Source: Apostichopus japonicus
Taxonomy: Eukaryota; Echinodermata; Holothuroidea; Aspidochirotida; Stichopodidae
Direction: 5' to 3'
DNA: 64,000 nucleotides
Assembly (NCBI RefSeq): GCF_037975245.1
Contig: NC_092563.1
Coordinates: 234,001-298,000, forward strand
Position numbers and translations under genes: made by a program
Notes under the pieces: generated by a model
The model's database searches: none
What the model was told of the DNA's origin: nothing
What the model saw: the letters and a program-made list of their open reading frames with translations, nothing else
Shown: positions 1 to 64,000 of the stretch, in pieces
Layout: every line of letters starts with the position of its first letter
How positions within the stretch are numbered: the stretch's first letter is position 1

Positions 1-140
1 GAGGATGAAAGATAAGTATGCGTGGGATGATGATAGAAGGTAGGTATGCATGGGATGATGATAGAAGGTAGGTATGCGTGGGATGAGGATAGAATGTGAG
101 TATGCGTAGGATGAGGATGAAAGGTGAGTACGCGTGGGAT
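1..140. repeat. 28-bp minisatellite, five units
   Basis: Five consecutive units of exactly 28 bp fill positions 1-140. Each ends in a variant of gtatgcgtgggat, and they differ at a few positions. The array probably continues to the left of the window. It ends abruptly at a T run just downstream (in transcript sense) of the minus-strand ubiquitin-like exon. Confidence 0.9.
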
Positions 141-171
141 TTTTTTAATACTGAAGTCCTTAACCTTTTAA

Positions 172-612
172 TCAATTGTAAAAGTACCTTTCTAGGAGAT
201 GCTGGTGTCCTTTATGAGCTGAAAGATAAAGTACCACTCCTTTTCTGAAGGTAATCTCTTCATCACCTTTGACCCGATGTATTTCATCCATTACATTGTC
301 GACGTGTCCTTTAACTGTTGAGTTTATGAGTCTCTCATACTCCGCTAACACCGAAACTCGAAATTGTGTCCCCTGGGTAACTTTAACTTCATGAAGGGTA
401 ACCTCACCGTCATCCAAGATGTGATTCGATTTATATGATAACTGGAAAAGTTGGGACGGTATACCAGATGAAAATTCCACAAGAGATTGTAATTCTTCCA
501 CGGTCATATTATGTTGCACTATCAAGGTAATAATGTTACCCCACGGGAGCTTGACAAGGACATCGAAAGAGCGCACAAATCGTCCACCGGCGTCCCTCAC
601 ACCAACCTTCAT
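172..612 (-). CDS. Ubiquitin-like domain protein, N-terminal part, ANKUB1-like (partial)
   Basis: The 146-codon reading frame starts at an ATG at 612. Residues ~13-95 read as a ubiquitin-like fold, with a TVEELQSLVEFSSGIP segment matching the helix and following turn, then an LDDGEVTL segment and a final strand. The part after it (ERLINSTVKGHVDNVM, then VVLYLSAHKGHQHLLER) resembles the stretch of ANKUB1 between its second ubiquitin-like domain and its first ankyrin repeat. The frame stops at 172, but a donor-like AAAG|GTACTT lies at about 188/187. The exon may therefore end there, with ankyrin repeats encoded beyond the window. ANKUB1 is a poorly studied ubiquitin-plus-ankyrin protein, so no function is claimed. 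A short single-exon ubiquitin-like gene is the alternative. Confidence 0.5.
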   Translation of the reverse strand: MKVGVRDAGGRFVRSFDVLVKLPWGNIITLIVQHNMTVEELQSLVEFSSGIPSQLFQLSYKSNHILDDGEVTLHEVKVTQGTQFRVSVLAEYERLINSTVKGHVDNVMDEIHRVKGDEEITFRKGVVLYLSAHKGHQHLLERYFYN

Positions 613-2469
613 GATTGTATAGGTTATTGAGATGAGCTTGAGATGAGATTAGATGATTTAGTATATTACAAAATCAATTCTTTTGATCACGTGCTGATAT
701 TCCAGGCACTGTCACTGATTCCGATCGTTCAAATTTTCTAGATTTATAATAACTCAGACAGATAATTTATTCAAGCTCGATGTAAAACTGAGAGGTTGTT
801 GAAGAGTCAGCATGAGCCGACGTTCAGCCCTTCCCCCACTGGCACCCTCTGCCATGGAGATACCGTTCCAACAGCTGGCTCTATGGCCCTACACAGTAAA
901 TCCGACTATAGGCCTACAAAGAACTATATAATAAATAAACAAGCAATAACTTGATATGGGCCTGTAAAACGATCCTAATTTCAGTATTTACAAGATATCA
1001 GCATTAAACCGAAATCCATTTAGTTTGTCTATTTACCTCACAATGAAGTGTTCCGATTCACTGTCATATTTTTCGTATGAGTGTTATGAAAGATTCAGAA
1101 CAGTTCTGTTTTCTTCAAGTATGAGAGATCCTACCTCCAATATGAGAAATACCGCACCACAAAAAAAGGTAATGGCAACGTTTAGCGTACTGTGGACAGA
1201 AGTTGGTAACTCGCAGTAATATACCTTATAGATAACGAAATGAGAGAGAGAGACACACAGCAATATTAAATCTTCACATCTCCTCTTTCATAGAACTAGC
1301 ACTCTGATGTCTGCGGAGAATTGACAGTTATGCACACACTCCTATGCACTCCGGAGGGTTAGTGTTTTCCGTTTAATCGCTATTATTCTGTGACTGTCTA
1401 CCGCTAAACACAAGACCATGACAAGCATTGATTGTACATAAACAATAGCATTGGCTATGGCCCTTGTCGCTAAGCAATCTGCCTGTAAGCCCTCGATCAA
1501 TATCATCTACAAGTGTCAGAAGGGCAAGTTGGGCAACTGCGAGCATCTGTAGGGGAGATTACCAGGGACGATGATGTTCTTTAACATCAACAATTTCTGC
1601 TTTGATTTATTGCATTATTGCGATATATATAGATATATCTATATATATCTAATATATCTATATATCTATATATATAGATATATATATACAGAGAACTGAT
1701 TCCGGGTCACTTGTATATCCGTATTATACAGTATTTATATCCTTTTAACAGACAATTCAGTAATACGATCCACAAGGAACCGTGAGGACAGACAATAGTT
1801 TGAGCTACCCGACACTACCAGCGTGAATTAAGGGTCAAGATCCATCAGGGCGGGGGAGGGGGGTCCCTTAAATTTCAATTCCCATTTTCTAAGGAACTTG
1901 ACTGTATCTTTTTTTCCTTTTTTCTCTCTTTTGTCAATTTCTATCACACGGCTTTTGACTAGATCATCATCACGATGTGACGTGTTATAGACACGTGTGG
2001 TGCAATTTGAAGCACGTAGTATACGGTAAGTTAGTTAAAGGTCTGCTTTATTGGCTCCAATTATAGCACGCTAGAGGAGAGTTTTGTGATAACGTAATCA
2101 ACCTGCCACGGTCGTAAATTGATCTCATGCTCTACAATTAGCCTGCATAGCCGATTACCACCAATAGGCTTGTGTAAACACTGTGTGGAAATATGTTCAT
2201 GTCTACAGTGTAGTTATATGACCCACATACATGCAAATATATGTGGCAGGCGTTGTAGATTAAGTAATAGGTCGATTACGTACTCTCAAGAAACTTTTCC
2301 ATGATATTGATAATGTACATTTATACCGCGCCCTTACGACACAAGTGTCGTCAGAAGCGCCTAACAAATCACAATATTACCCCGGTCAACGATAATCTGT
2401 CAAACATAGAGACAACCCCTCCACATGCAGCTAAACAGAGCCCAGCTGACAGTATTATCCGGTCTCCGG
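613..2469. other. Intergenic, no gene seen
   Basis: No convincing coding exon appears on either strand. The stretch contains an AT-rich palindromic tract (listed separately) and otherwise unique-looking sequence. The upstream region of the minus-strand ubiquitin-like gene would lie just above 612. Confidence 0.5.
1621..1690. repeat. AT-rich palindromic microsatellite (ATAGATATATCT type)
   Basis: About 70 bp of alternating TA broken by regularly spaced TAGATATATCTA blocks. The tract is nearly self-complementary and could extrude a hairpin. Confidence 0.8.
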
Positions 2470-2606
2470 TCTCCATTTATACACCTTGGTGAAGAGAGGC
2501 AATGGAGATAAAGTGCCTTGCCCAAGGACACAACGCAATGATCTGGCCAGGGCTCGAACCTGCAATCCTTAGATCACAAGTCTACTGACCACAACGCTCT
2601 GATAGC
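2470..2606 (-). mobile_element. tRNA-derived SINE fragment
   Basis: Read on the minus strand, this matches the head of the SINE at 44204. It has the same tRNA-like start (gcgttgtggtc), a B-box-like ggttcgagccc relative, and the conserved body ccttgggcaaggcacttta followed by tctccattgcctctcttcacc. It is truncated just after the tataaatgg segment and lacks the 3' tail. Confidence 0.75.
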
Positions 2607-4925
2607 GTGCCATAGTTGGGGCCTATACAGCAGACGAAATGACGAGTGGGCAACCGCTCTGTTATCTTTATATGACCTACTCAGGTCGGGAAAACACGAC
2701 AACGATAGCCAGATAAGAGAGGTGGGGAGGTGTAAACAGGGGACTGCAAACAGGGGTAGTAGAGCCGCGCACGTTTCTCCTCCCGGGAAAATTTTAAAAA
2801 GTGTGTCTCGTCTAAGTAAGTATTGCCTCCTTTTTTGGTTATGAAATTTTTGTAATGGAAAGGTGCCCGCTTATTTTAAAATGTGATTTTTTTTTTGTTG
2901 AGAAATAATGAAAACTATAATATAAAAGTGGTAATTTGTTTGAAACTTAATAAAGTTATTTAAAAAAAACGAATAGTCGTTAAAAGAAGTTTTAAATGTA
3001 CTGAAATACTGGAATTTTTGGGGTAGAGGGTGCACGGAGTTGTTTTAGTTATCGGGACGTTAATGGTGATTTTGCAGATTCTTTCTCAACTTACCAAAAT
3101 CAAATGACCGACACTATCATTCGGCGATTGTTCCCCTTCCTCCAATGAGATACAACCCTCTTACGCCACCGTTGACTGTAAACCCGTCCATTTTCGCTTT
3201 TAAAACAAAATGTTATGTCTGTAACTCACCCCTGCCAATGCGGCAGGTAGGATGGGGGAATCCCATCATAAAAATCCACGTTACCGTTATGGTAAAGAGT
3301 TTTAGTAATATGCCACTAAGCAAAGGACCATGTTCCAAATAAGTCAATAGAAAACGACTTCTGTTGCGAGAAAGAAGGAAGGCAAATCCATTTGATCCTA
3401 GAAACTGAGAAGGCAAATATCTAGACGATTATTACGTCATTTCTCAAATGAGTAACAGTCAAATGTCCAAATTTTGATTTACCGTACGCAAGTGACGTGT
3501 AAGATTTTACGTATGGAAAATGTAACCATTGGCGGTGTTCTCGGCTCATCGGCTGCCGTGCACTATCAGTGCGGCCAATAGTGTAGCATATTTTGCGTTA
3601 CCAATATGGTCAGTCAATTTCCATATTTTTCCGCGTGATCATAATATTGCATTTTAAGCAACCAGACAATACTGTTGAATAGAGAATTTGTTTCGTGCAG
3701 GGATTCGTGTAGGTTTTCGGTTTGTCTTCTCAAAGTCTCGAGCAGTTAAAAAATTCGGATATTGAAAGGTATGAAGTGCTCTAGAGCCATTTGAATCAAC
3801 AAACCACACAGTTGTCCTAGTAGTAGTACACATTTCGCAAAACTGGTAAAACTAACAGAGATGTCCCGTGTTGGGCATAAACTGATTAACGCTACGCACA
3901 ACTGTGTATTAGGCCTAGTATTACAAGACACATGAGTTTCTCTATTGCAGAACTATCTTGATTATGATTAAGATCAACTCACTCAAACGGTTGCCCCGCG
4001 TAAGCCTGGATGTCACTCATTGTTAGAGTTTACTTCAGGTCTTGGCTTAGGATAACAACCATAAAGTACTTGACACGTGTGGATAGGATAGTATTGTAAC
4101 TTGTTTTATCATTCAAGTGAATTCCAGATGTATTTGACTCTGAAGGCTGTGCCGTAATAAGTACTCAAAAGGCATTAAAAGCAGAGATATTTCTATTGAA
4201 ATTGCCCAAAATATCATGAAATATATGTGAAATTATATGGAGATTTGCAAAGTTAGATACATACATGTATCACTTTCAGAGAAACATGTAAATTTCTACT
4301 TTGAAATCTTTATAGTGCCATAATTGAGCATACCATGCGACTGCAGTTGTACATAAGCAAGAGGTTGAACAATCTATGGATACTTAGTTTTTAGATAAAT
4401 TATGACATCATTCGATCCGAGAAAACATGAGGCATTAGTTTGGTAGATTTTGTCTGCTTTGATACTCCTTGGTTGCAAATCGTAATTGCTAATGATGTGT
4501 TATAGTATGAGCCTACTGTATGAAGCAAGCCTACATTATATTGTGCAAAATTTTCAATATAGTTTTTAAAACTTCCCAAAATCATTTTCTTCTCTTATAA
4601 CATGACATATTAGATATTCCAAACTTTGGACCTTAAGTTTCAGAATATGGTGTTAAGAAATATTAGAAATGTATGTATGTATGTATACATGTATGATATA
4701 TACAGCTTGTTTAAGGAGAGGCTATGATGGAGTTGGAAGTGGTTGGCAGAAATGAATTGAATGATCTCAGTTTATTCGTATTTAGTGTCATATTTACTGG
4801 TGAGACAATATCTTACATGGTGTGCTTGACATTGAAACTTTCTCACTGCTTATGTCATATATTGAGGCTAAGATCTATTACCTGTACATGTTGAGAATAT
4901 AACTGAGTTTTCATTTTGTTCACAG
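2607..4925. other. Intergenic / upstream region of SYS1
   Basis: No coding exon is recognised. An acceptor-like TTTTGTTCACAG at 4914-4925 just before the SYS1 start exon implies at least one non-coding 5' exon somewhere in this stretch. A short (ATGT)n run lies near 4673-4695. Confidence 0.4.
3470..3700 (+). promoter_or_regulatory. Possible promoter region of SYS1
   Basis: A CRE-like gTGACGTg lies at 3492-3499 and a GCGGCCAATAG (CCAAT box) at 3571-3581, in a locally more GC-rich stretch about 1.3 kb upstream of the SYS1 start-codon exon. The assignment rests on motifs and position only. Confidence 0.2.
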
Positions 4926-4959
4926 GATTTCAGCAAAGTCATGAGAAATTAACAAGATC

Positions 4960-7679
4960 ATGGCCAGTGGATTCCGAAGTTACGTCTGGGATCCTTTCCT
5001 CATTATATCCCAAATAGCCACAATGCAAAGCATCTTCTACATGGGCTTTGGCCTGTGGCTTTGTTTTGTAGATTTAATACTGCAAGTTCCACAAAGTTTA
5101 GATCACCTTTTTAGTTATAGAGTGAGTAAAGACCTTGTGTTATAGAAACATTAAAAATTGTCATTGAACACCTGAGAATGGATTTTTCTTTGATTTACAC
5201 ATTGTTATTACTTTTATCTGAACGTCATGGCAGTATTCGTTAAAATGTATCAGTAATTTCGCACATTCCATGTGAATTGTGAAAGGAAACCTTTAGGTAG
5301 CAGAAGAGGTTGTATTCATGATGTACATTAGCACACTACATTACAGGGCACGTCAGTTTTCCACCAAATATGCTGGAAAGTCAAATGACACTACAGTAAT
5401 GCTTTAAGTTCAATAAGCACAGTAATGGCACCCTAGAAGCGTTTAGCTCACATTTATATGTTGAAACTTAAGGCACCAAGAGTGATCACCATTATTGACA
5501 TACACTAGATATTGCAACTGTTTTCCCAGATGCTTAATCCCAACTGACCCCTTAGCGTCAGTCTCCCGATACTCTCCATAACAACTGAATGTACAAAAAT
5601 ATACTATTTCATTAGAAAATAGTACCAAATTAAAAGATGGCATTAATTACAATTTTGCTAACTTGTATTCTCGTCATGTTTGTTTCAGAATTTAGAGTTT
5701 GGAACTGGTGGGGGAAGATTAATAGCTGCAATTTATGTTTTGAATGCTCTGACTGGGTGAGTAAATCACAAATTTAATGCTATTGTATTGTCAATTTGAT
5801 AATTTATCACACTGTGGAAGGATGAAAAGGTTATTTTCATTAATAGCTTAATCCATCGATAATTTCATTGTTGTGTTTTTCTTTCCTTATTGAGAAGAAG
5901 TGAATATTTATGGACTTGACATGTTCCTTGAGCTTTTCAGATTCACTATCTGATGACAAGGTCCCTTTTTTTAATGGTTTACTTTCTTTTCTATAATAGG
6001 CTGGGATAGGTAATTGGCAAGCAGCACTTAGAAGCAACCTTTAGTTGAGACAATAACCCCAGGAGAATATTATAGGGTTAATATTTTAGGAAACTGTGTC
6101 TTTTTTGGTAATTGTGCTACTTTACCTTATGACAAGAAAGTGAGCTTTTACTGTACATCTTTGGTCTAAGTTTCTCTTTACTACTTATATACTTTGGCCA
6201 AAATCTAGATTCAGTGCTTATGTTAGCTATCTTAATTGTTACAAATCAGAAAATTATCATATATTTGATAAAAAAAACCTTTATAAAAGGTACAAATCTT
6301 CAAAATGGTTTTTTTTCAGACTCTTACCGCGATCAAGCATGGCCAAGTGTAGACAGTAATCAGTGATAAACTGCATGTCGTCGTGAAGACCTTAGAAGTT
6401 TAGCAAAACTAGTGTCCTTCGTCCAAAACGAAAGTTTTTGTATTCTTGGTACTTTAACAAGTTAGCATTATAAGTGTTCAAAATTTCCATATTTTTAAAA
6501 TCCTACTGCTAAGCTGTGTAGATAAATCACTCTTATGTTTTCATAGTGAAAGCTGTAAATGTCACAGGTCTGGGAGCTACCTGCACTATGACAATTACTA
6601 TTTGATTACTTGATTACTTCGTTTATTTCATTGTGACTGAGATATTTCTGACTTACAGACTTTGTGTTATTAGCCGTCGGCATGATTCTGAATCGTCTTG
6701 TAATTACTTATTTCCCACAAATTATGATTAAAATGTTCACTAGGGATTATACTATGACTTAACAATGCTAACATTTTCAGGATTTTTTGCCGTATAGCTC
6801 GGTGCAGGCTTCCAACTAACTTGACTAATAAGTCTTACTTTTTAAACAAAAAAATGGGAGCACTTTATGGGGGGAATCATCATCAATTTTTCATGAATAG
6901 TGAAGTATTTTGCAATCACATTGACATAAAATTCAATGAAACATTGGGTTTTAAGTTAGAGCAGTTGGTACAAATAATGAATTTGGTGAACATTATGAAG
7001 AACTTTCATATGTTACTCCTACAAAATAGTCTTTCATGTAGGCTATTGAATTGGTTGCATGATTTCAACTCAGACTAAGTCTGAGGTATTCAAGTTTGAG
7101 TGTTCTTCAAGTTCGTACTTTATGACACTGATAATGTAGTGAGAAATAATGAGAGTCTTAAACAAGGAGCAATGCCTAAATTTCAAAATTCCCATCTGTA
7201 TCATATATATCACCTAAACATGGCATAGGGAAATGTTATCTTTGATGTATTCTATTCAACTCAAACTACAGCCTCAGAAGGCATTGTCTAGTCTGTCTAC
7301 ATGATCTGCTGTTTGAAATGAAGAGTTCATGATTGATCAGTAATAGAGCCTTGTCTATTTCAATCAGTTTGTGGCTGTTGTTTACTGTTTTAGGATGTGT
7401 GTTCATCATTCTACCTTTGTTGCCTTCTTTTACAGTGCATTAGGCCTTTGGTTCGTTGTTCAAAGATCCAAACAGTGTACAGACTTTGCAGCCAGCATGC
7501 ACATCCTTCATCTGTTCTTCTGTTGGATTTACAACCATCAGTTCCCTGGGACATTTGCCTGGTGGTTGATGAATATAGGCTGTGTAGCATTAACAACAGT
7601 TCTTGGAGAGTTTCTCTGCATGAGGACAGAAATGAAATCCATTCCATTGTTGGATGGTAAAAGCAGAGCAGACTTATGA
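4960..7679 (+). CDS. SYS1: SYS1, Golgi-localised integral membrane protein (complete, three coding exons)
   Basis: Coding exons are 4960-5121, 5689-5756 and 7436-7679. Joined, they give 157 residues, against 156 in human SYS1. The start FRSYVWDP is diagnostic. The second exon brings GRLIAAIYVLNALTG, and the third brings ALGLWFVVQRSKQCTDF and the conserved tail GEFLCMRTEMKSIPL. All borders are GT-AG, with phase 0 after exon 1 and phase 2 after exon 2. Four hydrophobic segments (about residues 12-40, 64-84, 92-112 and 115-140) fit the four-pass topology. SYS1 is known to sit in the trans-Golgi membrane and to recruit the small GTPase ARFRP1 (Arl3p in yeast), which in turn recruits Arl1 and GRIP-domain golgins. 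An acceptor at 4925 implies a non-coding upstream exon. Family and exon structure are secure. Confidence 0.95.
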
Positions 7680-9540
7680 AGAATGAGATGCATTCTTTTC
7701 CCAAGAAAGTCTTTCCTTTGCTTAGATGGTTGATGTAACTTGTTCAGCAATGGGCTTCACAGGAGAACAAGTAATAGAAAGTCACCAAAGAAACTAAAAA
7801 CGTTTCAAGAGGTTGAGAAGGTACTAATCAGAAGGCAGCACACTGGAGACAAGGACTCACTAATCACTTTTAATTGGGAACCTGTTGGTATGGTGAGAAT
7901 GAATTCATGTGTACGAGACATATTAAGGAAGACCGTGTGGCAGCAGGAAATACGACAGCATCTGTGTACAAATGGAACTAGCTTTACTTCCAATATGGGA
8001 GATGGTGGACTATGGGGCATCAGACAAGGTTATCCATTATACATGCACTGGTCTTTTCTGTGCACATGTTGAATGTTGTGACATAATAAAATTGATCAGG
8101 ATTCACTGGGAACAGAGGATAATTTCAATTCCACTAGCCATATTGAAATCTGTCTCTAGGGGCTGATATATATGCATGACACGTTAGAACTGTACGCAGG
8201 AAAGGTGTTGGTTCCTCACACAAAAGTGAGCAGAAGGAAGTGTGTAACATGCAAGCATTTTAGCATGGAAGAACTTGGCAATATATTGCAAAATTTAGCT
8301 TGCAAACAGGTGCAGCCTGTTAATGTACTAAAGTGTTACAAAACGAAAGCAAATTGAAGGTGTTGTTTTAAACCAGATGTTAGAACAAACATGATATGTT
8401 TAACAATATGCTGTGAATGAAGAAGATCTATTTTGCATGTATATGCTATCGAAGAAGAGATGTTTAACAACCATATCTACCTACAGTTAAACAACCAACA
8501 GCTGTGGAGATAGCAAACTGAACTTCCTATGAAATATCAAAATGAGTCAATCAAATAGATGCCGTTCAGATTACAGTAATATTAATGAAGGAATAGAAGC
8601 AGTCTGTGCAATCTCAAAGTGAAAAGGCCTACAGTTGAATATGTTTGTGAACTTTTCTGTCACCTCCTGAGAGTGTTTCTATGTGTCCAGAATGCAGGTT
8701 TTGATGTAGTTTGTCAGCTTGGAATGTTGTATCAGCACTCTGTAAGAACTGTTTCAGTACCAAGAAAGGAAAAGAGAGTGGGTAATTCTTCGAAGAGAAA
8801 GGGTAGTTTCTCTTGAACTTTGAACCTACAAGTGACAATTCATATGACTTCAGGTACTGTTTCTAAACTTACTATTTAAGTTATTCAAGGTACTTACCAA
8901 GAATAATTCAACATCATGTTGTTCAATATCACTGCAGAAAAGTTCCAACATGAAGGACAATTGCAGGCTTTTGTATTGGTCAATGTCCTGTACCAACTTT
9001 CTTTTTACTCCGTAAAGGCATAGTTAGCTACTGCAGCAGTAAGCTTTAACATGACAGTAAAGGGAATACTTTAGTGTTCACATTGTGTGTAGCAGCATGG
9101 AAGGCTCTGAACTATGCTTGTACACACTTGTATAGCAATTTGCCCGTTTTGCAAAGCATATTGCGTTGCCCTGCATTAACAGGTTCAGCCCTTTATATAC
9201 AAAGTAGGCTAGCCTAAGTACATCTGTGAAGGTGTGATAGATCTAGGATAGCCCTAAATATATTTCAATGAAGTACCTCTTTCATAGATTTGCATAATGT
9301 CATTTTTATGTACTATTTATTTTCTTGTAATTGTAAGGGGGGCGGGGGGGGGGCTGTTTGTTTAAGGCTTGTTTAGAGCACTTGATTATAACACAGCCTT
9401 CTGTGGTACTTTTTTTTCTCCTTATTTCATAGTTGTATAAATATATATTGTCTGATTGGTGTATTATCACCATATTATCATATTGGAAACTGTACACACC
9501 ACAATTAAGTGTTTTGACTCTCTTTACTAAGTATGGTGGC
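7680..9540 (+). other. SYS1 3' untranslated / downstream region
   Basis: The SYS1 stop is at 7677-7679. The following ~1.9 kb has only short, unconvincing reading frames. An AATAAA lies at about 8085 (gacataataaaattg) and could be the polyadenylation signal. A poly-G run is near 9338-9353. Confidence 0.4.
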
Positions 9541-10790
9541 TTTATAGGGACATTGCAAAATAAATTAGCAACTCAAATTCTCATTATGATATTAATAAAT
9601 AAAATTTTGACTTTTAATCTCATTATTTTGACATTAGTAATAAAAATTTTGACTCTTTGGTTACGATGCCGAAGGCTCGGTAAACTTTGCAGTTGTGCTG
9701 GCATGCATGTTTGGGTGTTTGTATGTAATGGCCAGCTTGTAAACAGGATATCTCAACAAACACAAGTTGAATCAACTTAATACTTTGTAGGTAGATTCCC
9801 CATGATGTGTAGATGTGACATATTGTTTGCGGTTCCCATCTCGTCAATATTAATGAGTGGGAGGGGCTTAACAAAAAACTTCTTAAAATGTCACTATCTC
9901 TTCCAACCGTATGTCAGATTTAGTTAACACTTGGTATGGTAATGTAACTATATAGTAAGTACATGTTTTTTGCGACAACAAGCTTACCTCATCAATAGTC
10001 TTGAGAGGTTGGGGATTAATGGGAAATAATCAAAACAGCTTGCAAACATGATATCTGAAAAACCACAAGGTAGATAGATGCCCCATGATGAGTAGTAGAT
10101 GTGACCTATTGTTTGTGATTCTCATCTCATGAATATTAATGACTAGGCGGGGCTTAACCTAAAATTTGGTTCACACTGGTCTGGTGATGTTGGCACATAA
10201 TAAGCACATTGTCAAAACGTCTCCAACCTTATATCAAGAACCAAATGTTCCATGGTTCTCATCCTTGCTATATTAGTTTTGTCACACTACATTCATATAT
10301 CAACTGTGTTGTTTGTGGATGCATATTATGAATATTAAACAGTGAACATAACATTCTTAATCAGATATCTCTGAAATAACATGTCTAGTTAGTTTTATAC
10401 ATGTACTTGGATAATACAATGTATGTAGATACATGCTCATGAGATCATAAAAAATTTGACCTCATTAATACTCATGCATGTATCTGATTTTATACTATGT
10501 CACTAAATAGGCTTTGTCAAACATGATAACTGATTCCTGGTACCTTCCTTTATATGTTGCAGTATAAGTCAATATATAATATTCTTCATTTTGTGCACAA
10601 TGTCATGTATATTAACATGTATGGCTTACCACACTATGAATATGTTTAGCATCGGAACCACTAACGTTTTCATGATTAGTTTTCATTATTTTGACTTTTA
10701 AAGTCATAATAATGAGATGAAAAGTCAAAATGTTGAGATATTGAGGCACTATTTTTTTCTTGTGTCCCTGTTAAGCCATCGTAGCTTAGA
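9541..10790. repeat. Degenerate dispersed repeat with internal duplication
   Basis: Two diverged direct copies start near 9731 and 10037. They share cagcttg.aaaca.gatatct, then ccccatgatg.gtag, then atattaatga followed by ggggcttaac. The outer parts (about 9595-9660 and 10690-10740) contain tttgacttttaatctcatta-type sequence in opposite orientations, so the whole may be an old element with terminal inverted repeats. No coding sequence was seen. Confidence 0.4.
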
Positions 10791-12608
10791 ATGAAATACA
10801 TTTCTGCATAAAAATCACAGTTCCTTTTTCAGTTAAACGTTGTTGAAACTTTGTGTGATATGAAAAAGTTATTTATTTTGATGCAATTGTTAAATAGAAA
10901 GACAAGCAGTGAAAATACCACGTTTGTTGCAAAAAATAGTCTTTCACAAACTAAATAAACTGTGAATATCACTAAATTTCTATAACTTCTTTGTTTTCTA
11001 TACAAGAAGCGGTTTGGCAAAGACGTGTGTAGCTTTCACAAATTATTGAGACGGGGGGGGGGGGGGAGGGGTGATAGGGTTCTACAAAATGCTACAACTT
11101 CGCCGTTTTTGTTCTTTAACATTTCGTTGCTCGGCCAGTCATTGTCATTGAAGTCTCTCTCGATAAAGCTAGGCGGTTTCGAAATGTATGCCGCAGCACG
11201 CAAGCCTGCCTATCTTTTACATGTCACAGGTTTGGAGCTCAGTGAACAGGCGAATGACGGGCAGTAGCGTCATCATTTGTGGTATGGTTTTTCATCCCAA
11301 ATAGGCTAAAGCGTCATCATCAACGTATTTTTCGGCTGACAACTTTTTTATAGGGAGACTAGCGAGTAACGATGGCTCCGTTTCGTTTAGTTTGGAAGTT
11401 TTGCAAGATGGATACTGATTTCTCTGAGGCTCGATGTGATTAGGAGGCCTTTGTTACCTTCAGTTACATTGATTACACAACCATGCACCAACAAGTAAGG
11501 TCCGCGGTGCAACGTTGGTGACGGTACCATGTCTAAACTGCTGTGAGAGGTCGTCTGGCCTCAGATCTGGTTATCTGTGATTGCCTTTTACTCATGGCTT
11601 GAAATGGACTGTTGGTCCCGTGACAGTATTAGGTGTTATCTTCACTCAATAAAAGGTGTTATCTGTTCAAGCTACTACTCTCCTAAGTTTTCCCGTATAA
11701 AACGGTCTCATCTATCTCTCCTTTAGAAAAACGATCACCAATTTCAATGATAACTTTTCAACTCTAAGGCTGTGTTTTACATGCCTTTGTATCAGAAGAC
11801 ATCATGTATGTAACATATCTTCTAGATGCGTATAACCGTCATTTACAGATGAATACTTTTATTCAAATATATGATATCCACGACTATCCTCTTATCGGTA
11901 TTTACGCTATTCCTAAGGAATGGAAAGCACGCATGAAGCTGAAAGCTGTTATGCCAATCATGATCCATTTAAAACCTTGCAAAACCACATCCAACAATTC
12001 TTGATATATTTAATAAGACTTTAACAGGGTCTTTACCTCCTTTACTCTTCTAGCTGCCACTGAGAATGGGAACAGGTTCTAGATTTTATACAAATGAATA
12101 CGATTGGAAAACCAATTTGTCACCATTCGTTTCGGAAAAAGATAGCAAAATCCAGTACTTTCAGTTTCATTTCATTCACTGCATTCTTGGTACAAATCGT
12201 TTTCTTGCGCGTTTTATGAAGCACGATCATACGTTACGTTACTTCTGATATTTACATGATGAAACAATAACTCTTTTGTTTTTGGAATCATCTCTAATTT
12301 CATTTTGGATGTTGAACAGACGGTGTTTGGTCTCAAAATAGGAGAGAAGAGGTTTATTATGCAACGAATTTTTGCACTAGTTGAAATTTCTTATACAAGT
12401 GGAAATACAGCTTGCTCTAATGTATATAGTTGAAGGTCTTATATATAAGTAATTCGCAATTAAAATCAGCATTACCTTCTTGCTTGTTCTTAATCAACTA
12501 ATGCTTTCGTTCGGGTTCTTGTTTGTGTTTTAAGTTATGTCATTTTCCATTTCTTCTTGCTAGTCTGGAAAGATGTTACCTAAGTGAACAAATTATACGC
12601 AAAGATTA
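10791..12608. other. No gene or clear element
   Basis: Only short open frames without recognisable domains. A pure G run (about 14 G) lies at 11052-11068. Confidence 0.4.
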
Positions 12609-12865
12609 CTCTTGCCATGCTCAGGGGCCTGGTCAGCATCAACAAGTATTACCAATCGTGCATATTCAAGTGTCACCTTACTATACACCAGTAATGGTGT
12701 CTGTGATGGATTTATTATCTGTTACACTCAATGTTGTCTCTGAGTGTAACAGATAATAAATCCATCACAGACACCATTACTGGTGTATAGTAAGGTGACA
12801 CTTGAATATGCACGATTGGTAATACTTGTTGATGCTGACCAGTGCTCTTGCCATGCTCAGGGGCC
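12609..12865. repeat. Perfect palindrome, 102-bp arms, flanked by 21-bp direct repeats
   Basis: Positions 12629-12730 and 12741-12842 are exact reverse complements, with a 10-bp loop at 12731-12740. The copy of ctcttgccatgctcagggg plus cc at 12609-12629 is repeated in the same orientation at 12845-12865, so the palindrome is bracketed by direct repeats. No coding potential is visible. Confidence 0.95.
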
Positions 12866-13360
12866 CATTATTGACTAACTGCTGGACACCCTCTTGACCC
12901 TGCCCGTTAGTATTGTACCGCAGATTATGTAGTGACGGTAGTCGAAATATGTACTGAAGAAGAACTGCATGTATTGTACATTGTTTCACTTTTGGTACTG
13001 TAGGCCACTGTGATCCCAGGAACAGGATCCGCTGTTGTAATGGTCTCGTTTGTTTGGTGAGTACATAGACTGTTACGAATCATTAGTGGTTGAGAATCGA
13101 GATCCTACCTATTGTCTAACAGTTATTACCTGGTGGCGAGTGTGAAAGATTTTAACACAGACTATAGTTGATTTCTATGATTAGATGTTGTCGTTCAAGA
13201 AATTCACGAATAAAAATTATAAAATGCACACATCAGGGCAAATTTTAATGAATTTAGTTGTCCTGCAGACAACCAGTAGGATCCTTACATTTTGGTTGTC
13301 CGAACAGTAAGTTTGCCTGTCGCCAAAAAAATGTAGCAAAATGAATATGACCAGTATATT
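12866..13360. other. No feature seen
   Basis: Unique-looking AT-rich sequence without a supported gene or repeat. Confidence 0.4.
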
Positions 13361-13892
13361 ACTGTAGGATGAACAGTGTAGGATGTACACTGTATGATGT
13401 TACACTGTAGGATGTTACACTATAGGATGTACACTGAAGGGTGTCATCTCTAAGATGTTCACTGTAGGGTGTACACTGTAGGATGTTACACTGTAGGATG
13501 TACACTGTAGGATGTACACTGTAGGATGTAACAATATAGGATGTACCCTGTGGAATGTTACACTGTAGGATGTTACAATGTAGGATGTTACACTGTAGAA
13601 TGGACACTGAAGGGTGTCATTTGTAGGATTTACAATGTAGGGTGTACACTGTAGGATTTTACACTGTAGGATGAACATATTAGGATGTAACACTGTAGAA
13701 TGTACCCTGTAGGATCTTACACTGTAGGATCTTACACTGTAGGATCTTACACTGTAGGATGTACACTGTAGGATGTACACTGTAGGATGTACACTGTATG
13801 ATGTTACACTGTAGGATGTTACACTGTAAGATGTAACACTGTAGGATGTTACATAGTATGATGTAACACTGTAGGATGTTACACTGTAGGAT
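13361..13892. repeat. 14/15-bp tandem array (actgtaggatgt(t)ac)
   Basis: About 36 head-to-tail units of tacactgtaggatg with an optional extra T, giving mixed 14- and 15-bp periods. Units vary at single positions. Open frames across the array on the minus strand are simply the repeat translated and are not genes. Confidence 0.9.
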
Positions 13893-14201
13893 GTACAGTG
13901 TTGGAGAGATGTGTTAAAGGATGGTTGTTCAAACCCAGATTAATCTGTTCGCACCAGATTTAAAATCTGGTGTCCTAGCCATATAAGACAATAAAGAACT
14001 CTCAGTCAGCGGCCACATTTTCAACTGCTTTGTTCTTCTAGAGGGTGTGATAACAATATATACAAAACTCATCCTTTCCAGATGATGAAACCTTTACCAT
14101 TAATTGGAGTAACTTGAATGAAGTGTAAAATACAACATATTAAGCACAAGTTTTGTATTACATGCTTGTCCTATCACATGTTGTCAATCTAACATTGATA
14201 T

Positions 14202-15090
14202 TCAGTTGTGATCTATATATGATATACCATGTGTGTCCTGTTTGATTGAGAATACTATAAAGCTTGTTAAATTTGTATATGACATATAATCATTCCTATA
14301 ATCCTTGATTTCTTTCAATTTCTTAATACAAAAAATAATGGCTAAAACCTTCTTTTCGATTTGTGTAATGTTTCTCGGGTTGACTTTGGGTCCTAGAGGC
14401 ATATATATATATATGTTTTGGAGCAATCTGGGACATCTGGATATCGGTGACTCAAAACGACGCCAAGTCCCCAAGGACTCGCATCAACACTTAATAAAAA
14501 GGAGATTAATGACAAATTTGCCTTAGTAATTCACTATGGTTGGTCAAAGTGCATTTTGTATGACCTCAAATGTTTACAAAGGGTTCACATCTTCATTGAT
14601 GAGCTAATGGCCAAGATATGAGGACTCAATCTAACAAATGGTGTTTTTGTCTAAACTCGTAAATACTGCATCAAGGGCATTAAAGTGAGTATGTACATTT
14701 TCAGTTGAAATCAGGATATTGTCTATGTAACAAAATACCCTATCTAGAACAAATACTAGTTTAGCCATAGCTGCCTGAAATATTGCTGGAGCAGTTTCGA
14801 CACCATAACACCAGGAGCGTGTCGAGAAATATCTGATTGAAAGCACCAGATAAATCCCGCACTGAAAATGCCTTAGGGTGGGTATCCCCTTGTGCCAATT
14901 TAGCAAACAAACTATTATAGTGTTTGGTAGTTTATACCAATCATCTTCAACACAATCATACAATTCTTTGTAGTCTCCAAATACCCTTACTTCACCATTT
15001 CCCTTCTGTAAATGTACAACTGGTGAGGCCCATTCACCATAGCCCACTGGGGTAAAACACATCATTCTTGATTTAGTTTTTCATATTCAT
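14202..15090 (-). mobile_element. Gypsy-type LTR retrotransposon pol remnant
   Basis: On the minus strand, 15065-14631 translates to a reverse transcriptase core. It has a GYGEWASPVV entry, KGNGEVRVFGDYK, the FGVxSAPAIFQ block in the altered form GVETAPAIFQ, and a catalytic box read as YIDN where an active enzyme has YIDD. Further downstream, 14430-14330 gives QIEKKVLAIIFCIKKL, typical of the RNase H domain start. Palm before RNase H is the Gypsy/Ty3 order. The copy is broken by a frame change and missing sequence between the two parts, and no LTRs were found. It is a fossil. Confidence 0.85.
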
Positions 15091-18000
15091 TTGCCAATTT
15101 TGATTAGAGTTTCTACTCGTTTGGTTTATATATGATTTGATTATCTAGTTTTTTTTTTCTAGTTGAGAAACACTTGATACCTGTTCCCTTTGATGAGACT
15201 ATCTTTTGAATTTTACTTAAAATATTTCCAAGTTGAAATTTCATTGTATTTTGGACTGTTACATTTGTTGGTTTTGGCTCTGACACAACAGAAATATTTT
15301 CCCAGTTGGCTTAAATTTTACTGTGGTCTCTACCAAACAGGCTTGGATGTGTTTCTTCAACAAGCAGTATAGGTCCATCATTCAACTACTACTTTTATTC
15401 TTAGCAGGAACTATAGTACTCCTTCTCACAGGCACCTTTTCGTCTGAGTAACCACATATGGTAACACTAGCTGGTCTCGCGCATGGGATAATAAGCCAAA
15501 CATGTCTTGTACACATGCTCAGAAATGGTGGAGAATGTTCCACCAGTGTGCATCTCCATGGTTATTGGAACATTGGTAATTGAAATCAGTAAAGCATGAC
15601 CACAGCTCTACTGGCTCTCTCTCTCCGTAATATGCAGAGTGGGCGGAGCTTGAGTGTGCTTGCAGGTTAAGAGGGCTTCCACGGTCAGCAGTGGTTGCTA
15701 GCATCCTTTTTTTTAGGATTACTGCCATTCTGATTTAGGCTTTTGGTTTATCGTGTAGTTCCTCTGTTAGTTCCGATGCCGATGAAAAGACGAACCTTGC
15801 TGTTTTCGGTAAAGTCAAAGGTCATTTGGGGTCAGAGGATGTCTGAAAGACATGAAAACAGGATAACTCCAAACGTAAAGCCTGGTCAAGCTTATGTCGG
15901 TATATTGGTCTGTCATAGAGGGAAAGAGCAGACTAGAGCTGATGAGGGTCAGCTGAGGTCCAAGTCTTCAAAACTTGTAAATAAAAATGTAACCGTAAAT
16001 CAAAATGTAAAGTTTCATCAAGGGTAACATTGACTGCCTACGTCCATCTCAACTATATTCCATTTCGTGAAAGTCAAGCTTGATTTCGTCAAAGTCCACA
16101 AGCCTCCAGACAATATCGCTGTAGTGTGACATGCTGCCCGAATCCGATTTATAAGGTGCGATTTTATGTCGGATCAGTTTCCGATCCGATATCGCTGTAA
16201 TGTGACCCCGGCTTAAGCCGACTTGTCAGTTATCTCCCTTAGATAGAGCGAGTAGACCTAGCCTCAATGCAGTTTTTATATGTTTACAAGTTATAGGCTA
16301 GACCCGGACACGAAGGTGAACCGGGTCACAAAACTGCGACTTTCCTATTCCCATTTTGAACACTATCCTCGCGTCGCGCGCTACCGAAGATTTAACCCTG
16401 TAATGCACGTATACATTTTTGAAAATTTCAACGCCCGCCGTGCCAAGTTTTCAGACATACTGTAACTAGACCAGGCCAGGCACAATATTGTACTTTGTAG
16501 CCAAGTTGTATAAATCTTTTTCCAAAGCCTAACATACTCAGTTTGGTTCAGGCTAGTGTGCCTTAAGCTAGATGTAGGTTTTATATTAGTCAAGGTTAAG
16601 GCCTGTAACTAAGGACTGGGTAATGGTATGAAATATACATTTGACATTTAACCCGAGACCGTTGACCTCGGTTCCCATGGCAACCATATATGTTGATTGT
16701 ATTTAATATTGACATGATACCTGTGAATGTTCCATGTCATTTAAATGTGTCCCCTTGGAGTTATAGCAAAAACTTGATTGCTCTACATTGGCCTTTGATC
16801 TCTGACCTAATGGTACGGAGCCAAGGATTCAGACTGGGGTATCTTCCCACCAAGCTTAAAGTAAATCGGTCAAACCGTTTATGAGGAGTTTGTAACACAA
16901 ACTTGCACTCCCCCCCCCTCTCTCTCTCTCTCTCCCTCTCGGGAATGCATATCTTATTTGCAACCGATGTCTTTCGTGTACACCGTTGAATTGGAAGTTA
17001 CTCCAGAACACCCAATACTTAATTGTCTCCCGGACTGAGAAGTCCGTCACTTTTTATTCTTTTCCCGATGTCTTGCATCTACTTTCCCTTGAATTACAAA
17101 AACATTCATCTTCCGTCACAAGTACCTGATATGGTCACCACCTGAACATTTCCATTAAAGTAAAAAAAAGAAAGATAACACAAACAGAGATCTGTTTACC
17201 TATTAGGCCTACCTCATTTATTAAACTCAAAGGATGAAATTAATATGATTTTTTTGTTTACACATAAACATTGACTATAAGTGACCATATAGGATTTGGC
17301 ACACTTGTAAACCAGTTCGAACAGTTTATGCTAAATGAAATTTACTTTTCTACGATCTACTGCACGTCCTAAATTATGTGAAATGTGATCCGAAGCATAC
17401 CAAAGAACTTTAAGTTAAATGTGTATTATTTAATGTGTATTGGTGGTTTTGAATCTTATTGTATGCTAGACAGATAGAGAAAGAATTTCTAGGCCAACAG
17501 GTGATGTGCGTATACACCAACTTCCGTTATCCCCATAACAGAAACACTAAAAAGAATTTTTTTAAGAGATTGTATTGTGAAGTACAGACAATCTTGATGG
17601 TACTGATCTTCAAGCTGCTTGCACATTTTTTCCTTCAATACAACATTGTTACCACAATGTTTCCACTATGCTTAGAACCATACAAAACGTACATTCCAAG
17701 GCAGCCAAAAAAATGTGTTTAAAATCCGTAACAAGTTATTTTCCACACATAATGACTATCATACCTAGTAGGTCCAAACTTACTTAACGTAACTTAATTA
17801 ACGTAATAAACTGTAATATGAAAAAAATCCCAGCTTACCAAATCAAGCCCAACTTTACGAATCGTCTGGCAGATATTAAAAATTACATTGAAGTCCTTAG
17901 TGGTATTTCATGCCACAACCCTTTTCCTATTAATGTAATGAAAATTACAGAAAGTATACTATATATATATAACTCATTTTTCCTATAATATAAACATAAA

Positions 18001-19159
18001 GAAAATGGTATAACGTTTAGCATAATGTAGAGATCGTAATACAGTCAACATATTTTGGAAGGGATTTGTCAAATTGCAAAATCACGTCTTAAACCAGATA
18101 ACCATAAAGATTATATTTTTATAAATGAAACCTCACCAAACCTTTTAAGCCGTTGCCGTGAAACTATTTTGTCAATGAAATAAATTACTGATGTGTTAGT
18201 AACAAGAGATAACCCTTCCACCTAAATATTACGTTAAACGTGTATCAATTTGTCATCTGGAAGAGACTCTTGGGAAAACGTATTTACAACCTAATGTGTT
18301 ACATTCACAACCAAATGTGTTACACTCACATGTAAAAGACATGAAGGCAAAAGTCTTTTATCATCTTACGTATCAACTACCAAGTGACCAAAATTATCAA
18401 CACTTTATACGAAAACAATCTAGTCTATCAGTGCTAGTTTTTTTTAATGTTATAAATTGCGTTTCATTTTAGATTACGGTGACTTTTGTTCCCATAAGCT
18501 ATCATGACAAAAAAAAAATGCAAAATAGATGTATTTAAATATGTAACTTCTTAATATAATCCAACATCCCGTGCTCGAAAGTGATTTCATTGACTTTTAA
18601 ATATAAAGTAAGTCACGTCGAGATCTAGCTCAATAGCGAAAAAGCACAATATAGAGTCATAGAAGGCATGTTACGAAACTAAATGTCGTAAAGATTTTAA
18701 TATACAGCTGCAGTATAAGTTATTAAATAAAGACAGTCCTTAAACTACGTTTGAACATGCAGGTCTGGGTTATGTGAAAATCTGATAAACTATAATGGAT
18801 TCGTGTGATAAAGTACCATTCCACGTTTTAGAAAATGTTTAATGACTTACAATACGGTTTTGAGTTTGGAAACCCATAACACCAATATCTTTTAGGGTAT
18901 AATATCTTGCACAAACAATTGAAATGTTAACGTAGACATTCTTAAAAAGAACAGTTCTCGATTTTTAGTACAAAGATTACTCCGATAACAGTCAGTAAGT
19001 ATTCATACCATACGCTAACATACGATCTTTAAAATGTTGTGATTCTCTCACCAATGTTTGCGCAGAGTCAACAGTGTAAAATGAATCAACATGACTAGTT
19101 AACTAAAATAAACTCAGGCAGCTGAACTACTTACTTCTACCTGTAACATCAGTCGGTTA
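15091..19159. other. No gene seen; downstream flank of the VLIG gene
   Basis: No supported coding exon. A C8(CT)n pyrimidine microsatellite lies at about 16910-16940. The sequence gatatcgctgtaatgtgac occurs twice in similar form near 16113 and 16189, which hints at a small repeat. The part above 17.2 kb is very AT-rich and would hold the 3' untranslated region of the minus-strand VLIG gene. A TTTATT (AATAAA on the minus strand) is at about 17217. Confidence 0.4.
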
Positions 19160-19190
<31 letters not shown>

Positions 19191-19209
19191 ATACACGCAT
19201 ACATACATC
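19160..19209. repeat. poly-C / (CA)n microsatellite
   Basis: About 17 C residues followed by (CA)n and degenerate CA-rich sequence, about 100 bp beyond the VLIG stop codon on the transcript. Confidence 0.9.
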
Positions 19210-19312
19210 TACATCCTGCCATTACTGGGTCTCTCACATTATTATTGGTAAAAACGAAAATATAACAGGACCGTGCCATACATTTTAGCCAATGCCTAAA
19301 AGAGTATGGAAG

Positions 19313-22300
19313 TCAAGTTTCATTTTTTATGCTTGATAGGGCCTCTTCCTTTGTAACTAATTCCCATGGAATGGAGGCTCTCTTGCAATTGTAGTATCTT
19401 GCAAGGTCGTCGTTAAAACGCGAAAGCACCCACTTCCAGTAAAGGGTTGCTTCATAATTAGAGATTGGTTTGATATCCCACTCCGGAAAATCATTTCTGT
19501 ATTCCTTGTATGGTCTTGGGATGTGTTCACACGTTTTTCCGTGACAACCACATGTGTAATATCTTTTGCTTGACGCGACATTTGCAGTACAAGTATCACA
19601 CAGAAGCTTTCTACTAGAACGAACTCGGCGACCACTTACACCATTCGGGAAATGTAGATTAGAAAAATGCATTTTGTGTTCTTTGACAGTGTCGTCACAA
19701 AGGGTCCTGCAAAAGGGACACTGGATTCCACATCCCTCCATCGCGTGAGCTAGTACAATATGCAACTTTTTGGGAAGGCCGTTAAACCATTCCTTGATAT
19801 CCGAGATGCAGCTAGTATCTGGAAGTTCCGCATGTTGCAAAAGTTTCGGTTGCATAGTATTCTGAACTAGATTTTTACATTCTGCACCAAACACGTCATA
19901 ATCGGATATAACTGTGTACATTTTCTTATCAGATATAGCTTCTTCGTTCAAAGATGACTTTACTGACTTTTCAAAATACTCGGTAAAGGTTTCAACCCAC
20001 TTTTCGAATGAAACGTCGCTTTCACTTTCTGCTCGAAGGGAACGCAAAGTTGCATCCAGTGATACACCCGTCTCTCGCAGTATTTCACCAATTTCGTGCA
20101 TTGCAATATCTTTGATTCGAATACAATTCTCTGTTTCTTCACAGCATTCTTTGGCAATAAAGGATAATGTCCATGTTTGCAGAAATGTTGAGTGTCGCGT
20201 AAGAAAACCAATATAATTTTCAAAGTCTTCTTCTTGACAGAGGTTCTCTAAAACCGCTATTAAGAAACGAGGTCTGCTGCAGAACATTTCGTCGCCAGAT
20301 TTAATCAATCGCTCAAACATTGCTGAACAGATTCGATTCTGTAGACATTGCTTCAGAGATTCCTCGATAATAGAGCAAAATGATTTAGCTGCCAAATGAT
20401 CCGAGCATGTACCATCACATAAGGTCTTGAAGTCTTGATACAAAGCGTGTTTTTCCTTCTCCAGTAAGGTTGTTACACTGTTTTCCTGTTCAAATGTAGT
20501 TTGAACATCCACACATATAGGGAAGGCCCAGGAGCAGAGGTGTGCAATAGAAACGATATGTTCCCGCTGACCCAATTCTTTGCGTGCGCTCAACTCCTGG
20601 TTAGTGGAAGTAATCATATCCCTTATTATGGTGGAACTGTAGGACCCATTACTTTTGATCTGCGCAAGAAACGTCTGACGTGCTTCTGCCACAATAGAGA
20701 AAACAACATGGACGTTTTCCCTTTCTAGTATTGGTAGTTCCATCATGAAGCACTTATCAAGTGTGTGTCGTGTGTCCACCGTAGGTACCATTTTGGCAAA
20801 CTTCTGAATGTTCTCTTCTGATAGACCAGCTAACATCTCAAATACTTCAACAGGCACAAGTGCCTTGACAATTTCAATAAATTTTGTCATTTGATCGATG
20901 ATGTCTACAGAGAAGAGGTCCAAATGTGCTTGCACTTCAGACCAAGATACGCGATCAGCTAGAGCATCCATTTCAGAGCGAACGGCTTCTTGAATGTAAA
21001 ACCCACACGCTTCGCATTGGAGATGCTCGCGTTTCCTATTATCAGTCAAACGAAGTTTATTCAATAATTCACTAACCATTTTAACGAAATCCTTTGTTAC
21101 TTTTAGTGAATACCACTTTTTTCTGTCTACCCTTGACGTGATTTCATTAAGATTAACTCGAACTTTGTGCAAGAAATTTTCGTCACTGTAGTCTGATTCC
21201 CATCCAAGCATGTCCGTTATAACCCAATTAGTCAATTTCTTCAGCGTGCTTTTAGTAGCGCGGTTTAATGTTTCATTTTCGAGACACGCAGTAACATGGC
21301 GTTTAATTTTCCACTCCGTACATATATCAGGTTGTTTTAGTTTGACTAATAGTTCCTGATTCTGAATTATCTTCTTCAAAATGCTTTGCTTGTGTGCGAC
21401 ATTTGCGGATTGCACAATGTTACAAGACAGGATAACGATCAAAGCTGTTTTATTTCTACATCCTGGGCAAGACTTTGAAACGATGCTCGTCAGTGACCTT
21501 CTGACACTGTCCAAGAATTCTTCAGAAAATTTAAAATCCTCTTTGTCGCATGCCGTTCCAACAACATCAAGTAAGACGTTTACTAACCTCGTCATATCTT
21601 TATCGCATGGTCCTATTAGTCGAAATGCTTCATCTGCATCTCTTTCAGATTTCATAGGTGGGGTCATTTCACAAAGTCCTTGAAGTTTGTGTGTATTCAG
21701 TAAATCTCTCATTGCCATACTATGACTACTACGTTGCAGACACTCCTGGACACATCTATAAATTTCAGCTTCAATGTTCTGCCGAATTCGGTCTTCACTA
21801 TTTGTCGGATGGACAAGCTCGATATTCTTCATACATTTTGACCACTCTTCTTCAAATGTTGTCTTCACGAGCTCTTCAGTCTTCAGCTCAGATATTTGGT
21901 CCTTATCCTTACCACTGTAACTTTGGAGGAATTCGTTTTGCAGCTTTTCTGCAACTGGAAGAACTTGCCTCCGCAAATCCGCCTTAAGCTTCGGTAGAAT
22001 TTGGTTTTCTTTTGCTGTGGCATTGCTGATGATATCGGACTGAAAATGTATCATTTTCTTCACCGTGTCTAAAATGTTCTTTTCGAAAAGATCTAAATCA
22101 CGGTAAAAATAAGTGGAATGGTGTCGAACACTGTCAAATTCTCGGTTTTGCAATGTTTCACTAATGTTAGCTCGTATTTCACTCATTTCTTCAGTCATTT
22201 TGTGTTCAAGTTCTAATAGTAAAGTTTCTTTCCGTCCTTCAATATTCTCAACAGTTGAATTTCGAATTTGTTGCTTCGCTTCAAGTTCCCACTGCATCAT

Positions 22301-25224
22301 TTCTCGATTAAGACGTAACTGTTGTCTCTTAAACATTTGGGAAAATGTGTTGTATTGTGAAATTTCGGTCGTGTTCCGGAAGTTGAATACAAAATCTTCC
22401 TGTTTCACTGCATTCCAAACGCTACTTATTCTGTCCTCAAAGTCTGTGAGCTTTTGTAGTCTAGTGTTTTCCTTCACTTCTCTCAAAAGAGCAGACTTCA
22501 GTTTTAGCACCGTCTCGCTGTAGTCGTGATTGGGGGAGGACATGGACCCTCTCCAAAGGCTGGGAATGTACTGCACATTATCCTCTTTGTTGTCAATGTT
22601 GACAATGTTGAAACAGTCTGAGAACTGTCTGTATTGATCCTCTTTCCTTTCTTCTGTTGCGGCGGTGATAACAGCTTGATTAAGTTTCTGAAGTATGCTT
22701 TGGGTGCTGCTCTCATTTCGGTATTGGGCGGTTACATCAGCAACAAATTGCTGTATGAGGTAACAAGATGAGCTCAATTGAACCTCCTTCATCCTTATGA
22801 ATGCATGTGCAGAGATCTGAAGAATGTTTGACAGGTCTTCTCCAACAGTCTGCCCTCCAATGTTGATTAGAGTCATATCGGAGAGACATAAGGCAAAGGT
22901 CGCCAGCTCATTGTCTTCACTTTTTCGTTCCGTGACAGCTTTCTCAGGTGCTTTTAAACCCTCAGTATCTATAACAACAATAAAGTCTCTACCAATTTCT
23001 CCCTTTAGGGAATCAGCTACTGGTAACAACTGCATAAACACTCCCCGAGTGCATCTTCCAGCGCTTACAGCAAATCGAACGCCAAACATGCTATTGAGAA
23101 GGGTAGACTTACCACTGCTTTGAATGCCGATAACTGAAATTACATAAACAGACGCGTCACCAATGATTCCTCGAACCGCTGCCATGATTTCTTTTACCCA
23201 CTTGATGGGTACATGACACGCATCCCCATCAAAAATTTCTAATGGTTGGCCCTTGAGTAACATTTCAGCAACCATTTGCGGTAGTGACTTTACATCAAAT
23301 ATCTCTCTCATGTTTTGTTGATTGCTTTTTACAGTGTTATGGAAACACTCATATATTTGGCCGAATTCCCTCACGAAATGTTCGAAGCCTAGAGAGGATG
23401 CGTCAAATGTCTTATTCCTCTCTGTTAGATTTTGCTGCAACTCAGACTCTCTGGATTTCCATTTTCTAACATTATCTTCCATAGCTCTTTTCTCCTGCGC
23501 AGGAATAGAGGAAACACTTAGTCTTCTTTGAATATCTGTGACCTTTGCAGCTGTTTCTCGTAGTTCATCTCTAATGGCCTTCATCTCATCTAGAACGGGA
23601 CGCAAGTTTTCAATTGAAACCTCATTTAAAAAGTGTTGAAGCCAAAATACCAAAAACTCTTTGTAATCCGAAGATTTACTCAAAAGTTCTTCATACAGAA
23701 AAATCATCTCGTTAGACATACCAATGTCACGCTGTTGTTGTCTCACGGCATTCTTAGCTTTGTGCAACATAGCAAGCTCCTTTTCCAAATTACCTTGTGC
23801 ACCTTTCCAACTTCGGTCTTTGTCAAGTTGCGACCAGTTTTGCCATTTTACCTGCAAAGGGAGTGCCTTCAGTTTGTAATCTTTGGGGTTATCTTTGCAT
23901 GTTTGTAATATTTCTAGGGCGGCCTGCTTTGCCTTTGAACAATCTTGGAATAATATATCAACTACAATGCCGTTGTTTGCGCAATATGATGCTGTATTGT
24001 GAAGGTTCACTGAGGGTGCTTTTACCTCTCTGAGCAATCGCTTTATCTGACCGCAGATTTGTTCACAAACATCAATTTGTGAAAGCTCTGACGTGTCTAT
24101 GACACCTGCTCCTGTTTCTGTGATGGAATTTAACAAATACTCATCTTCTTTCCATCTTGGAACTAATTTCCCGTTGGAGGACAGCAGTACTAGGCTCTTC
24201 CGGGTAATGGCGTTAGGTTGGCCCAGCATCTTTTGTACATCTCTTCTGTTAACAAACACTAAAGTGATCGATGCAAAAGTACAAAGATAATCAAACTGGG
24301 ATGAGGACTCTAAAGCATCTCCGCGGAGGTTTAAAAAGCAAACTGCCTGCTCAATGGTATGTTTACGACCACTTGGAAGGTACCAAACCGCCTCCACTGT
24401 TCCTCCGGATAAAATGGAAGAAGCGATGTCCTGTTCTTGGCTGCAGAAAAACGGATGTTCGTCGTTACCTTGTACAGACCCTATTAGTTTGTTCAAAGTA
24501 TTCGACTTTGAGAAGTCTGGATTACCAAAACGCACTGCAGCTACTATTGGAAAGGGAAATTGTGTAACATTAACTTCATTCACAAGGGAAGTTGACGGGT
24601 CTTTCCATGCTTTCGATATTTTTTGAAGTCCCCATAAAAGAAACAAAGGGTCAGACGTAGTTGAGTGTGGCAGAATCACTGGAACAGCCAGATGGCATGC
24701 AGACATTTTTGACAAAACCTCTTGCCTAAGGAAAGGATCGCAATTCATTAGGATGGCATTTACAATATCTCTGCAACTCAGTCTAATTGTATTAATAGAA
24801 TCAGACGAATACAATTTATTATTTGGATATTGAGATGGGACCACTGAAAGATTCATGTTGAGCTCTTCAAGTTCCTTAAAGAGTCGCAATGAACGATAAT
24901 CGTATGACATCAAACGATTTAAAAAGGCTGTAACAACACATGCAGGAGATACAGTGTCTTCACAAAAATGAATGCTTTCAAGGGTCATGCTACTAAGAAC
25001 TGTTAACTGTTTACCACCATCTAGATCAATACCAAGCGATTGAAGAACGGATAACACCTGTTCTTTTGTGTGAGTTGGTTTCTTGCTTCGATGGTTGTTC
25101 CTTGTAGGATTCTGAAATGTCTCCCGTGGTCTTGCGGATGATGTCCTTAGTAGTTCCTGGTCTTGTGATGGGATGTTAGTGGCAGTTTCTCTTGGACTAA
25201 AACACTTAACAGAAGGTATGATAT
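19313..25224 (-). CDS. GVIN1-like: Interferon-induced very large GTPase (VLIG/GVIN)-like protein, giant coding exon
   Basis: One uninterrupted frame of about 1970 codons ends at the TGA at 19313-19315. Residue numbers below count from an in-frame ATG at 25354, which I think is intronic. A pyrimidine-rich acceptor CTTTATAACAG at 25225-25226 gives a better 5' border. The N-terminal third contains a degenerate G-like domain (GNPDFSKS, 277-284) and a coiled-coil region at ~520-700. The main G-VLIG domain has a P-loop GIQSSGKS (743-750) and switch DTEG (796-799); no clear NKxD is visible. A long helical middle leads to a C-terminal Cys/His cluster (CPFC at 1879-1882, then CDTC and CGC further on) and the family's terminal YWKW motif. 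VLIGs are large cytosolic/nuclear GTPases, interferon-inducible in mammals and little understood. Human GVIN is ~2400 residues. The single giant exon matches vertebrate VLIG genes. Confidence 0.93.
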
Positions 25225-28200
25225 CTGTTATAAAGAAAAGCAAATACAATACATCATCAAACACATAGACCATGACAAAATCCATGTCATCAATATTTAC
25301 ACTCATGTCTCGAAGCAAACATAGTAGGCTGTACCATTGATAGGAACATTTCATTGTTGCGGTACTACACGGTTATCAGTATAAGATATATCCATCTGGT
25401 TTGTCTCGTAAACCATGGCGCTACAAATAGTTATGCAATATCAGGTGCATAAAACCTTCATATGCACAGTATTTTAAGTACTTTTAATAGCATGAAGGCT
25501 ACAGATTTGATTTACACTGCTTTCTTGCTACTAACAGTTGTGGGATGAATCCTATTAAATTAAAAATCAACAACAAATACAAACGACTCGGAGGTTGCAA
25601 AACTATTCTGCATGAGTAGGGTATAGCCTCTATCAGCTGAATAGCTGAACAGCTGTTACTGAGACTTCAACTTGGGTTTTAATTACAGTATGTATCTCCG
25701 GGTCCTCATTTGGTAAACTTCTTTTTTCATTTAATTTTAATTGAAAGTGACCTTTCGTTATCAAAAAAATTCCTTTATATTAAAAGTTAATGAAATTGTA
25801 ATTAATAAGTGCCCTGTTTATTAACAAATGAAGAATATGATGTACTTAATGGAATAAAACACCGTACAAATACTGGAATTTATGATACCATCGGAATTCA
25901 CACGCGATCCACATATCCGGAAATATTTCAGGTAACTTTGTGGTTTCCACCTAAAAGTCACATGTTCCAAATCTGTACTCACAATGGATTTTAACTAACA
26001 GTGTACAACTTACCAAAATTACATTTTTGCCTACAGTCATCGTTCAAGTATGTCATGTAATGTATGTATATTAAGTTAATGTCATACAGTGTATGGACAT
26101 AAGCATATGATGTGCTTTGGATCTCTTGACCTGAAATGACTCAAAACATTGACCTCCACAAAAACAATTTCTGCTTTCACCCATTGTATTTTTGCACCTG
26201 TATATTCTGCCTTCAGGTGATAATTGTCAGTTCGAGAGGCACCAACAACTTTTAGGAGGGTCACAATATTAGGTCCTGAAACTTGTGAAGCCATATCAAA
26301 CGTTTGATATTTGTCAAAAGGGTGTATTTTAATATTTATAGGGACATGCCCACTCCTTGTTTGTACCCGGCCTGCCAAAGATCTGGCTGCCATATATCAG
26401 ATATCGAATTGATAATCGTCATGACATCGAGTTATGCAAATTCAGGCTTCCATACTGACATACCCTGACACACCTACTTGAAAAGCACGTTCGTCCTTAT
26501 TAACACATATAGTATCGCATTCTAATTTTCATGACCATTATTAAAGTCAATTGCATAAATACATGACCAGCCAGTCCTGCTCAATTAAATGGGATGCAGA
26601 TACAATCGTAAGCTCTATCTTATATGCAGCGATCTTTGTGATGAACTCTCCAAACTCCCTTAAACAGCTAAGAACAATCTTGCTCAAATTGAGAGATATC
26701 CCAGTTGAAAAGTCGCGTCTGAGAGACGGCACTTTGTAAACCTGTGATGTGATAGTGCCACTAGGATCTGAAACTTTATACTTTCCTTCTACTTTTGTTT
26801 TCACTTTCATATTTTCAAGGTAAAAGGTTAACAGTATCGACACTGAAACCAATGTCATCATTAAAGAGCATCAATATTTTAAAAAAATCCTTCCCCATTA
26901 CAGGAAATAAACATTGTAATAAATAAAATAGAACATAACAGAATTAAGCACGTGTGGGTCATATTTCTCTTTCTCTATTTTGCAGCTTACCTAATGAAAG
27001 AGGATTAATCCTGTAATATCTCCTACATGGAATGAAATTTACCTTATATATTTGGGAAATTGTTCATTACTGTTATCTCTTTTGTGATAAACGATTCTCG
27101 GGTCTGTGTTTTTTAATGTTTACCTTACCATAGGCATAGGAGCCCAATTTGATTGGGGGGGGGGGGGCTGGAACGACTTGCCGGAAAACATAACCAAAAT
27201 TTTTCGCGCCATCCGCGCGCGTTCAACATCTTAATGTACATATCATATAGGCATTCATCAGTTATTACATCGCATGCCAATTACGTACAATCATTTGCCG
27301 TGCTTTTACCCTTCCATATTGGCTATTATTTTCGGGGAGGTCGTTTTACATTTAGTGATGGCATTAGTAATGGCGAATTAGTCGGGCAAGCTTAGAACTA
27401 TATTTTAATTACCAAGGAGATTTTTTTATAAACTATTGATTTCCTTTAACTACATCATTGCAATTTATTTTTCTTTCAATAAGTGCCCGAAAAATTCTCA
27501 GCATATTGCTCGAATTTACACAAAAATATTTGTACGCCATTAAATGTTTTTCTTCAGATCAGATCATTTTGAACTCATGCGATTTATTCACTTATAGTGT
27601 CCACTATATTGTAGTGCGAAGCGCGCTACAATATTGGGATTACTAGCATACTCCATCATATACATGGCTGGCTGGTGAAATGGTGAATGCCAGCTGAACA
27701 CACTCTTCATAGCAAACTCAAATTCACAGGTTGGTTACGCAAGAAAAAAACCGACCCAGATTTACAAAGAATTGTGGCGGTGAACAGTTAATTCTGCACA
27801 TACGCGAAAAGAAAATAGGTCTTCTTGGGTAGCATACTTCCTCAAAACAATGCGTAAAATTCTCTACTTTGGTTGTTATTCTCGAATTGAAAAATACATG
27901 TAACATTTGAACGCATTTGAATTAAAACATACTGCAAAAAAAGGTACAAGCAACACATGTTCATCGTATTTATCCGCAACGACTCGGCGTTATCTGTTCT
28001 AATTCAGCTCATATGCACTTGGTACGTTGTGATTGTTATCGCCATCTAGCAACGAGGATATATAGTAAAGTTAACATGTTGTTCCAATTGACCAATCAGT
28101 GTGCAGGACTCTGTGTATTCTCTGTCACGTCCGAAACAGGTGTGATTTGTGAATTACAGCTTGGTTGTCTGGTTAGTCTGTGATGGTTTTAGTCATCATT

Positions 28201-28691
28201 TCTAGCCATCATATAGCCTAGGTTTGGTATACGCTAAGGGACCAAACGCCGAACTAGCTTCTTGGTCACCGAAATAACTTCAAAAGGGTTGCAGTAACAA
28301 TTAAAGAACCCTCCAATGAATACCAACAACTGACTAACTTTCGCCTTCACCGCGCACATCAATGACATGTATTTGTATACAAATACAGTTGTTCTAGTTC
28401 TATATTGCTCTCGGTTGCATAAAATCATCTTTAGAGCAGTTAATTTGTAAACTGTAAAATTGCCTATTAAATATCATGATTGTGGAAAAGTCCATATTTG
28501 TTACTTCCTACTAAGATTGGACTTAAATTTTATCGATCTTAGAACTCATCATCATTTCCAGCATGTTCACTTGACGTACAGCACGCAACCACTATTGGGT
28601 ACAGGGCTAAACGGGTAGACTCGATCAAGTATCACTATCCTGCAAAACTGACCTTTTGGGTTAGAAGAAAATCTGTTTTCAGTTAAATCAC
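25225..28691 (-). other. Probable intron between DED-like and VLIG exons, with two unassigned open frames
   Basis: Two minus-strand frames look less random than the rest. The first is 26842-26547, preceded by acceptor ATTGGTTTCAG, encoding an amphipathic stretch with SLNLSKIVLSCLREFGEF. The second is 26393-26082, with NIKIHPFDKYQTFDMASQ. I recognise neither, and no donor with matching phase is visible. They could be extra exons of the DED/VLIG gene, an unrelated gene relic or chance. The rest of the stretch holds a transposon relic (27129-27395) and unremarkable AT-rich sequence. Confidence 0.25.
27129..27395 (+). mobile_element. TIR-element relic, family shared with 45119-45415
   Basis: Starts with cataggcataggag, a G run, then gacttgccggaaaa, then aaaatttttcgcgcc.tccgcgcgcgttcaacat, and ends near ttagtaatggcgaatta. 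The reverse complement of 45119-45415 carries the same blocks in the same order, including ttattacatcgcatgcca. These are therefore two copies of one non-coding repeat family with a CATAGGCGTAGGAG-type terminus. Confidence 0.75.
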
Positions 28692-29000
28692 CGAGGAACG
28701 ATGTCTTGTAGTCCATAACTAGATCCAATGCTTCATTCGCCTCCAGTACGCCCAGTAGTTCCACCAGTGCATCTACATCATCCTCTTTGACAATACCTTC
28801 CTTCTCCCAGTTGGCCATAAGACAGTGGAATGGCTTTTGTAATTCATCCACCTTCAGCACAAAGTCATGATCTTGATCTGTCAGTTGAGCAAGTTCCGTG
28901 ACGGCACCATGATCTAGGCACTTCTCTAATCCATGTACCATCAAACTAAACGGTTTGATCTTGAATTTCCTACATTTACGACCGTCCTTCCTTTCGAATC
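28692..29000 (-). CDS. Exon encoding a death-effector-like (DED) domain, proposed part of the VLIG gene
   Basis: A 309-bp open segment is bounded by acceptor TTTTCCCCTCAAG at 29001 and donor TCG|GTGATT at 28691, phase 1 at both ends (2 nt + 102 codons + 1 nt). From the PFSLMVHGLEKCL helix, the translation aligns with the FADD death-effector domain with few gaps. H1 'PF..L.H....CL' and H2 'TEL..L' are in register; then come a variable middle, 'F..LM.NWEKEGI', and a DALVELLGVLEANEALDLVMDY ending of the helix-5/6 type. The helix-6 RxDL motif of classical DEDs is read as ALDL, without the Arg. DEDs are homotypic adaptors in caspase-8/FADD signalling. Membership in the VLIG transcript is inferred from strand, order and matching phase. 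It could instead be a separate small gene, or another death-fold class. Confidence 0.55.
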
Positions 29001-29244
29001 CTTGAGGGGAAAACAGAAAGTCAATACTTTCAGTGATTTTGTCCTTACATTATTGCCTAGTGTTTACCAGCACGAAACGTGCAATCATTAGGAAATACAC
29101 GGGGATCTTGTGCATAGACAGATAGATAGATAGATATATATGTATATTTATGATATTGCATTTTTCAACTCAATACGATTTCAAATATGTGTGGGGGTGT
29201 GTGTTTGTGTATTATGTGAGATTGGAAGGGTGCAGGGTTAGTAC

Positions 29245-29334
29245 CATTGTCAAACGGCGGCATGGTCGCCAAAGACTGGAGATCACTGTGAATGCTTTCT
29301 CGATTAGTCGACGTTAATTCTGGCGTTGTTCTTT
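29245..29334 (-). CDS. 90-bp linker exon, copy 3 of 3
   Basis: Exactly 90 bp between an AG (acceptor ATGTAG) and GTACTA donor, phase 1 at both ends. With the G of the preceding exon it encodes a 30-residue unit, E-R-T-T-P-E-L-TST-N-R-ES, then LQSL. It shares the TST..ES and LQSL landmarks with 29793-29882 and 32564-32653. It lies 244 bp upstream of the DED-like exon on the transcript. Low-complexity Ser/Thr/Pro composition suggests a flexible spacer. Confidence 0.6.
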
Positions 29335-29792
29335 CTACATGAAGTGAAATTTAGGGAAATAACACATCCTTAGTATGAAGTAATGTTCATAATTAAATAT
29401 TTTAACGCTGAAATGTGTGAACACAGTTATTCATGAACATGCATATATCTTCAAAACATCATATAGCCCCATTTATGTTCATGACAGTAGTCATTATCTA
29501 TTAACATAAAACATAAATACAACATACAAAAATGTCTGACATAAATCGTACGAAGTACTCAACGAGAGTGACGCTATACTGCCGATGAAGTGGCTTTTTA
29601 TAAGAGTTTGAACTCCGATTATATGTATGATTTATAACATACATCCAGAACCACCTGATAGAATTAACTTTTCAAACTATGTTCAGACAAGCCTGTCATG
29701 AATGTGTCTACTATATATAAGAGTGGGATAGACAGAGAATCGTAATTTTTAGGCAGCATTGTTTTCATTTGGTTGATATAATCGTTTAATAC

Positions 29793-29882
29793 CGTTGGCA
29801 GACAGCGGCTTGGCAGGTAAGGATTGAAGATGGGCAGAGCTGCTTTCTTCATTGGTCGACGTCAGTCCTGGCGATGCATTTT
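29793..29882 (-). CDS. 90-bp linker exon, copy 2 of 3
   Basis: Same size, border phases and landmarks as the other two copies: acceptor CATTTAG, donor AACG|GTATTA. The 30-residue unit runs E-N-A-S-P-G-L-TST-N-E-ES and ends HLQSLPAKPLSAN. The high similarity of exon and splice borders indicates exon duplication. Confidence 0.65.
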
Positions 29883-30059
29883 CTAAATGAAAGGACGTGT
29901 ACAGAGAGGAAAGAATGAATCGTTAATGTTAAGTTATGCGCATGCTTATGATAAGTTTACATAAATAAATAATTAGTAATGATTACTTACATTGGAACGA
30001 ATTATTTGCACATATTACGTTTGAAAGTTTTCCGATCGGGATATCACACATTGCTTTCA

Positions 30060-31680
30060 TAACATGTAGTGTACTTCGGTCATGTTTCCAGGGTAGAAGG
30101 GATTTGTTTACCAGGGATGGGTTGCACTTCGCTAATACTGGGGCGTTGTTGTTTGGTAGGATGGTGAATTACTCTGTTGAACAGCTATGTTTAAACTAAA
30201 TTGGGGTGCGAATGAAGTGGGGGGGGGGCAGGCATATATTTTGATAAGGATTATGTTTATTGTGAAGGTGCTTATAGGCATTTTGAAAGCATGGAAAGTG
30301 ATTGCTATAGTTCTATCATTATCAGGAGGCATGCTAAGGTACAGAGTTGTTCAGGGATAAGCTGAAGATTTCTTTACCAATGCTAAAAGTATTTGTAAAA
30401 ATTGTAAGTGTTGAGAAATCTCAGTTGCAAGGTTCTTTTGTAAATTCTGTCTAGTGCGAGTTGTCCACAGACAACTCCAATAGTAATCTAAGCCCTGTTA
30501 TTACAGGCCCGTTAGTCTCTCTATAGTTGTTTATAAGGTCATGGAGTCTATTGTTAAAAAGTCTAAGGTCAGTAGTCAGTCTTTGACCAGAGTGGCTCAA
30601 CATGGCTTTTGTCCATAAAAGGTCTTGTCTCACTAATATTCTTGAGTTTATGGAAGATGTATCAAGCTCACTAAATAGGCAGAAGTCTGTATATTTTGTG
30701 TTCCTGGATTTCTAGAAGGCATTGGAAGATTCCTCACCAGCGTATTTCACTTAGAGGCTGAAGAGTATGGGTGTCAATGGGAATTTACTGTCTTGGATCG
30801 AGAATTGGCTTGATAATATAAAACAGAGGGTTAAAATTGAAGGCTGTGCTTCTTCTTGACGTTACTAGTAGGGTTCCACAAGGGTCTGTTTTGGGTCCCT
30901 TGTTGTTTGTAGCCTATATAGATGCCATTGACGGAGATATTTTGTGTACTGCTAAGAAGTTCGCTGATGACACCAAACTGTATTCTGAGATCTCTTCCAA
31001 AAGCGGTTCTGAGAAATTTCAAATGGATTTGGATAAGGTTTTTTTCCTGGTCTCAGGGATGTCAAATGCTTTATAATATTGATAAATGCAAGGTGATGCA
31101 TAATGTTAGGAGTAACCAAAAGTATACCAACAATCTTAATGGTGAGGAGTTACAGGAAGTCTTTGTTGAAAGAGACCTAGGTTTCTACATTGACTCATTT
31201 CTGCAACCTTAGCTCGAACCTGCCTACTAAAAGAGGTAATAGCTTTTTAGGTATGATCAAGAGGAACTTCAGTTTTCTGAAAGTGGACATATATAGTTGT
31301 TAGGCTTTATAAGCCGTTGGTTAGGCCTCATATGGAGTATGCTGTGCAGGCTTGGAACCCATATTTTGATAAGGATAAGGAAGTACTCGAGAAGGTCCAG
31401 AGGGTTCCTTAAAGAGTGTTCCTTATTATAATCGGTTACAGCTGTTGAATCTCACCACATTGGAGCTTAGGAGATTACTTGGTGACTTGATTCATGTTTA
31501 CAAGATTGTGCATGGTTTTGACTATTATCCTTCACTGGCTTTTTGATGTTTGCTAATAGTAGTTGTACCAGAGGTCATTGTATTAAACTCCAAAAGTCAC
31601 AAAGTAGGATTAATGTTCGGCATAACTTTTTTCTAATAGGGTTGTGAATGAGTGGAACGGTTTGCCTATGACCTCCACCA
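30060..31680 (+). mobile_element. CR1-like non-LTR retrotransposon remnant
   Basis: Plus-strand debris with many stops and frameshifts lies within the intron between linker copies 1 and 2. Near 30080-30190, TRDGLHFANTGALLFGRM resembles the end of the esterase-like ORF1 domain of CR1-type elements. From about 30500 the reverse transcriptase follows: a Q-HGF-type block, then SRVPQGSVLGPLLFVAYI and KFADDTKLY near 30860-30990. The RT thumb and tail follow (KCKVMH, then ERDLGFYID, then RPHMEYAVQAWNP) up to a terminal VVNEWNGLP near 31640-31670. It lies antisense to the host gene and is not functional. Confidence 0.85.
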
Positions 31681-32100
31681 AAAACCAAAGGGATCTTAAA
31701 CTCAACGTGTCACAGCTAAATACTTGGTACGTGATTGGTCCAAGCGTGATACGTGATTGGTCCAAGCGTCCCTTCTTGAGATATCGTGTTAACAAGGTTT
31801 TAACAATTTGACCCCTGGTGACCCCAAATGACCGTTGACCTCCATCAAAAACCAAAGGGATCTTGAACTCAACGTGTCACAAATTCATACTAATATGAGA
31901 TTGTTCCAAGCACCTCTTTATGAGCTATCGTGTTTACAAGGTTATCATAATTTGACGCTTTTGTGACCCCAAATAACCTTGAACTCCCCTAAAACAATAT
32001 GCTTCTTCTACTCGATGTGGTACTTCTACACACCAATTATGACATTTGTCCAAGTTCCATTCTTGAGATATCGTGTTGACAAGCAAGGCATCACCATAGA
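31660..32100. repeat. Three diverged ~150-bp tandem units
   Basis: Units begin near 31670, 31829 and 31968. They share tgacctccaccaaaaacc, a caaagggatctt(a/g)aactc block, then gagatatcgtgtt.acaagg and tttgac.c...tgaccccaaat. Identity falls from the first to the third unit. No coding potential is apparent. Confidence 0.7.
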
Positions 32101-32261
32101 AATTTATTAGGATGGGCATCACACACACACTCACAAACACCCACCCATACTCACCCGCCTGCACACATACAAAGGTTACGATTATCATCAAAACCGAATT
32201 CATGGCAACTCCAATACAGCTATTTAGCTTACACTACACTTTGCATTATACACACGAAATT

Positions 32262-32366
<105 letters not shown>

Positions 32367-32563
32367 CATTATTTCTTAAATGGTTTGAATTCCAAACCTT
32401 TGAGTGTGTAAAAATGAAAAAGGGAGCAAATATAACTTCAAAACTTGGATCCTTTTTTTGTGTTTGCTGGACTTAAGAGGTAAACGAAGAATATGAAACA
32501 GAGATATAACCTTTCTCCATGCAAAGTAAAAGTTGAAGAGTGAAAATTTTTAACAATCAATAC

Positions 32564-32653
32564 CATTATCAGGCAGCGGCAAGGCAGGCAATGATTGAAG
32601 ATGACTGTGATTGCTTTCTCCATGGGTCGACGTAAACCCTGACGATGCACTTT
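32564..32653 (-). CDS. 90-bp linker exon, copy 1 of 3
   Basis: Bounded by acceptor TTTTGTTTTAG (at 32654) and donor AATG|GTATTG, 90 bp, phase 1-1. It encodes a 30-residue unit with GFTSTHGES, then HLQSLPALPLPDN, homologous to copies 2 and 3. About 2.7 kb of intron, including the CR1 remnant, separates it from copy 2. Confidence 0.65.
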
Positions 32654-33770
32654 CTAAAACAAAAGATATACAGACAAGTTACTTACATACTGAATTATTT
32701 GAATATTACCTATAGCTGCAAAACACTGTTGTTCACTTTCATTACATGCAAAACTTGCTTTCGACTAAGCTATCCAACCGGTGGAGACGGCCAGACGGGG
32801 CCTTGATATAAACGGCCCATTTTTGAAAAAGACGATAACGTTATCAAATGTATGGCACCACGGTCTGATCCAGCGGTGCACCGGTTTTGAGCCAGTAAGC
32901 CGGTAGCCCAATTCGCCTTTATTAAACACATAGGCCTACCTTTACCGACACACAAAAACCTTACCTACCTTTAGAAAATATGGACCCTATTGGTCTCGAG
33001 CTGAAGGGTGTGTCCCTTTACAACTGATAACGGAGCTTCATGTAACATTGGTTACCGGACTGAATAGTTTCATAAAGTTCTTTGATTTTGAATTCGCATG
33101 AAAGAAGGGTCTCCAGGGCAGCTCCATGTTCACACCACCGACAAAAAGCGAGCACTGAGTGTAGACAGCTTCTAACACTGCGTGTCGCGAAATCCGTCGG
33201 ATGAATTTTTTTAAAATACGAAATAACAATACTTCGCTACATACGCCATATATTAGGTCCATAAAGCCTGGACCTTCGCCGACGAAGCTATAGACTTAAT
33301 TATCTTTCAAGGATTGTGTGATACTTACACGTGTCATTCAAGGATGAGTTAAGGAGGCAGAAATATTATATTTGATATTTTATAATCCAAGGAAATGGAA
33401 ACTTGGGTGATCGTAACATTTGTCTCTATAACGTTTTCGATTTTCATGATATTTACTTTGAAAAACATGCTTAATATCCGGAACGCTGCTTTAAAGCTAA
33501 ATTAGATAACGACGACGTCGACTCCTCTCAGTACAGGCCCGAATTTGAATATTAACCCATTGTTTCATCAATTCTAATGACTTAACCAGAGCGTACTCTT
33601 TTAAATTAATATAAACAACAACAAGGGGCAAAACCACGTATACTTCTGGTGGGGTGGCGGAGTAACCTGGTGGTGTGTGATTATGTGTATTAAACTGCAT
33701 AGTGTATATAATGCTCAATTTAACATTACTCTTTGAAGACTTAACGCAAAGATGAAGCAAATAAACAGAC

Positions 33771-33900
33771 CTTTCAGTAGATTTGGCGGTGGCAAGGAAC
33801 TAGGGTTTCTTTCATTCTCATTCGCAGGAACAGAAGGCGGTTTCGACGGTGCTGCTGCTTTGGGGGCCGTAAAATTTCGAGATTTTGGCTTATTTTTTTT
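33771..33900 (-). CDS. Lys/Pro-rich exon, proposed upstream exon of the DED/VLIG gene
   Basis: An open segment between acceptor ATTTCAG (33901-33902) and donor GAAAG|GTCTGT (33769-33770). It reads KKNKPKSRNF, an Ala/Lys/Pro stretch, then SVPANENERN and SSLPPPNLLK. It ends in phase 1, as the 90-bp exons require upstream, and begins in phase 0 after eight A. Composition suggests a basic, disordered segment. Further 5' exons and the start codon were not found in the window. The call rests on splice borders, phase and position only. Confidence 0.42.
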
Positions 33901-34396
33901 CTGAAATATAAAGAATTAAGAATACAATAACGAATGATGAAATTTCCACTTCCAGATCGATGAGCAACAATAATGCCAATTCTGTTCTTATCACACAATT
34001 CGTACTGTACCATAGAGTAAACAAAATCAACAATATTAACAACCATTAAGCCTCATGATGTATTCTATCTTGGCGGTCGAAAGAACCTCTTTTAGTACTA
34101 TTCTGTAGTAAATAATCCCACAATTCATTTTCAGGTGGATGCATCAACAAACAACAGATACGTTACGAAAAGCTTATATAATCTGGACTCACGTCCCCTG
34201 ACTTGTTTTATTATTCTAGTTGATGTAATTAGTTTATCCAAATTATAGTTCTTCCAAGATTGAGAAATAATTTGTTCTGTACGATATCGTCATCAAAAAT
34301 TACATTATTGTGTACAAAGAAAACCTAAATCTCGTCCCGGAAACATAATAGCTACGGGGAGGATGGGGTGAGATAGAAGAGGAGGTACACTGGTTA

Positions 34397-34662
34397 CCAG
34401 TGTTGTAGTACTCGAAACTTGCAAAACAAGTAGTCCAGTACAACTCGGGTACTTTTTTGCAAATACTCGGTGCTCAATCTCAACAAAAACTACTTGATGT
34501 TAAAATACGCGTACTCTTTATACAATACTCGAACTCGCATGCTATTAAAATTATTCGTGCTTGAACTTGATTTGAAGTACTTGGTTCTCGCTCAGGATTA
34601 GTACTTTAAGACTTGCATAAAGAACTAGTTATGTAAAACTGTTCGACAGGTAGCAACATAAT
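34397..34662. repeat. Degenerate repeat rich in tactcg / gtactt motifs
   Basis: Begins cagtgttgtagtactcg, a hAT-like start, and contains many tactcg and agtac motifs. A related stretch with the same motifs is at about 36625-36705. It is probably an old non-autonomous DNA element later disrupted by the insertions between the two parts. Confidence 0.35.
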
Positions 34663-35633
34663 CACTGGCGGATCCAAGGGGGCCAAGGGTGAGCCAAAAA
34701 GTGTTTCCGAACATCCGCTAAATCATATGATTGGAAATTAAAAAAAACGAGAGGAATAGCAGTGGTAGACTAGTCTAAACCTTTTCGTTTTCTGGTTTAA
34801 ATTTAAATGCAGAGCTCCCAACTGACCCGCAATTCGCGGGAATCAGACCCGCATTCTAACAACCAAACCCGCTGACCCGCACAAGCGTCCGAAAAATCCG
34901 CATTGTATTTGTCAAGTATACATAAAAAAATTTGCATCAAATTTTGACTTAGCAACCATCATTTCTTTAGCATTTAGCATAATAGAATATAAAACCTCCT
35001 TTATAGCATCATTTGAACTTCAAATTAGCCTATATTTCTTTTCATTGGGGCGAGCAGCGAACATTTTCATGCCAAGGGATAGAATGAATTATCACCTACT
35101 ATTCAATTTATTGATGTTACACACACAAAAAATGCATATTTCTCAGAAAATTTTGAGTGACAAAAGCCTTTCTAAGTGCCACCATTTTACATGTAGGCAT
35201 CACCAGGATTCCAATTTTTTTTTATACCCCTCCCCCAGGACGGCGATTCGTGGCATGGACCAGCATTTGCCTTCTCAAGAGTTGGGAGCTATGTAAATGT
35301 ATGAGCATGAGGATTTACAGTTTAACACCATTTTGCAGTTACAGGCTGGTTGTAAGAAATTTATAACCTATGAGAAATAAAAATTTCTTGAGAAAGATGA
35401 TGCCAACTTTGTTTTATAAATATTTTAGAAAATTACACCTTGGAAACATTTTTTTAGAAGTAAATTAACATCACCATTGTACACTTTTGTCGCACCAAAT
35501 TGCATCTGAGGGCATTCAGCAATAGAAAATTTTCCAAAGGGGAGGGGGCACCCCCCTCCCCTTAGACCCCTCTCCCATATGACTCTTATGCCACTTTGGC
35601 CCCTCCCAAACAAAGGCCCTGGATCCGCCAATG
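34663..35633. mobile_element. hAT-like non-autonomous DNA transposon, 971 bp, 8-bp TSD
   Basis: The left terminus is CACTGGCGGATCCAAGG, and the right terminus reads CATTGGCGGATCCAGGG on the other strand. Perfect 8-bp direct repeats aacataat flank it at 34655-34662 and 35634-35641. Terminal sequence and TSD length are characteristic of hAT elements. Inside are a short 'acccgc' repeat region and a G/C-rich stem (ggagggggcaccccctcc-like) near the right end, but no transposase. Confidence 0.92.
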
Positions 35634-35865
35634 AACATAATGTTTGTATCCTTTTGGCATTCCATACTTTATTAGTCATGCTGTCCCGGCTACACCTCAA
35701 CAGAATCATGCATATATGCTAGTGTATATCCACATCCGTATTGGCTGTAAAAAGATGAAGAATACATCAGTGATGTTTGTTCAATTGCTAACCACGTACA
35801 GAACAATTACTAGCATGACTGCAGAATTACAATTAGTCAGGCTAACATATCTGTGTACACGTCTA

Positions 35866-36328
35866 TGGCAAGCCATGTGGGACAAACACCGCATAATATA
35901 TACGCGTATTAATTCGAATATATATGTGTTGTACATGTGTAAAGTTTCACTTTTTGAAGCGATCTCGCGAGCCAGCCAAAACATTTTTCGTTGGTATATG
36001 TACACAGCAAGAGCGGAAATGTGTTTTCGTGTATATTCTAATTAATCCGTGCATATATTGGATTTAATCCCCATATTTATTTTATTTTAATACGTGTATA
36101 TATTCGAATTAATACGTGTATATATTCGAATTAATACGTGTATATATTCGAATTAATACGTGTATATATTCGAATTAATACGTGTATATATTCGAATTAA
36201 TAAGCTAATATATTTAAGCCATATGATTGGCTAATAATATATAAGCGTATATATTCCAATTAATACGCGTATAAATTCCAATTAATACGCGGATATATTA
36301 TGCAGTGTTTGTCCCACATGGCTTGCCA
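35866..36328. mobile_element. AT-rich palindromic MITE, copy 1, with 8-10-bp TSD
   Basis: Termini TGGCAAGCCATGTGGGAC... and the matching reverse complement ...CACATGGCTTGCCA give inverted repeats of about 35 bp. The direct repeat tacacgtcta is at 35856-35865 and 36329-36338. The exact TSD length is ambiguous because the repeat overlaps TIR-compatible bases. The interior is AT-rich and holds a 22-bp tandem array. Confidence 0.88.
36089..36204. repeat. 22-bp tandem array inside the MITE
   Basis: Five near-perfect units of aatacgtgtatatattcgaa plus tt. The units are themselves partly palindromic (ttcgaa core). Confidence 0.93.
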
Positions 36329-36338
36329 TACACGTCTA

Positions 36339-36481
36339 TGGTAGGCCCTGTGGGACAAATATACTATACGCGTATTAAATCGAATATACACGTATTAAAT
36401 CAGCTGATTTAATACGTGTATATATATATTCGATTTAATACTCGTATAAAGTATGGTATATTTGTCCCAAATGGCTTACCA
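36339..36481. mobile_element. AT-rich palindromic MITE, copy 2 (short)
   Basis: Runs from tggtaggccctgtgggac to its near reverse complement ending atggcttacca, 143 bp, almost entirely a foldback centred on aatcagctgatt. It starts directly after the right TSD of copy 1. Confidence 0.8.
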
Positions 36482-38306
36482 AACACGCCAGGAAATTGAT
36501 TGCTACTGCCACTTTGTCATTCCAATATCAGACAATTTTTTGATAATATTGAGACATTCCCAGTTTGCCAACAACAAAATCCGAGCAATGTCATCACACT
36601 GTTTCATGATCGTCAATGTTCTTGTATCAAAAGTACTCGGAAAGTACATTTTGTTGGTACTCGGATTCTCAAATGCTGTACTCGGACAATAGTACTTTAG
36701 TAAATTTTATATTAACTAGAAAACCAGATAGCCAAACAGTTTGGTACATGTATACTGTTGTTCACTGCGTTTTTTGAGGATAAGTATTCTGAACTAACCA
36801 TATAATAGTGATGAATTTCTGGCTATCTGCGCACAATATTTCACAATTTTGCCAAATGTATAGCGCTGCTTGTGACAAAATTAGATGGCTATACCACACC
36901 TTCAAATATCCCTTCAAAACTGGATAATGCTGTCAGCTCATGAAATGTATGGAAAGGTGATAACAATAAGACTATACAGCACCAACGGTGACAGAATCAC
37001 AGATATCGATTGAGTTTATCTGTAATATAAGCATACCACAGTGTCTTTAAAGGTAAAAAGTCTAATTTTTAATTTGTCAACAACTTTTGCCTGCTGCCAC
37101 AAGTTAAACAATAAGTTACTTTTCTTATGACGACTTCCATCGATACTGAAAATCCCAAAGAGCTTAACAACAAATACCGAAACACCATTACCCCTCCCAC
37201 AAAAAGAAAGGGAAAACAAAAGAAAGAACAATATTGAAATTCCCTCCATTATAATGCAATCACTTGATTGCAAGAGCAACTGAGGAAAATAAGTCGTACG
37301 TAAAAAAAAAACAGCATATCCGTAAAGGTAATACCGTGAAAGTTGATGACAACAGGGTAAATATTGTAAGCGGAGCATCATCAAAGATACTTAAAAGGTG
37401 ACTAAAGGCAAAGTATTAATTTTAATATGTTATAGATCAATGGCGTTAGTAAACAGTTCAAGCAGTCTAGGTTGTATTTATATATACCATCAGTGAAAGT
37501 GGCTGGACTACACTTATAGCTCCATCGTCTAACACAAAGACTATACATAGGTCAGTTCCTCAGATGCGACACAAAACTCATTGGGACAGTGTAAATCATT
37601 TATAACCTCAAATAGCATTTATCAATACAATCTGGTGGACAAACATGGACAAATGGTGTTGAATGTCAATCAACGGTGCTCTATTGTACATATGATGCTA
37701 AAAGCACTTGTTTTGGGGGAGTTATGAGAATTGATAAAACAATGGAATAACATTAACATTTAGACCTGCACCGAAGAGTCGACATAAAAGCCGGTAAAAG
37801 CAGTGCAATACGTATTTCATTACGCAATAAATTCCACTTCTCATGCGCAACATATGTAAATGCATGTATACGTCCATTATGACAATCTATATTGTGATTA
37901 AACTGGCAATTTAGGCAGTCCATAGGAACGTTTTACAACCAGATTTTGCTCAATTGTCACGAGGACATCATGCACTCAGCACTCTTATGTTGCCAGAAGT
38001 ATTCACCAGTTATCATCAAATTTGACACATTTATTTCTTCGCCATACCAGCATATTTGTAAAGCAATCAACTTCAGCCACCGGAGTATAAGAATATAAAA
38101 GAACTTCCAGAGGAAATTGGACATTTCATGAAGTGTAATCAGGGAGACGCCACATCAACGAGCCACTTGAGTTTAGAATAAATAGGGTTAACTTATGGAG
38201 AGAGGGTGACTGTAAATCTAAGACCTTATTGAGAAGTAAACACCAACGGTACAAAAGCAAACTTTACAATTAATTGCTACGATGACATACAAGATTCGTA
38301 TAGATT
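36482..38306. other. No gene seen
   Basis: AT-rich sequence with only short open frames and the 36625-36705 relic noted above. If the DED/VLIG transcript extends further 5', its first exons would be expected here or beyond. Confidence 0.35.
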
Positions 38307-38572
38307 TGGTTTTACAAGTCTTAGTTTTACAGGTCTTAACTTTACATGTCCTGGTTTTACAGGTCTTGAATTTACATGTTTTAGTTTTACAGGTCTTAGT
38401 ATTACAGTTCTTGGTTTTACAGGTCCACAGGTCTTAGTTCTACAGGTCCACAGGTCTTGGTTTTACAGGTCTTGGTTTTACAGGTCTTAGTTTTACAGGT
38501 CTTGGGTTTACAGGTCTTAGGTTTTGGTCTTGGTTTTACAGGTCTTAGTTTTGCAGGTCTTAGTCTTACATG
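38307..38572. repeat. 15-bp tandem array (ggtcttagttttaca)
   Basis: About 17 units of ggtcttagttttaca and variants, with two short interruptions where 'ggtccaca' is inserted. Confidence 0.9.
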
Positions 38573-41456
38573 AGCACGACTCCGATCATGGAGTTCCTGC
38601 TTTGAATGCCGATTTTTCGCTGCTCATTCCAGAAATTTGCTGGGTGATTGGTCGGAAAATGCTACATGGTAGTGTATACGGGCCTTAAGTAAGCGTGGTT
38701 TCATGCAGCTAGGGTATATTAAAGTCATCCATATTACCCCCATATATATGCTAGAGACACACATAATGGTCACTTATACTCATAATTCAACAATAATACC
38801 AACAATAATTCAACAATAATTCATTACTGATAATATCATGTCAGTGAGATTGTCATGACAAGCAGTCGCAGGTGGGATGGGGATTGTTCTCCAATTCTAT
38901 TGGGTGCAGTGGAAATAATAGACGTACATCCTACAGAGTATCCATCTGGCATGTAAAACAACACTGCAATTTACTGGTGCAAAGCAACGGTGTCTTCCAG
39001 TCCCATAGGGTATACTTAATTGTTGTAAGTACAACAGCATTAGTAGGACCACTTCAAGGGTACTTCCATGGTACAAGTACAAGACTTCACGCGGAAAATT
39101 AAATAAGAAGGCTCCCAGCTACCTTGAGAGGTTTTATTTTCCATTTTTATATATTTATTAATTTTTTGTTGCATTGTATTTTTATACCTTGGCCACCAAA
39201 ACAAATGGTTTATAATCAGGTTTCCTAAAATTGAGTGTTTTAATATCATCCTTTAAACATCGCACCACCGAAACACTTTATGAGGCCCTCAAAATTCTTC
39301 CCTCCCATTTAACGTGCAGTTGCCGTCTATGCCGCTTGATGTCAACATGGATGCGGAGGGGGTGGGGCTAACTTCGATAATCCCCGCATTTATTGGGGAA
39401 AATTCTCTCACCTTAAAGAAAATGAGCGTATCATGGCAGTATGTAACCAACCTATAGCTCGAGAAACAAACGGACTTGCATGGTGTTTAACTGAACTTGG
39501 CATTGCTATATACATCAGGTATTGACAAACTTCCAATGGCACCTTACCCCGCCCCAACTCACCCCACTCCAACCCTGCAGCCCACCCCTCCCCTTAAATA
39601 ACACACTTTATAAACCATCATATATACTACACCAAGCAACAACTCTCTTCGGATTTTCTTCATCATTGAAAGGAATTTTCTGGCTGCTGAAACTGCTCTC
39701 TATCTTTAGGTGAAACCACATCGACGCAGCATGTTGTACCACGAATATGTGCAATACAAATGTAATAAACATATTTCTACCAAGGAAAAGTTACATTCTG
39801 ATGAAATTCTAGGTACAGACTGAGAACTTTAACAGTTAAGCAAACGTTTCATATGTTTCTGCTTTCGAGAGGAAATCAACAAGAAGATTATAATAGCCTA
39901 GTTTAAGCTATTGAAAATCATTTGCTCATATAACATCACAGACATCCATACTGTGATTCGACTACAAGAAGTATCATTGAAGGTTAAGTTAGTCAAAATA
40001 GGTTACATTTAATCAACTGTATCTCGGGTTAGGGGCAAAATATGGGGATTTAAACAATTAAGCAGTGTGGAACATTTCTCTTTTCAATCCAAGATTCACA
40101 TATTTTTGTCACCATTATCTCTAAAGATTCGAAGGTAACCGTTGTTGAGTTTGCTTTTCCTTTTATTACCCTGCCAAGGCAGTGCGCCGCTTCAAAATTG
40201 CGAAATATTGGGAAATTCCGTCCCTTCTATTCAGGCTACCACTCCTGAACGGATGTAGCTTATTGAAACTATTAATAGCCCCGCTTGAGCAGCAAAGTCT
40301 TTCGTTACAATCTCGACGTTATTTTCTGGTACGGTAGTCGTTTTATGTCAAAAACCAGCAGTATATAGATTAATATAGCTCCCATGGAAAATACTATAAA
40401 ATACTATATATAAATATTGCCTTGATACGGAAACAGTAGACACAAATTTATCCTACATTAGAGCACTGTACGTATCTCCATTGATTCGACGTTGAGTCAG
40501 GGAAATTCCACCGTACGGTGGCCTGTAAAACCATTTTCAGAGTGACTTCATCATTGAGCGAGCGGTTTGCGACTTACTCTTTTAACGCACAGAAGTTTCT
40601 ACACGATTAAAAAGATTTCTTGCTGTTATGAATAACGAACATACACCCAATTGTGAGGATGGGCATCTGGAGCGTTATTATTATTTATTTTATTATTGTT
40701 TATTCTTTGGTTGTAATTATATGGCCTCACAGTGTCATTCATTGACTTAGCCTGTCCAGGGGATCACGTTTATGGAGAAGGTGTACGGGAAGATGATGTC
40801 CCCTTACGTTATAATAACACCTATTAAAGAATCGAAAAAATTGGCAGATGGTCGATGATTTCCAGGTTACAAGATGTTGAAAGATGCAGACAGAACACTA
40901 TGGTAAAAGAATAACATTTGGTGCGTGGCACTTATCTATTAGCGTCCACTCTTTGTTGATATTAAAGCCGTTTGTAGCAACTTAAAGAGTTGCATTGCCC
41001 TACTCTGAAAAGCTACTTTGAAAAGTCCCCCTGCCAAGCGTCCCTGTCTCACCAGAAGTTGAATTTTGTAAGCTTATTATGCAATCCGTTGGAAATACGC
41101 CTATGTGTTCCTAAAACTTATCCGTAGACAACGATATAGTTGCAATTCTATAGCTCTCACTAATCCCTCTAAATTCTGTGCCAAATATACATAAATTATA
41201 TAAGACATCGCAGTATAAGTTTTAACTTTGTTTACCCTTTTTTTGCCCATGGTCGCAATACTTCTGGTGTAATACTAAGACTCCGTTCACAATTTTCCTG
41301 TCACTCTACACGTGAGTATAGGCCTACGTACCGTATGTCTTGGTCAGGCACTTCCGAAATTAGTTGTGACGTTGTCAGTGGCGTTTAGCGCTATAGTATG
41401 ACAACAGGTTTCGATATCCGTCCTCGATGATGCGTACGAAACTTCCACCCAGTGTA
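38573..41456. other. No gene seen
   Basis: No supported exon, RNA gene or clear repeat family in this stretch. Confidence 0.35.
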
Positions 41457-41688
41457 TGGCAAGCCATGTGGAACAAACACCGCATAATTATATCTGCATA
41501 TTTATTTGAATATATACCGTATTAATTCGAATATATGCGCGTATACTATTAGCCGAGCGGGACAAACACCACATAATATATCCGCATATTTATTTGAATA
41601 TATACCGTATCAATTCGAATGTATGCGCGTATATATATATTTAGCCGTGGATATATTATGCGGTGTTGGTCCCATATATGGCTTGCCC
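41457..41688. mobile_element. AT-rich palindromic MITE, copy 3
   Basis: The same termini as the 35866 element: tggcaagccatgtgg, then acaaacaccgcataat, with the inverted counterpart near 41650-41688. An internal repetition of the gggacaaacaccacataat block at about 41559 suggests a copy nested in a copy. No clear TSD. Confidence 0.8.
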
Positions 41689-44203
41689 TGCACGTGCTGT
41701 GTAGTGTGGGAGTATCGACAGCATATTATTGTCCTTTCCCCGTGTTGTTTGTTAAGTTAAATTTATATCAGCGTCTCCTTGGACAAATTGTTCATCCAGG
41801 AAACAACATAATTTGAGCTTAGCAGCAGGCAAGATATAGGTATGTTGTTTCTGCTTCTATCGATATATGAAAATGATTACTTTCTCTCATCAAGAGTAAA
41901 AATATTATGAAGGTCATCTATTATGAGGTTGTGTTTTACATGTTTTGTTCAGTTTTAATAACCCCTTGACCACACCTTGCAATTTATTGGAAAATTACGG
42001 TCTTTCATGTCTGCCTGTACAACTTCCAGTGTTTTGCCTACCAGAATAATATAAAGATAGTGCAGCTTCCTCCTGAGCATCACAGAAATTAACTCATAGA
42101 AGCCATATCGCACCTGCTGACAATAATAAGATTCACGGTGCAGCGATTTGAGGGGCACTCGCGCCATCTTGGTACACCCAACATAATGATTTGCGCAAAG
42201 GATGCATAAGCTCAAAAAGGATGCATACATCCGCCACAACCATTTAATCTTCATCATCATTGGCTTGGAAGGTATACAAAAACTCCGTCGTGTTACATCT
42301 TAAGCTGTTTAATTAGCTATTTCAAATCAGTTAGGTCTATAAAGGCCTGACAAACAGCAAAAAAACAGACTGCCATATCGATCCCAACAAAGCTTGTTAT
42401 CACCATTACTGGAGCTGAATTTTACATTCCTGTTCTAGCAATTGGATATAGGCTATGCCGAGTTACTACTGTACTTACGGTTGTTATGGGACAACCCTGG
42501 TGATACTTAACATAGTATAGTACTAGTTAATTTGTAGCTAGGCAAGCCACGGCTATCGCCCGTCTGTGTCACTACTGCCAGCGAAAAGCCAAACGACAGA
42601 CTCAGTCCAGCGGCAATCTAATACTGAATACTGATTGATGAAACTTCGGTTACATTCTGCGAGTCATATTTGTTCAGTTAACAGCCCCACTTAATTTGCA
42701 CATTGAAAGTATTTTATCGTAGATAAGTACTGTTAAATGTTGTTACGTTCCAACAGTAGCATACATGTAAAAAAAAACATCTAAACAAAAAATTCCGTTT
42801 CCTTTCCACTTACATATACCCTTAGAAGTGATTCAAAATTATATTATTTTATTTTAGTTTTTATTGTAAGAATTTCGTACAAAAAAATAAGTGGGTACTT
42901 CATTGTCTAACGTTAAGATTCTCCATGAAATAGCAGTGTAGGTGGACGCTTTTGGGAGAAGTTGTTGGTCTTCAGATTGCTGAAAGTGGCAAGCCGGGAA
43001 GAAGCTTCTTTGTGCTCAAGTTCTGTGCTGAGCATTTACTTCCGGTTTCACATTTTCGGCGGCGTGTGTGATGCAGCGGGTTGCAGCGCTAGCTCCAGCT
43101 CAGTGCACTGAATTATTCATATCTTGCACGGGGTTGACGCTAGTGTATTTTGCTGTTTTTATTCCACCTGAGGGTAGTCTGTGGCTCCGCCTATTTTCTA
43201 TAAGACCCCGCCTTTTCCCCCGCTGGGGGTAGCTTGAAATATCGACCAAACCACATTGTCGATGTTCATTGGCTTAGATATGAAAGTAACGCCTTAGTAA
43301 TGCATATTCATATCACCCGACAATCGATGATATACTGTTTGACCCGCAAAGCTCGAATGCACAGCCGTCTGCTGAAAAACAACGTTCTTGAACGTGAGGA
43401 CTTAGTAACAAGTTATTTTACTTGTTTTCTATGAAAACTGGACTGGGACAACATTTTCTTGCTTTTATGTAATAACAAATTTTGATATCACTTATTTGCA
43501 TGTAAATGCTACAAGGCAAACTTCATCAATTCGGTTATTTGCCCTCAATGTAACGATCTTTACCTTAGCCCATGGAGGTCAAAACAGTTTTACCTCCAGG
43601 CTTAGCCTTAGGTAAGCTAGGCTGTCACCGTCACTGTGAGTGGGCAGGTTGAAGCTTGCCAACAGACCGCTGATGAACCGCTGAAAAAAAAAACACAGTC
43701 TACCTCGCTTAGTGTATTGAAGGTCATGTAGTTGCACAACCAATCGATATTTACAAGGAAGCAAAAAATGGTACCTCGAAAAACCATCGTGGCGTAAGTT
43801 CAACATTGCAGCTGCGGAGGTTGGTTGAATCATGGAGGTAAAAACACCTCCATGGTTGAATGGGTCAAAGGCTGGCCGCAAACTATGTGAAATATGCGGA
43901 AAATGTTGTTAGCAGCACAGACTTTACGTTTCTGAGACCGAAGGGACAGGAGGAAGTAGATAGAAATGGCGAAGTTTTCAGTCTGTTAATAATAAGGAAT
44001 TAATTTATGGCGCAAACTGTACCTCATTATTGAGACTCAATGACTCTGGTGACAAGTAAACCTTTATCAGGTTGTATTACTGTTATATATTCTTCCTTAA
44101 TGTGCTCGTAAGAGATTGGAAAATAAACATCCTAGGTTATTATTTGTTTATTTTCAAGCGTATATTTTGTTGTGCTATCAAATGGCCATCAATGAGGGCG
44201 TTG
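41689..44203. other. No gene seen
   Basis: No confident coding sequence. A GC-richer island lies at 43040-43230. A short palindrome catggaggt...acctccatg is at about 43832-43855, echoed near 43570. Confidence 0.35.
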
Positions 44204-44494
44204 TGGTCAAGTGGTTAAGGCAGCAGACTTGTGATCTAAGGATTACAGGTTCGAGCCCTGGTCAGATCATTGCGTTGTGTCCTTGGGCAAGGCACTTTAT
44301 CTCCATTGCTTCTCTTCACCCAGGTGTATAAATGGGGACTTGCGAGGTGACTTGTAAATATAGTTGCGTTCGCCGGTTTGTGGCTGCACCCTGTGGGAAG
44401 TCCCCCAGGGGACACGTGGCTGCGGTGTTCTGTGGTGCCCCAGGAGAGATTGTTTGAATTGTGCACACTTTGGTGTGTAGGTGTGACAAGTTAC
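44204..44494 (+). mobile_element. tRNA-derived SINE, 5' part
   Basis: The tRNA-like head has an A box (TGGTCAAGTGG) and a B box (GGTTCGAGCCC). The conserved body tgtccttgggcaaggcactt follows, then a region specific to this family. The element is interrupted at 44494 by the TIR element and resumes at 46291. Confidence 0.85.
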
Positions 44495-46290
44495 CAGCGA
44501 CGTATTCAGGATTTTCTAACCCGGGGGCGCGAATTACTATCTATCCACCATCGGTTGGCGCGCAGCGTACAAGAAAATTTCTTGTTTTGATACCACTCAG
44601 ATCACCGGAAATGGCACTTCTCGGGCTTGAAAATGACCAACCAGATGTACACTTTTTGCCTGAGAACCAAGTATTTCCCAATAGTTTTTTATTCCATCCA
44701 TAACCTTTTTGAAGATTTTCACCAGTCACAAATCATGTTCGAACTCATCGCATGTCCTGTGGATTATTGCTTTTGTAGGTGATTCTACGTCGCGGCCCAC
44801 ATTATCCGTGAGCCCCACTTTTCAAGGTTTTAAGCCCATTATTCGTTCAGAATCACTTCAAAACATACCCATAATGTGCACAAAATTTCTTCTATGGACA
44901 ACCAATATAGAAAAACCTCCTTGAACCCCTATACAGACCGGTCAAAATTGCACGAGTAGAGGGAAGTGTGATGAAGAATGTTGGTCAGAAATTTTCGAAA
45001 ATTCCGACACAGTTAATTTATTGGTGTAGAAATATTAAAACCTGCTATAACGGCTATTATACAACTTGGTTGAAGGAAATTAAAAATAGCATATATTTCC
45101 GAAACCGAACACTATACACATAGGCGTAGGAGGCGGGGGGGGGGTGCAGCCCCTAATTCGCCATTACTAATGTAAAAGAGAGTTTTGACATAATTGGACC
45201 TTTATGCTTTTCTCCATCTACATAAGACATTCGTTGTTTACATTAGCATCCCGCGGTATACTGCACAACCTTCACGGACCGTACGGTACACGATGGCATG
45301 CGATGTAATAACGGATGCTTGCTAATATAATATTGACGTTAACATGTTGAACGCGCGCGGAGCGCGCGAAAATTTTTGGTAATTTTTTCGGGCAAGTCGG
45401 ACAGTTTTGAGGCTTTTCATCCTGGAACGCCATTTTCATGCTCACTGATATGATGTGATATCTGCTGTTTGCTTTACAAATTCGAACAGGCGCGTAGCGA
45501 GGAATTTGCCAAGGGAGGGGCGAAGCCTGTAGGCAAATTATCTAAGCGTAGCACCACCATAAATTGGCGCAAAGCGTACAAGAAAATGCCTCCCAGATCG
45601 CTGGAAACGGCACTACCCAGGACCATTTGTTGGCGCGAAGCCTACAAGCAAATTTTGGCCGAAAATGCCTCCCAGATCGCTGGAAGTGACACTTCCCAGG
45701 CCTTGTAAGTTGCATCATAGCACATTCTATTTTGAAATTACTAGCGATATCATAAAATAAAATAATGCTGAATGGGGGTGGTCGCCCCCTTCCCGATATG
45801 CGTCATGTTCCCCGACGACACGGTCGAGTTCGACACCAGCCACAGTTGGTTTCATAGCACAATTCTACAATTGTTTAAGGCGTATACACACACACACGTT
45901 ATGGTAGACCAAATATAGTATATATATATAGATCATGATTAGAGAGGGAAAATGGAAACGTCAAAAATGGAGCTGTCGGTGTAAGGGGTAAGGTGAGGCA
46001 CACGCCCCTTCCGAAATCCTTGATCCGTCACTGGCTACCCTGTGTATATAATAGGGATCAGCGCTGTAATGATGTCACTGTTCCTCTTTCTCTTCCCGGT
46101 GTCTTGGCGTTTTTCTTTTACTCCCTCCTTTTCTCCTTTTTCTCTCTTTCTTCTTTTTCTTTTCCCTTCCTTCCTCTCCTCCTACTCTTTTTTCCCCTCT
46201 TTTTTCCTTTTTTCTTCTCTTTTTTTCTCTCCACTTTTTCTTACCCGGGGGGCGCGCGCCCCAACGCCCCCCCCCCTGGATACGCGCCTG
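44495..46290. mobile_element. TIR DNA element (hAT-like termini), 1796 bp, inserted in the SINE
   Basis: The left end is CAGCGACGTATTCAGG. The right end on the other strand is CAGGCGCGTATCCAGG, so 12 of 16 match, and both continue into GGGGGCGCG-like sequence. The pentanucleotide gttac is at 44490-44494 and again at 46291-46295; removing the insertion restores a continuous SINE. The interior holds three degenerate copies of a ~70-bp block (ggcgcgaagc.tacaagaaaa, then ctcccagatcgctggaaat) near 44556, 45573 and 45633, plus a second repeat and a pyrimidine-rich tract at 46110-46250. No transposase. Confidence 0.82.
45119..45415 (-). mobile_element. Nested TIR-element relic (family of 27129-27395)
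   Basis: Begins cataggcgtaggaggcggggg and ends near ttcgggcaagtcgg. On the minus strand it matches the 27.1-kb copy block by block, with extra sequence in the middle. It sits inside the 44495-46290 element. Confidence 0.75.
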
Positions 46291-46380
46291 GTTACCAATG
46301 ACCAGTGTTAAGTAAAGCGCATAGAACTTTCGGATTATGCGCTATATAAATAACGGGGTAATAATGATAATAATCATCAT
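46291..46380 (+). mobile_element. tRNA-derived SINE, 3' part
   Basis: The SINE resumes with gttaccaatgaccag, then the tail agcgcatagaac, atgcgctatataaata and a short (taa)-rich end. This tail type is common in SINEs of marine animals. Confidence 0.8.
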
Positions 46381-46589
46381 AAGTGTATGGAAGGTATATT
46401 ATTCTTTCATTCGACCGAAGATAGGTCAACTGTAATACACACCTATGCAAAGAGGCTGGGCTTCACCACCACCCTGCAAATGGCATCAAACTTCTGCTAT
46501 ATCCTAACTTAATCTAATATGATAAATGTCTGATATTTAATTGAATTAATGTCTCCACCACGAGAATATGGTACTTAACATAATCTACC

Positions 46590-46975
46590 AGAACTAAACA
46601 GATCTATTAGAGTCACAAGTTATCGCTGTTTGTTAAAAAAGTTTTAAAACTTGGTCAAAAAGAAAATCCACAATCAATCGCAATAGTGGGCTACCCTGAG
46701 GTGGATCTGAGTTTTAACCCCGAGAAACACCCTAATTGTCCATATATGTGGCTGAAATTAATTGATAACATTATCTCAAATAAATAAACAGGTCTATTAG
46801 AGTCATAAGTTATCGATATGTAATTCTTAACTTCGATCGAAAATTGAAAATATAAAAGTTCCACACTCAATCGCTTACTGAGCTGCTACCCTGAGGTGGA
46901 GCCGAGTTTCAACCTCAAAAATCATCCTATTTGTCCATAAACGTGGCTGAAATAAATACAAAGTGTTTTCAACAG
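46590..46975. repeat. 190-bp tandem duplication, two diverged copies
   Basis: ctattagagtca.aagttatcg is at 46603 and 46793 (190 bp apart). It is followed in both by gctaccctgaggtgga, a gagttt.aacc block and tgtccata.a.gtggctgaaat. A fainter third echo (ctacctgaggtgga) is near 47155. Confidence 0.75.
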
Positions 46976-48070
46976 ACTCTGGAATAAATACATCGGCCTA
47001 GTAGGCTACTATTTATAGAGTCTTTACCTTTTTGTAGAAAGAAACACCAATTAAGATTTTCATTATATCAAAGTCCATACGAAGCTTCCGTATCGCTTTT
47101 ATCCGCTAGGTGGAGCTTATTTTGGTGGGCGCAATTGTTTTACATGTCATTATCTACCTGAGGTGGAAAAGTTCAAAGCCTCAACCCCTTGATCGGCCCG
47201 ATGGATACTGATTACGCAATAAAATAATAACACTGACGAATTAACGTGACGGCCAAAGGTACACATAACGCACAGCTCGAAAGAATTTCCTTACGCATGC
47301 TATTCAGAATATGTAGTATAAATCTGAAAAGCCATTTGACGCAATCAGCCTATGTCACACAAAACATAAGCCAAGTATTATAGTAGGTGCCGTCGTTTCT
47401 CTCGTAGCTTATCTCTAAGTCCTGGCCTGGTGAAACGAGCATTGTGTAACTAACACTAGAGTCAAGCCTAACGTTAAGTTTAGTAGGCCTACACTACAGT
47501 AGCCTATACCTTGCTGTAACTTAGTTAAACTTAAAATACAAAGTTTCTGTAGTGGGTAGGCTAGTACCACATATTAGTACTACTAATAGTAGTCAGCGGC
47601 TTTAAATAGGGTACTTTTGGCTATTAAGAGTGCTACTAGTACTACCTAAGCTTGCCTCTGTTAGGCCAATTCTCATCGATATAAATCCATAGCTTATAGT
47701 ATACTGTATAGTAAAGGCTTTATAATTGACGCACCCCAGTAATTGACGCACCTTCAATTATTACTAGCAACAATACAGCAGGCCACCTAAACTTTTTGCA
47801 GCCAAGCAGAATTACATATTTCATGAGTTTGAATCCATTTCAGTTATTTGCTGACCAATTGTGGTATTTTTTAAGCTTTTAACACCCTCCCCCCAGTTTT
47901 GCACGTTTTTTTGGCATTTGGAAGTCTTACACCCTTAAAATAACCAACATTACCTCAATATGATACCACTAATCTCTGGGACCTGAGCTTAGAGGCTCAG
48001 AGCATAGCAAACAGCATCTAAAGTCAATGGAAATATACTAAGGCTTACACTACAGTTAGCTTATCGACGA
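46976..48070. other. No gene seen
   Basis: AT-rich, with no supported features apart from the weak third repeat echo near 47155. Confidence 0.35.
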
Positions 48071-48544
48071 ATGTGTCAATTTAGGGGTATGAAAGAACTT
48101 TACACGGCAGACATTTTGTGGTTAAATTCTGCTTATTTGTACGGTGCATAAGCACAGAACCTTAAATATTTTGAGATCATAACATTTCTGAGGAACTACA
48201 CATATGAAAAACAACATACAGTTGAGTGATTTGGATTTTTCCTTGATAGACATCGTTGATCAAATCCTTAAGTGCGTCAATTATGAGCCCACCATGCTAC
48301 TAGTGCTAGCATGGTGGGCAGTCATAAAGGACACACTTAAGAAGTTAAGGATTTGATCAACTATGTCTATCAAGGAAAAATCCAAATCACTCAACTGTGT
48401 GTGTTTCTCATATGTGTAATTCCTCAGAAATGTTATGATCTCAAAATATTTAAGGTTCTGTGCTTATGAACCGTACATTTGAGCAGAATTTGACCACAAA
48501 ATGCCTGACGTGTCAAGTTCTTTCATACCTCTAAATTGACACAT
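48071..48544. repeat. Long inverted repeat / foldback, ~230-bp arms
   Basis: The arms 48071-48300 and 48306-48544 are imperfect reverse complements. They meet at a near-perfect central hairpin gcccaccatgcta...tagcatggtgggc. Shared blocks include gtgatttggatttttccttg and tcaaatcctta. The arms differ by scattered substitutions and short indels. Confidence 0.9.
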
Positions 48545-48742
48545 TTGTGCTTTTAAACAAGTATGCATGATAGTTCTGCTGAGCTCCATCATTCCATGTC
48601 TTTTTTGTTTATAAAACACTGTACCAAGATATAGTACATAAAGTGCAATTTGATTGTTTAGATTAAATTTATGCATAGACGCAAATATTGCTTGATTTGC
48701 CTCTAGCTCATGGACCGGTCATACTAATTAGCGTCAACAGGC

Positions 48743-49426
48743 CCATTTCACGACAACTCAAGACAACAAGTTTAAAATACCATCAAATACAATGTTTGTA
48801 ATCAGAGTGTATCTGGAAACACGTTTAAAACTGACTGAAACCATTGTGCATACATATTTTTCACGGGAAAAAATTATTTTTCGTAAAAATAGTCAACACC
48901 CCCGTCCATAGAATTGGATGACCTGATGCTATTGCGCTTGTGCAATGACTTTGAACCGCACCATTATGATATGGGTGGGTTTGTGTTAGGGTTTTGGAAC
49001 TACCTTTGTGTACAATAAATAAAGAAAGAAATAGAGACAGAAAGAAAGAAGGAAAGAAAGAAAGAAGGACAAAAAAAATTGAGACAGAAGAAAGAGTTAA
49101 AGAACAAAACAAAGAAGCAAAGAAGTACATGTAAATAAAACTATAATATGAAGAGTTTCTTACTTTGACACGAGTGTGTGGGCACCATTATCGACTTAAA
49201 AATTACTTACCTGTAGTGTAATGGTTCTGTCCAATGTCATTGCACAAGCGCAATAGCATCACGTCGTCCAATTCTACTGAAGGAGAAAGTTGACTATTTT
49301 TACGAAAAAAAATATGTATGCACGATGGTTTCAGTCAGTTTTAAATGTGTTTCCAGTAACACTCTGATTACAAACATTGTATTTGATGGTATTTTAAACT
49401 TGTTGTCTTGAGTTGTTGTGAAATGG
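48743..49426. repeat. Second long inverted repeat, ~210-bp arms, GAAA-rich spacer
   Basis: The left arm starts ccatttcacgacaactcaag and the right arm ends with its near reverse complement. The arms run about 48743-48970 and 49215-49426. The spacer includes a (GAAA)n-type purine microsatellite at 49017-49125. It lies 200-900 bp upstream of the first recognised NFS1 exon. Confidence 0.88.
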
Positions 49427-49686
49427 AATACATACAGTGTAACTGTGCATGTACCTCCATGCATGACAAGGCATTTAAATGAACTACATTACTGCATGCT
49501 AATGGCTCATAGAACATTTTCAGATTAGTGAAATACTGGGCTGTCAGACTTGGTTTGGACTCCGTGGTTCTGCCTTAAGTTACCCTGTATTTGAAAGTTG
49601 TGACATACATAGTAACAGATCATGTCTTTTACTTCTGCAGAGATCAGATATTTCAAACATCTTTGTTGGTATTTCAAAACAAGAAG

Positions 49687-52600
49687 ATGTTAACGTCAGT
49701 GCTGAGGGGCATTGGGAGGGTTGCGCTGCAAAGAACTGCTGTAGAGTCTCGACAGATTCACCTCAGCCATGGAGGTGGTTTGTATGCCTTAACTAAAGAA
49801 GACGTTGGTAAGTTTTCTCTTAGAAATTGACAATACTGGGTCCATTTCAAAGCAATATGAAATCACTAGAAGTTTTGTTTTAGACACTGGAGAACAAATG
49901 TGACTTGCTTTAGTATTGAAATCTTAACAATTTCCAGGAACATCAGAGGTATACAGTAGAACAATGGAAAACTAGAAGGGTCATTCCGCCTCAAATCAAC
50001 CAATTTTCTGAAAAGTTCCCAGGTGACCCTCTCAGAATTAGATGAAATTTCATCAGAATGATTGAGTATGTCCCAAATGAACACATACAAAAAATTAAAA
50101 TCATACTCCATGTCGTTTTCGAGATATGGCCCGATGAAAGTTGGTCGTAGTGGCCATTTTGCTCGTTTGCGATTCGCAAAAAGTGACTTTTGTGATATTT
50201 TCCGACTTTGAAAGCTCATAATTCAGTCTTTGTACCAGGTAGAGAGCTCAAATTTGGTATTCTATCTTACTTCTTGCCAAAATTTATGAATCTGCACTCA
50301 ATTTAACTGTATCTCCTTTATTTTTCTGGTTATGATCACCAAAAGTAGGCACTTTATTCTGTCAAAAATGTTTTTTTGTGATTTTTAAGGTCACCCTGTG
50401 CCCACATGAGAAGTCACATGAATCCTATATTCCTTGGGTATTATCTATGGTTGCATGTCTATACCCATAAGCAATTATAAGCCCACCAATGCATTAATTA
50501 AGAAATGGCATTGGGCCAAAGTTGGCTCCAGCCAGAAAAAGGTCAAAAAGACCCCGCCCTTCTTGACCCCGGTTGACCCCGCGATCAATTGAAACATTTA
50601 TTGAAATTTACACCAGTTAAATATATATATTATATCTACTTGTACATCAAATTTCAGCTTTGGCACTCAACTCCTTTATGGTATGGTGGCAATTTGAATA
50701 TTAGACGTTTTTCGCACATTTTTTAACAACTCAGTACACTAAGTTAATATCATACAGTGTTTTTCAGTTTGAAGCTTGTGTAATGTATTTTTTGCAGTTA
50801 GAAAAAAGATTTTTTTTATTATTGTTTTTAGAAATGGGTTGATTATGCATACATGTATTCCACTGCAATAAATGATCACTTCAGTTAACCCTCCAATAGG
50901 CTGGTCCCTCATACCTGTAGTGCCTCAAAATCTCCCATAACACACGACACAATTTGGAGCCTTATATACAGTAGTATACAGTACTGTTGTAGAGTTTCAC
51001 TTGAAACATGGATTAAACCACACAATACAATTTAAATCTGCCAGTACATAAAAGAATAGTCCAGGTCAAAATTTCTTTGTGATGTTTTAAAGAGGAACAT
51101 TATCCAAGCATTCTGATGAAATTTGCATTCAATTCCTATGTACCTTTTTTGAGATATTGACAGTTGAAGTTGCCACCTTTGGACTTTGGTACTAAAAGTG
51201 AACTTGGAGCATACAGGTTTGACGTCATTGTTGCACTATGATAACTAAAGCTATTTTTTTCTTTAAAATTTATGTCTAATTTTATACTCCACAATTGGAT
51301 GCATCCATAATGTTAATGTACCATTATAGGTATTGGTATTTTATAATCTTCACATCCCCTTTAGACAAACTAGTAACCCTATCCAATCAAGGTCAAATCA
51401 ATAGACTGAAAAATACAGAAAAAAGAAAACATTATTTGTCAGTGTGCAACTTCGACATCACACCTGTTTGCTTCAAGTTCACTTTGGTAGAATATCAGAT
51501 AACTTCAACTGTCAATATCTCAAAAATGGAATAGGAATTGAATTCAAATTTCACTAGAATGCTGAGATTATGTTCATTTTTAAAATATATCAAAAAGAAA
51601 TTTTGACCCGGACTTTTCTTTTGTGACTCGTGTATGTCTTACTGCTCTCTGGCTTTAAAGCAGCATTTTGCATTTGGTCACCGTTTTCCATTTTTTTGAC
51701 AAGTCCATAAAGTTTTTACATGTATATCAAACACAAAACAGCAAACTAAGATATTAGCCCATTTTTTCCTGTCAAAAGCATTAATTGGCGAGTAATTAAG
51801 GACATTTGTAGATAATGTGAAAAGCTTCCTCCGACAAATTACCCATTTTTAGCTCATACCAGCATGCTGGTGTGAGCTATTGTTACAGTGCAGCGTCTAT
51901 CACTCTATCACTCTATCCGTCAACAATTGGTAAAACCGCTTCCACTCGCACAGTGATTGATGGAATTTCATGAAACTTGGACACAAGGACCGTTGGGTAT
52001 AGGGCCATCAGAGATGGTCTGCAATTTAGGGTCAAAGGTCACCTGTGGGCCGTAATGGGCCATTTTGTGGAAATACGCAAAATGCTTCTTCTCCTACAGA
52101 TTCCATGGTACAATGTTGAGGGTTTGTCACGATAGTACTATGGAAGTTTTACCTTCAGGGTGTTCATGAATTTGAGATCAAAGATCAACTAGGGGTCTTT
52201 TGTGGCCCGGGCCGCGGCCCTATATTTTCAAATTGCTGCTGTTCGTACAGTGTATTGCCAGTTATAATGAAACTTGGTCACAATGTTCCTCGGGATGAGA
52301 GTTACGAGGGGTTTTCGGAAAATTGAGGTCAATTGTCATTTAGGGGGTCATCGGGGGTCATTCTTTGTAATATTTTCAAATATCTCAATCTCCTCAAGAT
52401 TTTGATGAATCATATTCCCAGTTGAACTGATGATTGTTGGATTGTGTATGAATAAGGTGATGCCTAATAATTTTTGGTCAAAAGTTAATTAATTACAATT
52501 AATCCCCATTGTTTAAAAAAATCTGAGCCTTCACCTTTTGCCAAAGCTCCTTTAATTTGTCTCCCAGTCTCTGCAGTGTTTGTTTACATTTGTGGTTAAG

Positions 52601-55600
52601 CTCTGCAGAGGCTGTTAGTAGAATTAAAGCAGGACTGGGAGTTGTTATTAACTGTTGAACTGTAAGCATGAGAGCCCTATAGCCAATCAGCACTTGCCGA
52701 TTCTTAGAAGTCTTTGAGCCTGAGGTATGTAGGCAGCCAGCCAAAATTTTGGCAAGGAGTGCTTCAGGTCTGCTCTGGTAGAGGGGAGAAAGTTTAATAG
52801 GGTAGGTCTGTGGTATTGTTTGAGAGAGTGGGTAAAATAGGATTTAAAGGGGGAAAATAGGAATTATAGCCAGTGGTGTGGCCAGGGTTCTGCTAACGGA
52901 GGGGGGGGGGATGGGGTTATCCCTCATGGGCCCAAAATTGGTGGAATCTGAAAAATGGCCTGAAATTTGGTGGGCCATAAAGTTTTGTGGGCCCTACATT
53001 TTTAAGCCCGAAAAGGTATGAGCTTCTGCACCATTGGTGCTCTAGTATATTAATCGCATACAGTTCCCCCAACCCACTAGTTTGAACTCAACCAATCAGA
53101 GATGCAGGTTTAGTTTTGAGCTGTCGCTAAATATAGATTCAAAAACGTTGAGTTGGTAAATTGGTACAACCAGCGAGCTGGTACTCTAACAACTCCCTGG
53201 TTCAACTGCCATAGACAATCTACACAAATCATGCATGGTGTTGTATACTTGTATTACATAACGATCAATGACGTTCGTCGCTTTTAAATATTCATATTAT
53301 GGGTGAGGTTTATTGGGATCCCAACGGAAAATATCTTCGAGAAATACAAAGTTAAAAGTTGTAAATTTTTCGACTTTTATGCCACCATATGAAGTAAGAT
53401 TTGAATAGATGAGCTAGTTATGTATGTCGTTATGTCATCGAGGAATCAGTGAGGTTGAGAAAAACCATAGAAAAGGACACAAAATGCTGCTTTAACCTAA
53501 CCCAGTCCCCTTTCATGTTTTCCTCATGCTATACAAACACTGGTAACTCATTTGTATAAACCTTTTGAACAATATCACCTGTGTGTCACATGTAGACACT
53601 ACATTCTAGAACAATACTACCAGTGTGTCACGTGCAGACACCATCATAAACTATAGCAGGAATACGATCTCATCACATTATTATACCCATTGATGTTGGA
53701 AAGATTGAGAAGCGGCGACTCTCCAATGACCAACCACTGCAAAATTGTGCCCATTAGAGACCATGCAGAGGAGAGAGAATCCATTTCTGCTAATATTCTA
53801 CCTCAGGCTGACACGAAAGAGTACTAACCAGGCGTTACATCGCTGGAATGTACGGCAATGAGTGGTACATTGGTATAATTTCAGAGGAAGAAAATGATGT
53901 CTTTGTGAAGTTAAATGAAACGAAACAAGAACTCCAATGCACTTCCTTGGCCACAAAACACCCACAATATTTGTTGGATACCATTCTGAGCTGTTATTTG
54001 TGTCATCAGTGCTCCAGAGTTACAGGGACATGGAGGCAGCCAGTACACTCTCCCTCATGAAGACTTCAAAGACCATTCCAGCCAAACTGCAAGCATTCAT
54101 CAAGTAAACAAATTAAAGTGTGCTAACTTGTATATCAAGCCACACTGCAAGCATTCATCAAGTAAAAGAAATTAAAGTGTGCTAAACTTGTTTTACTTGT
54201 ATATGAACATCCATGTGTGGTAAGAAAACTGTAAGGACATTGAAGCATTGAGAGTTGTGACAGAACCAGTATATAATTTAAATGTGCGTGAATCGTTAAT
54301 GATGTGATTAAATGTCATTAATTTGACCTAAAACAATTTGTTATGTTACATTTTGATTCAGCTGACTGAAACAAGGATACAATGATCATATCACTCATTA
54401 TTATACTATGATTACATGACAAATATATAAGCTTGAGATTAAAAAATATGCGAAAAACGTCTAATATTCAAATTGCCACCATACCATGAAGAAGTTGAGT
54501 GCCAAAGCTGAAATTTGATGTACAAGTAGATATAATATATATATTTAACTGGTGTAAATTTCAATAAATGTTTCAATTGATCGCGGGGTCAAGAAGGGCG
54601 GGGTCTTTTTGACCTTTTTCTGGCTGGAGCCAACTTTGGGCCCATGCCATTTCTTAATTAATGCATTGGTGGGCTTATAATTGCTTATGAGTAAAGACAT
54701 GCAACCATAGATAATTCCCAAGGAATATACTGTAAGATTCATGTGACCTCTCATGTGGGCACAGGGTGACCTTAAAAATCACAAAAATCATTTTTGACAG
54801 AATAAAGTGCCTACTTTTGGTGATCATAACCAGAAAAATATAGGAGATACAGTTAAATTGAGTGCAGATTCATAAATTTTGGCAAGAAGTAAGATAGAAT
54901 ACCAAATTTGAGCTCTATACCTGACCAGACAAAGACTGAATCATGAGCTTTCAAAGTCGGAAAATATCACAAAAGTCACTTTTTGCGAAACGCAAACGAG
55001 CAAAATGGCCACAACGACCAAATTTCAACGGGCCATATCTCGAAAACGACATGGAGTATAATTTTGATTTTTTGTGTGTGTTCATTTGGGACATACTCAA
55101 TCATTCTGATGAAATTTCATCTAATTCTGAGAGGGTCACCTGGGGACCACTGGTTGATTTGACATGGAATGACCCAGAAGGAATTATTTCTACCTCAAGT
55201 TTTGTATAGTTTCTTAACATACAAATGCTTAACATGTGATCAGTCTATCTCAGTTTTTATTTTTTTGGATAATAATTCTGGAACAATTGAGGAATCATCT
55301 TGGAGTTGGGACTAAGAAAGTTGGGAAACTGAGCCATTTACACCAGTCGAGGGAATTCTCACTTATTTACTGACTGTATATTTGCAGTTAAAATTCTTAA
55401 CCTGTGTTCTATCTTTTTACATCTAGATGATGTGAGTGGAAGAGCTCTCTACCTTGATGGTCTGGCCACCACACCATTGGTATGAACTAGATGAATAAAA
55501 CACACTTCATCTATACAAGGCTCATTGTCTTTCACTTATTAACCTGCAGTAAATGTGAGGAAAAACACACTGCATCTATGACTAGGCTCATTATCTTTCA

Positions 55601-58600
55601 ATTATTTACCTCCAGTAAATGTGAGGAAAACACATTGCATCTATGACTAGGCTCAATATCTTTCAATTATTTACCTGCAGTAAATGTGAGGAAAACACAC
55701 TGCATCTATGACTAGGCTCAATATCTTTCAATTATTTACCTGCAGTAAATGTGAAGGAAAACACACTGCATCTATGACTAGGCTCATTATTTTTCAATTA
55801 TTAACCTGCAGTAAATATGTATATAAATGTGAGGAAAACACTTTGCATCTATGACTAGGCACATTATCTTTCAATTATTTACCTGCAGTAAACGTGATGA
55901 AAACACACTGCATCTATGACTAGGCTCAATATCTTTCAATTATTTACCTGCAGTAAATGTGAGGAAAACACTTTGCATCTATGACTATGCTCGTTATCTT
56001 TCAATTATTTACCTGCAGTAAATATGTAAATATGAGGAAAACACACTGCATCTATGACTAGGCTCAATATCTTTCAATTATTTACCTGCAGTAAATGTGA
56101 GGAAAACACTTTGCATCTATGACTATGCTCGTTATCTTTCAATTATTTACCTCCAGTAAATGTGAGGAAAACACACTGCATCTATGACTAGGCTCATTAT
56201 CTATCAATTATTTACCTCCAGTAAATATGAGGAAAACACACTGCATCTATGACTAGGCTCAATATCTTTCAATTATTTACCTGCAGTAAATGTGAGGAAA
56301 ACACACTGCATCTATGACTAGGCTCAATATCTTTCAATTATTTACCTGCAGTAAATGTGAGGAAAACACACTGCATCTATGACTAGGCTCAATATCTTTC
56401 AATTATTTACCTGCAGTAAATGTGAGGAAAACACACTGCATCTATGACTAGGCTCAATATCTTTCAATTATTTACCTGCAGTAAATGTGAGGAAAACACA
56501 CTGCATCTATGACTAGGCTCAATACCTTTCAATTATTTACCTGCAGTAAATGTGAGGAAGACACACTGCATCTATGACTAGGCTCATTATCTTTCAATTA
56601 TTTACCTGCAGTAAATGTGAGGAAAACACATGCATCTATGACTAGGCTCAATATCTTTCAATTATTTACCTGCAGTAAATGTGAGGAAAACACACTGCAT
56701 CTATGACTAGGCTCATTATCTATCAATTATTTACCTCCAGTAAATATGAGGAAAACACACTGCATCTATGACTAGGCTCAATATCTTTCAATTATTTACC
56801 TGCAGTAAATGTGAGGAAAACACACTGCATCTATGACTAGGCTCAATATCTTTCAATTATTTACCTGCAGTAAATGTGAGGAAAACACACTGCATCTATG
56901 ACTAGGCTCAATATCTTTCAATTATTTACCTGCAGTAAATGTGAGGAAAACACACTGCATCTATGACTAGGCTCAATACCTTTCAATTATTTACCTGCAG
57001 TAAATGTGAGGAAAACACACTGCATCTATGACTAGGCTCAATATCTTTCAATTATTTACCTGCAGTAAATGTGAGGAAAACACACTGCATCTATGACTAG
57101 GCTCAATACCTTTCAATTATTTACCTGCAGTAAATGTGAGTAAAACACACTGGATCTATGACTAGGCTCAATATCTTTCAATTATTTACCTGCAGTAAAT
57201 GTGAGGAAAACACATGCATCTATGACTAGGCTCAATATCTTTCAATTATTTACCTGCAGTAAATGTGAGGAAAACACACTGCATCTATGACTAGGCTCAT
57301 TATCTTTCAATTATTTACCTGCAGTAAATGTGAGTAAAACACACTGCATCTATGACTAGGCTCATTATCTTTCAATTATTTACCTGCAGTAAATGTGAGG
57401 AAAACACACTGCATCTATGACTAGGCTCAATATCTTTCAATTATTTACCTGCAGTAAATGTGAGTAAAACACACTGCATCTTTGACTAGGCTCATTATCT
57501 TTCAATTATTTACCTGCAGTAAATGTGAGGAAAGCACACTGCATCTATGACTAGGCTCATTATCTTTCAATTATTTACCTGCAGTAAATGTGAGTAAAAC
57601 GCACTGCATCTATGACTAGGCTCATTATCTTTCAATTATTTACCTGCAGTAAATGTGAGTAAAACGCACTGCATCTATGACTAGGCTCATTATCTTTCAA
57701 TTATTTACCTGCAGTAAATGTGAGTAAAACGCACTGCATCTATGACTAGGCTCATTATCTTTCAATTATTTACCTGCAGTAAATGTGAGGAAAACACACT
57801 GCATCTATGACTAGGCTCAATATCTTTCAATTATTTACCTGCAGTAAATGTGAGGAAAACACACTGCATCTATGACTAGGCTCAATATCTTTCAATTATT
57901 TACCTGTAGTAAATGTGAGGAAGACACACTGCATCTATGACTAGGCTCATTATCTTTCAATTATTTACCTGCAGTAAATGTGAGGAAAACACATGCATCT
58001 ATGACTAGGCTCAATATCTTTCAATTATTTACCTGCAGTAAATGTGAGGAAAACACACTGCATCTATGACTAGGCTCATTATCTATCAATTATTTACCTC
58101 CAGTAAATATGAGGAAAACACACTGGATCTATGACTAGGCTCAATATCTTTCAATTATTTACCTGCAGTAAATGTGAGGAAAACACACTGCATCTATGAC
58201 TAGGCTCAATATCTTTCAATTTTTTACCTGCAGTAAATGTGAGGAAAACACACTGCATCTATGACTAGGCTCAATATCTTTCAATTATTTACCTGCAGTA
58301 AATGTGAGTAAAACACACTGGATCTATGACTAGGCTCAATATCTTTCAATTATTTACCTGCAGTAAATGTGAGGAAAACACACTGGATCTATGACTAGGC
58401 TCAATATCTTTCAATTATTTACCTGCAGTAAATGTGAGTAAAACACACTGCATCTATGACTAGGCTCAATACCTTTCAATTATTTACCTGCAGTAAATGT
58501 GAGTAAAACACACTGCATCTATGACTAGGCTCAATATCTTTCAATTATTTACCTGCAGTAAATGTGAGTAAAACACATGCATCTATGACTAGGCTCAATA

Positions 58601-61600
58601 TCTTTCAATTATTTACCTGCAGTAAATGTGAGTAAAACACACTGCATCTATGACTAGGCTCATTATCTTTCAATTATTTACCTGCAGTAAATGTGAGTAA
58701 GACACACTGCATCTATGACTAGGCTCATTATCTTTCAATTATTTACCTGCAGTAAATGTGAGTAAAACACACTGCATCTATGACTAGGCTCAATATCTTT
58801 CAATTATTTACCTGCAGTAAATGTGAGTAAAACACACTGCATCTATGACTAGGCTCATTATCTTTCAATTATTTACCTGCAGTAAATACAAGGAAAGCAC
58901 ACTGCATCTATGATTAGGCTCATTATCTTTCAATTATTTACCTGCAGTAAATGTGAGTAAAACGCACTGCATCTATGACTAGGCTCATTATCTTTCAATT
59001 ATTTACCTGCAGTAAATGTGAGTAAAACACACTGCATCTATGACTAGGCTCATTATCTTTCAATTATTTACCTGCAGTAAATGTGAGTAAAACACACTGC
59101 ATCTATGACTAGGCTCATTATCTTTCAATTATTTACCTGCAGTAAATGTGAGGAAAACACACTGCATCTATGACTAGGCTCATTATCTTTCAATTATTTA
59201 CCTGCAGTAAATGTGAGGAAAACACACTGCATCTATGACTAGGCTCAATATCTTTCAATTATTTACCTGCAGTAAATGTGAGTAAAACACACTGCATCTA
59301 TGACTAGGCTCAATATCTTTCAATTATTTACCTGCAGTAAATGTGAGTAAAACACACTGCATCTATGACTAGGCTCAATATCTTTCAATTATTTACCTGC
59401 AGTAAATGTGAGTAAAACACACTGCATCTATGACTAGGCTCATTATCTTTCAATTATTTACCTGCAGTAAATGTGAGTAAAACACACTGCATCTATGACT
59501 AGGCTCAATATCTTTCAATTATTTACCTGCAGTAAATGTGAGTAAAACACACTGCATCTATGACTAGGCTCATTATCTTTCAATTATTTACCTGCAGTAA
59601 ATACAAGGAAAGCACACTGCATCTATGATTAGGCTCATTATCTTTCAATTATTTACCTGCAGTAAATGTGAGTAAAACGCACTGCATCTATGACTAGGCT
59701 CATTATCTTTCAATTATTTACCTGCAGTAAATGTGAGGAAAACACACTGCATCTATGACTAGGCTCATTATCTTTCAATTATTTACCTGCAGTAAATGTG
59801 AGTAAAACACACTGCATCTATGACTAGGCTCATTATCTTTCAATTATTTACCTGCAGTAAATGTGAGGAAAACACACTGCATCTATGACTAGGCTCAATA
59901 TCTTTCAATTATTTACCTGCAGTAAATGTGAGGAAAACACACTGCATCTATGACTAGGCTCAATATCTTTCAATTATTTACCTGCAGTAAATGTGAGGAA
60001 AACACACTGCATCTATGACTAGGCTCAATATCTTTCAATTATTTACCTGCAGTAAATGTGAGGAAAACACACTGCATCTATGACTAGGCTCAATATCTTT
60101 CAATTATTTACCTGCAGTAAATATAAGGAAAACACGCGTTAGAGAATTACGGTCCCACCATACAAAAAAAAAAAACCAAAGCCTTCTGTTTGGGGTTTTT
60201 TATGGCAAATATGTACTATTTTCATGATTGATAGTGATTAAATTTACTCACTTTTGATTTTCTTGTGTATTTCCAATGTTTCATCTTAGATATCAAGCAT
60301 TGCTTCGTTTGAAGCAATTTCCCTATTTGTCATTATCGTTTTTCTCCCCCACTTTTCTGATCTGTTATACATTACTTTACTCCTTGCCAGGATCCCAGAG
60401 TTTTGGATGCTATGTTACCTTTTTCTGTGTCATATTTTGGCAATCCTCATTCAAGAACACATTCCTATGGTTGGGAAGCAGAGGAGGCAGTAGAGAAGGC
60501 CAGAGGGGTAACTTGAAAAATTTCTATTTTTTTCCTTTTTTTTTATTACATTGGAACTTCAGGATGATGGGATGATATTAGGATATTATTCAAGTAACTG
60601 AAAAAACAGGTGATGTTTAATTATCTCATCCAGGGAATAATTCAACAGGTATCACCGCCCAGCAATATGCTACGTTACAATTTGCAAATTGCTATAAAAT
60701 TTCAAAGATGAACAGCAGTTTCTTGTACACAGGAACCCATAGTATTCTATAAAAAAGAAAATTCGAAAACATCAACACTGCTACATAAAACTTGAAAATT
60801 TTAAATTCACTATAATCCCAATTGCATTTTGACCCTTCTGCAGTGCAGTCTGCTAGACAAAGTTTTGCCTTGCGATTATGCAATCTTCAGTGAAAGGGAC
60901 TTTCCCATAGCAACAGTACTGTGTAATGTAATGTGAATTGGCAAGCATTGATAGTTATAGAATGAAGAAATGGACCTGTTGGACGTGTGCTGTATATTAA
61001 CTTCATTGCACGAAGCTAAGGTCCATTAGTTATAAGGATAGTCCGGAGGGAAGTTTATGATCACCTGATGAAAGAGACATACATTCTAAGCATCCTGGTG
61101 AAATTTGCAAGCAATTGCTACATAGCCTTCTCAAGATATTGATAATTGTCAGAGTTTGTATCATAAGTGGACTTGACTCATAAACCTAGTGTTTTCATAC
61201 TGTGATGCATTAAGTAAAGTATCCTAATTATACTTTGAAGAAAAACATAAAACATATATGTTTGTTTGTATGACATCACTCCCGTGTCCAAGTTCACTGC
61301 TGCTATTGTACCAATCATATTAACTTCAAATGTTGTTATCATGAAAACAGCACACAGGACTTGAATGCAAAGTTCACCTCTTTCCTCTAGCAAATGTAAA
61401 TCCATCTAAAAATTATTTTCTCCATTCTTAGTTTACCTATTGCTTGTATGTAAGTAAATGTAACATTGCATGATCTCTGTTACTATTAGTAAGTAGTATT
61501 ATGACAATGTGTCTTTACTCTTCATAAAGTGCAGCATGTTTTGTTTTTTAATTACTATGATTTTGTGAGACAATCTCAGTTGTTCCTCCTCACAGCAAGT

Positions 61601-63635
61601 GGCTAAATTAATCGGAGCAGATGCAAGGGAAATCGTCTTTACAAGTGGTGCTACTGAGAGCAACAATATCTCCATCAAGGTGAGTAGTGCTTGCAAAGGA
61701 GAAAATATACATGTACAACATGTTTGAGCACTAAACCTCTCTTTCCTATTTTAGTATCACAATTACTCTTATTTGTGTCTCTGATATACCGTGTACCGTT
61801 TGTCTGGTGGTCTATAAATAGAATCGAAGTTTGTTGGAAATGATAGGACTCCACATTTACTTATTATTAATTATCTTGACCATAAAGTAATCAGCAAGCA
61901 TAGTCACATAACATGTCAAGCAATCCAGAAAATTAAAGCAGATTTCAGTGTCATTCAAATTAAAGAATGCTATTATGGTTTGAGTTGTTGCAATAGTAAA
62001 CAGGAACATTATTGCAATATATCAATCAAACTTTCTGAATAATTGAAGCAAATACAACCATCATGTAACAGTACTTTACAACATTGTGAATTCTTGCAAC
62101 AACTAGCAAATGTAAACCTTTGTTATATATGTGTAAACTGACAGGAGGATTGATTATAACAAGTTTCTAAGGGCCTAAACTTGTGGAACTTCTATGTCTG
62201 GAGAACCAAATGGGTTATTAAATGCATTTAGAAATCACAGATCTGTTTGATAACTCTGTGTGCTGAAACTTCTGATGACATGACTCATTTTAAACTTAAC
62301 TATTTGTTTATATGTATATATATATATTTATATAAGTTTTAAGTTTGGTTGGTTGGCATCTATCTTGGTACAGAGTGCACTATGGCTACTCAGAGTTTCA
62401 CGCATTGACCAATCATCAGACAACTGGTCTGACGATCGCTCAATGCGTGAAACTCTGAGTAACGATTATGATCAGAAATGAGTGGAGACAATCTATGAAT
62501 TTGTGGGAAGCTAACATCTCTGATCCTGAAAAGGATATCAAATCTCCCAGTATGTTCCTTTCTGCATTGATAGTTGCTGATGTAAAATGTGCATTCATAC
62601 CACAGTAGTTTCTGTTGCAAATTTTTTCGTGGTCCAATTGATAACGTGCTTCAGTAATTTATTTTTGGTGCAACATTCGTGTGTAAACTACTGTGAATCG
62701 TCGAAAGTACACATTGAAGTTTTTTTTTTAATCGACATTGCATAAAAAGCTATTCACATAGGCCTACTGTCATTTTCATAGGGATGATTGTTTGCAAAGA
62801 GCCTAGCCCAGGATAAATGTTGGATCAGGTTTTGAGGATTTGCGCATGTGAAGTTGAAAATGAAGTTTGAATAGGCGCCTATGTACATGCAGTAGTACAA
62901 TGAACTGTGTGGAAGTTAGTGAGAGATATGCACACTGTAGGTACTGCGATTTTTGAAGAGTTGGTTGTTGGAATCGCTGCAACGTCAAAGCATAGAGCTT
63001 CTACGGAGTTGGCGAGTAGGGAAGTACAGTACAAGGGCGGATGAATGAGGGGGGGGGGGGGGATGGGGGTTAAAATTGGTTGAACAGCAGGGTGGGCAAA
63101 AGAAGGGGTGGGCCGGGCCTCCCCAGCCAAACATATATATTGTGTATTACATTCTCTAAGTACAGGCAGTGATACGATCACATCTTTACAACTACACTAG
63201 TAAAAGTAGGTCATACAATAAACGCAATTGGTGTTCGATCAGGATGCAAGCTTTTTTTACGGGACGCAAACTTTTTGGAGGGCTTGCTTCTATTTTTCTC
63301 TAGTAACATTACTATATATATATATAAAATAGTAATGTTACAAGATTCTATATATAACTATACATTACTATATATATATATAGAATCTTGTTTGATCCCT
63401 AGAGTAAGGCAAATATGTCACCAAAACAGAACTAGTATTGTTCAATACAGGTGACAAATGCCTACAGTGGAATTACGACCTTCCTTACCGGTTTCGAACC
63501 TCTGGACATACAATCAGTGTCCATAGCCTAGTGGTTAGGGTGTCCGCATATAAAGCGGGAGGCCCGGGTTCGAATCCCGGTGGAGGCTGGAAGTTTTAGT
63601 TCTTGATTTTCCAACTCATTATGATTTCAATGATC

Positions 63636-63672
<37 letters not shown>

Positions 63673-63821
63673 TGTAGACATTGTATTTCAAAGTAATCTT
63701 TCAATCCATTCTTTACTTAGTCAATGTTTCCATTGCTTTTTGGTTCACTGATTTTCTATTACTTCAGGGAGTTGGCAGATTCTACAAGTCAAAGAAGAAA
63801 CATGTCATTACCACTCAAACA
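49687..63821 (+). CDS. NFS1: NFS1, mitochondrial cysteine desulfurase, first five coding exons (partial)
   Basis: Exons are 49687-49807, 55427-55479, 60391-60507, 61596-61679 and 63768-63821. They splice in frame (phases 1, 0, 0, 0, and 0 at the last donor), giving 143 residues. An arginine-rich, acid-poor start ([20 protein letters not shown]) fits a mitochondrial targeting peptide. Then come [54 protein letters not shown], the PLP-contacting ESNN, and [15 protein letters not shown], all diagnostic of NFS1/IscS. The enzyme removes sulfur from cysteine for Fe-S cluster assembly, with ISD11 and ISCU. The PLP lysine and the catalytic cysteine loop lie beyond the window. An acceptor CTTCTGCAG at 49640 suggests a 5' non-coding exon. 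Introns 1 and 2 are filled with repeats. No defect was seen in the coding exons. Confidence 0.96.
51058..51617. repeat. Inverted repeat, ~180-bp arms, nested
   Basis: Left arm about 51058-51240 (agtccaggtcaaaatttctt at the edge) and right arm about 51440-51617 (ending aaattttgacccggactt), imperfect reverse complements. It lies inside the 49978-55175 element. A related, more decayed structure is at 61040-61400. Confidence 0.75.
51852..53021. mobile_element. Dispersed repeat with AGCTCATACC termini
   Basis: Starts agctcataccagcatgctgg, itself a short palindrome, and ends ggtatgagct, so the ends are a 10-bp inverted pair. The body includes gggtcaaaggtcacctgtgg and repeated 'gaaacttgg.cacaa' blocks. 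The right third (about 52490-53010) looks like separate inserted sequence, including a G run at 52901-52909. No supported gene. Confidence 0.5.
55490..60138 (+). repeat. 65-bp satellite array (~71 units) in NFS1 intron 2
   Basis: Head-to-tail units of 65 bp read gcatctatgactaggctcaa, then tatctttcaattatttacct, gcagtaaatgtgaggaaaac and acact. The array starts about 11 bp after the exon-2 donor and ends about 250 bp before exon 3. Common variants are caat/catt, gagg/gagt and a 1-bp deletion (cacatgcat). Outer units at the left edge are more diverged. Each unit contains ttatttacctgcag, resembling a 3' splice site. Confidence 0.97.
61040..61400. repeat. Decayed inverted repeat related to 51058-51617
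   Basis: Shares ggatagtccg, the tctaagcat(c/t)ctg.tgaaattt block and ttctcaagatattga with the left arm at 51.1 kb. A partly matching right arm (tgtccaagttcact, tgaatgcaaagttcacctc) ends near 61390. In NFS1 intron 3. Confidence 0.5.
62391..62460. repeat. 21-bp-arm hairpin
   Basis: actcagagtttcacgcattga (62391-62411) and its exact reverse complement (62440-62460) are separated by 28 bp that includes a shorter inner complement (cagac...gtctg). In NFS1 intron 4. It resembles the terminus of a retroelement, but no coding part was found. Confidence 0.8.
63303..63390. repeat. Two adjacent AT-rich hairpins
   Basis: gtaacattactat pairs with atagtaatgttac (63303-63341). Directly after it, caagattctatatata pairs with tatatatagaatcttg (63341-63390). 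In NFS1 intron 4. Confidence 0.85.
63519..63587 (+). ncRNA. tRNA-like pseudogene or SINE head
   Basis: A 69-nt tRNA-like sequence with a consensus A box TAGCCTAGTGG (63524-63534) and B box GGTTCGAATCC (63567-63577). A good T arm (ccggg/cccgg) and an anticodon stem (ccgc/gcgg) around the loop ATATAAA give a nominal anticodon ATA. The acceptor stem pairs poorly, so a functional tRNA is unlikely. It may be the promoter part of a SINE family different from the one at 44.2 kb. Confidence 0.6.
63635..63673. repeat. (TA)n microsatellite
   Basis: About 38 bp of TA alternation, about 95 bp before NFS1 exon 5. Confidence 0.9.
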
Positions 63822-64000
63822 GTAAGTGAAAGCATCTTTACTTTGTTCTAGGTGATCTCAACATTCCTGATACTTATCAAAGATACTGTATAAGAGTTTA
63901 TCAGCAAACCACATTGCTTTCTGGTTCTCACTTTTTCCACCATGTCAGTTTTGTAACTCTTGAATTCTTTATTTCCTGTGATAAAGTCAAAGTTAGTAAT

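Follow-up and report, generated by a model that had tools for sequence, protein, structure and literature searches.

Organization of the locus

The window, that is, the whole 64,000-nucleotide stretch of Apostichopus japonicus DNA that was analysed (contig NC_092563.1, positions 234,001 to 298,000), contains on its minus strand, in this order, a Lys/Pro-rich (K/P) exon, three 90-bp exons, an exon resembling a death effector domain (DED) and an exon for a VLIG giant GTPase:

33771..33900, minus strand: Lys/Pro-rich linker exon with AG..GT borders, entered in phase 0 and left in phase 1
32564..32653, minus strand: 90-bp linker exon e1, phase 1-1
29793..29882, minus strand: 90-bp linker exon e2, phase 1-1; amino acid identity of 83% and 72% to the 9.15-Mb and 9.18-Mb copies, respectively
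29245..29334, minus strand: 90-bp linker exon e3, phase 1-1; amino acid identity of 81% over 27 residues to the 9.15-Mb copy
28653..29000, minus strand: putative DED exon of 348 bp, phase 1-1; seven genomic copies, domain compared with hhalign
19313..25224, minus strand: VLIG giant-GTPase exon of 5,912 nt through the stop codon, with 1,969 whole codons open and domains PF25683 and PF25496

Spliced on their AG..GT borders, these six pieces give a chain of 2,219 amino acids, with the sole stop at its end. When the start of the VLIG exon is moved by one base, 123 or 162 stops appear in the spliced frame. Random 348-nt frames drawn from the window were open in 75 of 18,000 draws. The initial annotation had proposed such a same-strand series, with phase-1 borders between consecutive pieces; all pieces are present on the minus strand where they had been placed and splice to one open frame, and every join is in phase 1. 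The exon chain is confirmed. In the paralogue at 9.15 Mb, its own seven corresponding pieces can be spliced to 2,250 amino acids, again with the sole stop at the end. At the level of the DNA, the analysis established the chain of exons with its frame and phases, together with its conservation and linkage.

The DED exon ends at the donor CCAAAAG/GTCAGT at 28653. Its length had been given as 309 bp, with the end at 28692, and had to be corrected to 348 bp. Judged with splice matrices, the donor at 28653 is in the top 1.6% of GT sites, versus the top 8% for 28692. A donor aligned with 28653 is kept in six of six paralogues, always in phase 1 and with GTCAGT or GTGAGC as its sequence, while the L003 paralogue has no GT at the position of the shorter site. 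With the weaker donor, the paralogous donors at the long site and the absence of GT in L003, the 309-bp exon was rejected in favour of the longer one.

The VLIG exon

The VLIG exon begins after the acceptor ACAG/AT at 25224 and is open to the stop at 19313. It contains the following domains and motif:

23909..24772, minus strand: URGCP-like domain PF25496, 196.3 bits with a cut-off of 27
22517..23479, minus strand: VLIG/URGCP GTPase domain PF25683 (URGCP_GTPase), best stretch of a 344.7-bit match with a cut-off of 55
23102..23128, minus strand: P-loop of the GTPase, a glycine-rich GKST motif

A giant single coding exon marks the VLIG family, the coding region of mammalian VLIGs being confined to one exon. 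The P-loop, which we take to be the G1 motif, is present in all 23 VLIG frames compared (that of the window and 22 others). The first methionine after the acceptor is located 74–79 residues into the exon in six of seven copies and 51 residues in the other. The frame preceding the acceptor is not conserved; it contains ATGs in some copies and lacks methionine in one. The late first methionine and the methionine-less frame thus indicate that a conserved internal start is lacking in the VLIG exon. A VLIG starting inside the gap that separates it from the DED exon had been named beforehand as an argument against a fusion, and as far as the DNA shows, no such conserved start was found.

Genomic copies and their divergence

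The genome searched consists of 671.6 Mb in 35 contigs. The protein encoded by the DED exon was found in seven places and that encoded by the VLIG exon in at least 26, with 24 of 174 candidates scored. The seven best among these 26 or more VLIG matches each follow one of the seven DED exons directly on its 3' side, share its strand in 7/7 cases and are all located on contig C3, an arrangement exceeding chance for a genome of this size and the strongest argument for the fusion. The two exons are 3.4 kb apart in the window, and the matches in the six paralogues are separated by about 1.0–2.4 kb. All seven copies have a phase-1 acceptor for the VLIG exon, and its frame is open in six, the other containing an in-frame TAG.

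DED exon and VLIG exon have equal dS values, 0.222 each, in the comparison of the window with the 9.16-Mb copy, which argues that both travelled together. Between clades, dN/dS is 0.16–0.23 for the DED exon (three versus four copies) and 0.18–0.22 for the VLIG exon (three versus three, the copy with the TAG being left out), at a dS of 1.2–1.9, which is near saturation. Within the clade of the window, the ratios are 0.29–0.47 and 0.30–0.33, respectively. In the four youngest copies they are 0.62–1.72 for the DED exon, based on few changes, and 0.40–0.54 for the VLIG exon; the former range fits relaxed or diversifying selection. The DED exons of young copies are 88.8% and 88.2% identical in DNA, versus 84–91% for introns, the exon not exceeding the intron.

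Linker exons and the 5' end of the gene

The K/P exon is intact in two of the four copies searched upstream (9.15 Mb and 5.20 Mb), with length differences of 3 nt. It shares 80% of its amino acids with the 9.15-Mb copy, with one 3-nt indel, and 63% with the 5.20-Mb copy, with identical phases. It was not found in the 14 kb searched upstream of the 9.18-Mb copy or the 6 kb searched upstream of the 5.32-Mb copy. The window has three 90-bp exons and the 9.15-Mb copy four. A single one was seen in the 9.18-Mb copy, and the 14 and 6 kb searched upstream of the 5.20-Mb and 5.32-Mb copies, respectively, contained none. Exon e1, which has 93% amino acid identity to the 9.15-Mb copy, is doubled there, and the second unit has a 6-nt in-frame deletion. 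Donors of the 90-bp exons are weak by consensus (top 24–27% of GT sites), and the three paralogous units compared retain this type of site. When the window is aligned with the 9.15-Mb copy, two gaps fall in coding exons, one of 3 and one of 6 nt; the 43 gaps counted in introns include seven whose length is a multiple of three. Reverse-transcriptase fragments are located in the intron between e1 and e2 (30822–31073, plus strand) and at 14634–15080 (minus strand), with Pfam RVT_1 E-values of 3e-6 and 8e-6, below the cut-off.

The K/P exon contains no methionine and, by eye, an in-frame stop is found just upstream; given also its entry in phase 0, another exon must precede it. An ATG exon was not found by homology with the paralogous upstream regions or by an ATG-to-phase-0-donor scan over 26 kb. 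A G-rich start-exon candidate at about 39.6 kb is present in the 9.15-Mb copy only, is absent from the 5.20-Mb copy and was not accepted. Just 5' of the K/P exon, 172 nucleotides (33950–34121) are 90% identical to the 9.15-Mb copy, with three single-base gaps; neighbouring non-coding stretches are roughly 78–86% identical. This segment looks non-coding and is perhaps regulatory or 5' untranslated.

Identity of the predicted death-fold domain

With the Pfam DED model, the exon of the window scores 16.0 bits (E 0.014), below the cut-off of 35.9, and the Pfam Death model is about level (E 0.006, also below cut-off). Each of the seven copies is matched by the two models at E<=0.1, the best values being 9e-5 for DED and 1.4e-4 for Death. 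A search of the whole genome with Pfam DED at E<=0.1 lists 60 places, among them one of the seven C3 copies (E 0.04) and one exon just 5' of the VLIG on contig C21 (E 0.003). Profile–profile comparison distinguishes the two domain types. In hhalign, the profile of the seven copies gives 85–90% with nine Pfam-level DEDs of the same genome, versus 0.1% with eight Death domains. With five domains found upstream of other VLIGs it gives 93–94%, while 32 control windows from the VLIG exon reach at most 1.2% and an unrelated alignment 0.1%.

This comparison upholds the DED-like label of the initial annotation and supplies, at profile level, the death-fold match whose absence would have spoken against it; it settles the subtype of the predicted death fold in favour of DED. 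The last DED helix is expected to contain an RxDL motif, and by eye the exon of the window has ALDL at this place. Searches for a solved relative by sequence, with the single exon and with the profile, returned only single chance-level matches to unrelated enzymes (E 0.9 and 0.39).

A probable single DED–VLIG protein and its alternatives

The proposed fusion of a DED to a VLIG is supported by the linkage in seven copies, by phases and splice sites that are conserved, by indels that keep the frame and by the matching divergence of both exons. We consider it probable that the locus encodes one protein, consisting of an N-terminal part, a linker rich in Lys/Pro and Ser/Pro and composed of duplicated 90-bp exons, a DED and a full-length VLIG with URGCP domain, G domain and a long C-terminal region, and that it belongs to a small family of seven genes on one chromosome duplicated as whole units; its DED would signal when clustered by a GTPase coat.

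The same exons could be divided over two adjacent genes, a small DED-only protein (K/P exon, 90-bp exons and DED) lying 5' of a separate VLIG and co-duplicated with it. The 3.4-kb gap in the window would agree with this division, as would the ATGs that some copies have in frame before the VLIG acceptor, but that frame is not conserved and in one copy lacks methionine, the gap is shorter in the six paralogues, and the phase-1 DED donor and phase-1 VLIG acceptor are conserved in 7/7 copies. At five more distant VLIGs outside C3, the best donor of the last death-fold exon is in phase 1 as well (5/5), and so is the best VLIG acceptor in three of them (3/5). Overall, two separate genes appear very improbable.

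It is also unlikely that the exon encodes a Death-type death fold, or a helical domain so diverged that it has lost binding to DEDs: the Pfam scores for Death and DED are alike and both below cut-off, but the profile comparison separates them, and Death-domain identity was rejected on this basis. The function of a genuine DED may be read in another way. DED-only proteins can be inhibitors in other systems, and a search of the gene for a catalytic death domain gave none; the DED might be a regulatory or inhibitory (FLIP-like) module, or restrain the GTPase in cis, instead of activating death. We regard such a role as a lesser, though not negligible, prospect beside a death-activating DED.

Other VLIGs of the same genome

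For a tree, 23 VLIG frames were taken from 26 matches; the three left out were a broken copy and two fragments belonging to genes that the tree already included. A death-fold exon is located just upstream in 12 of these 23 frames, seven on C3 and five elsewhere. Among the latter five it is DED-like in four, with CARD and other domains in one:

C21 VLIG: upstream exon with Pfam DED 2.3e-6, below cut-off
C1:14.8 Mb VLIG: upstream exon with Pfam DED 0.0036, below cut-off; ATG at start (by eye)
Two C7 VLIGs, 20.3 Mb: upstream exons with no Pfam hit, matched by profile only; ATG at start (by eye)
C1:3.34 Mb (L042 296-3783, L031), (-): CARD, TRADD-like N, second TRADD-N-like and DED-like exons 5' of the VLIG, on the same strand

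At C1:3.34 Mb, Pfam gives 3.3e-7 for the CARD, over the cut-off, and 0.0025 for the TRADD-like N, below it; the second TRADD-N-like exon, recognised by eye, and the DED-like exon have no Pfam hit. The last death-fold exon has a phase-1 best donor in all five genes outside C3, and the best-scoring VLIG acceptor is in phase 1 in three of them. For the C7 VLIGs at 20.3 Mb, the best acceptors of one copy are in other phases, and none passed in the other copy.

As a profile, the five domains outside C3 (A5) give 93–96% with DEDs versus 2.6–18% with Death domains; a profile built with three new domains scores those three by construction, its independent matches being L042 and L039, the latter nearly identical to one of the three. 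Compared singly with DEDs, L024 gives 67%, L026 52%, L030 33%, L042 13% and L039 13%, two of the five being weak.

No death-fold exon was found within about 5 kb of the C4 VLIG and two C17 VLIGs, and the upstream state of the VLIG at C7:1.47 Mb is ambiguous. Seven single-exon VLIGs in a C17 cluster (L015, L017-L020, L022 and L023; C17:5.24-5.55 Mb) have an extra N-terminal region within the VLIG exon itself, with a conserved FGSHV..GPF..GGR stretch. This region matches MACPF/perforin at E<=0.1 in three of the seven (best 0.0017, below cut-off); from its sequence, it is a possible MACPF-VLIG and a lead. In three of these seven genes checked, no death fold was present in the 4 kb upstream.

Grouping the death-fold VLIGs into one clade (12 versus 11 rows) was rejected with a p-AU of 4.9e-6, in a tree made uncertain by long branches. 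If they do not form one clade, the death-fold state either dates far back and was later lost or replaced in some genes, or was gained more than once. We tentatively suggest that the VLIG family of this animal may be a set of giant GTPases whose N-terminal killing modules can be exchanged: a DED (C3, C21, C1 and C7), CARD plus TRADD-like plus DED-like domains (C1:3.34 Mb) or a MACPF-like region in the same exon (C17). One coat-forming chassis might in this way be wired to caspase-8-type signalling, to caspase-1/9-type signalling or to direct membrane damage, and be diversified by phase 1-1 exon shuffling. The hint of a VLIG chassis with several interchangeable death-type modules adds to the interest of the family.

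Proposed mechanism and comparison with known systems

Vertebrate DED filaments recruit FADD/caspase-8-type proteins. By analogy with the coats that human GVIN1 and GBP1 are reported to form on bacteria, the DED-VLIG GTPase would oligomerise, driven by GTP, when an intracellular microbe is sensed. The clustered DEDs would nucleate a DED filament and recruit FADD/caspase-8-like proteins, so that the coat would be converted to a signal for cell death or inflammation, and the long flexible linker, with its repeated Ser/Pro exons as a tether, would keep the DED at a distance from the GTPases. DED-VLIG GTPases may thereby trigger cell death directly. The modules were probably added 5' of a single-exon VLIG by symmetric phase 1-1 exon shuffling.

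The predicted product of the window gene resembles the vertebrate VLIG/GVIN/URGCP proteins, for instance human GVIN1, in its URGCP and VLIG-type G domains over Pfam cut-offs, its intact P-loop and its one giant coding exon; unlike them, it has an N-terminal DED and repeated linker exons. We know of no death fold in vertebrate VLIGs, whose signalling targets are, to our knowledge, poorly understood. A natural join of DED and VLIG would provide a testable prediction for the downstream pathway, activation of a caspase-8-like protein by a GTPase coat.

Human GVIN1 is described as forming a coat on intracellular bacteria in a 2025 preprint (PMC11974893), in the text of which the word "CARD" is absent and the places shown with the word "death" concern cell death. 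Zebrafish Gbp4, a GTPase with a CARD, is reported to act through an inflammasome (PMC9005921). In it, a large immune GTPase of the dynamin superfamily carries a death-fold domain, as is predicted for the window gene from one open spliced frame and seven linked copies, but Gbp4 is a GBP with a C-terminal CARD, where the window gene would have a VLIG with an N-terminal DED. The two cases suggest that coat-forming GTPases and death-fold platforms have been joined more than once.

In marine invertebrates, TRADD-N/DED families fused to AIG and GBP GTPases have been described (Kaur et al. 2021, PMC8195603). There too, death-fold adaptor families are joined to immune GTPases, expanded and shuffled, and C1:3.34 Mb, with TRADD-like and CARD exons before a VLIG, offers a parallel; VLIG is not named in the main text of that article, and the window gene yielded no TRADD-N. 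In amphioxus, sea urchin and Nematostella, DED-NACHT and DD-NACHT receptors (PMC2575513) likewise have the DED attached to an NTPase switch with no adaptor hub in between; the switch is a NACHT ATPase there and a VLIG GTPase here. No DED-VLIG was found among the matches listed in the PMC open-access literature. The join is less isolated than had been thought, given the similar modules before other VLIGs of the same genome and the fusions to AIG and GBP GTPases. For a sea cucumber challenged with Vibrio, the published list gives a Gvin1-like transcript as lower (-2.67; PMC4519954).

Other features of the window

At the left edge of the window, downstream of the VLIG exon and on the same strand, an open frame (172–648, minus strand) encodes a ubiquitin-like domain (Pfam E 4e-4, below cut-off); we presume that it could be an ANKUB1-type first exon. 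Upstream of the gene, a 65-bp satellite array with about 71 copies and 95% matches occupies 55497–60135. A tRNA-Tyr with anticodon ATA was located by ARAGORN at 63516–63589 (plus strand), and Rfam supports it as a tRNA.
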